64,000 bases of DNA. Source: Zygnema cylindricum. Its lineage: Eukaryota > Streptophyta > Zygnematophyceae > Zygnematales > Zygnemataceae. The DNA lies in contig JBBHKE010000892.1 of the NCBI GenBank assembly GCA_037447655.1, positions 140,774 through 204,773 on the forward strand, given 5' to 3'. Each line of letters begins with the position of its first letter. Within the stretch, counting starts at the first letter, position 1. The notes below the pieces were generated by a model. The model was given only the letters and a program-made list of their open reading frames with translations, ran no database searches and was not told the origin of the DNA. The translations under genes and the position numbers were made by a program. Below, piece after piece: positions 1 to 64,000 of this stretch.

Positions 1-1685
1 TGAAGTCATCAATGAATGTAACCATGTACTTTTTGCCACTACAGGATGGGACTTTCGCGGGTCCCTAAACATCGGAGTGCACGACCTCGAGTGGTCTGCA
101 AGCTCTTTGTGCACCTGCTTGTGGAAAGGGCAATCGATGGGCCTTTCCCATCTCGCAACCGTGACATGGATCAGGTGTGTCCTTCACGGACGTGAGTCCG
201 ATTCCATTAGCCATGTTGCCTTAGACCATTTTCTTCATCCCCTCTGTGTGTAAGTGACCAAGTTTGGAATGCCATAGAAATTGTTTTGATAGATTTTGAA
301 CCTTAGTTTCAATGACCACCTTTTCATTAGAGCTGACTTTCGTGTCCTTCGTATCTGCTGGAGGTGATGAGTCAATTGTGTGGAGCGTCGATCTCGTGGC
401 GAGGGCAAAGGACTTCATCCTTACGTTGCACTTGAAACAGTACTTGCGATCTGCCATCCGTTCTCCTTCTGCAAATTGTTAGTCCCTCTCTCATTAGCTT
501 GATATTTCCTCCTTTTTGCCATATTCGTATGATACCGTTATCCTCCGCTAGAGGGATAGAGTAGAGGTTTCTCTTGAAATTTGGAACATACAAAATATTC
601 TTGATTGTGCAAAATGTCGGTTTTCCATCCACTAACGCCTCTATCTCAATGTCTACTGTTCCTGTAGTGAGGGTGGAGTGATTATATCCCATGAAAATTT
701 GAGATGGAGTTGTCTGTTTGAAGTTGGTGAACCACTCGCATCTTTAGCACATATGTTCGGATGTGCCTGTGTCGATCATCAATCGTTGGGGCCAACTCCG
801 AGGGATGATGCCTTCATCGCTTGTGAGCTCACTATCTCCTTCCCTTTCCCTTTCCCACTTTTCAACTTTGACTCATCCACCTTTCCATTCTATTTTTCCT
901 TAGCGTAGTTTTTGCAAACTGAGATGAAGTGACCTGCTTTGTCACAATAGAAACAATTTCTGTCATCCTTTTTATCGCGGTTTTGACTGCCTCTCCTGTC
1001 TCGATTGTTGATTTTGTTCCCAGACGCAAATGCGGAGCTTTCAGAGTTCATATTGGGATTGGCTTTCAGAGTTCATATTGGGATTGGTCATGATTTTCGT
1101 GTTAAAATCATCCTTCAGGAGTGCCTCGACAACTTCAATCCACTTCCATGTGGAGACTTTTTTCTGATCCAACCAAGTGAGTATGGGTTTATACTTGATT
1201 GGGAGAGAAAGCATTAGAAGGGTAGTTTTGGTGTCAACGGGGAGTGTAAAGCCAACAGCGTCGGCTTCAGCCGAGAGGTTCACATAGTGGGAGGTGTAAG
1301 CCTCCATGGAGGTGCCATCTTAGTAGACAGTCGTCATGAGTGTCTTTCCAAGTTTGATTCTCGTTGTCATACCTGAGAATTTGTTTGTCGACTCTAGGGA
1401 TTCCCAAATCTCTGCAAAAGTTTTGAGTCTCGTCACATTTCTAAGTTTATTGCCAGCTAGCCCACGAATCAAGCAATTTTTGGCTCGGATCTCCCGCATG
1501 TCCCAATCTTTCATCGCCTTTCTCTCATCTGCTTTCACATTGTTTGCATCCGCAGGAATTGGACGCATCTCTGCTCGCTTAACGATTCCCAAACAGTTCC
1601 TCTCCTCAAAGGCGGCCTCGGCCCGACACCTCCACAACTAATAATTATAACCTTCGAACTTATCAAAGGCGCCTAGCGGGCTCAT
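1..1685 (-). pseudogene. Ty1/copia gag to pre-integrase fragment, cut by window edge
   Basis: Degenerate copia polyprotein on the minus strand. The gag ATG is the complement of 1683-1685. The N-terminus has the copia-gag signature F-E-G-Y-N-Y...L-W-R-C-R-A-E-A-A, interrupted by one TAG between the two halves. Central gag (about 1041-1307, 1320-1637) has the UBN2-type pattern with LSLPIKYKPILTWL. A CCHC zinc knuckle (CFYCDKAGHFISVC) is encoded around 915-956 and is followed by a stop. The stretch 372-692 reads as the aspartic-protease/GAG-pre-integrase region (NILYVPNFKRNLYSI), and integrase begins near the left edge. Several stops and frame changes make it non-functional. Its gag resembles that of the plus-strand copia at 54.8-59.1 kb (same LSLP-EYKPILT block), so the two are probably one family. 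The pol remainder lies outside the window. Confidence 0.8.
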
Positions 1686-3050
1686 GACCTGTTGTCCTTG
1701 ATCAGCTATTTCGGGCAACCAGGAGGACACCCATGACCTCATACACCTAATTAAATAACAAGATTCGCAAAAGCGACGAACTAAATAAATCACGAAGGTG
1801 GAAAAGAAAGAAGTTTAGAGTGAGAGAGTAATACCATTCACATGTAACGAGGCACAGAACAGATAGCCGTTCAGAAAGTAGATTCCATTATAATAAAGGG
1901 AATACAATTGTAACAAAAATGACAATGTCCAGTTATACACTGATTATGAATGCTGAAAGCTGTTGTTTTTAGAAAGCTTTAGTCCTCTTTATGCCTCAGC
2001 TGTGAGAGAGAGCTGTTCAGGACTTAAGCTATTTTTGGTTGAGTTCGGTTCAGTACTTACCGAAATTAGTGTGACAGTGAAGTTGGGAGTTCACGGTTCA
2101 TTCACACTTGGGACACGTGTCGTCACTTGGGAGAATGCGTGAGTATGTCCTCCGTGGACGTACGGAAATTCGGCAGGACCACTGGACTTCGTGAAGTCAA
2201 TTCTACGGTGCCAAATCCTCTAATCGGACCGCTGACAGCTGCCGCCAACAAATAGTGACGAGGCGTGACTAGATCATTATCACTTTACGTTGTCTGAACT
2301 TCGGTGTAAATATTTGTGATAGAATGTTAGATGTACGGCTGGAATGCCTCCGTACAGCTTAGTGTAGTTTCGGTGTATAAAAGTAGGACTTAGTGAATTT
2401 GATTTTTAGGAACAAATGATATGAAAACTGTACACTCAGTTTTATGTAATTTCATTTCTACATATCTCACAGATTTGTGAGCGGAATTGATTGAAATTTT
2501 GTGTGTGTGTTCCTTTGTATGTTATCTACATTGTGGCAAATTTTCAGGACGTTTGGAGCGTTTTTTTGAAAGTTATAGTCTGTCAAAGTTGCTGTTCAGC
2601 CATCGGTATTTGTGGAAGCTTCCTCTCTTGATTTGTTCTACGATGACTACTGCTGCATCTTCTTCATCTTCAGTACCAACAATTGTCTCAGAACAACAAA
2701 AGCTGCCAAGCCTGTTTTGTTTGTGAGTGATAATTCCTAGCTCTTTGTCCTATGGTATTTATCCTGGTGCAAACAAAAGCAACTAAGTGGCGGTCGAATG
2801 ACCAAATGCCACATGTACCAGCCTACAAACAATAATGCATCGTGGGAACGTCTGCATGTTTGTCTAACACCTGATTTAATGTTCTCACTGTGAAATCGTT
2901 GATGATGCTGTGACGATACAATTTTGTAATACCAATGAAATTGTACGAATCGCTGCACGAAATAATCGCCCGGAATCGCATATAAAAACTATAAATTGTT
3001 TTGGTAATTTCCATTGAAGAAAAAGACAGTTTATGCATTTCTCGGTGGAT
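1686..3050. other. Non-coding stretch, probably LTR/leader of the copia fragment plus unique DNA
   Basis: No convincing gene. For a minus-strand element the 5' leader and LTR should lie just right of the gag ATG at 1685, so part of 1690-2480 is probably LTR. I could not fix TG/CA ends or a primer site. Short open frames at 2487-2726 and 2737-3038 have no recognisable family and look random. Confidence 0.35.
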
Positions 3051-4288
3051 TGTCTTCTAAGGGTGAACTTCCATTAGAGGAAAAGTGGGGTTGTTTACAG
3101 GACGGCGTACTATTTTGTACAGATTCGTACCATTTTTTTTTGTCAGAGAAAACATGACAAAACATGTTAATTGGATGGCTCCAATATTATAGGCGTAAGT
3201 ATCGACCGTAGGATGTTTCACTTTTTTAGATTCACGAATAATCGCGCACATCGTCTAGTGTGAAGAGACTCTTCTCGGCGAGGAAAATTTATTCACACTG
3301 GTCACGTACCATTAGTACACGTGAATAGCAAAAAAAATATCCACCACAAAGAGGAGATGAGGAACGAACACGTCATACACGCCATGTGCCTTCCGCCACG
3401 GTGTATGCAGGTCGAGCGAAATATCCTCGCACGCTCCTTCTAACATCTGCTAACCTTCAAAGTTTGCGGCGCCTTTTTGCCATTCCGTTTCCAGTTTAGA
3501 TTTTCAATTTCAAAATAAAAATTTGGTCGTAAAATTTTCGTACGAATCATTAACTACCTCCGCTCATACAAATATAATGTACAGATTTTCAGTTTGAAGA
3601 ATATTTTTAGATTTTAAGCATCTAAAAACTAACTTACGTGGCACCAATCATAATTGAGAAACGATGTCTACTGGCGCGACATAATGGAAGGCCGTGCTAG
3701 TAAACACTGGAAATAGACGTATCCGCATGTTTACTGGGACCGCCTAATGGAGAACAGGCCTAAGGCCACTTCTCCATCAGGCGCCGACAGTTATGTTACT
3801 GATAGGTTTATTGGCACTAATATTTCGTTCACTTCTCCATCAAGTCGGGTCTCCAATGGAATCTATCGTGTACGTGCTTTCTTTCGATTGGATGCACGTA
3901 GATTCATCTTCTGACGGCGCGCGTCGTCAAAGATTCCAAAAGCAAAATGTCTAAAGTTATATTCGTATAACCAGCCGCAAAATAAAATGCGCGAATGTAC
4001 ATTTTGTACATTCGTGTTTTGTCGTTGTACCAGCGGTGTATAATTTCTACGTTCCTGTTTTGTCGTAACCAAATCGTAAATTTGAAGAAGCAGGCGCAGC
4101 AAATTCCGGTTGACGATGGATGGTGGTGGAGGCGTCACGACACATTCTTCAACAAACTTTTTGTGCTGGTTTTTTGTGGTGGTTATCGTCGTTTCTGATT
4201 CCCGACTGTCTGAATGCGCGTGGCATATGTCCGAAGGCGTGCGGCTCGTACGTGACCTTTCCACGCGTAAACATTTAACACCTTCGGT

Positions 4289-4325
4289 AAATGGCTAATG
4301 TCCTCCTTGAGGACACTAGCCATTT
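4289..4325. repeat. Hairpin: 15-bp inverted repeat, 7-base loop
   Basis: The arms AAATGGCTAATGTCC and GGACACTAGCCATTT pair with one mismatch around the loop TCCTTGA. First of three foldbacks in under 500 bp. Confidence 0.8.
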
Positions 4326-4506
4326 ATCAGACAAAGTGACCTTTTGCTTCAAAATTTCATAATCGGATGGTCGATGTTTTCGCCCAAAAGTTTGGAGAAT
4401 CTTGACGAATCTCCAGTGATCATATTTTGAAAAAAAAAAAAAAAAACAGTACGGCCTTGAACGGCTATGAGCTGGATTTGTACGGAAATGCAATTTTCTG
4501 GTAAAC

Positions 4507-4550
4507 AACCCCACTTTTCGCCTGATGGAGGTTAGACGAAAAGTGGGGTT
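4507..4550. repeat. Hairpin: 14-bp perfect inverted repeat
   Basis: AACCCCACTTTTCG pairs perfectly with CGAAAAGTGGGGTT across a 16-base loop. The arm motif recurs once near 3078, so the foldback probably marks the hinge between two element copies in opposite orientation. Confidence 0.85.
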
Positions 4551-4730
4551 CGTTACTGGACGCCGTACCTTTTCGTACAGCGCCGTACAGAGCAGTACTA
4601 GATTTTTGTTTTTGTTGGACGAAACATCGTAACTGGAAAGCTGTCGGGAAGCTCCAATGATGTAGGCGTAATTCCTGACCATTGGATGTTTCACTTTTTG
4701 AGATCCGCGAAGCAATCGAGCACATCATCC

Positions 4731-4775
4731 AGTGGGCCCCAACTCTCTTCGGCGTGAGGAGAGTTGGGGCCCACT
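4731..4775. repeat. Hairpin: 17-bp perfect GC-rich inverted repeat
   Basis: AGTGGGCCCCAACTCTC pairs perfectly with GAGAGTTGGGGCCCACT around an 11-base loop. The corresponding place in the other repeat copy (about 3255-3300) keeps the flanks but has a weaker palindrome. Confidence 0.9.
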
Positions 4776-5325
4776 ACATGATTCCCATTCATTACCATTG
4801 GTACACGTGAAAATGAAAAAAAAAATCTTCGTTGTACAAGCGATTATAGGCGTGCACGTCGTACATGCCATGTGCCTCCTGCCACGTTGAATGCAGGTCA
4901 AGTGAAAATATCCTCGCACGCTCCGTCTGCCATCCACCGACATTCAAAGTTTGCCGCGACCTTCAAAGTTTGTCGCTTCTTTTTGCCATTCTGTTTCGAA
5001 ATTTTGATTTCCATTTTCAAAATCAAAATCTAGCCGAAAACTTTATGTACGAATCATTAATTACCTCCGGTGGTACAGAAATTTCGTACAGATATTCCGT
5101 TTGTAGATTTTTTTCAAGATTTTTAGAATCTGTTCTCTAACCTACGTGGCCGCCAACCATAATTGAGGAAGGTTCGTTACTGGCCCGACAATATGGAGCG
5201 GACTTCCAGTAAACGCTCCCAGTCGACTTGTCCGTACATTTACTGGGACCGCCTAATGGAACGTCACCCTAAGTTTCAAACGTCTCTGCCGGACACGGTA
5301 CCAGGTACTATGATGAAATGAATAC

Positions 5326-5546
5326 TACACCGCCAATCGTTATTAGCGAGTAAGTTTTTTTAGCATATACGAATAATTAGCGTGGTTTACGCTAATTGAG
5401 AATTTGAAAATTTCGAAGAAATCGTCTATTCTAATTAGGAATTACGATTTTTTTTAAATAGTGTGTATAATTCTATTTGAGAATAAAAAATAAAGAAAAG
5501 CGGGACGGAATTAGCGTACACAACGCTAATAATGATTGGCGGTGTA
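5326..5546. mobile_element. 221-bp MITE with 23-bp TIRs and TA target duplication
   Basis: The left end TACACCGCCAATCGTTATTA and the complement of the right end TACACCGCCAATCATTATTA match over 23 bp with one mismatch, extending into the GCG that follows. The terminal TA pairs fit a TA target duplication, as in Tc1/mariner-like MITEs. The interior is AT-rich and non-coding. The TIRs are close to those of the two elements at 20.69-21.86 kb, so this is one family. Confidence 0.75.
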
Positions 5547-7553
5547 ACATACATGGCCACGAACACTATACACGATACGCGTATTCGCACGTTGCATCCT
5601 AACAGAAATTAACCAATCCGACGCTCGACAATTTTCAGCTAGACACATTTTCAATGTTTGACAATATTCTCTCTTCGGTGATAGTACCAACCGGAATTAG
5701 ATCTCCATTTGTTTGACAACCCATTTGGGGTAGGCCAGACGATTCAATGACAGTCAAGGAATTTGCCGGAATAGTAGAGGCTCCAAATGGGGAAGGAACG
5801 ACATGCTCAATGTTTGAAGTTGCTCCGTCACTTTAGAAACGGTAAGGAAAGGGAGGAACAAAGAGGTGAAAGAGGAGAGGGGCAGAGTAGTGGGGAAAAG
5901 GTGGGTCTAAGAGAAAAAAGGGAGGAACACAAATATAGGGGAATGAGGGGAGCGTAAACGACAGTGAGTGGTGGAAGAGGGTCGTGAAAGAGTTGATATG
6001 ATGGGAATGAGGCGAGATTAAGGGACATCGAGGGGGAAGGAGGGAGGATCTTCGTTGAATTCATCAAAGATGTTTGGATAGTTTGTGCATATTAGATTTC
6101 TCTAAAGAAAGCATATTACAATATTTTAAAATACTTTGCGTCACAGTTTTTGAATTTATTATGCATAACATAGTCCCTTGATAAAACATAATACCTTCAA
6201 CTTGAAAACGAAATCGTTTTTGTGCGTATGAGGAGAATATTGACAGTTAGCACTATTTTCTGTAATACAAGTTATGGCAGACAAGTTGACATAAATGTTT
6301 CATCATTGAGTTAAAATCGTTTAGAATACTCTTATGAAGTCATGGTAAGTTTCTGTCGAAAACATAATATAATGACTTTTTCCAACTCAAAATAATGCAG
6401 AAAGATATTATGTGTAACGTTGCAAATTTACGGTTATTTGTACATTCGCAACGTGTAGACGGTTATTATATTTAAGGGTGTCCTAACTGTTTATGGGTGA
6501 AGAGAGGACAAAGTTTTCCACCTTTCATTCTCTGTGCTCATAAAGTAGATAATTTCCGCACAAACATTTGCATTGCAAATGAGAAAAACGATTAATCATC
6601 CAATATTCCCGATAAAAATTATTGCAAGATTCAGCGTTAACACAAATCCATTTCCCGCTCATCCAAACAGAACTATCAGCAACGCCTCGGCCAAAAAATA
6701 AAATTGCTTGAAAGCGAAAATAAAAATTAATCTTTCTTCAACCTTCAACAAAAATACGTTTGAATATTGAATAGGAAAAATCCAAAATTGAAACTAAATC
6801 CGTATAACGAAAAGGTTCATCTTCAACATTCAAAGTAATGTATACCCGTCTACAAATGATTAATTTTCGTCTGATACACAACAATTTGAAGCTTGAAATT
6901 AGCCAGAAAATATAAGTTTCAGTCACACACTACTCACAGTATTCCCTCCAACAATCTACACATTTACCCAGTATCCAACTAATTTGCTCAGATTAAAATT
7001 ATCCATCGCAATATAGTTTGCAGGTTCTTACCAAATCCGATGTTTGAAAACACCTACAAAGGAAAACAAAATCTGTGGGTGAGATATTGTGGTACTACAG
7101 TGGAATTAGCAGAAGATATTTTAGAATCCTCTGCTTAAAAAGAGACATCAGCAGCAAATTTTTTTGAATTACCGTATGATATCAAGTTCAAAAAAGTGCT
7201 AAAGAAAGAGTTGAGAGAACCATCTAGCTTGTTTAAAGGAAAAATGTTGAGAGAAGGAAAGAATTAAAAGACATCAACTTACACATAGTTTGTGACTAGT
7301 GCTTTTTCATCTTAGGTAACACACCATGTATGAGTCTTCCATCTCCTTGATTTCAAGTTTGGGATATTAGCTTAAATAATTAAAAGAACATGAGCGGGCC
7401 AATGTTTGCATAATAGTAATAAGTAGCAAGAAAACGTCATTAGAATTAGTTCATGTAAGTAACAATTTACCCCATTAAATACCTCTCTATGTTCATGAAC
7501 AACATGCCATAAACTAGGAGAATTCCAAAAATATTACCAGAAGGCAACAGTTC
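5547..7553. other. Intergenic stretch downstream of the nuclease gene
   Basis: No gene recognised. It contains a GA-rich patch (about 5835-6060) and AT-rich DNA. The 3' UTR and polyadenylation site of the minus-strand nuclease gene should lie just below 7554. Confidence 0.5.
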
Positions 7554-10500
7554 TTAACGAAGAGGTGGTGGCCGAAGTGGAGGTAAATTTGGTGGTGATT
7601 GGCGAGGAGTAGATTGAGGAGGAGGAGACTGACGGGGAGGAGAAGGAGGAGGAGGAGATCGAGGAGGAGGAAGAGGAGGAGGAGGAGGAGGAGATCGAGG
7701 AGGAGGACGAGGAGGAGGAGGAGGAGGAGAAGATCGAGGAGGACGAGGAGGAGGAGAAGGAGGGGGGGATCGAGGACGACGACGAGGAGGAGGGGAAGAT
7801 CGAGGAGGAGGACGAGGAGGAGGAGGAGGAGGAGATCGAGGAGGAGGACGAGGAGGAGATTGAGGAGATCGAGGAGGAGGAGGTCGACGAGGAGGAGGTG
7901 GTCGAGAAGGTGGTGGTACTCCAGGTGAAAATCCTGTAAATGAAAGATAAACGTTTTATGCTTTGTGAGTAATCTTCACCGAAAACGCATAGGATAAAAA
8001 AAGTCATTTGAGAAAACCGATAATGGTAGTAATTACCATTTTCTCGTTTGTCATGTAAACTACATAAAATCAAATAGAAAATAGTACAAGAAAAAGTGAG
8101 AGCCGATTGTCAAAAAAATCCAGAATAAAAGGTTTACAATGAATCAAAAATTCAATGTAATGTTAACAGCGACAGAGTCTAGGCGTTTGTGCGTACACCT
8201 TTTCAGAAAGCTCAGTGTGTCAAAAAAATACTTGGCCTTTTTCCTAAGCAGTGTGTCTGCAATGGTTTTCCAGACCTAAAATAACATATCCTTTTGTGAA
8301 TTTTGGACAAATATACTTCACGAACATATAAATGAGTTGGAACAAATAGGTTCAGCCAATGTAAAATGAATGAATGAGAAAATAGATAGATACGATCCAG
8401 ACTTACTCCTTACTATTCCAACCTTTCTGATATACCTTCAGATAATTCTTCAGTTAATTTTTGAAAATTGAAGGAAATTTTCAGTTTTTTTCCGGCCACC
8501 GTGAAATGTAAAATGTTTCACCATAACTACACGGAAAATAAGATTCGGGACTATCAACGAAATGGAATGAAATCCTCAAATTAAATTTTAAGATAAATAC
8601 TAAAAAAAAATGTTCAACATGTTCAATTATAGATGTTGATAAGAAAATTCAACTTTTCCAAAGCGGTACAGTACTGTTGACTGTCCATTTGGTCTGTGTA
8701 CAAAAACTCATAAGATTAGGATTGTTCAAGTTCAAAAAAAGTATAGAATTGGATAAAGGGATTAAATGGGATAGGGAATATCAGGATTAAGTATATGAAA
8801 AAACTCTCAATCCTATATTTTGATGTTTTTCTAGGATAAAAGGAATTGTTCAGTTATCATTCAGACGGAGTATTTTTAATTTTATCACCTGAGGGAGGAG
8901 GAGATATTGAAGGGAAACTTTCTAATGGGGGGTGAAGAGAATCCGATGGGGGAGGAGACAGTGGGGAGGAGGAGAAGACAGGGGAGGAGGAGGGGAATCC
9001 AATGGGGAAGGAGACAATGGTGGAGGAGGAGAAGACAGGGGAGGAGGGGAATCCAATGAGGGAGGAGACAGTGGGGGAGGAGAAGTCAATGGGGGAGGAG
9101 GAGAATCAAACGGGGGAGAAGACAATGGGGGAGGAGGAGAATCCAATGGGGGAGGAGAATTCAATGGGGGAGAAGACAGTGGAGGAGGGAAAATAGCCAC
9201 TGGTGGTGATGGAAGACTATTTGGAGGAGAGCCTGAAAAATACAACAAGATAAACCGTAGTCCATAAGCCCATGCTAAACCTTAATAATTGTTACATGAA
9301 ATGTACCTCTAGGACAAAACATACATGATAATGATGGTGTACATCTAAACAAAAATGATGTATGCTGTATGTATGATACATCTAAAAATGATGATGATAC
9401 ATCTAATGTACCTCTAAACAAAATATATTCGTTGTAAGGATGATTGATGGCAAGTTCCGCTAAAGGAGAAAGGATAAAAATCTTACGGGGAGCAGTGGCG
9501 TATTGAATCCGAGCCACCGAGGGGTCGTGGTCGGAGATTTGTTGGCTGTTAGGAAACTCTGAATTCACATGTGCAATGTCGATGGCCACAGATCTGCTAA
9601 GAAGAGATGGAGTCACGAGCACAGAGTCGAGCTCTTGGGAGTTTCCGTCGAACACATACGAGTAACGCTCTTGAGGGGGCAAGAGAACATCGGTGAGAAT
9701 CTCCAAAACACCACCCGCTGTCAAAGCCTGTAGGTGGCAAAGGACATCCCACATACCCCGATCAGCAGAAATAATATTAATTTTGCCCGATCATGGCGTT
9801 AATGTGCAAGAATTTATGATATATGCAAGTTAAGCGATGCATTGGATTGAATGTGCCTTGCAAGTATTAATATAAATGTGTGTTGATTGATCTTCTTGAA
9901 AATAGACAATGACGACATCGAAACAAAATTGGCATTACTATGGATGCTAACATACGTTCTCAATGACATGGATTGAAGTTGACGTCAACATGTACATTTA
10001 GTATAATGGCAGTACAATCTAGATCCAAACAGTAAAGTATCGGATGGTGACAATTAACGGTGACATTAAATGTTCCTCACCAGAGAAGCATGTAATACGA
10101 TGGCCATAGAAATATCCACATGGAGATGTATGGCATCGACACTGGATTTAAAAAGTGATTCACCGCGAGAAAATGCAATCAATCATCCAAAACGAGTGAG
10201 GGAGCATATGTGAAGCACTGTGTTGGGTTTTCCTTGTTGGCAACAGGAGAATGCTTAACAAGAGCAAAAGAGGGATTGTCGGGAAAAAGCTTACCTTTAA
10301 AGGGTTTGACCATGAGAAGTCGTTAAGATCTCCTAGTACCACGACGCTCGCTTTCGGATCAAGCGAAAGAACACTGGCCACAAAGTCATGTACTATTTGT
10401 GCTTGCTTCACTCGGTTCACCTCCGAACTTAACACAGGAGGCTGGAAAGTAGAAAACCCATACAAAAAAGACGTTAAATATACCACAAATTTATTTGTCA

Positions 10501-13500
10501 CAAGAAAAGAATATGCCAAAGAAAGGCGAATGGAGGAAGGAAATTTGTTGATTGCGACATTCGCCAATTATGGTTTAACCTTTTAGGAGATCCTTAGATG
10601 TCCTTTAAAAAATTACGCGTATAGGACTGTCAAAAGCAAGAAGATTAAATCATAAGACCGACAAAAGACTTACTTGATTTGTGCCGTACAATGGATTGTC
10701 GCCTCCTTTCGAAACAAAGTGATTGACACAAACAATCACTTTTTCACCTCCGATTAAAAATTCTCCAACGAGAGGCTTCCGAGAAGAGGTCCACGCAGTA
10801 TTCAAGGGGTCGAGACGGCCAGGACTATATGACAGCTGTACGGTGTTGTCGGATCCCAATGACCAGGAAGTGGCTAATGTGGCATTGCCTCCAGGGCGGT
10901 CGACAAATGTCGCTTTATCCATTTGAAACAGGAAAACCTGTTGAGCATAGAGATGGAAAGCATTTCCATAGTGGCAGAGTTAAATAGCAAAAGGGGGAAC
11001 TTTATAGACTCGAAGAGCGAGAGACTGGTCAAATCAGGAAGTAAGGGAAGGATGATTTGATCCTCTACCTGTCTGATGTCTCCTCCAGGCTCTCCTCCAT
11101 CTTTTAAAGGCACAGGCTTGATGTAGCGATAGGCATATGTCGTGGGTCCTCCCGCGGCGACAATAGCCGCAATGATTTTATCCAGCACAGTATCGGAACT
11201 AGTATCGGTTGAATTGAAAACTGTGTTCTGGATTTCTTCTGTTGACATAATAAGACTTGGTATGAGATTCCTTGAAACTGATCTTACAAATCTTGACACG
11301 GTGGTGAGGGACAAAAAATGAATAAAAGGAAGATGACAAATTTGACAAGGACTTAACTGAGCAAGAAAGTTCATCAAAACCGATTATGACGATCAAGAAT
11401 TTAACTAAAATTTGAATGTTGTGCCTGAGACTTGGCATACGTCTCTCAGCGAGAGTCCCTGTAATGTAAACCAAAAATTGAACCGAATAGCCTCATCTAT
11501 ACAGAGTTAGAGATTTAATTCCTAAAAAACGCACCCGCGCAGAGAATGTGGGGGGACCGGAGGTTGTTCACAATAATGTTCGCGATGGCGTCAAACTTCG
11601 ACTGCGGGGCTCTTCCTGGATATATTCCCAGACAAGCAATAGAACACATTAGAAGCCAAAACACACAGGTCCACAACTCCATTTCACCGCGACGACGATA
11701 TTTATTTCCCCACACTTTTTTCACTTTTCAAAATGAGGTCTAAATTCCAGTGGCTTTCTCAAAAAATCGATAAATGGCAAAATGACCATTGCACTTCTCA
11801 ACATTCTTAGGTTTATAGGCAACTCACCACCGAAATTTTCCATATTGAAAGTTGCGATCGTAAATTCGTTGGACTGGGGCACAGATGCAGACGATGGCAC
11901 TGTAGAGCCTCCTCTTACAACGGTCGGCATCCCAGAAATGATGTGCGCCCTGTCATGAGAGAACGGCATAAAACTTATAACCGACATCTCCCACCATTTT
12001 TTGCTAGGCGGCTCCATTAAAACATTTCAGCTGGAATTTCAGTACATCCTTATCTTTAAATCAAAAACCATTCATCAGTCTAGGGAAGAAATTTGGCTGA
12101 CATGTAGTTGTGGAACTGGTAATCCATGATGGCTGTCAAAGGTCCTTGGTTGAGAAGGTCTCCAACGGTGCAAAGAGGCATAGCTGCTCCCGTGACGTTA
12201 TTGAAGAACAGTTTGTCGGTCAGGTAGATCCTGGCCGGGTTTGATTGCGTTTCGCTGATCACAATTCCACCGCGTCGACTCCGAAGACTTGCCCTGGAAA
12301 CACGACAACTTATTCAGATGAATTAATAAAAAGCGTTTACTATCTGGTCTGGCAAGCGACATGTTTCGTCTAAGCCCTTAGACCAGTGATGGATATAAAC
12401 TAACACCACCAAAAGCAACCAATGTTTAATGGCAGTTTGAATGTTAAAACCAGTGGCTTAAACCTTCTCCAAACAAAGACAAAATTGAGAATTTATTTCC
12501 TAAAAAAATTGATCAAGTACTAGTGTTTGTTAGTAAGAAGGTTTTGTGACTATTCGAGACGGTTTATACTTTGTTGTCACTATTACTCCTACTTTCAAGT
12601 TTGGAAATTGGGGCTACGTTAGAACTAGTATAAAAACTGGGTTTCACCTATAAAGGTTGAAAAGGTAAGGATGCTGTCACGCAACACGCCTTCGACAATA
12701 ATATGCTGCCCTTACATCGAGTTAATATCGAAGTGATCCGGAAACTTATATGATTATGAATTTGTTAGACATTCAACAAGAGTATGTTATGAGTCCAGCA
12801 TACCCCGTGTTTCTCCTGCCGTCTGCGAGCACAACGATTTCTCCGTATTGGTCGGCCGTGCCACTCACACAATATCTGAAATCCGAGTCATACCCATTAC
12901 ACCGTTGACGACGTAAATTCCATGAAAAGAATAACGAATCAAAAAGCGTCTTTTATACAACCTAATATGGAAATGACCAACATGTCGGTAAATTGCAGAG
13001 AGTCACAAAAACAAGGTTCACTAATCGACCATTGCATCCGCATTTATGTACCCTATAAACCCGAGGAAAAGAATGAATCGGCAAGATATGTATCAAAAGT
13101 ACAAGCCCGAAGGTTACTGACGGCATGAAGCAGTAAATGCATCGACGAGTTGCAAATTCACTTACGGATCGTTGATTTCAACGAGCATTCCTTCCACGGC
13201 CTCGTAGAAATCAGCGCCACGTGTCATGTCGAAGACAGAGAAACCTCTTGAATCGAAGATGACTACTGTCGGGATTGGCCGACCATTCTCGCCCAATTTG
13301 ATTGGTTTTGGCAGTGTATTGTTAGAAGAAAGGACGACAAACGTGAAGGAGAAGCTACTAGAGGACAGTTGGGTCAAAGAAAGGTCTCCCCTGGACGGAA
13401 TATACTCCGACACTGTTCCATTTATTGTGACCATCTCTCCTACATTGGGCTTTGTTTGCGAACTTCGGAATACAAATATTCCCTCCGATGTCGCATTATT

Positions 13501-13647
13501 GGTGTCAATTTCGTCGTCGGGAGTCTGAATCCAGAAGCCTGTGGATGACTTTCCGGTAACAATACCTCTTGTTGTGACACGTGTACCAACAATGGGAGAA
13601 GTGTGGGTGCTGCCTTGAATTTGGTTGATTGGAACGAAGGGAAGGAG
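7554..13647 (-). CDS. Nuclease module 2 (C-terminal half) with Pro-rich tail
   Basis: Repeats module 1 exon for exon: six internal exons have identical lengths in both halves (192, 81, 170, 264, 147, 241 bp). The OB-like domain starts right at the acceptor (PINQIQGSTHTSP, GIVTGKSSTGFWIQTPDDEI). The EEP motifs are again intact: FTIATFNMENFGG, AEEIQ, VNHFVSKGG, GDLNDFS and ISDHDPSVARI. Two extra exons add extensin-like SPPP repeats and a final Pro/Arg/Ser-rich stretch (RPPPPRRPPPPRSP style), stop at 7554-7556. No clear signal peptide of its own exists unless an ATG at about 13716 is used, which supports reading it as the second half of one protein. Both modules look catalytically competent. Confidence 0.78.
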
Positions 13648-16600
13648 CTGCAAAATAAACGGGATATACATCACTTCTGAAACAATTGCATGCGAAGGGA
13701 AAACTAAGCACATCAAATGTTTACACCAAATTTCAAAAATATTTCAGGTTGTCCGCTTGTGTTTATGAAAAGGTAAGATCTAGACATACATGAATAACAG
13801 ACTTGTAAACTGAGGGCTTACCGCAGGAGGTGGGGGAGGAGGCGAGCTTCCCAGTGGTAGAGGGGATTTTAATTGGGGCGGAGGGGACACCAATTCCAAA
13901 GGTGGAGGACTTTGTTGTGGAGGACTTTGGGGTGGAGGGTTTTGCGGTGGAGGGCTACTTACAGGAGGAGAGCCTGTCAACAACATAAACACAAACAGCA
14001 AAAAATCACCATATGTAAAAACTTGATAGCCAGTCACATGCAATGAACATCGAAGAATCAACCTACTAAAAAACTTGTTATCATCAGAGTTGATGAATGG
14101 TTACGCCAAAGGATAAAGGATAAAAATCTTACGGGCAGCAGTGGCGTATTGAATCCGAGCCACCGAGGGGTCGTGGTCGGAGATTTGTTGGCTGTTAGGG
14201 AACTCCGAATTCACATGTGCAACTTCAATCGCCTTTGTTCTACTGAGGAGAGTCTGACTGACAAGGATAGAATCAAGTTCTTGTGAGTTTCCGTCAAAAA
14301 CATAAGAGTATTGCTCTTCTGGTGACAGGAAAGACTCTGGGAGGGCTTGTAGGACACCTCCAGTCTTCAGAGTCTGTAATGACGAATCCAAAAAGAAAAA
14401 TGAAATAAATAAATAGAATCTAATTTTGAAACAATTTGTTTACAGAATTACTAAATGTCAAGTAAACAGCATTTCAGAAAAGGTCTCTGGGAGAAATTAG
14501 GTTCATTGTTCAGTATTCTAAGGTTTTATGTTGCTTATTGGTATGGCATTTTTACTATATACAGCATGTTTTTAACAAATAACATTCACCAAGCAGTACT
14601 TAATCAATTCCAGAACTTATTGGAGCTACATTACACATTCATCTTTACTGAAATTGATCTACCTTTTACATTGATATTAACTTCAACATTTGAACGTAAG
14701 ACAAGTACACACAGATTTAAACATCTTTTGTGGAATTCGTATGTAAAGCCAAAGCATGCATATTCCAATCCAGCCTCTGAAAACCAGTGTAAGTGGATTA
14801 ATATGATAGACAATTACACTGTCATATAGAAACAAAAAAAAAAAAAATGTTAACATAAAATTCATTGGGCAGTCAAGGCATAAATGCATTGGAATATGTA
14901 TGTCAAACGAATACAAAGAAGAATTCTGATTAAGCACATCATATCCATTCCAAAGGCATTCATTCTGCCAATAATATATTTGTACCGTGGAATATTTTAT
15001 TCCACTTTATTACATGATGAGACATGATTTCGTTTCCTCACTTTTAGTGGATTCGACCAACCGAAGTCGTTCAGATCTCCGAGGACCACAATACTTGCTT
15101 TTGGATCAAGAGAGAGGACACTAGTTACGAAGTTGTTCACTATTTGTGCTTGTCTCACCCGATTAGCTTCGGAGTTTAACACAGGAGGCTGGGTAAAAGA
15201 ACAAATACACTGGCATTCGTCAATAAAAACCCAAGTTTTTTTTTCACATACTCAAAATGGGAGTTCAACCAGGATGCTATCACGATTACAATCGAGTTAA
15301 GATAGAGAATATTAGAACTGTGAGAGGACATAGGCTTGTAAATTGAGCTAGATAATTCACATCCATAACACCAACCAGCGAATACCGATACAAAATAAAG
15401 TCAATAAAAAACCTTGAAACTGCACAAATTTGTACCTGTGTCTTGCCGTACAATGGAGTATCACCTCCTTTTGAAGCAAAGTGATTGACACACACAATCA
15501 CTTTTTCACCTCCAATTAAAAATTCTCCAACAAGAGGTTTACGAGAAGATGTCCATGCAGTATTATTCGGGTCGAGACGGCCCGGACTGTATGACAGTTG
15601 TACGGTGTTATCACTTCCCAATGACCAGGATGTGGCCAATGTGGCATTGCCACCTTGACGGTCGATAAATGTCACCTTGTCCGTCTGAAAAATGAATACC
15701 TGGAAAAAAACAAGTACAAAATTTCAGAGTTCAGAAACAGGAAATACGTCAAAGTATTATAATTCTCATATGCCTGTGAAGAATCAAATATTACAATTGG
15801 ACTGGGAAGCGTGAAGGAAATAAATGGTCTAGGATATTTGTAGCCGTAATTTAGCAAATTTCAATCATCACTGACAAATTGAAATATTAGAAACATAGAA
15901 AAAAAGGATTGTCTACCTGTCGGATATCTCCTCCAGGTTCTCCTCCGTCTTTTCTGGGAAGAGGCTTAATATAACGATAGACATATGTCGAAGGACCTCC
16001 AGCAGAAACAATGGCCGCAATAAGTTTATCGAGAACAGCATCAGAACTTGTATCGGTCGAATTGAAAACAGAGTTCTGAATTTCCTCTGTTGACAAGAGT
16101 GTAGGTTGATACAAAAAGAAAACATTTAGAGTAGTTTGAACATAATCAATCATGACAATACAAAATTGCTTGCACACAATAGCTGAAAAGGTGAGAGAGG
16201 CAAAATAGTTATTGAGGGATATATGGCATGGAGGAATATTGGAACTTCACATCAAAATCCTTCTGAAGAGTTACCGATGTTAGAAAAAATAACTAAAAAG
16301 GGATAGTAAAACATTGTACAGACCTGCGCACAAAATATGGGGCGAACGTAAATTGTTGACCACAACATTTGCAATCGCTTGGAATTTTGAATCCTGTGCC
16401 CGTCCTGTCCTCCCATTCCGATTCAGAAAGAAAATTATAAAGTATTCGGAAAGTCTTTGGAGATGAAAAGATTGAGGAGAAAATGCAAAGAGCTGACTTT
16501 ATTGTTCTCGATACTGGCAACGGGTATTGAGTGCTTATGACAAGCTTTCAGCGAGTTTTTGTTCAAAAAATCAAAAACGTCGAACCTTAAGATGAGTTTA

Positions 16601-19600
16601 TCCTCGACATATTTTCCGAGACATGTATACACTATAAAGCATCAAATGGAATTTTCACTGATTGCCCGACAGAATACGTGTGTTATGCCAGGGAATGAAA
16701 AAGGTTAGAAAAATTCATCTTTACATTAATTCCATAGACATTAGCATAATGAGAATATCTTTACGATTTAATAGAGTAGCTTAAACCCACCTCCAAAATT
16801 CTCCATATTGAATGTTGCAATCGTGAACTCATCCGAATTTGGGGAGGTCACAACCGTTTGGACATTTGCTCCACGAACAACTGTCGGTTGACCAGATGTG
16901 ATGTGACTCCTGCAAACATCAAGCAACAACACATGCTGTCATGTCACGTCACGTCACGCACACTATTCCACCTCACATTCTATCAATTAACATTCTGCAT
17001 CACAATATGTCACAAGACATCTGTCACGTCTCATTATGTCACGTCACAGTATGTCACAACACATTATGTCACATCTCATTCTGTCACATCACATTCTTTC
17101 ACATCACATTATGTCTAGTCACACTATATCACATCAAATTATGTCACATCACACTATGCAACATGATTTCACGACTATCATTCTCTAACCAGACAACTTA
17201 AATTCCATAAAAATTAATATGCTATAGCAAAAACCCCAGTAGAATTTAAATACAACATATAGAAAATTACATCTTCAGAAGTGTCTATGAGTTGTTTACA
17301 TGTAGTTGTTGAACTGATAGTCCACAATAGCTGTCACGTCTCCATCTTGGAGCAAATCTCCAACGGTACAGTCTGGCATGGAAACGTTGGCTGATTGGTT
17401 GAAGAAAAAATTATCCGTGAGATAAATACGAGCCGGGTTGTATTGTGTTTCGTTGATAACAATTCCCCCTCGCTTACTCCTCAAACTTGAACTGCAACCA
17501 ACCAAAGAAATCCAGATTCTCAGTACAATTAAGTAAACTCCATTGGACAATATACTCCCAAGTAAAGAGCATATACTCTCTCTCCCTTACGTTTGCTTTT
17601 GTAATTACACAAACATCTTATAAATACTTGCCAACAACCTATTATAAGCAGAGAAAATCAATAAATGAGAAGATATTTTCCAAAATTACACCTAAATTAC
17701 AGTGGCTTAAAAATGTTTCTGAAACAATAGTGAAGAAAAAACAACGACGTACAACACAAAATATTTGTACATAGAATGGACTTGGGTCAGGCTATACTTC
17801 CGACCATAATGTAATGGAGGGAGAGAGGGGAGAGAGGGAGAGAGAGAGAAGGGAGGGAAGGAGGATGAAAGACATACCCTGTGTTCCTACCGCCATCTGC
17901 AAGAACAACCAGTTGCCCAAAACCGTCCGTAGCACCCACACACAATCTGCACAGAAACAGTCACACAAAATAGTTTCAGTTAATGTCAATTTTTGAACGG
18001 AAAGTGGACACAGTCTGCATTTCAATCACTTTTCAGTAAATCTCAATTTTGAACTGAAAGAATAGAAAAAACTGTAATACCAATCACATTATCCCATCAT
18101 GTTTTTACAGAAGAGTAACAAGAAAAGTTAAATCCAAAACTTCATAGCAATATGATGTGTAAAACACGTAGATAAGACAAGTTAGAAGAGTATTAGAAGT
18201 CTCCGATTCATTAGATCATAATATAATTAAAAATTTCTGAATGAGGATGGGATGAAAAAAAAATGAGACAAATTTCAAGTTTGAAATTCAACACCATGAT
18301 TTTCGTCTTTTGGAGAATTAAAGGCGTATCGGACTCTTTTTCCCACTTTCCCGCCTCTTTCCCACTACCGACCCTCTTTCCTTCCATTTTCCCACTTTCC
18401 CTCTTTCCTCCCTCCTCCCCTCTTATACCCCACTTCCCATTTTTCCCACTTTTTCCCCTCTTCCGCCCTTGTCCCCTCCTCCCCTCTTCCTCCACTCTTC
18501 CCCTCTTCCCCCTTTCCTGCCTTCTCCCACCTCTGTCCTCCCTCTTCCGCACTTATCCACCATTTCCCTTCTTCCACCCCTTTTCACCACCTCTTCCTAC
18601 CCTTTATCTCTGTATTTCCCTTTCTTCCCCTCTTCTACCCCTCACCCCCACATCTTCCCACCTCTCACCACTTTTTCCCCCTCCCCTCGTACCCTCATCC
18701 ACTCGACTCCTTTTCCCCTCACTTCCCTGCCGTTCCCACCTCTTTCCCTCCTCTTCCCCGCTTCCCATTCTCTTCCCCTCTTACTCTCTACTCCCCCTCT
18801 TCCCAACCTCTTCTCCTCCTTCCCCTCACTTCCCCCTCTCTTCCCCTCTCCCCTCCCTCTACCTTTGTTTCCCCACTTCCCCCCTTCTTTCCCTGTTTCT
18901 CCCTTCCTCTTCTCTATCTCCCCTAATCACCTCCATTTCTCCTCCCTTTCCCTACTCTTTTTTCCCTCTACCCCACTTCGCTCCCTCTTCCCTCTTTCTC
19001 TCCTTCTTCCCTCTCCCCCACTCACCCCTCTTCCTCTCCTCGTCCCCCCCTCTCTTCTGCAATTTCCCTCTGTCCCACCTGTTCCCACTTCTCCCCCATC
19101 TCTTCCCTCTTCTCTCATTCATTCCCTGTTCCCGCCCGCTTCCCCTTTCCCCCCCACTCTCTAGAAACGTTTTTTCAAACACGTACGGATTTGATATTTT
19201 GACAATCATTCCCTCCAGCGACTCCAAAAAATCGGCTCCTCGACCGATATCGAAAACCGAAAAGCCTCTATCATCAAAAATATATTGTGTGGGTATCAAT
19301 CTCCCTCCCTCTCCCAACTGAATAGGAGAAGGGAGAGGATTATTTGACGACAAAACCGTGACTCTATGTGACGCAGTATTGCTAACAAGCTCCGTTAAAG
19401 ACAACCCGACGGACGACGGAAAATATTCCGTTACCGTTCCGTTGACGATAACGGAATCGCCGATACTGGGTTTGCTTTGGGAGCTCCGGAAAACAAAAAT
19501 TCCCTCCGAAGTTTCATTTTTATTATCGATTTCGCTATCAGGGGTTTGTACCCAAAAACCGGTACTCGAAACTCCGGTAACAATTCCTCCAATGTAAACT

Positions 19601-19734
19601 TTTTGGGTATTTAAAGGAGAACTGTGATTGGCTCCCTGGATTTGATTAATAGGCGTTATAACTTGAGAAAAAACGGGCAGAAAAGACGAAAGAGAAAACA
19701 GTACAATTAGCAGTATGGTTCTTGGAGGAGCCAT
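7554..19734 (-). CDS. Bimodular secreted ExeM/NucH-type endonuclease (two EEP nuclease modules), 21 exons
   Basis: Exons in order of transcription: 19734-19187, 17946-17878, 17491-17300, 16909-16791, 16404-16324, 16086-15917, 15699-15436, 15188-15042, 14373-14133, 13973-13822, 13647-13166, 12875-12804, 12293-12102, 11949-11828, 11615-11535, 11238-11069, 10937-10674, 10441-10295, 9727-9487, 9232-8889, 7933-7554. All junctions are GT-AG and phases agree except for one lost base in the penultimate exon. The first ten exons total exactly 661 codons. The protein is a hydrophobic signal peptide (MAPPRTILLIVLFSL...), an OB-like module and EEP nuclease, a Pro-rich linker, a second OB-like module and EEP nuclease, then a long Pro-rich tail. 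Known members of the family are extracellular nucleases acting on DNA. Phosphate scavenging or wall association is inference. Alternative: two tandem genes split at 13.7-13.8 kb. Confidence 0.8.
8955..8970 (-). other. Single-base frameshift in the Pro-rich exon
   Basis: Repeat units in exon 9232-8889 normally contain the plus-strand run GTGGGGGAGG. Here one G is missing (GTGGGGAGG). In the frame entering the exon, translation hits TAG at 8922-8924. In the frame one base over it stays open (PLSPPPSDSLHPPLESF...) to the donor at 8889 and joins the last exon in phase. Either an assembly error in a repeat or a real truncating allele. Confidence 0.7.
13648..13821 (-). other. Hinge intron joining the two nuclease modules
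   Basis: On the minus strand the exon end CCTGCG is followed by GTAAGC. After 174 bp the sequence TTTATTTTGCAG precedes CTCCTTCCC. Both sides are phase 0, so splicing fuses the linker in frame to module 2 (...PPPA-LLPFVPINQ). There is too little room here for a terminator plus a promoter. Confidence 0.7.
13822..19734 (-). CDS. Nuclease module 1 (N-terminal half, with signal peptide)
   Basis: The ATG at 19732-19734 gives about 24 hydrophobic residues ending near VFSQ, a good secretory signal; an upstream in-frame Met is also possible. Residues of roughly 25-200 form the OB-like domain typical of these nucleases (INQIQGANHSSP, GIVTGVSSTGFWVQTPDSEI, TSEGIFVFRSSQ, VNGTVTEYFP). The EEP nuclease follows with its metal and catalytic motifs intact: FTIATFNMENFGG, LCAEEIQ, VNHFASKGG, GDLNDFG and ISDHDPSVARI. 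Exon 13973-13822 encodes the Pro-rich linker (SPPPQNPPPQSPPQQSPPP). If that last donor (GCG|GTAAGC) is not used, translation runs on 14 codons to a TAG at about 13780, which would make this a stand-alone gene. Confidence 0.82.
16935..17165. repeat. Intronic minisatellite of TCACATCACATTATG-like units
   Basis: Degenerate short tandem units built on CACAT/CACGTC with TTATGTCACATCACATTCTG-like repeats, within the intron between nuclease exons 17491-17300 and 16909-16791. Non-coding; the open frames across it are artefacts of periodicity. Confidence 0.75.
18310..19165. repeat. ~850-bp polypyrimidine tract inside nuclease intron 1
   Basis: Nearly pure C/T on the plus strand (purine on the transcribed sense strand), made of irregular CCCTCTTCC-like units. 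It lies in the intron between exons 19734-19187 and 17946-17878. Its long Leu/Pro/Ser open frames on the plus strand are composition artefacts. Confidence 0.85.
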
Positions 19735-19805
19735 TGTGACAAATGTCACAGCTCGGCTAAGTGTGCGAAATCATAAACAGTTGCAATGGCGTTTTTGCTT
19801 GGTAT

Positions 19806-19945
19806 AAACCTGTAAGGCGTGGGAGAGGGAGAGGGAGAGGGAGAGACAGGATTGGTAGAGGGAGTAGGAGAGGGGGAGAGAGTGAGAGAGAGGGCGGAGG
19901 AAGAGAGAGAGGAAGAGAGGAGGAGGTTGGGGAAGAGGGAGAGAC
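19806..19945. repeat. GA-rich (GAGAGG) low-complexity tract upstream of the nuclease start
   Basis: Imperfect GAGAGG/GGAGAG repeats begin about 70 bp upstream of the nuclease ATG, in the expected 5' UTR/promoter zone. In plants such GA/CT tracts can be promoter elements; that role here is inference. Confidence 0.6.
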
Positions 19946-20693
19946 GTAAAATACGAACTTTTAAAATGTGAAATCACGTGGTATAAAATGAAATCGTATA
20001 TTTGTGAGAAAACTAAACATTTTGGAAAGTAGTAAAGAAGATCATTATGAAAAATTGGACATTAAGAGTTTTGTTTTTTATTACTATTTAAATATGGTTC
20101 TAAACCATGTGAATCATAATTAAGATTTTGGATTCAATACCTTCAAATGAAATGAAAAAAATAAACAAAAAGAAAACAGGGCTTTTCCCTTTTTGAAACT
20201 TTGTATCCTCGACCAAAAAATAAAGTAAAAAGGTTCAAAAACAAAAGTAACACGAAACTGAAAAAAAAAAAAAAAAAAATTAGAAAATAATTTACCTTTC
20301 TTGTAAGAATACTTTCAATTTTTACGTAAAAACGCCATACATAGTAGCAGAAGTCAACTTCTGGGATACTCAACAGTCAATGTCGTGAGTAAGCTAATTT
20401 TTTCTATCATTTATACGAAAGGGTGAGGACTGGAGAGTTTCCCGGAAACTTCATTTTTCGAACGGCGGTTCATATTTGCTACGTGGATCCTATGTGGACG
20501 AATCAGAGAGCTGCGCTGGAAACTAGAAACTATGTTTGTCCAAAAAGACGAACGTCCTACATCCTATTGCGCATATGGAAGGTTCTTTTGGTACGGAGTA
20601 ATACGTCGAGCGTTAGTTGTACGACACGTTTCAAAAAGAAATAAACCTGGACACTGAGTATGTACGGTATCAGTGTAACGCATCAACGTACAG

Positions 20694-21235
20694 TACACCG
20701 CGAATCGTTATTAGTGTCAAAGTCACTAATTTGGGTTCTAAAAATTTTGATTTTTTTCCTCAAATAGGATACATGATTTTAATTTTTCCTTGACGTTAAT
20801 TAAGGTACTGTACAAATTAGCGTAAAGCCCGAAAGTACAATGAAATATAAATAGTGTGGTATACGGTCGATGTCAGACCGTACATAAATGTACCTTTCCA
20901 AGTGAAAATTTTCAAAAAATGAATTAAATCAGACGCTCACGCATAAGAACGTGCGCTAAAAATTATGGGATTAGTCTGACACGTAAAATAGTCTGGCATG
21001 TACGGATATAATAAATTCACGACGGCGTACGATTTCAAACATTTTGTACGGATACATATATTAATGTATATAATAGTACGGCAAATATTCCATTTTTGCT
21101 GTTCCCAAATTAGCATTAACGCCGAAATTAGAATACACCTTTTTTTTGAAAATTTTCAAATTCTTAATTAGCATCAATTACGGTAAATTTTCTTCAACAC
21201 TATCTAAACTTTGACACTAATAACGATTCGCGGTA
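20694..21235. mobile_element. ~540-bp MITE, TIRs TACACCGCGAATCG...
   Basis: The left end TACACCGCGAATCGTTATTA matches the complement of the right end (after losing two bases near the tip) for about 30 bp, including the GTGTCAAAGT that follows. AT-rich and non-coding inside. Related to the MITE at 5.3 kb. Confidence 0.75.
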
Positions 21236-21240
21236 TACTG

Positions 21241-21860
21241 TACACCGCGAATCGTAATTAGAGTAATGAAAAAATTAGAGTAAAAAAACAAAAAAAAACA
21301 ATTAGAGTAATGAACTCTAATTTATGTGATAGAACTTTTTTACAGTCGAAGTTTACTCTAATTTATTTAAGTACTCTATATTGGGTTATGTCGGCAATAA
21401 ATATCCGCGCTGAAATTATAAACACTAAATAATGAAGACGTACAAAACCTGTCAGTCCGTATAGTTTTGACGTCATTATGACGCTAGTATTATTTGTCGC
21501 GCTGAATGTCAGTTAATGTTCACACTGACGACGATGCTTGTCGACGGACGAGAGTTATGCGAACGGCTTTTTTTCGATGTGATTGATTTTTCGTTTAGTG
21601 CGATTTCACGTGCGAGCGCGATTGTATTAAGTCATTATTTGTACCTTTTTACTTAAAAAGTACAATTTTGCACGGTCGAAAGTCGTCCGTACTCCACACT
21701 ATTTAAAACGAACCTATATTACAATTTTGTTACGCTAATTAAACTCACCTAAATTAGAATAATGAAAAAATTAGAATCGCTTACTCTATTTGATGTAATA
21801 GAGTCTAAATTTCGAGCGACCGAATTAGAGTAATTTACTCTAATTACGATTCGCGGTGTA
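21241..21860. mobile_element. 620-bp MITE abutting the previous one, 26-bp perfect TIRs
   Basis: Both ends read TACACCGCGAATCGTAATTA followed by GAGTAA, identical over 26 bp. Only five bases separate it from the preceding MITE. The interior differs from its neighbour, so they are separate subfamilies rather than a tandem copy. No coding capacity. Confidence 0.8.
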
Positions 21861-22614
21861 CTGTCTGGATAGAACAATTGTACTTTTTGTAGGAAATATC
21901 ATTGTATCGCATAATTTTAAGTTAAGGATGGATTATTAGCGCGCAGGGTTCTGATTGGTCATAGTTAATTCCGCAAAACGCGCGTTCGTAAGAAGTGGCG
22001 GAGAATAAAACGAGTAAATTTCGTACGGGATCACATGCCCTACAAATTCTAGTACAGGTTTTTCTAAGAATAGACTTTTATAGACCGGTTACATTTTATT
22101 TGATGCGAATATCAAATGGGACACGTAAGCTACGTCGTTTTGCTGAAAATTTTGTAAATGTCAAGGGCATCTCCGTGGTACGTATTTTAGATCCTGGTCG
22201 ATTAAGCAAGTGTCCGAAAAAACAGAAATTTTACTGCCCGAATCTTACATATTCTGGTTTTGTCGGATGCACTCCGCAGGAGTCTGTAGAGCAGGCGACA
22301 TCTGCCGACGACAAAAAATCAAAAATGTACTTATTCGCAACTGAAACCGTACATTTTGCTCGGCATTTTGCCAATCTTTCGGCTGGGGCCACTGGGTCAA
22401 TTTCCGGGTCGAAAAACACTCGGTTTTGAAAAAAAGTTATGACCCGCATAAAAATTGCGCGGAAACTTTTTGTGAAACATTTGTCTCCAGTTTAGGGCAA
22501 CCGATTTGCTAAAATTTTGGAATTGATCCTCAACAAGGATTAGAGTTCGGTCCCATGTGGCTAATTAAGGGTTATTTTGTCGTTTTCGTTTAAAACTTAG
22601 AGCTATATTGCTAA

Positions 22615-22815
22615 AGTTGCAACCTTAAAAAGAAACCGGTAGAGTACAATTTGCGTCATCCTCGAACTTATGATGTACTAAATGTTGTCGTCTTGTGTTT
22701 TTTTGGCCCACTGTCACTTCATCTTCAAACTTATATTAAACAACATCGGCGATGTGTTTTAAATAAAGTGAAACCGCTTTCACAAATAGAAAAACAAAGT
22801 CTCACGTGTGAAAAG
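22615..22815 (-). repeat. Inverted copy of part of the 59.3-60.1 kb MITE
   Basis: The block containing GTACAATTTGCGTCATCCTC and then GTCGTCTTGTGTTTTT matches the complement of about 59840-60010. No TIRs were found around it, so this is a truncated copy. Confidence 0.65.
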
Positions 22816-23761
22816 TTTTCAAAAGTTTTTGACCGCTAAAAAAAGTACAGGGTTGTTTGTTTTTGTCTGCTTGCATCTTGTAATGTTTTATTTTGCATGG
22901 GTCTCAAGGCTGCGACGCCATTTCACGTAAAGATGAAAAATAAGTGAAGGCACCACAGGAGCTCGCGCCACTCTCACCTTGCTTACCGTGCCTCGCATTC
23001 ACTCCAAACTTCACTACTTCACGGCATCAATAGAGGAAGGCACATTCTTGAGGGCGGCGGCACGTGTGCGAACCAAGTCACACTGGCAAGAATCCAACAA
23101 ACACGCCCAAAAAAACAAATATTTTTTATGTTGCAGTGGCCTCAAGAATTCTTTGTTCATTCGGGGAGAGGCAAACACAAAAGCATCTTGTTCAGCCATG
23201 GTTGTACGTTTAAGATGTCACGCAAAGACAGGCAACGAGCCAAAACGTTTCAAAAAATAAAATAAAAAATTGAAAAATAAGGTGCATCAAGACATATTGT
23301 AGACGTCGGCAGCCGTCACAGGCATTGCAAAGGTATACAATCGTCCTAGCCTTAGGTAAAAACTCCGTTGTTACGCATTAGGACAATCAAAAACAATGTA
23401 TGTATAATCTACATTAGAATACAAAGTAAGTTCACTAAGTTACAAATACATGAGAGAGTATCCTTCGACACGAAAAGAAAACGTAGAAAATAACTTTCAC
23501 GCTTTTGTCATTCCCGCTCTTCATTTTGTTTTTGTCTGTGACAACCATGCGGCATATTTGAAATGGCCACAATTTTGGCCCACGTCATGCAATTAGGTCA
23601 TCGCGGACAGCGATCGTTTTTTGACGTAAAAAACTAGGATAAAGGGGGGTGAGTGTGTCTTGTACTAAAGTCCATACGACGATAGAGATACGAGTGTCCA
23701 ATCAAGGATGGGGGGGTCCCAAATCGTAAGCCCCTACGACATCGAGGACATGAGCAAAAGC

Positions 23762-23962
23762 TTAGTCCTCGTTTGTAGGGAAATGTAGTCGAAGATAGTG
23801 GGGAAAAGGTACTCGGCAGCTCTTGGTGCAACAGGCGTAACCGGCACCAACCACACAACGGTTATGACATCCGAGAAATTGTAAACGTGTAGAGTTTCTT
23901 TTACGATATGTGACTGGAGAAGGTGGAAGAGGGCGAAGGGCTAGAGAAGTGGTGCTTAACAT
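23762..23962 (-). CDS. Possible first exon of an unidentified gene with transit-peptide-like start
   Basis: A 66-codon minus-strand frame from an ATG at 23960-23962 begins MLSTTSLALRPLPPSPVTYR, rich in Ser/Thr/Arg and lacking acids, like a plastid or mitochondrial targeting peptide. It then becomes Cys-rich. I do not recognise the mature part, and no second exon could be joined. It may be a chance frame. Confidence 0.18.
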   Translation of the reverse strand: MLSTTSLALRPLPPSPVTYRKRNSTRLQFLGCHNRCVVGAGYACCTKSCRVPFPHYLRLHFPTNED

Positions 23963-24800
23963 GGCCAATGAATCAAAGGGAAATTTATGAAAGATGATAA
24001 AGGGAATGGTAAGGAAAGCATATGGTACGGATGGTGAGAGGGATGGTATGAGAGAAAAAGAGCGTGGGTGGGTTGGGAGAAGGGAGGGAGAGGAGGGAAA
24101 TTCGCGTTCCTTAAGGCTTTTATTGTCTTTGGCCCTTTTTGTTTTGTTTTTTTTTGTATTCTTTCATTTATTTTTGTTGCTTTCTTTTTTTTTCATTCAT
24201 TCCGTTTTTGAATTTTTGAAAAATAAAAAGTCAATGTGGTAGGGGAAAAGAGATGGAACTGCACAAAAGAGCCACTTTGAATGATTCAATAGAGGTTTTT
24301 AGGGGAAGAATGAAATCAAAAATGTTGTCGCCTGGAAAGAGGGAGAGAGCAAAGTGGAGCTCGTATTAGTGGAGCTCATATTTTGGTGCTGGGTGGGTGG
24401 TGTCGTTGTTGGGGGAACTGTGGCGATGACTAATTTGGGAAGGGAGTACAACCGACGTGTGAGGGGAGGGGGAAGGGGGAAAGGGATATAATTTTTTCCT
24501 CCCGCGCAAGGTGAGAGGGGGGGAGGATTGCCAATGCCAGCGAGGGAGGGGAGGGTGAAGAGGATTGACTTATAGTTGGTTTCTTGGAGGAGGGGGTAGG
24601 GAACAATTGCCGATGCTCAAAGGGGGGGAGAAAGGGAAAGGGATAAAAATATAGTTGTTGGCTTCGGGGGCGACAGGGTGGAAGATTGCCGAGACCGAGG
24701 GGCCTACCACAAAAGGAAGACAAATAGGGTTTGACTTTACGGAATATTCTACCTAGATATTCTCTACACTCAAATATTCCTCTGGCTTATTATGGTTTAT

Positions 24801-25671
24801 GACACACCTTTTACAACCTTCCACTGGATTTTTTTTTTTTGTAAATAGCCCTAGAATGTGCATTGCGCCAAAGCTTATTTGGAATCAATCTTACTTACGA
24901 ATACCAAATAAACATGGGGAAATTCCAAGTCTCATTGGATATTTTGTGATATTAGACCCCATACAAACTAAACCTTCAATTAGTGGAGAAATACATATAG
25001 GAATTGATGACATGGCAGTAGACAAAGTGAGATAAAGATAATACAAAAGACAAAAGGTAAAGAGAGACAAATTGCATTCCTTGATTGGAAGTAAACAATA
25101 CAGAGTTGTCGTTTAAGTAAAAGAGAGAAAAGTCATAAGTATGACTTTTCAAGATTTAGGGAGCTTATGTGACTCTGAAGGGTCACTTGGCTCATTTGCC
25201 GAAAAGGCAGAGTTGGGATCCTTAGGTGTCAATGAGAGCTAAGGATCAGATCTAGTGTCGGAAACTGTAAAAAACTACAGTGGCTACAGTGTACGCTTCT
25301 AAGAAGCTTAGGAGTAGAAAACAGAAATAGATAACTAAAACATTAAACTGAAACTAGAATAGAAACTGAAAGATCATAAAACTGGGCTAGGTAAAAAAGG
25401 CGTAGGTTAGACTGCCCCAACTAGCTAGATAACGCAAACAGGAATACCGTTTTGTCTAATTAACAAAGGTAGGGCTAGTCTGAAGATTCTAACAAAGGAA
25501 TAACTTTAACTCCCCCCCTCTTGGTTAGAATCAAAGGTCGGAGTTGGACAGATGAATTTCGAACTGAGGCCGGGATAGAGCCTTTGTGAGGAAGTCGGCC
25601 AGCTGCTTGGAGGTGGGACAGTAGGTGAACCTTACAATGCCTGCAGCAATGGCGTCGCGTGTGAAGTGGAA
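24801..25671 (-). mobile_element. Presumed 3' end of the copia element (PPT and 3' LTR)
   Basis: Reading the minus strand, copia pol is followed by a polypurine tract CCAAGAGGGGGGGA (complement of 25511-25524), the expected plus-strand primer just before a 3' LTR. The LTR should run left from about 25510, but I could not define its end. The DNA at 25040-25500 has no coding potential. Confidence 0.5.
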
Positions 25672-28257
25672 CTAAATGTCGATATGTTTAGTCCTGTGAT
25701 GGTGTATTGGATTGCCCATAAGGGCAAGCGAACCTTGGGAGTCGTTGAATATTACTGCCGCGGAGGGTTGTGGAAACTGAAGATTGGAAAGGAGGAAGCG
25801 TAACCAGATCGCTTCCTTGGTGGCATGAGTGGCAGCCATATATTCGGATTCCGTGGATGAAAGAGCTACAGTTGGTTGCTTCCTGGAAGACCAAGAAATG
25901 AGGGCGCCATGAAGGGAAAAACACACACCGGTAGTGGAGCGTCGGGAGTCCAAATCTTCCCCCCAGTCCGAATCACAAAAACCAACCAGCTCAGGCGAAG
26001 AGGAGCCAGTGAAGGTGAGCTTGAGGCTTTTTGTTCCTTGGAGGTAATGAATAACTCTTTTAGCAGCAAGGAGGTGATCTGCTGAAGGGTTGGACACAAA
26101 TTGACTGAGCTGTTCAACTGCTACTGCTATGTCAGGACGCGTCCCTGTCATAGCATACATGAGACTCCCAACAATGGAACGATAAAGTTCATGGGTGGCT
26201 ACACGGACACACCCACCGGAGTTGCGTCCCTGTCATAGCGTACATGAGACTCCCAACAATGGAAAGATAAAGTTAATGGGTGGCTACGGGGACAAGCCCA
26301 CCAAAGTTTTTGATAAGCTTTACATTGGGGTCTAATAAAGTGGAAATTGGGCTACAATCAAACATGGAAAATCTGGTGAGGATTTCATTGATATATTTTT
26401 CTTAGGATAGATATAAGGTTTTAGATGGTCGATTTCGACCGACAAAAATACCAAGACAATATTCTACTTATCCTAAGTCAATCATGGAGAAGTAGAGGTT
26501 GAGCATGGTTTTTACTAGATTGATGAGGGAAAGAAAAGGACATGCAAGGAGGAGATCATGGACATAAATAACTAGGATGACTAAAGACTCGTCATTACCT
26601 CGTATAAAAAGACCAAAATATACATCAAGCTTGTTGAAGCCCTCTTTGAGAAGAACGACCTCCAGGTGTTTATTCCAAACGCGAGGTGCTTGTTTTAGGC
26701 CGTAGAGAGATTTGAGAAGTCTGCAAACGAGGTGCTCGGTGCGAAGCGCGACATATCCTTCCGGTTGACGGATGAAGATTTCCTTGCATATGTGCCGTAG
26801 AGAAAAGCGGTTTGCACATCCATGTGATGGACGTGCCAATCACGGGCAGCAACAAAGGAGAGGAGAATACAAATGGAGGTAAACTTTGCTACCGGAGCCT
26901 AGGTTTCTTTGAAGTCAACTCCCTCCTTTTGGAGAAAACCTTTGGCGACGAAGCAAGCCTTGAAGCGGTCAAGGGATCCATCAGCTTTAGTTTTGATTCA
27001 AAAAACCCACTTCGATCCGATGACCTTTCGATCTTTTGGAAGAGCGGTAAGTTCTTAGGTGCCATTTTTTTTTAAGGATGCAAACTCCGCGTTTGTGGCC
27101 ACTTTCCAGGAGGCAGCATACGGTCCATTCATGGCGGCTGAAAATGATTGAGGAACGTCGAGAGTGGCAATGTTTGTTGTTCCGTTGCCTTAACAAAACT
27201 GCTGGTTGAGAATTCTTTTACTTTTGCAAAGGGGTTGGGATACAGCATTAGGAGTGGGAACAGAATTTTCTTTTTGAATAGCATATGGTGGATCGTTAGG
27301 ATTAACCGGGGAGAGGGAATAAGGATCGGAAACAGCCCGAGAGAGTGGGGAAGGGGAGGATGGTAAAAGGAGTTCTGAGGTGGATCTGATGAGTGTGGAA
27401 GGAGGGAGGGGTAGAGAAGAGTGGGAGAGTGAAGAATTATTGGTTAAATGAGGAGCAATGGCAAGAGATATGATGGAAAGGAGTGATGAAAGAGATTTCA
27501 GCTGGGTAAGGGGACGAGGAGGGGAAGGGGAAAGAGAAGGAGGTGAAGCATGCAAAAGTTTGAGAAAGAGAGGTTCTTCATTAAAACTGACATCACGGTT
27601 GAGGACAACTCGACGTTTGCTAGAGACCCAAATTCGGTATGCCTTGGATTCGGTGGCAAAACCAACTAAGACGCCCAATTTGGCTCGGCTGTCCCATTTG
27701 CCGGTTGGAGTAAGATTCTTGATCCAAGTGGTACAACCGAATATACAAATGTGTGAGACGTCTAGATTTCTTCCTGTCCACGCTTCATGAGGGGTTTTTC
27801 CGAGATAAGCGGAGGTTGGGAAAAGGTTGCGTAAGTAATTTGCAGTGGTTACAGATTCTGCCCAGAAAATTGTTGGCATGGCAGCAAAATGTAACATGGA
27901 CCTACCCATGTTGACCACCGTTCGATGGTATCTTTCGGAAACACCATTTTTTTGTGGTGTATGGGGAACGGTAGATTGGTGAACGATTCCGTGATAACTA
28001 AGGAATCGCGAAAATTCGGTGGAGAAGTTGTCCCCCTTGTTGACTGTTCTTAGAAATTTGATACGACAGTCGAGGGAGTTTTCAACAAGGGTTTTATATT
28101 CGTGTTTTTGTAAACGTGTCAGATTTTCGAAGAAGAAGGAAAAGATGACAAAAGCGTGTGGCGTCATCAATGAAGGTTACAAAATATAGGGCGCCAATGT
28201 GACTTCGTACAAACATGGGACCACAAAGATCAGAGTGGACCAATGTGAGGGGGTCGT
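25672..28257 (-). pseudogene. Ty1/copia pol: integrase, RT, RNase H (5'-truncated)
   Basis: Read from 28257 downwards. The integrase core includes LTLVHSDLCGPMF, the block HQSTVPHTPQKNGVSERYHR, and WAESVTTANYLRN with GKTPHEAW; the longest open piece is 28170-27190. A low-complexity Pro/Ser linker follows, then RT pieces ([23 protein letters not shown]) around 26839-26468, where the catalytic box is altered to IYVHDLL instead of YVDDML. Next comes RNase H at 26160-25672 (GTRPDIAVAVEQLSQF, STTGVCFSLHGALISWSSRK, ALSSTESEYMA). Stops and frame changes interrupt the RT. The sequence stops abruptly at about 28257 against gypsy-derived DNA, so gag and protease are missing. Confidence 0.85.
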
Positions 28258-28415
28258 TGTCAAGCTCGAGTGCTTTTCAGGCACCCTTCTATATTACCGA
28301 GGATTTCCGTACCCTTCCGACCCGTACTATTCTCAGATTTCGGAGAAGCCCGCACAACCTGCCGGAAGGATTGAAGTATTTCCTCTACTGAACAAGACGC
28401 ACTTTGTTTCGTGCC
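28258..28415 (+). repeat. 158-bp direct repeat flanking the gypsy element (left copy)
   Basis: Begins TGTCAAGCTCGAGTGCTTTT and is repeated nearly perfectly at 39819-39976, where it directly follows a 283-bp LTR. It is best read as the first part of the gypsy internal region after the 5' LTR; that LTR has been lost at the junction with copia DNA. Confidence 0.75.
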
Positions 28416-28783
28416 ATAAAGTACACCGGCAGCTGTACTTTTGCGTACGGAACTCAATTCTGATTGGTTCCGTACATCAGTAGATAGAGTCTGTGAGAGA
28501 GATAGGACTTAGAAAAATTAGAAGATAGGACCCCCTCTCCCAAAGAGCTTCTGTACAAAAGGTCAACTTTGACCCTCCATAACTTACTGCTCAGGGGAGC
28601 AAATTCAGAGATTCTTTTTGCTACCGACTCAGGGGAGTCTTGCCTTTACAGAGGTGGAGGTGGTCAGGGTTTTTGTCTGCCATGGTGGCAGTTATTTTTG
28701 CTGGAACACAAAGGGGTCAAGATTATCCTAGAGGCTTCTTCGAAGCTGTCTACTCTGAGGATTATGGAGGTCTCAGAGTTTCA
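28416..28783 (+). mobile_element. 3' fragment of the 34/37-kb LTR family
   Basis: Matches the complement of the LTRs at 34105-35298 and 37280-38473, from the block ATAAAGTACACCGGCA to the terminal CTCAGAGTTTCA. Only about 370 of about 1190 bp remain. It interrupts the gypsy 5' leader. Confidence 0.75.
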
Positions 28784-29077
28784 CGACCCACGTACAATTT
28801 AAATCATTTCGAATATTAATCATCGGATCGCTTCGCGATCCGCCGTCTATTTCTCCAACACATTCCGCACTTTCGTCTATGTTTCTTCGCGTCACTTGAA
28901 GTCCAATTCTGTTTGTTCCAATAAACTTAGTACCAAGTACGCAAGCTGCTATGACTGCGATGTGACTAGCGCAGCATGGCAGCGCAATATCTTTGTCACA
29001 CACGCTGCTATGACAGCGGTGTGACCAGCGCAGCATGGCAGCATAGTAATGTGATATAGAGAGGACTAAAGGTTTCC
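28784..29077. other. Gypsy leader / unassigned DNA with 59-bp-spaced duplication
   Basis: The block GCTGCTATGACTGCGATGTG...GCATGGCAGC (28945-28983) recurs 59 bp later at 29004. The stretch near 28812 (CGGATCGCTTCGCGATCCGCC) resembles 49905-49930, so part is another repeat family. No gene. Confidence 0.45.
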
Positions 29078-29949
29078 AAAATCCAACATGCTCCTCTTAC
29101 GGCAGCGCAACGACTCCAAAGACAGAAGCAAGAGTTACTACATAAGCTAGTGGAGCTTGATCTTCAAAGCACATCGAGTGTTAATGACGATGATTTGATG
29201 GGCTGGGATTTGGAACCCCCAAACGCCCACCATGCAAACAATTTCTTGCACAGAGCATGGAATGTTGGAGTGGGAGATGGTCGTAGACAACTCCGCTCCT
29301 CAACCTCGGATCAAAGGAGAGACAGGCGGAAAATGGGCCAAAAGGACCACAACAGGAAGGCCACCGGGCCTTTGTCTTTCACGCCCAGGGCAGTCATTCT
29401 GAACAATGACATAGGCCTTGGGATAAGTCCACTCAACCCCCTCCTCTTTCTCCTCAACCTAAATTTCCTCCCGGTTTCGAAAATTACAAGAAAGAGAAAC
29501 TGCAGCAGGAGACAAAATCAATGGAAAAGGACAACCAAAGTACATAGGATTGGTTTGAGCGGTGTATGGCCGAACGCGCGGACGAAGATGCACCAAAAAC
29601 TCCACCCGTACCCGATTCCGGTTCTGAAACTGATGGCAACGAACAGATAGAACCGGATCAGGAACAAAATTCGCCGACATCTACCCCAAAAGCTCCGCTC
29701 CATTCCTCCAAGCCTGCTATTATGCTGGTCCGGCATTTGATGCCTTATGCCTTGACCCATGTCAAGACCCTTGCTTCCCCCCATAATTTGCCCGAAAAGA
29801 TCCTCATTCAGGCCCTGGGAGAAGAGATCCATTCTGGAAAAGACAAAGTCGACAGGGTGACACTTCCCACGGCGGTATACTTGTCTTCAGATCCTAAGAC
29901 CCCTATGCGGATAGGGACTACAAAACTTTGTCCATGGCACTCATTCTAA
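29078..29949 (+). pseudogene. Gypsy gag-position region, degenerate and unusually short
   Basis: Two overlapping frames (29078-29650 and 29566-29949) lie where gag belongs. The first encodes HAPLTAAQRLQRQKQELLHK, a helical Gln/Leu-rich start, then a basic region. The second is acidic (APKTPPVPDSGSETDGNEQI) and runs toward the protease through KVDRVTLPTAVYLSSDPKTP. At least one frameshift joins them. No retrotransposon gag capsid motif and no CCHC zinc knuckle are visible, and the total (under 300 codons) is short for a gypsy gag. Either the capsid was deleted or the family's gag has diverged beyond recognition. Confidence 0.55.
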
Positions 29950-30465
29950 ACCGGACTGGGAATTTCAAACTGAACGGGTACGGCGGGTATCAGGACGATG
30001 TGGTTGATACGGGAGCACTTCCCAACCTCATCACTACTTCTGCATTGCAGAAAAATGCCGGAAGAACTCAGACCCCAGATATGCCCGAGTAACATCTGCT
30101 TAAGCACATACAACACCAGCAATCAGCCAGTCCATGGGATCATCAAAGCCATGGACATTGAATTCTTATATGATGCGGGACAGAAGGTGAAAATTGGACT
30201 TCCTTTCTTAGTGATAGAAGGGAATCAGTTTGAAATTCTGTTGGGAATGGCAACTTGGACCTGCATAAATATGAGGTTGAGTGTTTGGAAGGAGCAATGT
30301 ATAGTTCGGGACCCAGGAAATCCCGAAGGAACCAAGGTTGTGGTTCCTTTGGATTAATGGAACCGGGGAAAGACAAATGTTCCGGTGTCTGGCTGTTACC
30401 CCGTGTATTCTACCACCTCTCCGGCGGAGCTGTTTGACAGTTCCACAGATATTGCCGAAGACATC
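29950..30465 (+). pseudogene. Gypsy retropepsin-like aspartic protease
   Basis: A frame reading SMALILNRTGNFKLNGYGGY is followed by DDVVDTGALPNLITTSALQK, where D-T-G-A is the retropepsin active site. It ends at a stop near 30090; the protein continues one frame over with KVKIGLPFLVIEGNQFEILLG, whose ILLG is the second conserved protease motif. After the TAA at 30355-30357 the same frame stays open to a TAG at 30466-30468. That frame is also the frame of the methyltransferase, showing that protease and methyltransferase were parts of one polyprotein. Confidence 0.75.
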
Positions 30466-30468
30466 TAG

Positions 30469-31983
30469 CAATTCCCAATTTCCAAGCGGTGGGAAAAAGA
30501 ATACACAGACAGATTATTGCAGGTGGCGAAACTCCGGCGGGGAGTGGATCAAACATTCTCGGCCTTACTATTACCGAAAACAGATTCGACGATCCAGTCA
30601 GATGTTTTCAAAACCAAGACTGGGAGCGAGGACTTCAATCGACAAGTGGTGTCATTGACAGTCCCAGACTCCGGACTTCGGATTTTATCTTTATTTTCAG
30701 GAATCAGTTCTGATTTGGAGGCAGTTTTAAAGGCAGGGTATCGAGTGGAGTCATACACAGCAGTGGAAATTTCACCGGAAGCGCGAGCTGTCAGCGAACA
30801 CCGCCTACATCAACTGCACCGCTTATATCCTCAACAGCTTCCAGTGTCTTCCATTTCCAAAGCTCACCGGAGTCTTCCCCAGAATGTGGATAATATAATG
30901 GCACCTCATTTAGCTAGTCTGGGAAGAGTAGATCTGGTTGTGGCGGGATGGCCTTGTCAGGGATACTCCCTAGCAGGACAAGGAAGAGGGCATCAGGACC
31001 ACCGAAGTGGAACCTTCTATCAGATGATTACATTGATATCGTGGATTCAGCAGCTCCAAGACACACCAGTGGGGTACATTCTGGAGAATGTCCACCCGGG
31101 GGATGATAAACGAAAGCAGGTTGCAGAAAGTTGGAATCAGGTAACCCGTATCCTGGGAGCTCCCTTGGTTTTTGACGCTGCTCAAATGGGATCTCGAGCG
31201 CACAGACTCCGGGCATATTGGACCAATATGATCCCTCTTCCAGTCCTCCGACAACTGTTGGAGACACAAACCCCCGACCCCCAGATTTCAGTGCAGCAGA
31301 TACTTGGAAAAGGGAGAATGGCGACACCTGTAACAAAACCGGATCGTACACCTTTCTTCCAATGCAATATCCCCAGATTCCCACGTCGAGCACTCCCCAC
31401 GTTGGTATCTTTTCCTCACAGTCACGCCTACCGAAAAGGAGCAGCTGGAATGATTTTTGACAGCAAGGAAAGACTTTGGACAGCACCAACAATATCGGAA
31501 CGAGAACAGGCAATGGGATTTCATCTGGAAACCACGGCAGCACGAGGTATTTCAGACCTACAGCGGTGCAGCCTCATAGGGCAAAGCATGGATTTAAATG
31601 CCATTACATGGGTTGTAAAGCATGCTCTTGCCTATTCCAGTCTCCACGCTCCAGATTCACGTAGAAATTACCTTCAAGCTCCACAGTTACTGTCCATACA
31701 AGCAACTTTGCAGCTTGAGGGGGGGAGAGAAAAGAGAAGAATTCTACACCCGAGAGTTCTTTCAGCGGGGGGGAACATGAGCTCAGAAGGAGACAGCTTA
31801 GCGGAAGTTGTCAGCAGTAAGGTATTATTCGGAGGAATAGAGGCAGATCCACAGGTTGGGCTAGAATTCGACATCAACCTCTGGGGAAGACCACCGGAAG
31901 CTTGGGCTGCGTTTGAGCTTGGAAAAATGGACTTGACTCTGGGGGAGCAGTTGGACCCTCAGCAGAAAGAACAGCTAACATAA
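30469..31983 (+). CDS. Retrotransposon-encoded C5-cytosine DNA methyltransferase
   Basis: Open stretch of about 500 codons between protease and RT; the first good ATG is at 30517 (488 codons). Counting from it, the conserved C5-methyltransferase motifs are in order: I (SAM binding) LSLFSGISSDLEAVLKAGY at 57-75; II AVEIS at 82-86; IV with catalytic Cys VVAGWPCQGYS at 141-151 (Cys147); VI ILENV at 188-192; VIII-like SRAHRLRAYWTN at 226-237; IX-like APTISEREQAMGF at 323-335; X LIGQSMDLNAITWV at 353-366. The AHRLRAYW form resembles Dnmt3/DRM (AHRARYFW) more than DNMT1. The enzyme would transfer methyl from SAM to cytosine in DNA. The C-terminal 100 residues lead into the RT N-terminus across a TAA at 31981-31983. 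All key residues are intact, unlike the rest of the element. Confidence 0.92.
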   Translation, partial: QFPISKRWEKEYTDRLLQVAKLRRGVDQTFSALLLPKTDSTIQSDVFKTKTGSEDFNRQVVSLTVPDSGLRILSLFSGISSDLEAVLKAGYRVESYTAVEISPEARAVSEHRLHQLHRLYPQQLPVSSISKAHRSLPQNVDNIMAPHLASLGRVDLVVAGWPCQGYSLAGQGRGHQDHRSGTFYQMITLISWIQQLQDTPVGYILENVHPGDDKRKQVAESWNQVTRILGAPLVFDAAQMGSRAHRLRAYWTNMIPLPVLRQLLETQTPDPQISVQQILGKGRMATPVTKPDRTPFFQCNIPRFPRRALPTLVSFPHSHAYRKGAAGMIFDSKERLWTAPTISEREQAMGFHLETTAARGISDLQRCSLIGQSMDLNAITWVVKHALAYSSLHAPDSRRNYLQAPQLLSIQATLQLEGGREKRRILHPRVLSAGGNMSSEGDSLAEVVSSKVLFGGIEADPQVGLEFDINLWGRPPEAWAAFELGKMDLTLGEQLDPQQKEQLT

Positions 31984-32818
31984 CTCTTGGCTAGAAACAC
32001 TCAGTTTTTCTCATGGTCCGAAACAGGTGTTGGAATCTACAAAACAACCCCCTTTCAGATAGATTTGATCGACGAAACCGCAACGGTTTGGCAGAAACAA
32101 TATCCTCTCAGCTTCAAAGAGAAAGAGTTTATTACTGCAAAGGTTCAAACTTTTTTTTGGACGCAGGGTTGGTTCAGGAAAGTAGCGGACTCAATGGGTT
32201 TGCTTCCCCCACAGTTCTCCTTCCTAAGAAGGATTCATCCGGGAAAACTGTGGACTTCCGAATTTGTGGGGACTACCGCATGTTGAACACGGCCACCATT
32301 CCTAACCGGTACCCAATGCCAACTCCGGAAGAGATATTCGACTCTCTTGCTGGGGCCACCATTTTCTCCACACTGGACATGAAGAATGGTTTCCACCAGA
32401 TTGCCATGGAACCAAAACACCGAGAGAGAACGGCATTCTGGGCCGGATCCAGACTTTATGAGTGGATTTACATGCCTTTCGGACTGAAGAATGCACCAGC
32501 AAAGTTCCAACGGGCCATGGACGAAGCGCTCCGAGGAATCGATTGTGCCAGGTGCTACATCGACGATGTGATAATATTTTCCAAGACCTTTGAAGATTAC
32601 CTGGAGCATATCCAGATCGTTCTCCGGGCTCTTCAAGCAGCAGGCTTGAAATGTCACCCGGGCAAGGGTATTTTTGGGGTGCAGAAAATCATTTACCTCA
32701 GACATGAGGTAACTCCTGGGACATTGGGTCCCCATATGGTGAAGGTTGCAGCCCTCGACCCTCTTCCTCCCCCGCAGGACATTTCTGCCTTGCGCACCTT
32801 TCTTGGCCTGGCTAACTA
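31984..32818 (+). pseudogene. Gypsy reverse transcriptase
   Basis: Continues the methyltransferase frame past the TAA (LLARNTQFFSWSETGVGIYK). It shifts frame at a run of eight T (about 32150-32157) and then reads SPTVLLPKKDSSGK, FRICGDYRMLN, IFSTLDMKNGFHQIAM, MPFGLKNAPAKFQRAM and CYIDDVIIFSKTFEDYLEHI. YIDD is the polymerase active site and is intact. A TAG at 32817-32819 and a second frame change follow. Polymerase and thumb regions are otherwise complete. The homopolymer shift could be a sequencing error; the other breaks are harder to dismiss. Confidence 0.88.
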
Positions 32819-32819
32819 G

Positions 32820-34104
32820 TATCGCAGGTTTATTTCCCGAGTTCAGTAGTCACGCCCAGCCCCTCAATAAACTATTACGGAAAGATCAAGAATGGCAGTG
32901 GGCCGAGGAACAGCAGATCGCTTTCCAGTTCTTGAAGGATGCCCTGAAGCAGCACCCAGTGCTCCGGATGCGTGATCACAAGAGGCCTTTCCTCCTTTAC
33001 ACTGATTGGAGCAGGTTTGGATTGGGAGCTGTTTTCGCTCAAGTTGACGACGCACGTGCCGAGTATGTGGTGGCTTACGCTAGCTGGAGCAATAACCGAG
33101 CTGAGGGAAATTATAGCAGTTATCATGGGGAGCTTCTTGCCACGGTTTGGGCCATCCAGCATTTCATACCTTATTTGTACGGGGTCCATTTCACACTAAT
33201 CACCGATCACCAACCCTTGAAGTGGATCATGGAAAATAGTAAGTTGACCGGCAAACTCGCCAGATGGGTTCTTATCCTGCGGGAATATGATTTCAGCATT
33301 GTCCATCGGGCAAGGGAAATTCATGGGAATGCCGAGAGACTGAGCCGAAACCCCGATCCTTCTACCCTGGATTCCACCGGGGCTCGGCACGACGAGGATC
33401 CGAAAATCAGTTTGGGACTCATTCGAGCATCCTCCGCCTTCATTTGGCTTCTTCCATCTGGGGGGGAATTGTCAACTTTTGCAGCAGATGTTGAGGGGGA
33501 GGCACCCATGGGAGCCGGACGGAAAGACATTTGGAATGACTCCGAAGCTCTCCAATCTATTCAGCAGGGATCCCCTCTTCCCCACTTGGCTGGAATTCAA
33601 TTATCTCGAGTTCAGACCCGGATGGCGGCGTATGAGTGGGACCGAGGAGTGCTCCTCCGAAAATCGACAGACGGTATTAGGAGAGTGGTTCCTCCTTCCT
33701 CAGATCGAGAAACTCTGATTACCAATCTCCATAAACAATGTGGACACTTCGGACAGAAGCGAACCACTTCCTTGGTTACAGGCTCTTACTGGTGGCACGG
33801 GTTGCGGGCCCAAGTCAACGGAATTGTACAAACTTGCACTTATTGCGATCGAGTTAAGGCAGCTTTTGACAAAAAGGGCGGGACTGAGCTCCATTCTCTT
33901 CCCATCAGGGGAATGTTTTATCGGTGTTCTTTCGATCTTTTGGGACCTCTTCCGACCAGTAGACGTGGGAATCGTTTCGTTCTGGTCATGATTGAACATT
34001 TCTCAAAATGGATAGAGCTTGTGGTCCTGCCCCGAAAGGAGTCCAAGTCCATTTCTGACACCTTTCTGCAGAGAGTCTTGTCACGGTTTGGGGCGCCAGC
34101 AGAG
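32820..34104 (+). pseudogene. Gypsy RNase H and integrase N-terminal half (interrupted)
   Basis: The frame 32746-34107 carries the RT connection and RNase H (FLLYTDWSRFGLGAVFAQ, YHGELLATVWAIQHF, LITDHQPLKWIM, RAREIHGNAERLSRNP). A linker follows, then the integrase HHCC zinc domain (HKQCGHFGQKRT...CTYCDRVKA) and the first part of the DDE core (CSFDLLGPLPTSRRGN, LVMIEHFSKWIELVVLP). It breaks off after RFGAPAE at 34104, where the composite insertion begins, and resumes at 38604 with VLTDQGSEFAGEF. Confidence 0.9.
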
Positions 34105-35298
34105 TGAAACTCTGAGACCTCCATTGGCCCTCAGAGTATGCAGATCCAAAAGAAGCTAATCTAGATAGTGCCGACTCCAAGTTAATATAAACCCAAGTGA
34201 CTGACCCCTTGACAGTCAGAACCCCAATATAGATTCACCCCTGTGAAATAACACTTTCTGTGTGCTCAATTCCACCACAGAATGCAAAGTTAGAATATGA
34301 GATTTGGACACATTCACCCACTTTGACTTTCCCTTAGAAATACAGCCACCCTGGCAGACAAAAACTCTGACCGACTACACCCCTGTGTAGCCTAGACTCC
34401 CCTGAGTCCGCAGCAAAAAGAATCACTGAAAATGGTCAAGTAAATTAATAGTTATGGCTGGCCAAAGTTTGCCATTTATACAGGGTGCTCTCTGGGAGAG
34501 GCAGCTGCCTACCCAAAATTTATCTAAGTCCTATTCCCTCTCTAAAACTCTATCTACTGAAGTACGGCACCAATCAAATTACTGTATCGTACATAAAAGT
34601 ACAGGTGCCGGTGTACTTTATGTACGGCCATTGTCCGACATGGCAAAAATGTCGACACGTGTCATATCCGGATTTGTTCCCGTAATCTCCGGAGTTGCCG
34701 CAATCCAATGTAGTGTTACCACGTGTCACTTAATGTGGCGGTGATCGCAAACCGCCAAAATCGTACGCCGCGATCTCAGCATCCTTCGCCGCCGTCCGAT
34801 CAAATTTGGATTTCAATCGTGGCCGTCATAAATACCTGCGCGGTATTCTTTCCGGCGTCAAACAAACCGCGCGGTATTTATTTCGTAATCGTACCGTACG
34901 TCGTACTTTCCACAACTGTTTCTATGCAGTATCCATATAGTTCTAGTTAAATGAATTATTCTTATAGTAACTATTTAAATAAATATCATACCTCTTAATA
35001 TCTAATACAATTAAGACTATTTGGATAAGACTACCGGCTATTGTCGGTTTGACAAGTGGCAGGTACCAGGATCAAATCCTGGACCTGGCAAAACTATCTT
35101 TTACAGAAAACCCCCTATAAAACAACTGTCTGTCTCCCTCTAGACAGCACAGGCAGCCATGGCTAACTCCTCCTTCAGTCTTCAGTGACTGCGACAAGTG
35201 TGGGGACTTGAGGAGGAGTTAGAGGCAGGCTGTCAATATCTACTATTTTGCTTTTTATTTTGCAATCTCTAGACCTAGAAAATACTTGAATTCCAACA
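34105..35298 (-). mobile_element. 3' LTR of the gag-only copia element
   Basis: On the minus strand it runs TGTTGGAATTC...CTCAGAGTTTCA, a canonical TG...CA LTR, preceded by the polypurine segment AAAATAAGGGGAG (complement of 35299-35311). It contains at 35066-35082 a perfect T-arm-like stem-loop (CCAGG ATCAAAT CCTGG). Confidence 0.88.
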
Positions 35299-35949
35299 CT
35301 CCCCTTATTTTCTAGTCTATTTTTCTTTCAACTCCCACAAACAAGTAAACAAACATCCCCTCCCCTTTTTCCTTTTCTTTTTCCTTTTTCCTTTTCCTTT
35401 CATAAAACTTAAGTATTTAACACAGTGCATTAAATGAACTGAAATGATAATTATATCACACATTTTATTTAACATCCCATTTTTCTTAAATTCAAGCAAA
35501 GATTTTATCCACTTCATCACTCTTTCATCCACACACAAACCGATTTCCCTCTTGCGATCCAAATAGCCAGCCCCATTTCCAATCTGCAACATACACCTAG
35601 ATGCTAACCCTTTTACAAGCACATCTTCGTCACACCAAGTAGTGATGTCAAATCCATCCACCCCCAAATATTCTCAAAAACCACTAGTCCCCACTAAGTT
35701 CCTCATAAGATCTATATCTTTCGTACTCATATTTTTATCCATGATAATTACCCCATTTTCTGAACTTCCCTCACTCTCTCCCATGGAATTCTTTCCACTA
35801 TTACTTTCTAATTTAGTTCCCAATAAATATTTCTTCTCCCCTAAACCTTTAATCAAATATTTCTCTTCTCCCCTATCCTTTAAAACCTCTTCGAGTTTCA
35901 CTTCTCCCCTTTCCTCGGAATCCGTTGAAGTCTCCCTTTCCGACCAGTT
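35299..35949 (-). pseudogene. Remnants of copia pol in the gag-only element
   Basis: A stop-ridden stretch between gag and the 3' LTR. The frame 35667-35317 (ITTWCDEDVLVKGLASRCML..GNGAGYLDRK...MKWIKSLL) aligns by eye with RNase H of the copia at 51.2-54.7 kb (ITTWSDASYGDAPMRRCTSGYV...VGDGACCWSSK...MWVKSLL). RT and most of integrase are gone. This identifies the element as an internally deleted derivative of that family. Confidence 0.65.
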
Positions 35950-37275
35950 TTATGTTTCCCTATTGTGTATAAAATTATCCTCATTAATTTTATCTTTCCC
36001 GTTTTCACTTATGGATCCTAGATCTGACTTTCTCATTTCTAAATCATATACTCTACACTCCTTGACATCCTCAAGTACCTCTTCTCTCTTTACTTCCCTT
36101 ATACCTCCAAAAGCACACTGTTGCCTTCGAGCAATTTCTGTGTACTTTTCTCCCTTCCCCATTCTACCGATGTGAAGAAGCTCCAATTTTTCTTCATCCT
36201 CTTTCTCCTCTTCATCTTCGTCCTCCTCATCCACATTCCAACTTCTAAGTTTTTCCAAACAAGGGCATTCCTCCATATTATGACCCGGTTCCCTACAAAA
36301 GAAGCAAACCCCTTTTTTCAAAGCTCCCGTGCCTTTTCCTCTCCCTCTCTTTCCACCAAAGTTCCGATAAGGTTTACCTTTGTCTTTCTTTCTCTCATCA
36401 CGCTTCCGCTCGTCACCACCGTTCTTCTCATCACGCTTCCGCTCGTCACCGCCGTTCCTCTCATCACGATTCCGCCAATCACCACCAGCTGAAAATGCAT
36501 TGACCCTGTCCTTTCCCCTACGAAGCTCCAAAGTGCTTTCCCTCACAAGAATTATCCCCATGGAAAAGCTCCAAGTCCATGAGGAGCCATCCATTGCCTG
36601 CATACGACAAATGATGTTTTCGTTCTCATCTGGGAGTTTCATAAGTAGTGTATTAATCTTACTCTCCTGAGATTCTACATATCCCGCACTAGTAAGCTCA
36701 ACGTATAACGCAGCAATATCATTGCAAAACTCTATCATGCTATCGCCTTTATAAACGTAGGCATCTATTTCCTGTTTTACTAATTGCTCCCTCTGAATAG
36801 TCTCACTCTTATAAATCTGAATTAGTGCTTCCCATATATTTGAAGCTTTGGTTAGACTTAAAAGAGTGATAGCTATCGACTTAGACACATATCTAAGTAT
36901 GAGATGTTTTGCTATAGTGTTTTTGTATTCCCATATTTTTGTGTCATTTTCTTCAGTTTTAATCCCTACATGTGGTACCATAGCTGAGAGCCTAGCTCCC
37001 CTCACCATAGGTGTCCCTTTTTCCTTCTCCCCTATTTCCCCATCCACGGAAAGGTTTTTCCCTTCACCTTCCGTTGCATCTGAACTCTGGGTGATATTCT
37101 GGACAGTCTCAGATGATTCTCCGTAGTAAGCTCCTCCAAAGCTAGGTGGCGGACATCTCACTTGTCCCGCAACAATTCCCCATAAGTGCTTCTCGAAAAG
37201 CAATCCCTCCATTGTAAATGCCCAATACGTGAAGCCTGTTCCATCAAACATAGGCACCCTAGATGGTGGGCCCAT
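35950..37275 (-). CDS. Intact copia-type gag (441 aa) of a non-autonomous LTR element
   Basis: A single uninterrupted ORF. The N-terminal gag core has the copia pattern (MFDGTGFTYWAFTMEGLLFE, later IWEALIQIYKSETIQREQLV and MIEFCNDIAALYVELTSAGY, LLMKLPDENENIICRMQAM). A charged spacer contains four repeated RDE(R/K)NGGDER-like units, then a basic patch (NFGGKRGRGKGTG), a CCHC knuckle CFFCREPGHNMEEC, and an acidic run EDEDEEEKEDEE. The C-terminus fuses to short pol relics: QCAFGGI matches the pre-integrase start and VKECRVYDLEMRK the integrase tail of the 51-54.7 kb family. The start codon lies inside the primer-binding site. It would form particles that rely on RT and integrase supplied in trans. 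Confidence 0.85.
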   Translation of the reverse strand: MGPPSRVPMFDGTGFTYWAFTMEGLLFEKHLWGIVAGQVRCPPPSFGGAYYGESSETVQNITQSSDATEGEGKNLSVDGEIGEKEKGTPMVRGARLSAMVPHVGIKTEENDTKIWEYKNTIAKHLILRYVSKSIAITLLSLTKASNIWEALIQIYKSETIQREQLVKQEIDAYVYKGDSMIEFCNDIAALYVELTSAGYVESQESKINTLLMKLPDENENIICRMQAMDGSSWTWSFSMGIILVRESTLELRRGKDRVNAFSAGGDWRNRDERNGGDERKRDEKNGGDERKRDERKKDKGKPYRNFGGKRGRGKGTGALKKGVCFFCREPGHNMEECPCLEKLRSWNVDEEDEDEEEKEDEEKLELLHIGRMGKGEKYTEIARRQQCAFGGIREVKREEVLEDVKECRVYDLEMRKSDLGSISENGKDKINEDNFIHNRET

Positions 37276-37279
37276 AACC
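37266..37279 (-). other. Primer-binding site matching the tRNA-iMet anticodon arm
   Basis: On the minus strand GGTTATGGGCCCAC directly follows the 5' LTR. It is the exact complement of GTGGGCCCATAACC, the anticodon arm of plant initiator tRNA-Met as I know it. Drosophila copia and yeast Ty5 are known to prime from this internal part of the tRNA. The gag ATG (37273-37275) lies within the site. Confidence 0.75.
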
Positions 37280-38473
37280 TAAAACTCTGAGACCTCCATT
37301 GGCCCTCAGAGTATGCAGATCCAAAAGAAGCTAATCTAGATAGTGCCGACTCCAAGTTAATATAAACCCAAGTGACTGACCCCTTGACAGTCAGAACCCC
37401 AATATAGATTCACCCCTGTGAAATAACACTTTCTGTGTGCTCAATTCCACCACAGAATGCAAAGTTAGAATATGAGATTTGGACACATTCACCCACTTTG
37501 ACTTTCCCTTAGAAATACAGCCACCCTGGCAGACAAAAACTCTGACCGACTACACCCCTGTGTAGCCTAGACTCCCCTGAGTCCGCAGCAAAAAGAATCA
37601 CTGAAAATGGTCAAGTAAATTAATAGTTATGGCTGGCCAAAGTTTGCCATTTATACAGGGTGCTCTCTGGGAGAGGCAGCTGCCTACCCAAAATTTATCT
37701 AAGTCCTATTCCCTCTCTAAAACTCTATCTACTGAAGTACGGCACCAATCAAATTACTGTATCGTACATAAAAGTACAGGTGCCGGTGTACTTTATGTAC
37801 GGCCATTGTACGACATGGCAAAAATGTCGACACGTGTCATATCCGGATTTGTTCCCGTAATCTCCGGAGTTGCCGCAATCCAATGTAGTGTTACCACGTG
37901 TCACTTAATGTGGCGGTGATCGCAAACCGCCAAAATCGTACGCCGCGATCTCGGCATCCTTCGCGGCCGTCCGATCAAATTTGGATTTCAATCGTGGCCG
38001 TCATAAATACCTGCGCGGTATTCTTTCCGGCGTCAAACAAACCGCGCGGTATTTATTTCGTAATCGTACCGTACGGCGTACTTTCCACAACTGTTTCTAT
38101 GCATTATCCATATAGTTCTAGTTAAATGAATTATTCTTATAGTAACTATTTAAATAAATATCATACCTCTTAATATCTAATACAATTAAGACTATCTGGA
38201 TAAGACTACCGGCTATTGTCGGTTTGACAAGTGGCAGGTACCAGGATCAAATCCTGGACCTGGCAAAACTATCTTTTACAGAAAAACCCCTATAAAACAA
38301 CTGTCTGTCTCCCTCTAGACAGCACAGGCAGCCATGGCTAACTCCTCCTTCAGTCTTCAGTGACTGCGACAAGTGTGGGGACTTGAGGAGGAGTTAGAGG
38401 CAGGCTGTCAATATCTACTATTTTGCTTTTTATTTTGCAATCTCTAGACCTAGAAAATACTTGAATTCCAACA
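37280..38473 (-). mobile_element. 5' LTR of the gag-only copia element
   Basis: Nearly identical to 34105-35298. Unlike a normal 5' LTR it is preceded (minus strand) by the same 22-bp PPT segment that precedes the 3' LTR, then by a heterologous LTR piece. Its inner end reads TA instead of TG on the plus strand. Confidence 0.85.
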
Positions 38474-38494
38474 CTCCCCTTATTTTCTAGTCTA

Positions 38495-38603
38495 TGGTAG
38501 TGCGTTCGCAGCTAAAGTGAAAGGTCCCAGGTTCGAACCCTGGCCGGCTCAACTTTCCCAAGTGTGGGACATGCCGAATCCCGGATTTCTAGGAAATCTA
38601 ACA
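38495..38603 (+). mobile_element. 109-bp tRNA-like 3' piece of a TRIM LTR
   Basis: Matches the 3' parts of the LTRs at 61162-62622 and 62681-62916. It starts inside the D-loop (GGTAGTGCG), keeps a perfect T arm (CCAGG TTCGAAC CCTGG) and a B box GGTTCGAACCC at 38530-38540, then CCGGCTCA and the LTR end ...ATCTAACA. Confidence 0.8.
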
Positions 38604-39489
38604 CAGAGGTTCTGACCGACCAGGGATCGGAATTCGCCGGAGAATTTACCAATCTTTTGGAGAAATGCCTCATCGACCATCGACTTACCAGCCGCGACCA
38701 CCCCCAAGCCGACGGTTTGGCCGAAAGGTGCGTACAGACAGTGAAGTGGTCACTACAGAAATATGCAGTTGAAGAGGACTTGGGAGAGTGGGACAGAAGG
38801 GTGCCTTGGATTGCCATGGGATACCGATTCAGCAGACAGGCTTCTCTTCACTCCTACAGCCCTTACTTCATTTTATTCAGACGGCATCCCATTCTGCCCA
38901 AGGCTTCCTTTGCCCAAGCGGTGGTCCTTCGGCAATGGATGACAAGGGAACTGTCGAAAAACTGATCGCCGACCGTGCCAAAATTTTCCCCTGGGAGATG
39001 CCTCTCGCCATGCGGAATTTACAGGCGGCACAACACTGGGATCAATAGTGGTATTCCCAGCGCCGGAGCGGAGATTATGTGCCCCGACAGCGACGATTTA
39101 TGCTGGGAGACTTTGTTTATCGCATGCAACAGAAAAAGGACACGCTTGACATTTCTGCCGGGCAGGGGATCTTGAAAGTGGTGGAAGTTGTAAATAAGGG
39201 AGTTCTGACTGAAGAAGGGAAAGATGGGCGAAGAATTAAAGAGAATCAAATCAATGTGGCCCCTTGTCACCTCCGAGGATTAGAAGACGACCCCACTTTC
39301 CATTTGACTTACTTTGCCGATCCTCCTTCCTGTTCATCATCCTGCAACTTGTCCTCCCAGCAGCAAGACATCTTGGTCTGCCATCAGTGCTGGCAGTGCT
39401 GGCATCCAGCTTGTCTCCCCTCCTCATGGGAACCACGCCCTCCATCCCCTAGTCCATGGTTATGCGGGAACTGTGAATTGGGCCGGTAA
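38604..39489 (+). pseudogene. Gypsy integrase C-terminal half with terminal PHD finger
   Basis: Resumes the integrase DDE core with VLTDQGSEFAGEF and HPQADGLAERCVQTVKWSLQ, in which the second Asp and the Glu neighbourhood are conserved. Next come PWIAMGYRFSRQASLHSYSP and RRHPILP. A frameshift near 38940 and a TAG at 39046-39048 intervene. The last part (MLGDFVYRMQQKKDTLDISA...GILKVVEVVNKGVL) is the integrase C-terminal domain, followed without interruption by a PHD finger and the stop at 39487-39489. The element would insert cDNA into chromatin, with the PHD as a candidate targeting module. Confidence 0.85.
39331..39480 (+). other. PHD zinc finger at the integrase C-terminus
   Basis: The pattern is C-x3-C-x11-C-x2-C-x4-H-x2-C-x16-C-x2-C (CSSSC..., CHQC, then WH and PAC, then CGNC). 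A Trp two residues before the seventh Cys is the diagnostic PHD position. Only the first spacing (x3 for x2) departs from the C4HC3 consensus. PHD fingers commonly read the H3 tail; the ligand here is not predictable. Confidence 0.8.
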
Positions 39490-39517
39490 CTATTTCTTTT
39501 TTTTAGTCACGGTTGAC

Positions 39518-39533
39518 TAAGAGGGGGGGAAAT
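39518..39533 (+). other. Polypurine tract of the gypsy element
   Basis: AAGAGGGGGGGAAA lies 30 bp after the pol stop and directly before a TG...CA LTR, as expected for plus-strand priming. Confidence 0.75.
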
Positions 39534-39816
39534 TGGGGCACCAACCCGATTACCGAGAACCCAACCCCTTTTCGCGGCTTAATGGGGAAAGTAAGGGGGA
39601 GGGGAGATCTTTTCGCCTTCCCATACACTCATCCCTATTCCCTATCCTTGTGCCTCTCCTATCTGTGCATGCATTCCTATTGGGAGGGATGGGGTCAGCA
39701 GTGGGCATTATCATTATTATGGGAAGCATTCGCATTGGTGGGTTCTTTGCAGGATGCCGAGACCGGCCATTCCGGGCATAGGGCCCTTCCTTTGTGTTTC
39801 TCTGGCACGCTCGACA
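39534..39816 (+). mobile_element. Gypsy 3' LTR (283 bp)
   Basis: Begins TGGGGCACCAACCCG and ends CACGCTCGACA, TG...CA. Nearly identical in sequence and equal in length to 40999-41281. Confidence 0.75.
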
Positions 39817-40998
39817 GCTGTCAAGCTCGAGTGCTTTTCAGGCACACTTCTATATTACCGAGGATTTCGGTACCCTTCCGACCTGTACTATTCTTAGATT
39901 TCGGAAAAGCCCGCACAACTTGGCGGAAGGATTGAAGTATTTCCTCTACTGAACAAGACGCACTTTTTTTCGTGCCTAACAGAGGCTAGACAACAAAGTT
40001 CTACCGTCTGAAAGATCGCAGTTCCGTCACATAGTACTAGCTTCCACCAGCCCTAGTGGAGGGTACATTGTGGATTGCCACGTAGACTTCCAGAATGTAA
40101 TCTAGATTTTGTTGTTAGCTGTCTGTAGCAATTCAATTCAGATTCAGCTGACCAGTGGTTAATTAATTACATTAAGTCAAAGCTTGGCACTTCCGTGTCT
40201 TTTTAGTACTTTGTCTTAAAAACTGTGGAAGAAAAAATAACTTCCGGCCGTAGATCTAGCCATGGTCAGATGTCCAACTTTTTGCCCCAAGAGTAGTACA
40301 CATTATTTTGTCTTATGTCAGTTTGATTGCCGTTGCTGGTCGCTCATTGGCTAATAGCGTAGGTTTGACTTTTGGACCTGATTTTGGACAAACTTTGATG
40401 TATAAGGCGCTTGGGGCCGAAGGAGACAGGTTGCTTTTCAGTACTGTCTCCTGTGAAAACCCTCAGAAATTCCAACAAACCTTCTTTTGGAGAAGCTTTG
40501 TATTGTTTGACTCTATTGCCATCTCTGTTTTGGATTTGTCCATTTTGGGAATCATAGTTCGGGCTGGTGGTTGGCACTACCGTCCCTTTGGGTGATTTTT
40601 GGATTTTTCGCTGCTTGAAACTGAGAAGAGTCTAGTCGGTTCTGAGCTGCGGACACCGAGGGTTGAACGAGTACCATACCTATTTACACGGCCATCCGGA
40701 GAGATTTCGCCTTTCTCCCATTGTCATCGTAAATTGCCGGGGTAGGTTAAGCTTGCTTCGCCATCTTATATATCTTCCATCTTATATTTTATTTCTGTGG
40801 TCAAGGTGATATTGTTAAATCTGAAACAGCCATTCCTATTTATTTTTATATGTCCACGTGGTAGTGCATTTGTGTCTTCACTTTTAGTCTCTTTTGCTTT
40901 GGCGGGGACTTCCCGGGGTAAAACTGCAATTTCCTGGCATCGAAACAGTGGGTTTTGAGGGAACGAATGCTATAGACTTCCTGTGGAATAAGCAAAAT
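39817..40998 (+). mobile_element. Deleted second gypsy internal region between two LTRs
   Basis: Starts with the same 158 bp as 28258-28415 (here 39819-39976), as an internal region should after a shared LTR, and ends at a third LTR. About 1.18 kb, with no gag or pol. A 95-codon frame at 40308-40595 resembles nothing known. The arrangement LTR-pol-LTR-remnant-LTR suggests recombination between tandem copies. Confidence 0.6.
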
Positions 40999-41281
40999 TG
41001 GGGCACCGACCCGATTACCGAGAACCCAACCCCTTTCCTCGGCTTAATGGGGAAAGTAAGGGGGAGGGGAGATCTTTTCGCCTTCCCATGCACTCATCCC
41101 TATTCCCTATCCTTGTGCCTCTCCTATCTGTGCATGCATTCCTGTTGGGAGGGATGGGGTCAGCAGTGGGCATTATCATTATTATGGGAAGCATTCGCAT
41201 TGGTGGGTTCTTTGCAGGAAGCCGAGACCGACTTTTTCGGGCATAGGGCCCTTCCCTTGTGTTTCTCTGGCACGCTCGACA
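40999..41281 (+). mobile_element. Second gypsy LTR copy (283 bp)
   Basis: TGGGGCACCGACCCG...CACGCTCGACA, differing from 39534-39816 at only a few positions. Not preceded by a good polypurine tract. Confidence 0.75.
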
Positions 41282-41706
41282 TTGTATTATATTTTGCACA
41301 TTGTGTAGAATGACATGCCACGTTATGATGTCCATAAAAAACGGTACAATTGTACGGTCTGAACCGTACAATTATAGCCAATAATTATCGGTCCCGATTT
41401 CTATCGGTAATCCATCATGAGAATTCCATTGCCGATATGTCGAACCATATCGGTAGGTCTCAAATATGGTATATATCGCTTCTCAACATATGACTACCGA
41501 TACTCAACGTGGAAATTGTACCTAATGTACCAGTTATGCGTACTATTTCATCGTACCGCTAGAGCCCCATTTTCTGGGCAAACACCGTCGTTTTTAACTG
41601 TTGATTTTTGAACCTTGTCTTTTGAAAACAAAAACTTTGAAGCGTGGGTACCCACAAAGTTGAACGGTACACCTTGAATCGCTATTAGTGTTAATGTTTA
41701 TATCGC

Positions 41707-41849
41707 CACTTAAAACATCTTTTCTCCGTACACACTTCTCCATTTTTCAATTTGAGACCACCAATCGGAAGTTGAGAATGTTACCTTTCAATCGCAGCCG
41801 TCAGATCCACAATACGACAAGTGTGTACGGAGAAAAGATGTTTTAAGTG
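41707..41849. repeat. 31-bp perfect inverted repeat, 81-bp spacer
   Basis: 41707-41737 (CACTTAAAACATCTTTTCTC...) is the exact complement of 41819-41849. Either a tiny foldback element or the ends of a very short MITE; no clear target duplication. Confidence 0.9.
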
Positions 41850-41874
41850 TCAAAAAAAAAATTGACTCTAAGAT

Positions 41875-42823
41875 TACGTCCCCATGTAATCGGTACTTTG
41901 ATAAAGTATTTTGGACTATGGTGAAGATTCGCCGTACTACTTTGAAGAGCGTCCCAATGTGCGAAAATGAAATCGGAACTTTGACATGTGACGGTTTAGA
42001 CGTAGGTATAACTTGTGACAATTGAAGGGGACTACGAAACTTCCGACGATTAGTGACGCCAACAAAAACAACGACAGTTGTAGACGTCTATATTTTTGTG
42101 AAATTGCAAATGTTTAGGGTTTGGTGACATTAAGACATCACGCTCACTTGCGACAATGTCGAAGTCACGGATTCAAGAACTTTCTGCCATGGTTTCCTAA
42201 TTTCACTTTTTCTACTTTTTTCACTCGATTTGCCATAAAATAAAAACTTAAAAAATTTCAAAAAAAATCTTTTTTAAAGATCTTTCATTTTACACCAATA
42301 TTGTTGTGTCTCATTTTAAAAAGTTTGAGATATAAGCGATAGTGTGAGAAGGAGAGGAGAGGCGACGACGACGAAAAATTATGCCAAGGACCCATGAATG
42401 GAAGTGGAAGTCCGAGACCCCTGCAATTTTTTTTCCGTACATAGCCCGTGACGGTTACGGAGAAAAATAGCGAGGACTCTCCCTCGTCCAAAAAATTTAC
42501 AAATCGTGTGGCGTGTGCGTGGTTCGTATTTCATTCGCTGTTTGGGCGGTACTTGAACTAAAATCACCCCCTCGAGGTGATTTTGGATGAAGGTTTTTTT
42601 TGGGCTGGATTCTCTTGCCTGGGGGTCGAAAAGGGGAAAACGCCAAAATGCGTTCACATATTGACAAACACGGCGTACATCCAAAGTATGAATCGACGTT
42701 CACTTTACTTTGGTAAAATGATTTTCTCTTACTGCTAAAGTTTTTTTCAAAGTTCCCTGAATTTTAGGGCAAAAAGACAAAGAAAAGTATGTACTTTAAT
42801 ACATGGGGACGTACCCTTATAGC
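41875..42823. mobile_element. MITE-like element with TACGTCCCCATGTA termini
   Basis: Left TACGTCCCCATGTA matches the complement of the right end for 14 bp; the right end continues to CCC-TTA, as in the 59-kb MITE. The left tip is eroded, so the target duplication cannot be checked. Confidence 0.45.
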
Positions 42824-43540
42824 GATTCACGAAGTAGACGTCGCGAACTTGACGGAATATCCTCAGGAAATGTTTCCATGTAACCGAAACTTTGAAACGT
42901 TACTTTGGATTTTAGCGCAGATTTAACGGTGTATTTTTCAAAGTGTTCTTATGTGAATCATTACTTGCGCCTTCATTACTTCAAATATGTGACAATTGTA
43001 GACGTCTACCAAATATGCGACAGCCTACGGTAGTACGAAACGAAATGTATACTACTACGAAACTTCCTAAAATTAGTGACGTCTACAAAAAAGGCGACGA
43101 TTGTAGACGTCGAGTTTTTTGTGACATTGTAGATGTTTAGGGTTTTGTGACATTGCGAAGTCATGCTACCTTGCGAAGTCATGCGACCTTATGACGTCAT
43201 CAACACGTAAACTTTCCGCCATGGCTTCCCGATTTCTTTTTCTTACCATTTATCATTCGATATGCCATCAAAATGGGACAAAAAATATTTTTAAAAAAAG
43301 TAAAAAAATACAACTTTCATTAGATATTATTATTGCTGAATTTCATTTAGAGATGAGATAAAGAGGAGCGGTCGAATGAAAAGCATGGGGAGAAATGAGG
43401 ACGTTGTAAATTTTTGCGAAGGACCCATGAATGAAAGTGGAGGTCCGAGACCCCAACAAATTTTTTTCCGTACATGCTTTTCTTTTTTGTACGTACATGC
43501 ATGTGACGAGCATGTAAAAAAATAGCGTGTACTCTCCCTC

Positions 43541-43843
43541 GTTCAAAAATTCTCGAAGACGTTTCACGCGTGCAATACCTGCTTTCTCTTCGTCGATAGG
43601 GTGTTATTTTGGTTAAAATCAGATCGCGATTTAATTCCAGTGCAAGTGTGAAGATGAGCTGGAAGTGGGTCGCGATGATAATAACCCCAAATTGCCGTAC
43701 CTTCCAAGTTCCAAGATCACACAAAATGTACTTGTGTTTTTGCCCATTTTTCGTACGGCGTAATATTTTCTCGTTGGAAGTCCCATTTTCTGTGAAAACG
43801 ACGGAAAAAAACCCTTACTTGAACACATGGGAACACGCCCTCA
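43541..43843 (+). repeat. ~300-bp dispersed repeat, copy 1
   Basis: Shares about nine in ten bases with 48043-48344, including AAATCAGATCGCGATTT and the end ACATGGGAACACGCCC. The end resembles the CATGGGGACATACC tip of the 59-kb MITE. Confidence 0.8.
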
Positions 43844-44519
43844 GGCAAAGACTTTTTCTGTTTGGATTTTGGTGGAATCGTCGTCCACGTTGCCACATGG
43901 CTTTTGCAGTTTTGCGACTTTCGGTGGTAATGTCCATCTTGGCACGAATCAATATCATCCACGTTTAGCTTTTTTACACGTCATGTAAATGACGATTGTA
44001 GTCATCCAAAGGTCAGTGATTTTTCCCGGATCCTTGGAGAATCTTGGCCGCATCTTCTGTAATGTTGTTTTCAAAAAAAACAAAAAAACAATACGGCATG
44101 GTACGAAAATCATGCCGACGGTCAATGAATTTTCCCGGATCCTTGGGGAATCTTGGCCGGATCTTTTGTAATATTGTTTTCAAACAATACGGTATGGTAC
44201 GAAAAAGTACGGAAATATGTAAGCAACCTCACTTTTCCTCTAATGGAAACTTTTCTGATGACACTGGCCCTAAACTCGCGGACAGACATTAGAAAGCGAC
44301 AATTTTAGCGCACTTACCCATACAATTATAAATTTTCACTAACGACTACCACAAAAATGTTTTAAACACGACGATTCTGTCGTATCCCCGTCCGGACTGT
44401 CGCTACGACGTAATCCCTTCAGTTTGTCCATGCGAAAAAATTAAAGAGGTCTTATTAGTTATTACTTTCCCTGATTTGTTTGATAGCGCCGTAGCAAATA
44501 AGTCGAGCGATACTACAGT

Positions 44520-45331
44520 CAGAGGTCGCAAAAGTAAAAAAAAATCATACCCGAAACCGACCGTTTTTTTTTTTTCAAAATCTGAGTAACCGACGCCCGA
44601 CCGAGTTTTGTCACGCTCCAAAATTGTTAACCGTTAACCGACCGTCGTTTACGAAAAAAAAAATTAACCGAATTTTGATTTTTCGTGACTAACCGTGCCC
44701 GCCCCTAACCCAAAAAGTACAAAATTAATCAATGTACGACGGAATAAGCCAATAATTACGATTTGTCGCGTTCCTTAAGATTTGCGAAATGAATAGTGTT
44801 ACTACTGTGTCAGGTTTGCGACGCTTTGTCGCGTTCACTAAGATTTGCGAAATGAATAGTGTACTACTGTGTCAAGTTTGCGACGCTTTGTCGCGTTGCC
44901 TAAGATTTGCGAAATGAATATTGTACTACCGTCTCAGATTTGAGACGCTTTGTCGCGTTCCCAAAGATTTTCGAAATGAATAGTGTACTACCGTGTCAGA
45001 TTAGCGACGCTTTGTCGCGTTCCCTTTGATTTGCGAAATAAATAGCTTACTACAGTACCGTGTCAGATTTGCGACGCTAATCATGATGCCACGTACTTCC
45101 ACGATACCAAAAGTACAAAGAACAATAATGTTGGAAAAAAAAAGTACAAAATTTTCATTTTTTTTGGTTTTTTGTTTGACCGACCGTAACTAACCGTTTT
45201 TTTTTTCCTGGTGAGTCAACCGACCGTAACCGCCCGACCCCCAAAATTTGGCAACCGAATCCGTTCCGGATCCGGCGCGGGCGGTCGGTTAACGGTCGGT
45301 CACGGTTTCGGTTGACCGTTTGCGACCTCTG
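44520..45331. mobile_element. hAT-like non-autonomous element, 8-bp TSD ACTACAGT
   Basis: TIRs CAGAGGTCGCAAA and TTTGCGACCTCTG are exact inverses. The flanks 44512-44519 and 45332-45339 are identical 8-mers ACTACAGT. An 8-bp duplication with CAGAGGTCG-type ends is characteristic of hAT elements. Subterminal blocks rich in CCGACCG/CGGTCGG are also inverted. No transposase; the middle holds a 62-bp satellite. Confidence 0.9.
44762..45077. repeat. 62-bp tandem satellite, five copies, inside the hAT element
   Basis: Units start TTTGTCGCGTT at 44762, 44825, 44887, 44949 and 45011 (spacing 63, 62, 62, 62) and end with TTGCGACGC-like sequence. Confidence 0.9.
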
Positions 45332-45339
45332 ACTACAGT

Positions 45340-46585
45340 ACTCAATTGCAATCGGGCCGTACGTCTTTCGATACTTTAAAATCGGATCGTGAACCGATCC
45401 TCCAACTTCTTTCCTACAATCAATTCGAATCAAAGTCGCACGAAACATTCCGTACACCAAACGCTTTCTCCCCCAAACCGCGTATCCATTCGAACCTTAA
45501 AGTGCGCACGCAAACACGCGCACGCACGTAAATTTAATATTCAAAAATCAACACCCCTCCGCCGAAGATTTAATTGCGTGCACCCATGAGTCAATGCTGC
45601 CACGTGGCCATTGACTAAATTGTCTTTTCAACCGTACAACATAAACTACACCAATTTCGGTTGTATACTCCACACGTCCAATTTCTCTCCCTTTTTACTT
45701 TCTCCATTTTGCAACTTCCTATTCATTAGTAACTCCATTCCTTCAATACCTTTCCTACATTCTTTCCGAATTAATTTCTTTCTTTGTTGAAAATCTCACT
45801 CAAACATCATTTAATGTTCGTAAATTTTTAAAATATTATGTCGAAATTGCAAGAAATACCTCGACAATTTTTCCAAATTCTTACCACATTTTTTCCAATT
45901 TTACACCAATACTTTCAAACTTCCTCGCGTTTTTTCCTAGGTCGCCATTATTTCTAATATTTGGTAAATCTTTGCCATTTTCTAAAATTTTACAATAAAT
46001 GTCACCTAATAAATCTAAATTTTACAAATTTCATCCACTCACTCCGAAATCTCACTCATTCATTACTATAAAATCTTCCTATCTCTCAAATCTCAAACAA
46101 ATTGCTCAATATTTCGTGTTTTTACATAATGTGACTTTGTTTCAGTTTGGCTCATCATCTTGAGACGGACAGATGAACTGAACCTGACTTGGAAGCAACG
46201 CTACGAATATTTAGGGTTTTTTACGGCTTTTTAGGGTTGTTTTAGGGTTTTTTAGGATTTTTTTAGGGTTTTACGACCAAAAGGACCGGGATGTAGCAGA
46301 TTTTGTGTAAAATATATCCAAATCCGCCTCAACTGGCATTTTGACATTCGAAGTCGGGACAAGTACCAGACCCCTCACACTAGGTGACAATTTGGGTACA
46401 AAAGAGCCTATTATAGTATTGTTCCCTCAAAAGGAACACTAGTTACAGTCAAGCTGGTTGGAAACTCAACAACAAAGGAACTAGCCATACCACGCCACAA
46501 GGGTCACGCTGATTCTTACAGACGAGATGTATAACTAGTTCTTGGTCAATTTTCTCTCCTATCTAAGAATCTTCTCCAACAATAG
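45340..46585. other. AT-rich intergenic stretch
   Basis: No gene. 45355-45600 resembles the repeat around 49900-50060 (CCAAACC...ATCCATTCGAACCT). It includes the telomere-like patch at 46210-46275. Confidence 0.5.
46210..46275 (+). repeat. Degenerate TTTAGGG-type telomere-like patch
   Basis: Four TTTAGGG heptamers and one TTTAGGA variant separated by T-runs within about 65 bp. Resembles the plant-type telomere unit but is not a clean array. Confidence 0.4.
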
Positions 46586-46589
46586 CAAA

Positions 46590-46745
46590 CACTCCCCCCC
46601 CAAGCTACTTCACCTGCTGGATAGGCCTGTCCGTACAATTCAGATAATAGAGTCTATGACGTACCAACTGGAACTGCCACCGGGATTGAAAATTCATCGG
46701 TTTCGATATCTGTCCGTTAAACCGCATCGGCCGCGACTGGACAAT
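46590..46745 (+). pseudogene. Gypsy integrase C-terminal (GPY/F-type) relic
   Basis: Within the frame 46542-47111, the segment IIESMTYQLELPPGLKIHRF...SVKPHRP matches the common Ty3/gypsy integrase tail (xYxLxLPxxxKIHxxFHVSxLKPHxP). Nothing else of the element is visible nearby; the rest of the frame is unrelated. Confidence 0.55.
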
Positions 46746-48042
46746 GACAAGAACCTCATAGTTCAAAGTTGTTTGTACATTGTATCAATGACAAATGGTG
46801 TTGCTCCGGTAGCCAGCCAAATGTGCCAACTTTATTTCCAAAGTTGTCAAAAAGCAATGATTGAGAACAAAAATGTCTTCATTTTCCTAAATTATATCAC
46901 AAATTTTGCTAAATGTCACTCAGATTCGTGGCAATGGAATGATATTGTAATAGATAGCAAAAATAGAAAGCATTGTCACGCGCATTCGTTTCTTATAATA
47001 CACAAAATTCAACGGATTACTGTTTTTTTTTTTTTTTACTTTCCTCTTTTTCTGAGCTCCATCCTAGTTAGTGAACCTCAAGATATTGATATGAAAATGA
47101 ATCCACCATAAATGAGACAACTACAATGAAATATTCCACTTTTAAGCCTTCTTATACAACAAAAAAAACTGTTCAAGTCTATATTGCACTCACTTGATGA
47201 TACAATCCTTTGTAAATTACCAAATCTATAAACACAACTACATTTAAGAACCCACCCTTGGCCCAATTTAGACTCTTCCTAATACATTTTGCCTTAGATA
47301 AAGTACGAATAAAACATAAACTAGTTTTATTTTCGGAAAAAGGGAAAAATAAAGCAAAAAAAACCAAACAAGTAATCGCAAGCGAAGAGGTCAGCTTGAA
47401 AGGCAGGCTTTGAGCACATTTATTCAAACCACCATAGAAATAAATTTAATGTACAAAAAAAGAGCTGTGTAAATACAACAAAGCAGATTACTCCAAATTA
47501 CTAGAAATACATATCGAGATAGAGAGCTCTATTTCGAAGGTCCTACCGCTCGTGGGCATAGGGAGGTTGAACCCTCACAATCCTAATACTATCAGATTTT
47601 TGTCTTGCGGTAACTTGTATTGTGACAGCTATAAGTTTGTAAGATGAACGCACTTATTTATCCTCGCGTCACAAATAGCAAGGTGATTAATAACAATGTT
47701 TTAGTATATTAGTGTTATGTCACAAAATTTGGTTCTAGATTGCCTGTCCATTGTTCATCTTGGGCTCCCTGAATTGGACTTTTCAGTTTTTTTTTTTTAT
47801 GTTTTGGGATTTTTTAGAAATCTCTAACTGTCACCTCCTAGATTTCCATGTAGGTTTNNNNNNNNNNTGGGTGAAGGTCGAGTAGAAGTGTGAACGTGAC
47901 TTTAGTTTAGCGCTAGACTAAAATTGGTTTTATTGTGGGATAGCTGCTTATTTTTCATCCATATCGTGCGCACTTTGCAGAAGCTTTTAAAAACTTGCTC
48001 CCTCTCATGTGCGATAAAAAAAGGTACGAGCAGTGCGCGTAC
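46746..48042. other. Non-coding stretch with assembly gap
   Basis: AT-rich DNA without recognisable genes. Ten N at 47858-47867 mark a scaffold gap of unknown true size. Confidence 0.7.
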
Positions 48043-48344
48043 GTTCAAAAATTTTCGAAGACGTTTCACGCGTGCTATACCTACTTTTTATTCGTCGATA
48101 GGGTGTTATTTTGGTTAAAATCAGATCGCGATTTGATTTCAGTGCAAGTGTGAAGATGAGCTGGAAGTGGGTCGCGATGATAATAACGCCAAATTGCCGT
48201 ACCTTCCAAGTTCCAAGAGGACGCAAAATGTACTTGTGTTTTTGCCCATTTTTCGTACGGCATAATATTTTCTCGTTGAAAGTCCCATTTTCTGTGAAAA
48301 CGACGGAAAAAAACCCTTACTGAACACATGGGAACACGCCCTTA
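48043..48344 (+). repeat. ~300-bp dispersed repeat, copy 2
   Basis: Second copy of 43541-43843 in the same orientation, ending ACATGGGAACACGCCC-TTA. Confidence 0.8.
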
Positions 48345-48510
48345 GTCGTTTGGGGGAAAGCTTTATCTTTTGTAAGAGGGGAAAATTCTGGTGAAATATA
48401 TTTGTCTTTTGCTGGAGCGTTCTCTTCTTGCATTCTTTTGCTTCCGCACTTCATTCAGTCTTTCTTTTACTGTATTGTAGTTTTATCTTAACAAGTGGTA
48501 TCATATCTAG
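48345..48510 (+). mobile_element. LTR end and primer-binding site of an LTR retrotransposon
   Basis: A putative LTR 3' end ...TATCTTAACA (48493) is followed two bases later by TGGTATCATATC. Its first eight bases match the complement of the tRNA-iMet 3' end. The LTR start is not defined. Confidence 0.5.
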
Positions 48511-48552
48511 CTTGCTCCATTAAGAGTTCTCAAGGTGGCAAGTCTTCCCGCC

Positions 48553-49010
48553 ATGGGGGGAAAGAAGAAGAAGTCCTCATCCACACCTTCTCCTATTGCG
48601 GCTCCTAATCCGAATCGACCGGATCTGCCGGATCTGGCCGATTCATCTCCAAATCAGAGTGTGAAATATTTCGGCTCTGGAGGAGAGACTTTTGAAAAAG
48701 GTTCTCCATCCAGCCTATTTCCAAAGGAGACGAAGAGAAGAAGGAAGGGGTAGTGTTAACCGAAGATCGCCTCAACGAGTTATTTGATGGCTTTCTCTCT
48801 CTCGTAGATCAACGGATCTCGGATGCAAATCGAAAGGGGAAATTCAAGGTGGAGGAGGATCATATCTTGGATTCTTTGGAGATCGCTTCAGATGGAGGGA
48901 TCGAGGATGACGATGTTTTGAGGGAGGCTCTCCGAAAGGGGAAGTTTGTTATCGAGAACGACTCAGATCTCGAATATGAATTCGATGACGAGTTACCGAT
49001 CCCTTCCATG
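48553..49010 (+). pseudogene. Gag-position ORF of an LTR element, truncated
   Basis: After the primer site, an ATG at 48553 opens a Lys/Ser/Pro-rich start (MGGKKKKSSSTPSP) that ends at 48753. The adjacent frame continues with an acidic helical segment (LTEDRLNELFDGFLSLVDQR, then SDGGIEDDDVLREALRKGKF). Position and composition suggest a gag N-terminus; I cannot assign a family. Homology appears to stop near 49010. Confidence 0.4.
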
Positions 49011-50084
49011 CTGGGGATGTTGTCCATAGCCATTTTCAGCTATGGATTTCCCCTCGGAAGCACCACACACTACCCCAAAACAGCCTACTTTGATTCCACT
49101 CAGAATTCTACAGAATTGCCAAACCAAGCTGAAACTACACAAACAAATAGTTCCTAAGCCATTAAGTATTCCCACAAATTCTCATATAAATATACCAACC
49201 AGAATTCCCACATCACCCAGTCAAAGTTGCAAAAAAATAGGCTGTCAGAACTTTGATAAATCTGACCAACTTCACAATGAAGCCCCTAGCAAACCAGACA
49301 CATAATAGGTCTGCAAATTTGCCACAATATTTCCAATACAAAGAGGAACACACATGCAAAAAATTCTGCCAATACATCTGAGATCAATTCTTAGATGAAA
49401 TTCCCAAAACAGAGCAAAAACAGATTTTTGTCCAAAAGTTCCTAAGTCTAAAAATGACTAAGTCCTACAAATATACACTACAGCTTACTACTAACTGGAC
49501 GGAGGCATACCAACCGTACGTAATCAATCAACTACCTCTATTAATGTGAGTGTACTTGAGATCTACACTACTAATTAATACACAGGACAAATCATTGTTA
49601 AATATTTACAAGTCTTACGAATTCCGTCAAACGAATCGGGACCGTCCAAAATAAATAACATGTGATGGACGCGATTTCGCGTCCCTCACCAAACTGACGG
49701 CGCCACCGTCCGTAGATCTTATTCGGCATCCTTGATGTCGTGTCGCGTGGTCACACAATCCACTTGACGAGCTGACGTCACCTCATCCAAATTAGTCCGT
49801 ACTGTCGGCGTCCTTTTCCAATAAGTGCAGCTCACGCCACTTTCAGTTTGGTACGTCATCATTATGATTCGTACCTGCGGCGTACCTTTCCAAAACATTC
49901 CAAATCAGATCGCTTCGCGATCCGCCATACATTTGACTTAAACATTCCATACCTTTTCTTATGTATTTTCACGCCACTCAAATAGTTTCTTACGTCCCAA
50001 AACAATTAGTACCATTACTCCCCCAAACCACAAATCCATTCGAACCTCCACTGGAAATCAAATTAATACATTGCATACGAAACG
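49011..50084. other. Non-coding, probable LTR/repeat DNA upstream of copia gag
   Basis: No gene. 49905-50060 resembles 28812-28940 (CAGATCGCTTCGCGATCCGCC block), so this is probably LTR sequence of a repeated family. Confidence 0.45.
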
Positions 50085-51160
50085 TTGCGTGCGCACAAAG
50101 TGTCGCATTTGCACGAAACTAACTTTTCAAAAAAACAGGGGAAGATCATCCTCTTTAACAGATCTAACTATCAAATAGCGAAGAAATATATTAAGGCACA
50201 ACTTATCCTTCGTCACCTTTGGAATATCGTGAATGGAGGAGAAAAGATGTTGATCGACGATCCGAAGACTTGCCGCCTTTCAAAGAAGAAAATTTTTGCC
50301 GCAATCACCGGTCTTATGCAATCTTGTAACTCATTGGTGCATGATCATTTTCTTACCCAAGATACGGCGCATGAGTGTTGGAAGGCGCTCAAAGGCCAAT
50401 TTGAGAAGGGACTCCGAAACAAGGGCCAATATGCCTACACGACTTTGTCCAATCTAAATAAAGTCTAACGAATGAATTGATGATGGGATTAAGCAATATA
50501 ATATTATTGGGGAGCAACTCTCGAATAACTGCCAGATTATTATCGAAGAGGTTAAAGTGATCGGTCTCATCAATGCGTTGCCCGACAATATTACTTACCT
50601 TAAAGAAATACTTTGGGCGCAAACGAATCTGACTTATGAATTTATTGTGAATTATCTTAAAACCACCGAGAGAAATCGCGGAGGCCCTCCTAAAGCTTCG
50701 GCCTTGGGTGGGTCTCTGAACGTATCCTCCGAAGACCTGGCAGATCTAAATTTTCTCCGTGGGGGAAGAGGGGGAAGGGGAAAAAGAGGCGGATCTTGAG
50801 AATTAGGGAGAAGCAACGAAAGAAAGGGAAACTTTCCCGGCCAACCTTCTTTCCAAGACCAGTCTGCAGTGACATGTTTTCGCTGCAACAAGGCCGGTCA
50901 TATGTCCTCCTCATGCCCGGATAAGGAGAAGCAATGTCACTATTGCGGGAAATGGGGACATATTAGTCCCCAATGTTACGCGAGATTTGATGACGGCGGC
51001 AGCCTCGACGGTCGCGGCAGCGGTAGCGGCAAATTTTAATGGACTTCGTGCTGGCCGATTTGATATAGGTGGGCGCGGTGGACGTGGCGGCCGATTTGGT
51101 GGCCATGGCCACTTCGTTGGGGAGAATGATGAACGAGACGAAGGACCAATTATTTTTTCT
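50085..51160 (+). pseudogene. Ty1/copia gag (degenerate)
   Basis: The frame 50085-50468 carries the copia gag opening (IILFNRSNYQIAKKYIKAQL, HLWNIVNGG) and UBN2-like helices (AHECWKALKGQFEKGL). After stops it continues in other frames (LINALPDNITYLKEILW) to two CCHC knuckles, CFRCNKAGHMSSSC and CHYCGKWGHISPQC (50875-50976), and a Gly/Arg-rich patch. The gag C-terminus then meets an oppositely oriented copia at about 51160-51250. Confidence 0.75.
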
Positions 51161-51163
51161 ACT

Positions 51164-54100
51164 CTAAGTGTCACCAACGATTCTACGTCTTTCGAAACGC
51201 AACGATTCGAAACGTCTTTCGAAACTATTCCGGACACTTGGTTTGGTCATCATATCTGCTTCCATCTCACTATCTGGTCTATACTCTAAACTGATTATTT
51301 TGTTTTCTACTTTCTCTCTAACAAAGCTGAGTCTGATGTCCATGTGTTTGGCTTTAAAATGGTGTTTAGGATTGGCAGAAATAGCGATTGCTGCCTGATT
51401 ATCACAAAAAAAATTATGCACACCACTCTTAAGATGACCAAGTTCACCAAGTAAAGACTTGACCCACATCAATTCTTTTACAGCAGAGCACGAGGCCATA
51501 TACTCAGCCTCCATGGTGGACTGAGCAATAACCTTTTGCTGTTTGCTACTCCAACAGCAAGCCCCATCACCCACATATAATACATATCCAGAAGTACATC
51601 TCCTCATCGGAGCATCACCATAACTGGCATCACTCCAAGTAGTGATGTCAGTATTCTCCCCACCCAAATGCAACCATAGATCTCTAGTCCCTATGAGATA
51701 TCTAAGTACTCTCTTAGCTGCTTCCTAATCTTTCTTAGTGGGAGCATTCAGACTCCTACTTAGTACTCCTACAGCTACGGCTATATCCGAACGGGTACAA
51801 TTGATAAAATATATTAGGTTGCCCACTACTTGTCTATAAGGATTAGTCTGCATAAATCTTTTCTCTTCCTGGCCTTCCTCATCATCTAAGATTGTAACTC
51901 CCTCTTCCACACTCCCCTCACTCCAATTCTTTAATTCTATAGAAGTGGTAGAACTATTAGCCTTGTCCATTAAGAATTTTTCTAACATATTTCCAATGGC
52001 CTCCTTTTGAGTTAATCTTATTATCTTTCTTTCTCTCTCTCTCTCTCTACCTGAATTCCCAAAATATACCTTGCTTCTCCTATATCTTTCATCTCGAAGC
52101 TTCATCTAAGATCAATTTTCAACTTTTTTATTTTATCCATAGATTTACTTAAAACAAGCAAATCATCAACATAAATTGCAATAAAAATAATTCCTTCCTC
52201 ATCTTCAAACAAATAAATGGAGTGATCTCAGCTGATCGGAATATATCCCAAACTTGTAAGAAACTCATCGAGCTTCTTGTTCCATTGCGGGGGCGCCTGT
52301 TTTCAACCCATACAAAGATTTGATCAATCGGCATACCTTGCTTTCCTCCCCTTGCTCCACAAATCCCTTGGGCTGTCGCATAAAAATTTCCTCTTCCAAC
52401 TCTCCATGTAGGAAGGCCGTCTTGATGTCTATCTGATGCACTTCCATGTCTTTTGTTGCCGCTATGCCGAGACGTATCCGAAACACCTGACGATCATAGC
52501 AAAATTCTCCTCGTAGTGAATTCCCTCTTACTAGGTAAATCCTTTCGCCACTAACCGAGCTTTGTAGCGCTCAATTGTGTTATCCGGGTTGAGTTTCACC
52601 TTAAGTACCCACTTACACCCAATAGGCTTTCAGTCAAGAGGACAATCCACCAATTCCCATGTATCGGCCGCCATAATTGAGGCCATCTCCTCATTAATGG
52701 TTGTCTTTAACCGGTTTCTCTCAAGATAAGTCATTGCCTCATTATAAGTTTAAGGTTCATCAGGGTGGGACAGTTTGGTTACCATATAGTTAACTTGTCT
52801 CTCTTGCATTCTTTTGCAGCTTCTTCTTCCTCTCTCAAACTCGGTTGCCAGAATAGATGGCTCCCTTGGATTCTTCCGAACAGTTTCAACTTCTCCTCTA
52901 TCCCTTGCTACCGGGTCGATTTCCACCACGTCTTCCGCTTCGGTTGGAGTTGATAGTAGGGGTTCCACATTTGGGTCATTCTTGATCTGATCTATGCTTG
53001 CAAGATCATCATCTTCTTAAAATCCAGGATAAATAGGAAGCTCAAAGTCATCAGAATTTTCTTGACTCAAATCTGATTTTGACTGTCTTTCTATGCTTAA
53101 AGGGTTCTATAGATTTCTCTTTATCCATAACCACTAGATGCTTCACTAGAATAATATGCTCTCTTTTGAGATCATATACTCTGTATTCTTTTACATCTTC
53201 ATCATATCCTAGTAGATATCTTGGTTTTCCTTTTGGGTCTAACTTCCAGTTTGACCGATCTGTGTCTAAACTGAACACTTAACTACCGAAAACCTTTAAG
53301 TATGAAACATATGGTTTTCAGCCTGTCCATCTTTCAAAGGGTGTTTGGCCTTTTACTGCTCAAGTGAGAACTCTATTCTTGAGATAATTTGCACAGTTCA
53401 TTGCTTCAGCCCAAAACTTCTTTCCTATCTTCTTATCTGACAGCATACTGTTAGCACTATCACTCAGTGTTCTATTTAATCTTTCAAAGGGTGTTTGGCC
53501 TTTTACTGCTCAAGTAAGAACTCTATTCTTGAGATAATTTGCACAATTCATTGCTTCAGCCCTTAACTTCTTTCCTATTTTGTTATCTGACAGCATACTC
53601 CTAGCACTATCACTCGGTGTTTTATTTAATTTTTCAGATACACCATTCTGCTCAAAATTTTCAAAAATTGTCTTTTGGTGTTGCACTCCATCTTCTCTCA
53701 GAAAATCCTCAAACTGGTTAGAGGTATACTCTCCACCATTGTCACTTGTTACTCTCTTGATTGAGGTTTTATGGAGTTTTTCACTCGATGCTTTATATTG
53801 TCTAAAACATTCTTGAGCCACTGACATATTTTTCAAAAAATATACCTTAGAATACCGAGACCAATCATCGGTGATAGTCATCATAAATTTCTTCCCCCCA
53901 GGTGATGGTACTCTGGCTAGCCCCCAAATATCTGTGTACTAAATCTAAAATCTTTTCTCCCTTATAGGTGGCAATATTTGGGAAGGGTAACCTGTGGTTA
54001 TTACCTTGAGCACATCCACTACAATCACTTAGATTCTCACTTTCACCAAACCGAATCCCTTCCACTACTCCCATTTTTTTCATCTCTCTTAACTTATCTA

Positions 54101-54700
54101 GATTCACATGCCCTAGCCTCTTATGCCACAACATTATATCATGAACACCACCATAATAAAGTTTCTTCTTTTTATTTCTTAAATTCAGCAAAAACATCCT
54201 TTGGCTGCCTTTTTCAACAGTGAAATAAACTTCCCCCTCAAAACTAGCAATAAAATCTCCTTTCCTAGTGCTAGTATCAAAACCCTTATCATCTAATACA
54301 GACGTAGAGATGAGGTTTTTGTTCAGCTCCAAAATAAACAATACATCGGAGAATGTAACTATGGATGTTTTTCCTTCTACTAATACTTTCAGATCTACCG
54401 ATCCTACAAGAGTAGTTGTGACTATCCTCCCATCCCCGTACTCTATCTCTAAGATGGGAATCTTTTTTATCTTAGTGAACAAGTGTTTATCCTTACACAT
54501 GTGCATGCAGGCACCTGAATCCACAATCCAGCCTGCTTCATCTTTCAATCCACCGAAAGCACATTTATGCTTTCGTGGAATATGACCTCGTTTTTCCCTT
54601 CCAACTCCTCATCCAATAGGAGTTCATCGTCCTCGTCCTCGGATTCCGCCTCATGATTCCGCCTTATGAGGAGTGAGGTTGTTTGGGTATCTTTACCCAA
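51164..54700 (-). pseudogene. Ty1/copia pol: protease, integrase, RT, RNase H
   Basis: Read from 54700 downwards. An acidic gag tail is followed by protease with CAFGGLKDEAGWIVDSGACM (54548 start, DSGA active site) and GAG-pre-integrase (MLWHKRLGHVNLDKL). The integrase core at 53884-53510 (TSDNGGEYTSNQFEDF, QNGVSEKLNKT) contains a 150-bp duplication, and the integrase tail (PRYLLGYDEDVKEYRVYDL) is at 53278-53051. RT follows at 52486-51725 (IDIKTAFLHGELEEEIFMRQ, LIKSLYGLK), then RNase H at 51673-51250 (ITTWSDASYGDAPMRRCTSG, STMEAEYMA, ADMMTKP). Numerous stops. This is the coding relative of the gag-only element at 34-38 kb. Confidence 0.85.
53331..53630 (-). repeat. 150-bp tandem duplication inside copia integrase
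   Basis: The block starting CTTTCAAAGGGTGTTTGGCC at 53331 recurs at 53481. The period is exactly 150 bp, i.e. 50 codons, with about ten differences. Confidence 0.9.
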
Positions 54701-54754
54701 ACAAAGCTGCGTCATGTTCTTACAGACGCAAACAATATCAAAGCTGATGAGAAG

Positions 54755-57700
54755 AAATCAATGGCTAGATAGGATACAAAGAAAAACAGAGCATTCAACA
54801 CTTTGATTAGAGGTATAATCGATAACGAGCTTTGTAACATCACTCTCATACTGTCTTTGCCACTTGAGTACAAACCCATACTCACGTGACTTTATCGATC
54901 GGACCCCACGACTTGGGAATGGAATGAGGTTGTCAAAGCTCTCTTGAAAAACGAGTTCAACACTCAAATCATATCCAATCGTGAGCTCAATGGAGAGAGC
55001 TCTGTGTTTGCATCTGGAAATGGGAGATTTCCCAACAAGGAGAAAGACAAATGAGAAAGTCAAAATGGAGAGAAGAAAGACAAAAAGTGTTTCTACAGCG
55101 ACAAGTTTAGACACTTCATCTCTGTTTACTGCAAATACACTTATGATAAGGAGCACAACAAGGTTGAAAAATCAAACCTAAAAAAAAGGAAGGAAAAATA
55201 AAGGAGATCGTTCAATCCCAAGCCATAATGGCGTCCACCCACTCGACCAATAGCAATGATTAGATGGTGGACATTGGGCGTCTGAACACATGAGCTATTG
55301 TCGAGAGTGGTTCTCCAATTTTAATAAGACTACTCCCTCCTGCATATACATGGGAGACAATCATACGCCACTCCGCACAGGAAAGGGAGACATTGATATC
55401 AAGGCATTAGTACATGGGAGATTGGTTTCCTTCATAATCAATATTGTGCTCTAAGTTTCTAGCTTTAGACATAACCTCTACTTTATTTCCCAAGCCAAAG
55501 ACAACGCAATCATCCTGATCAGGTAAAAAGAAAGAAAGATAAAGCGGGTGAGAAACGAACTTACCATCGTAAAAGGGGAGATGATGGCGGATCGCGCATA
55601 TCGGCTGAAATGCAGCTCGAAGCCTCGATCCCTAGCTCTCGCAGCCCGAGTTGTTCTTCCATCACAAGAAGGAACACCAAAAAAAAAGAGAAAATCAAAG
55701 AAATGATGTCTGAAAAGAAGTTACTATCAACAAAGAGAAGATTGACAAGCTTATACAACCAACATACAACTAACTACCAACTCCTCTACAACCAACTACG
55801 AACTCCTCAAGCACAGGCAACTCGACCATCTCCACACTGATAGAATGAAGAAATTAATTGCAAGAAATATGGCTAACGGATGAAATCTTACCTCTGTCAA
55901 AGATTTCAAAAAACCTTACCACGGTTGCGAGATGGGGAAATCCCATCGTCTTCCATTTCCCAAATCGGGAGGAATGAGGGTTACTCGCCCGCTTAAACTT
56001 ATTCACTCCCACGTATAGGGCCCAACAAGGGTGCCTTCATGCAATGGTATAAGATACTTTGTCACCTTTATTGACGACTTTTCTCGTATAACTCGCACAA
56101 ACCTGCTCTGACTGAAAAAAGAAGTGTTTGAGAAATTTAAAGCATTCAAAGCAATGGCTGAGAAAAAGCACGATACAAAAATCAAGTGCTTAAGGAGTGA
56201 CAACGGAAGAGAATATTTATCAAGTGAGTTCAAGAAATTCCTCACCTCAAAAGGGATCAAACACCAATTGACAGCACCTGGAACTGCGCAACAGAATGGT
56301 GTGGCAAAGCGCATGAACCGAACACTTTTGGAAATGTCGCAACAGAATGGTGTGGCAAAGCGCATGAACCAAACACTTTTGGAAATGTCAAAGAGCGTGA
56401 TGGCGACACACAATATTAACTTTGACTTTTGGGGAGAAGCAGTTTGCACACCAACATACCTCAAAAACTGATGCCCGACGAGGGCGTTAGAGAACTCAAC
56501 CTCGTTCAACAACCAAGGAGGGAAGCTAGCACCTAAAGTGACTTAGGGGATATTTGTCAAATATGACAAGCAGTGAAAAGCCTATCGCATTGCAAACAAA
56601 AAGACTAAGACGATCACCATCATGAGAAAAGTAAAATTCACAGAAATGCCACAAACCGTATACAATTGGGCCACTCAAACGGAATTGATAACTCACGCTC
56701 AATGTGGTCCTTAAGTGATGAAGAAATCGAACCTGAAACTAAGGGCAGCAGAGGATTCCGAATCGAAAGTGAGGGAGAAGAGTCAACCTCCCCATCAAAG
56801 ACTCTTGAGCTACCTACAGTGGAAGAACAACCAGCTGGCAAGACTATTGTAGGGCAAGAACAAACAGCTGGTCAAGAATTCAAGAAATCAAAACTGAAGA
56901 GATAAAGACAGCTGAAGAAAGGTTGAAGGATGTTAAGCACAGAAAGAAAGGAAAAGAGATTGACCTCTAACCTACGACCAACAATCAAAGCAACCGGTCT
57001 AGACGTCATCCCCAAAGATTTGGTGAATGACTCGATACCTCAAAGGCCCCAAGGAGGAATTTTGCATGGATGGCTCACTCTGAGGAGCCTACAAGCCTCA
57101 AAGTGGCATTCTTTGGAGAGGACAGAGATGGACCTCTCACTTGCGACCAACAATGAAAGCAGGCGGTCTAGACGTCCTCCCTAAAGATTTGTTGACTGGC
57201 TGGATACCTCAAAGGCCCCAAAGAGGAAATTTGCATAGATGGCCCACGCTGAGGAGCAGACAAGCCTAATAGAGGCATTCTTTGGAGAGGACAGTGACAA
57301 GTGGAAAAAAGCGGCTGTGAACGAAAAGATGGCCTCCATTATAAATAACAACACATGGACTTTCGAGAATTTGCCACAAGGAAGAAAAAAAATTGGTTCT
57401 AAATGGACATTCAAGATTTAACGAAATATAGACGACACAATTGAGCGTTATAAAGCAAGACTAGTCGCAAAGGGGTATACGCAAAAAGAAGGTATTAATT
57501 ACCAAAAGACTTTCGCCCCTGCCGTTAAGTTTACATCTGTACGAGCTCTCTTTGCGCTCGCTGCCACTCTCAAAATGGAGGTGGAGCAGATAGACGTAAA
57601 GACCGCCTTTCTCCACGGCAAAATTTAAAAAGAGCTCTACATGCAACAACCAAAAGGTTATGAAAACCCCATGGACCCAAACAAGGTTTCAAACTGTCAA

Positions 57701-59133
57701 TTGCTATATATAAACTGAAGCAACCCCCTAGGTCATGAAATTTGAAAGTAAATCAATTGTGTCAAAGTGAGGGTTTCCCTAAGATTCAGTGTGACCACTT
57801 AGTCTATTACAAAGAAATACTGAATATTATCATTGCCATCTATGTAGACGACTTAATGATAATGGAGACATAAAAAACGACATATCAAAGATTAAAAAGA
57901 TGTTATCTAACTCATTCGAAATGAAAGATTTAGGCGAGATAAAATACGTTCTTGGCATTTAAGTCACTAGAAACAAAGAGGAGAAAACCATTCAATTATC
58001 ACAAAGGAAATCGATTGGAGAGTTACTCACCAGGTTTACTCCTAGACGCAAATTAAATTTCAACTTCGGTCGAATTAGGAGAAAAGTTCATTAAAGAGAT
58101 CTCTGAATACCAATATGACCGAATAAAAGCACCATATCGCGAAATAGTGGGAGCACTCATTTATGCCATGAATTGTACTTGTCCGGATATAGCACCAGCT
58201 GTCGGAATTCTGAGCAGGTTCCTACAGTGACCAGAAAAATAACATTGCTTACTCCAAGACGCAAATGCAGTTTCAACTCTACTCGAATTATGAGAGAAGT
58301 TCATTAAGGAGCTCTCCGAATACAAGGATGACCCCATAGAAGCACCGTATCGAGAGGGAGTGGGAGCACTCATTTACGACATGAAATGTACGCGTCTGGA
58401 TATCGTAACAACCGTCAAAATTCTAAAGAGGTTCCTACACAGACGAGGAAAACAGCATTGGTCAGCAACAAAACGAGTTCTTTAATGCCTTAAAGGAACG
58501 ATCAACTATACTCTTACACTCGACGGAAAGCACGGCAGCATAAATTCATGCATTCAAAACAGCACAAAATCACCAGCAGGATGGCTGCAACATCGACAAT
58601 GGAAGCGTGAGTTGGAGTTCCAAACTTCAAAAGACCGTCGCCATCTCCACAATGGAAGCAGAGTACATGGCAGAAGCAACCATAGTAAATATTATGGCAA
58701 AGAGTTTCTAAAGCTTTACATTCAATCTAGAAAAACTTTAATTTACACGGACAGTCAGAGCTGTCTAGCCCTAATTAAAAATTATATTAATCATCCTAAG
58801 ACAAAACACATCTCTATGAGATACGATTTTATCAGGGATAACACTACAGTGGAAGCGGTGGCCTTCTATTACATGCCGGAGAAGGAGAACGCCGCAGACA
58901 TGCTTTCTAAACCAATCGTGACTAACAAGTTGCTTCTATATAGTGGAAAAGCAGGTTTAAAAGAAAGAAAGTTTCTTGAAGAGGGAGAATTTTCTAAGTC
59001 TAAAGAGAAAGATGAGGAGATTTGTAAGTCTAACGAAAAGGAGGAGGAAACTTCTAAGTCTAAAGTGAACAAGGGAAAAAATTCTACGACTAAGGTAAAC
59101 AAAAAAACGGAAGATGGAAATGAAAGAAGGTGA
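54755..59133 (+). pseudogene. Heavily decayed Ty1/copia gag-pol with internal tandem duplications
   Basis: Same family as the fragment at 1-1685. Gag (LSLPLEYKPIL, NEVVKALLKNEFNTQI) begins near 54760 and its zinc knuckle is degenerate (CFYSDKFRHFISVYC). Integrase lies at 56124-56471 (CLRSDNGREYLSSEFKKFL, HQLTAPGTAQQNGVAKRMNR) with a 51-bp repeat. RT spans 57239-57960 (ARLVAKGYTQKEGINYQKTF, VEQIDVKTAFLHGK, YVDDLM), and RNase H is at 58612-58930 (TMEAEYMAEA, TKHISMRYDFIRD, ENAADMLSKP). A Lys/Glu/Ser-rich tail ends at 59131-59133. Dozens of stops. Several segments are tandemly duplicated (56.29, 57.0-57.3 and 58.04-58.39 kb). A purine run GGAAATGAAAGAAGG at the end may be the PPT. Confidence 0.85.
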
Positions 59134-59337
59134 GAGCGCCTAAATAGTTTTTAGCGACTCATTTCCGAACCTGGACATTCGCGAGGACCACCAAAACAAT
59201 CTCACAGTAACATTGGAGGATCACTTCCGAGTCTTATTAATTGGATGCCCGTATTTTGAACGTCGCATTAATAGGTGGACTATTTCCGAACCTAGTCCTA
59301 TGAGTGTCGTCAACGGCAGCACACTTAACGCGACTTA

Positions 59338-60115
59338 GGGTATGTCCCCATGTACTTGCAACTTAACGAACTTACTTTGTATTTTAGCGCGGATCCGCCG
59401 GACCCGGTTTTCAAGTGTCCCTATGCATAAAAACGAAATCGTAACTTACGTTTGTGACCATTGTATACGTCGACAATACCTACGACGGCTGTCAGCGTCT
59501 ACTATCTGTGTTGTCGTACGTTATTTTTCGTAACTTTTTTTGACGTCGCATGGCTTACCATGACATTGTAGACGTACCGCCTTCCAGCCTGTGCCATTTC
59601 ATAGTTGAAGAAGATGCGCTTTGCCTTCGTGTCGCCTGTCCGGTCGACATGAAATAGAATCAAAATTTCGAGAGCCCTCCTAAAAAAAAAAACAGTACTG
59701 AACGAAAATGGACAAAACCAATCAAATTGCGTACTTTTTTTCGTCGTATTAAAGGCAAAAAGGCAAAACATAGCGAATTCTTTACTTTTCTATGTCTTTG
59801 GAAATCGTATGAAATTTTTCCAAAATTATGGCACGTGCGAATATATGTTCCTATTTGTTTATCGAAAAGACCTAGTTTTAAAACACATCGTGCATGTGTT
59901 TTGAACATAGGTTTGAAGATGACGTTTTTTGTGTGGAATTGTGTCGAAAAACACAAGACGACAAATTTTCGTACATCCTAAGTTCGAGGATGACGCAAAT
60001 TGTACTCTACAAATTTGCGATTCCTTTGTACAGTTGCAACTTAGGCATTACGACGCTAAGTTTTACAAGAAAACGATAGAAAAAAACCCTTACTTATGCA
60101 CATGGGGACATACCG
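59338..60115. mobile_element. 778-bp PIF/Harbinger-like MITE, TSD TTA
   Basis: Left GGGTATGTCCCCATGT matches the complement of the right end CGGTATGTCCCCATGT. Flanks are TTA at 59335-59337 and 60116-60118. A 3-bp TTA duplication is typical of PIF/Harbinger. No transposase. Related ends appear at 42.8, 43.84 and 48.34 kb. Confidence 0.75.
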
Positions 60116-60118
60116 TTA

Positions 60119-61156
60119 GTTTTGATGAATCAAATTTTTGCAGGTGCGTTTGTTGTTTGAAATGGTCTTGCACGCTATCGTGGCACTTACGCATCGCCGC
60201 ATCTGGTTTCAAACGGTCTTGCACGGACCAAATTTGACAACGAAACTTACATTTATGGAAGTTACGCCAAAGTAAAAATTTGTTTCATAAACATTTGGCG
60301 ACGATTCTATCACACGTCGTTGGGATTTGATCGTTGTAGACTTTATCGCATTTCAAGGAAGGTTCGCGGTCAACTATGGTCTCGGTTAAAGCTACGAATA
60401 AATCGGCGCAGAATAAAGTGGGAGTGTTGTTTTTAGTGCGACTGTGGACAATCATTCCAGTTCAGTACTTAGCCGATTTTGGCCTCACGCGAAATCGAAT
60501 CCTACCTACTTTGACCCGCGATATTTAGGGTACATTATTTTGGGTGGCTATGTGTGTCAGCTCCTCTGTAATTGCATTATTGTAGGCGCATTATTGGCAC
60601 GTGGCGTTTTGTCATTGGACTGCCATTTAGATTCTTTCTTGCCGTTAAAGTCAAGTAGGCTGTTTTTGCAAATGTAGATCATCATTCACAGAGAGGCAAG
60701 ATCAAGACAAGGCTTTTTTGATAGGGACAAAACTCTCTGGATTTACATTATGTATTTTTCCTACTTTCTTTAATAGATTTCTTAAAGCCTCCACCGATCT
60801 TGTTTACATGTGAATGCCTCTCCGTCTCCTATCATTTTTAATCTCTGCACTCCGTGACAAGTCTGAGATTGGACGTGAGTTTCCTTTGCTAGATTGGACG
60901 TCCGTCGTCCCAAGTCTTCACTTGGTTACTCGAAATGGTCGACTCCGGTTTTCAAGTAAATCGCCACCAACCCTCATATCACGTGTAGCGAGTGTGCACT
61001 CATTTACTTTGAGTCATTTCGAGTGTGAGCGGACCTCATTGCACCCTGATATAGAGTGGAGACCTCATACTAATTCACCACACTGTACCTCACACAGTCG
61101 CTCACAAATTGGAGCATGAGGATTTGTACACATATAATTCACAAAACAAGCAAAAA
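60119..61156. other. Intergenic, no gene recognised
   Basis: Small open frames (for example 60444-60677 and 60814-61119) have no family resemblance. No repeats noted apart from general AT-richness. Confidence 0.5.
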
Positions 61157-61314
61157 CATTTTGTTGGATTGGCACATGAATGCCACTTTGATACGGGGTA
61201 GAATATAGAATATGCATACTCGTAGCAGCCCGTAATAAATGGGTACTGACCGCCAGGCTCTACATTGAGCTAGAGGCCCGCCAAGCTCTACATTGAGGAA
61301 GAGGCACAGACATT

Positions 61315-62407
61315 TGCAATTTTGTGTCCTCCATTGGACTACAGAATACACAAAGCCTCTAGATAGTTGTTAACTAGCCCACTTTAACCCACAGCCACTG
61401 CTGGCTAGGTAATCAAGCTGACATCTGAATGAACCCCTGTGCAGCTTGGACTCCCTTGAGTCTGTAGGAAAAAGAATCTCTGAAAACGCGCTTGGACTCC
61501 CTTGAGTCTGTAGGAAAAAGAATCTCTGAAAACGCCCAACCAGGCGATAAGTTATGAGGCAGTAAAAATGCCGATTTGTACAAACTCTCAAAGGGAGAGG
61601 TGACTACCTACCAAAATTTTCTAAGTCCTGATTCTCTCTAATAACTTCTATCTATTGAAGTACGGACCAATCAGATTACTGTATCGTACAAAAAAGTACT
61701 ACTGTCGGTGTACCTTTTGTACGGCCTATGTACGACAAGGCTATTAAGCGGACGCGTGTCCGCATTTCCTTCGTCCGTACGTTCCTCGGAATTCCTATGA
61801 CCGAATGTCATCTTTCCACGTGTCTTCAGATCATGCCACGTCACAAAACGCCAAAGTGACCACTCCGGGATTTCGGCGATGATGTGCGCCGTTGGATTTT
61901 ATGCAAAACGCAATCTTAGACGTAATAAATACTTGCGCGGCATTTGTTTCGCTGTCGAAACAAAATGTGTGGTATCCGTTTTGAATTAGTATCGTACGAC
62001 GTACTTTGTAAAACTGAATCTATGTGCGCCGTAAACAGTTGTAGTTAAATGGATTTAATTCACCCGAACTATATATATATATATATATATATCTATCACA
62101 TACCATAGCACTTAGCATTGGTCCTAGTCTATTAGGATAAACCTGACCGCTACCGGTCACCTTGACGAACTGTAAGTACCGAGACCAAATCTCTGGTCCG
62201 TCAAGTATATTTTTAGTAACCTACTAAAAATAGCTGCGTGTTGGACCAAGGCAGCCATGGATCAACCACCCTCTCTAACCTTTAGTGACTACAACAAGTA
62301 TGGGGGCTAGAGAGCGGAGGTGGAGGCAAGCTGTCCGTCCTTTTTTTTTCCTTTTATACAACATATTTAAACCTAGAAAATACTCTAAAAATCTTTAAAT
62401 TTCAACA
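61315..62407 (-). mobile_element. Solo LTR of the 34-38 kb copia family, TSD ACATT
   Basis: On the minus strand it runs TGTTGAAATT...CAAAATTGCA, TG...CA, flanked by ACATT at 61310-61314 and 62408-62412. Shared blocks with 34105-35298 include TCTAAGTCCT, TACGGACCAATCAGATTACT and CAGCCATGG. More diverged than the 34/37-kb pair. It is nested within the TRIM 5' LTR. Confidence 0.82.
62070..62093. repeat. TA dinucleotide microsatellite
   Basis: About 11 TA units inside the solo LTR. Confidence 0.9.
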
Positions 62408-62680
62408 ACATTGAGCTAGAGGCACAGTGGTAGTGTTACTAAAGTGAAAGGTTCCAGGTTCTGGTGGTAGTGTTACTAAAGTGAAAGGTGTTACTAAAGT
62501 GAAAGGTCCTTGTATCTGGTGGTAGTGTTACTAAAGTGAAAGGTCCCAGGTTCGAGCCGTGGCCGGCTCAATTTTTCCTGGATTGGGACATGCCGAATCT
62601 TGGATTTCGTGGAAATCTAACATGGTATCAAAGCCAGCGGGATTGTGGATGGATTGACCTGCCTCCCCGTGAGCGGGGGG

Positions 62681-62916
62681 TGTTGGATTGGCACGTGAAT
62701 GCTGGTTCAATATGGGGTAGAATATGGATTATGCATACTTGTTGCTGCCCGTAATAAATGGGTACGGACCCGCCAGGCTCTACATCGAGATGGTGGGAGC
62801 TGGTGGCACTGTGGTAGTGCGTTTGCAACTGAAGTGAAAGGTCCGAGATCGAGCCCTGGCCGGCTCAATTTCCCTAGTATAGAACATGCCGAATCTCAAT
62901 TTCTAGGAAATTAACA
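62681..62916 (+). mobile_element. TRIM 3' LTR (236 bp)
   Basis: TGTTGGATTGGCACGTGAAT ... GGAAATTAACA. Contains the tRNA-like sequence in its 3' half. Confidence 0.85.
62797..62867 (+). ncRNA. tRNA-like cloverleaf inside the TRIM LTR
   Basis: A 71-nt sequence foldable as a tRNA. Acceptor GAGCTGG/CCGGCTC (7 bp with one G-T). D stem GCAC/GTGC around TGTGGTA. Anticodon stem TTTGC/GTGAA with two wobbles and a 7-nt loop AACTGAA. T arm CCGAG/CCTGG is decayed here but perfect in the 38.5-kb copy. The loop lacks the universal U33 and no intact B box remains in this copy, so it is not a functional tRNA gene. A Pol III promoter origin is likely. Confidence 0.7.
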
Positions 62917-62921
62917 CATTT

Positions 62922-64000
62922 CACTCCAAGCATCACCATAACCACAAGAAACTCAATCCAATACGCGTATGTTAGATTGATCTTTTGCCCCTCATGTACT
63001 GTCCTTACTTTCTAACGCGTAAATAACAAACTCCTAATTTAATATAATCCTCCACTTACTCCCAACAGATTTAATCCATGACTGGACCACTACTTGTTCA
63101 TTGTTGAAGAGGACGACACACAAGAAAGCATAGACGTGCTTTTCTCAAGAACAAAATGAAACAAGATGAAAAACACATGCAAAGTACTACGACGCACTAA
63201 ACTATATCTGACTAAAACAAATAACATCTATATTGCACGAAACGAATCGATGTATATATTGACGAATTAAAGGAGACAAACATACTTCACTCGACTTCAG
63301 TCGATCCATTGATTCACACAATATCCTCTTGCAGTCAAATAACTACATAACGAGTGTCGAATCGGTGCCATCAAAGGAAAGCACAGTCTTGCATGATCTG
63401 AGGAAGGTACATTCGTAAAGATCGACCTTTTCAAGGATTCAAAAGCTTAATGGTGAGTTTGCGTCAAGCATTCCACGCACTCACGATGACGACACGTGTA
63501 TGACCAAAGATCACGAGGTTAAAGATAATTCGAGAAAGTTGTTTTTGAAAGAGAAGACGAAGCAAGATATATGGTGAATATGGGTCAACATGGTAAAAAA
63601 GATATATCACATTGAACTCGAAGAGTATCTAAAAGTGCGACTCCAAGGGATAGCAAAAATCGGCCTATGGATTGGATTCAATTTCTGATACCCTTTTATG
63701 TGTGTGGTTACGGAGGTTGCCCTCCGTCAACGCAAAAGGTCATTCCAAAATTTTATGCTATCAGCCCTAAATCTGTTGTAAAAAATCTGTTTTTCACAAA
63801 AAATCATTTGTCGTGTGCGCCTTTGTATGAGCTACCGGATTCTACAAGATTTTTGAGCGTCTACAAGATTCTAAAAGTCAACGTCACCACAATTCTTAGT
63901 GTGAATGTTGAATTGGCACGAGGTTGTTGTTCAATATCGGGGTGTAATGTGGTCCGCTCACTGTTGGTTTTATGCGATCTTTGGCAATTCATCAATATCG
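62922..64000. other. Intergenic to window end; LTR-start-like sequence at 63906
   Basis: No gene recognised. TGTTGAATTGGCACGAGG at 63906 resembles the TRIM LTR start (TGTTGGATTGGCAC), and GGGGTGTAATGT follows at similar spacing. It may be the left end of another, diverged copy. Confidence 0.4.

Follow-up and report, generated by a model that had tools for sequence, protein, structure and literature searches.

A DNMT3-type methyltransferase in the Pol of a multi-copy Ty3-type retrotransposon family of Zygnema cylindricum

Retrotransposons that encode a DNA methyltransferase are rare, and the locus described here raises the question whether such an enzyme, lying between protease and reverse transcriptase (RT), belongs to the element, and what it does there. 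The window analysed is a stretch of 64,000 nucleotides of Zygnema cylindricum DNA. Positions 28258-41281 of the window hold one copy, now decayed, of a Ty3-type retrotransposon family with many copies, in which, judging from the sequences compared, a DNMT3-type cytosine methyltransferase (DNMT) appears to have long been the first domain of Pol. An earlier note had placed the element at these coordinates, and they match its ends (A1 start 28258, B2 end 41281, flanks TCGT and TTGT). The repeat layout of this copy is A-X-B-A-B, and its Pol runs from DNMT (30469-31983) through RT, RNase H and integrase to a PHD finger. The domain order that the note had given for a Ty3-type element (protease, DNMT, RT, RNase H, integrase) was found again, with RT matching PF00078 at E 9.4e-26 and Pfam profiles locating, after RNase H, the zinc finger of the integrase and its truncated core. 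The copy is dead. A nested LTR-type element at 34105-38603, absent from the earlier note, splits the integrase and is flanked by the 5-bp target duplication CAGAG at 34100-34104 and 38604-38608. Also beyond that note are the A-X-B-A-B layout of the repeats, a second LTR-like insert from about 28416, the partial loss of gag and the C-terminal PHD finger. The features are as follows.

28254..28257, no strand: 5' flank TCGT, candidate 4-bp target duplication, pairing with TTGT at 41282-41285 with one mismatch
28258..28415, forward: A1, first part of the left repeat, beginning TGTCAAGC..., interrupted by an insert at about 28416; 94.9% identity to 39819-39976
28415..28697, reverse: LTR-like insert from another element, disrupting A1; when reversed, 77% identical to the nested element's LTRs
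29060..29650, forward: gag remnant, C-terminal part; translation matched by eye to ORFs 5' of protease in copies C161 and C928
29974..30465, forward: aspartic protease, frameshifted, VVDTGA at 30000, TAA at 30355-30357; Asp_protease_2 at the same place in C544 and C1374, below cut-off
30466..30468, forward: in-frame UAG that separates protease from Pol and is conserved, with CAATTC next to it on the 3' side; UAG in 12 of 12 located sites (14 copies examined)
30469..31983, forward: open frame of the DNMT3-type C5-cytosine methyltransferase, first Pol domain, domain at about 30667-31680; ORF, profile, motifs and structure model
31984..32819, forward: reverse transcriptase (YIDD), frameshift near 32160; ORF and profile match
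32743..34104, forward: RNase H, then the zinc finger and the first part of the core of the integrase; ORFs and profile matches
34105..38603, reverse: nested LTR-type element with copia-type gag, no part of the DNMT element; LTRs 99.4% identical, PF14223, uninterrupted copy C161
38604..39048, forward: remaining part of the integrase core; continuation by eye of the translations of other copies, with no Pfam match of its own
39049..39489, forward: SH3/Tudor-like C-terminal part of the integrase and PHD finger; PF00628 E 4.5e-4, below cut-off, with fold and profile matches
39519..39529, forward: polypurine tract AAGAGGGGGGG, adjoining B1; same position in C161, C2216 and C544
39530..39816, forward: B1 repeat, terminus ...GCTCGACA; repeat comparison
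39817..39818, forward: GC, the 2-nt spacer that parts B1 from A2, within the palindrome GACAGCTGTC; 186 B-NN-A junctions genome-wide
39819..40994, forward: A2-Y2, the complete left repeat; aligned with C161 at its 5' end, 91% identity in 1180 columns
40995..41281, forward: B2 repeat, the 3' end of the element; 96.2% identity to B1

The DNMT frame comprises 504 codons from stop to stop and matched PF00145 (E 2.5e-10). Loss of conserved motifs was looked for and did not appear: ILSLFSGI, AGWPCQG, LENV and RAHRLR, which we take to be motifs I, IV, VI and VIII, were present together with the presumed IX/X, in unrearranged order. The catalytic Cys (PC), the Glu of ENV and the RxR motif were retained. 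The structure model had a pLDDT of 79, and all 50 PDB matches listed were DNMT3 structures. DNMT3A and DNMT3B have fold and motif order in common with the enzyme of the element, at 18-23% identity among the fold matches listed; the N-terminal domains of the vertebrate proteins have no counterpart in the Pol of the element. The plant domains rearranged methyltransferases (DRM), of which two exon-level likenesses were found in the same genome, have a related catalytic domain but differ from the element in that its motif order is not rearranged.

Protease end, DNMT and RT start had been described as sharing one reading frame. The shared frame was found, but it is broken by stops in the protease (TAA 30355-30357), before DNMT (UAG 30466-30468) and before RT (TAA 31981-31983), and the VVDTGA part of the protease lies in another frame. 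That DNMT is part of Pol was borne out by other copies, since DNMT and RT form a single open frame in C544 (1525 codons) and C1374 (1520 codons). The UAG before Pol was conserved: of 14 copies examined, 12 had a site that could be located, and all of these carried it. Read-through of this UAG would yield Pol and hence the methyltransferase, which would then be carried in the particle with RT and integrase.

At least 96 DNMT copies were detected in the same genome, many of them with DNMT interrupted by stops, as well as a second, diverged DNMT-RT lineage. Copies without DNMT, the sign by which the note would have recognised a host gene in a dead element, were searched for in 20 loci. DNMT or a remnant stood 5' of RT in 14 of the 14 that could be judged; in the other six RT was at a piece edge, truncated, weak or absent. 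Even the eight judgeable loci chosen for having no listed DNMT near RT all carried it, C626 as a remnant only. The window copy itself is dead, which would suit a host gene or other DNA landed there by chance, but this is extremely improbable given the number of copies, the single DNMT-RT frames, the 14 loci and the relatives elsewhere that carry DNMT at the same place; the host-gene reading was rejected on the copies. Across 14 copies, DNMT was under purifying selection between subfamilies (omega 0.068, 48 pairs; RT 0.029), where dS exceeded 2 for both and was saturated, so that these values are rough. Within two subfamilies omega was 0.26 for DNMT against 0.30 for RT, and 0.25 against 0.22. 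Pairwise rates skipped codons with stops, gaps or N, and between-subfamily pairs were 20 of 48 for integrase and 25 of 48 for the C-terminus. The open DNMT frame had been read as a hint of special selection; the rates give this no support, with DNMT less constrained than RT between subfamilies and about equally within, nor do the many copies with stops in DNMT. A stronger constraint on DNMT than on RT was rejected.

The terminal repeats may reflect integration from circular cDNA. We counted 186 B-NN-A junctions genome-wide and none in the reversed control. Among 31 copies, on which the share of junction versus terminal B ends is based, the junction was present in 14, absent in 10 and not judgeable in seven. 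Instead of A-X-B-A-B some copies have A-Y-X-B, with A2-B2 missing in 10 copies, and two of the A-Y-X-B copies have perfect 4-bp target duplications (CAGG and ACAT). Both ends were located in six copies, of which two had a perfect 4-bp duplication, one (the window copy) a duplication with one mismatch, and three none. The element ends in TGTC/GACA. The polypurine tract lies before B1 in the window copy, C161, C2216 and C544. After Y1 we recognised no primer site of the tRNA type; by eye, a conserved ACAGTACTGAAAA lacking a TGG start was seen there in C161 and C544. Plus strands would start at the polypurine tract before B1, so the reverse-transcribed repeat would be B-A-Y. The cDNA would then be circularised, and integrase would cut it at the junction B-GC-A, a palindrome. 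One-repeat circles would give A-Y-X-B, and two-repeat circles A-Y-X-B-GC-A-Y-B. Both end forms occur, and the A-Y-X-B copies, including the two with perfect target duplications, fit integrase cutting of circular cDNA at the junction. There is, however, close to an even chance that A-Y-X-B copies are A-X-B-A-B insertions that lost A2-Y2-B by B1/B2 recombination after insertion; loss of this kind is favoured by direct repeats about 290 bp long, and the target duplications would remain. Nothing decisive stands against it, although the A-Y-X-B share is high, at 10 of 24 judgeable copies.

The family belongs to a kind of retrotransposon first reported in 2018 with KnitGypsy-Dnmt3 of Klebsormidium nitens (de Mendoza et al. 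2018; PMC5890265). The note's statement that such elements are rare but known from Klebsormidium and Symbiodinium agrees with the text of that study, in which dinoflagellates and a charophyte are described as having acquired them independently. KnitGypsy-Dnmt3, as described there, shares the Gypsy domains, a DNMT3-type domain in Pol, DIRS-like A-coding-B-A-B repeats (here judged by the junction in the window copy and 13 others) and purifying selection on DNMT. Against its mark of Ka/Ks <0.2, the Zygnema values were 0.068 between subfamilies, with saturated dS, and 0.26 and 0.25 within. It differs in being from another genome, with its DNMT in a separate clade and a Pol 43% identical over 60%, and in that the Zygnema family has at least 96 copies. 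The UAG before Pol, the PHD finger, the 2-nt junction and A-Y-X-B were not seen for it in the text of PMC5890265, and the words 'PHD' and 'protease' do not occur in the main text. The finger itself may nevertheless be shared with K. nitens elements, because a PHD domain is listed for the K. nitens Pol P0097; in another, P0051, DNMT lies before RT. SymbioDIRS-Dnmt3 of Symbiodinium shares the DNMT3-type domain in Pol and the A-coding-B-A-B repeats but, according to the same text, integrates by tyrosine recombinase, whereas the Zygnema family has a DDE integrase. Membership in DIRS was rejected, as the scanned Pol of C544 has rve and lacks PF00589.

Ty3 of yeast (Ty3/Gypsy, Metaviridae) shares the PR-RT-RNase H-IN order with the DDE integrase last, and a profile of 16 relatives and the 146-residue tail of the window copy found Ty3 Gag-Pol as its best PDB match (7q5b and 4ol8 first). 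The Zygnema family differs from it by the extra DNMT, the PHD finger and the permuted terminal repeats; the identical LTR pair of Ty3/Gypsy type was absent from the ends, which are A-X-B-A-B or A-X-B instead. At the C-terminus of the integrase, the place of the chromodomain in chromoviruses, Pfam profiles gave no chromodomain match and a PHD match instead, and the eight zinc ligands of the finger were invariant in 17 of 17 sequences. Chlamydomonas REM1 was rejected as an element of the same kind; its integrase is reported to be truncated and to lie in reverse frame.

Relatives were found in Marchantia (a liverwort), Closterium and several chlorophytes, the DNMT match in Chlamydomonas being weak. 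Profiles detected DNMT in 61 of the 120 Pol relatives listed (seven weakly), placed either ahead of RT or in the stretch that separates RNase H from integrase. Distances of RT and DNMT correlated (Mantel r 0.79, 35 proteins, 0 of 9999 permutations). In the trees (FastTree, local support values), the RT node joining all DNMT carriers had a support of 0.479 and included 35 tips without seen DNMT. The DNMT tree left out matches of <100 bits or <250 residues and included no cellular green DNMT3; retroelement DNMTs grouped together (support 0.875) against a thin outgroup of one human DNMT3A and ten phage enzymes, the latter taken from 32 loci on viral contigs that encode distant relatives. Several independent captures of DNMT by green Ty3 elements are an appreciable possibility, if well short of an even one: the two places in Pol, the weakly joined RT node with its tips without seen DNMT and the make-up of the DNMT tree speak for them, while the agreement of RT and DNMT distances, overall and inside each group, and the coherence of the retroelement DNMTs speak against. 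Speculative, and rather unlikely in its full form, is that a single deep-green DNMT3 capture founded a Ty3 clade that pairs an epigenetic writer (DNMT, shifted between two places in Pol) with the PHD on integrase as histone reader. Its elements would integrate from circular cDNA cut by a DDE integrase at a palindromic repeat junction, which would leave either a permuted A-X-B-A-B copy or one that has no direct repeats at its ends.

Most likely, the putative enzyme would methylate the cDNA of the element itself or else the DNA where it inserts. Methylated cytosines (CG in related enzymes) would make a new copy resemble methylated host chromatin, and the PHD finger on the integrase is probably a histone-tail reader for site choice. 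CpG observed/expected was 0.59-0.70 for pieces of the element inside the window, and four other copies had 0.61-0.65, compared with 0.81-0.83 in the outer window parts and 0.73 in the nested element; C/T differences between copies amounted to 4.6% at CG versus 2.2% at CHG and 2.8% at CHH. The CpG depletion may be due to host methylation. These same data would suit an enzyme serving repression, with the element methylating and quieting its own copies, or a host that tolerates it for that reason, so that host damage is limited; a host benefit via slower transposition was suggested for the 2018 elements in the text of PMC5890265. We consider this unlikely, since host methylation would leave an identical signature and DRM-type exons are also present in the genome. 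Action on RNA, or a catalytically dead, nucleic-acid-binding part of Pol, is more improbable still. The Klebsormidium relative gave no methylation in yeast, a result that its authors call inconclusive, but two SymbioDIRS Dnmt3 enzymes methylated CG there (both as given in the text of PMC5890265), and the catalytic Cys, the ENV Glu and RxR are retained in the Zygnema enzyme. Taken as a whole, the account of a decayed copy of a Ty3-type family with a Pol made by UAG read-through, integration from circular cDNA and methylation of its own cDNA or insertion site seems to us slightly more probable than not.

New here are the UAG before Pol, the 186 B-NN-A junctions, the A-Y-X-B copies and the presence of DNMT in 61 of 120 listed relatives. 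From the two kinds of ends comes a concrete model of how DIRS-like repeats can occur in an element that uses a DDE integrase. Since Marchantia and Chlamydomonas, the latter with its weak DNMT match, are tractable hosts with relatives of the family, it becomes testable what a retrotransposon gains from a methyltransferase of its own. At least 96 copies, a second lineage and the relatives in Marchantia, Closterium and chlorophytes suggest that carrying one is an old and successful strategy.

It was claimed in the earlier note that one Ty3-type retrotransposon carries a DNA methyltransferase (DNMT) between its protease and its RT, RNase H and integrase, and this was borne out by the open frames and Pfam matches. 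The 504 stop-free codons at 30469-31983 matched DNA_methylase (PF00145, E 2.5e-10), with an aspartic protease upstream (VVDTGA at 30000) and RT, RNase H and integrase domains downstream. The span of 28258..41281 agreed with the element ends, in which the repeat pieces are termed A, Y and B and the coding part X.

Features of the window element
28258-28415 and 39819-39976: A repeat, 94.9% identity
39530-39816 and 40995-41281: B repeat, 96.2% identity
start about 28416: further LTR-like piece
34105-38603: nested LTR-type element with copia-type gag, inside the integrase; LTRs 99.4% identical, 5-bp duplication CAGAG

This copy is dead, as its RT and protease have frameshifts and stops, the integrase is interrupted, a second LTR-like insert is present and, by eye, much of gag is missing relative to other copies. 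Since only copia-type gag (PF14223) was found among the scanned ORFs of the nested element, this is perhaps of a non-autonomous, gag-only kind. Its second LTR is followed by a segment of about 108 bp that includes a tRNA B-box-like sequence (GGTTCGAACCC) and recurs near 62531-62918.

Features elsewhere in the window
9275-9790, 13162-13743 and 18952-19770, minus strand: recurring, mutually related exons of a gene
27193-28176 (PF25597) and 53868-54608 (PF22936 and PF13976), minus strand: copia-type Pol remnant in the flank region
44758-45109: tandem repeat, unit about 62 bp

The repeated exons, which gave no Pfam match at 0.01, may resemble extracellular nucleases. Parts of 9454-11247 recur at 14100-16095 with 76-85% identity, probably through tandem duplication.

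The DNMT is of the DNMT3 type. In a phmmer search of the PDB, DNMT3A was the top match (1.5e-10), and the plant DNMT 4onj, which we take to be DRM, and HhaI were far weaker (about 0.009). For the AlphaFold model (pLDDT 79, pTM 0.84), 195 PDB matches had an E of 0.001 or less, and all of the 50 listed were DNMT3 structures; the catalytic PC, ENV and RxR motifs are preserved. DRM is a plant enzyme, and two DRM-like exons were found 14 kb apart in the same genome (L127 and L128, contig C2414), with a rearranged motif order as judged by eye and top PDB matches to 4onj (E 5.6e-48) and DRM2 7l4h (7.7e-47). These exons indicate a green host, and the named relatives of the element do so as well.

The genome (352.8 Mb, 2689 contigs) was searched with the window DNMT. 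As 96 of 2049 candidates were scored, copy counts are lower bounds, and at least 101 match rows were obtained. The main rows, many with stops, had identities of 66 to 95% to the window DNMT, and the more diverged copies on C895 and C1515 had 55-58%. Copies without the DNMT would have pointed to a host gene inserted into a dead element, but DNMT was found upstream at all eight RT matches for which none had previously been listed, at one of them (C626) as a remnant only. Both DNMT and RT were present in 6 of 12 further loci chosen by the junction of B and A repeats; the other six were not judgeable, because RT was truncated, matched weakly, lay at the edge or was lacking, and include C187, with a truncated RT and no DNMT upstream.

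Selection was assessed on 14 copies by pairwise NG86, the domain limits having been drawn by eye. The median omega of the DNMT between subfamilies was 0.068 (0.055-0.078), as compared to 0.029 for RT and 0.032 for RNase H, with dS >2 for all three; integrase gave 0.060, the linker 0.227 and the N-terminus 0.321. Within subfamilies the values were 0.26 and 0.25 for DNMT and 0.30 and 0.22 for RT. These values indicate that the DNMT has been maintained by selection, under a weaker constraint than RT.

A search with human DNMT3A, in which 150 of 549 candidates were scored, gave a second set of matches beside the window family, covering mainly residues 52-170. Its single checked member, L124 (C10:131929), is another DNMT-RT element with 37% DNMT identity to the window, and its DNMT groups with the relative protein P0022 (support 0.98). 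The match pattern of L124 was common to many further matches of this query.

Protein searches gave relatives in other organisms. The DNMT query found 20 proteins, including DNMT-RT and protease-DNMT fusions, and the Pol query 171, of which 120 were listed; a DNMT was detected by profile in 61 of these, seven below 100 bits. Many of the other 59 begin shortly before RT, leaving the upstream part unseen. The DNMT precedes RT in the window family, Klebsormidium (P0051), Closterium and Marchantia polymorpha (P0095 and P0102); in both Marchantia proteins the listed domains include DNMT, RT and RNase H, which places a relative in a land plant. The DNMT is found between RNase H and integrase in P0082 (labelled Chrzof1, presumably Chromochloris), Haematococcus P0092 and Chlamydomonas P0078 (62 bits). 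In the RT tree the 22 members of this second arrangement fell within a single 28-tip clade (support 0.918). The node joining all 39 carriers of a DNMT had a support of only 0.479 and also covers 35 tips in which no DNMT was seen. Support for the post-RNase-H group was weak by DNMT sequence (0.308), with 0.775 for a clade including P0121 in another tree. RT and DNMT distances were correlated (r 0.79, 35 proteins), also within the 13 pre-RT (0.92) and 22 post-RNase-H proteins (0.58), each reached in 0 of 9999 permutations, which favours long shared descent of the two domains. One capture event is likely, though not proven by a tree that contained no cellular green DNMT3.

Pol is a single open frame of 1525 codons in C544 and 1520 in C1374, and in C544 encodes, in this order, DNMT, RT, RNase H, the zinc finger and core of the integrase, and a PHD finger (E 2.4e-4, under its cut-off). 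In all 12 copies in which the site was found (14 searched), the protease frame runs into a UAG followed by Pol in the same frame, with the context CAATTC in 11 and TAATTC in one; Pol is therefore likely made by read-through. Some copies have two CCHC knuckles in gag. In the C-terminal part of the integrase eight Cys/His zinc ligands were invariant in 17 of 17 sequences, PF00628 was annotated in many relatives, and profile positions 976-1026 matched CHD4 PHD fingers (E 6e-19). The model of this part (pLDDT 73, pTM 0.45) was closest to the Tudor-PHD proteins PHF1 and MTF2, at a TM of about 0.3, so that at most small domains match.

The element starts with TGTC and ends with GACA. The 5' end of C161 shows a left repeat that continues from A into Y, about 1180 bp in all, immediately before gag, and the window copy ends in PPT-B1-GC-A2-Y2-B2 (PPT, polypurine tract), in which B1-GC-A2 forms the palindrome GACAGCTGTC. 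The exact B-NN-A junction, with any 2-nt spacer, occurred 186 times in the genome and the reversed control 0 times. Among 31 copies (window, 10 long and 20 short loci), B1 was followed by [GA]C-A2 in 14, one with a degenerate A (C886), and by other DNA in 10; seven were not judgeable. C1374, one of the 10, is ambiguous, with a second B and junction 3.7 kb downstream. This copy, at 27014, has three B repeats, and at its 3' end two near-identical stretches of 325-331 bp are separated by 3.7 kb of other DNA. Both ends were placed in six copies: perfect 4-bp duplications flank C161 (CAGG) and C2494 (ACAT), both of the form A-Y-X-B, the window copy has TCGT/TTGT, and none was present at the located ends of C544, C1920 and C1374.

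As judged from the PPT, which immediately precedes B1, and from gag, which follows Y1, reverse transcription would yield a linear cDNA with B-A-Y at each end. The integrated elements, in contrast, end in A and B. Exactly the two observed forms, A-Y-X-B and A-Y-X-B-GC-A-Y-B, would arise if circles containing one or two B-A-Y repeats were cut at B-GC-A. Alternatively, A-Y-X-B could have lost A2-Y2-B through recombination between B1 and B2.

As the first domain of Pol, the methyltransferase would be present in the particle and could methylate the cDNA. The 2018 description reports that Symbiodinium relatives methylate CG in yeast, and no methylation, inconclusively, for a Klebsormidium relative (PMC5890265). 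The copies show a CpG deficit and an excess of C/T differences at CG sites, which would fit CG methylation of the copies by an enzyme that this pattern does not name.

Among the matches listed from the open-licence literature, the same 2018 paper (PMC5890265) described this kind of element; there was no other primary description of a DNMT in Gypsy elements, nor a paper that, by title or start of abstract, concerns a Ty3 integrase with a PHD finger. The DNMT-bearing Ty3 family is real and has been maintained by selection, and the window holds a dead copy of it. The kind is already known, and what is added here, on its breadth, Pol expression and end structure, deserves follow-up.
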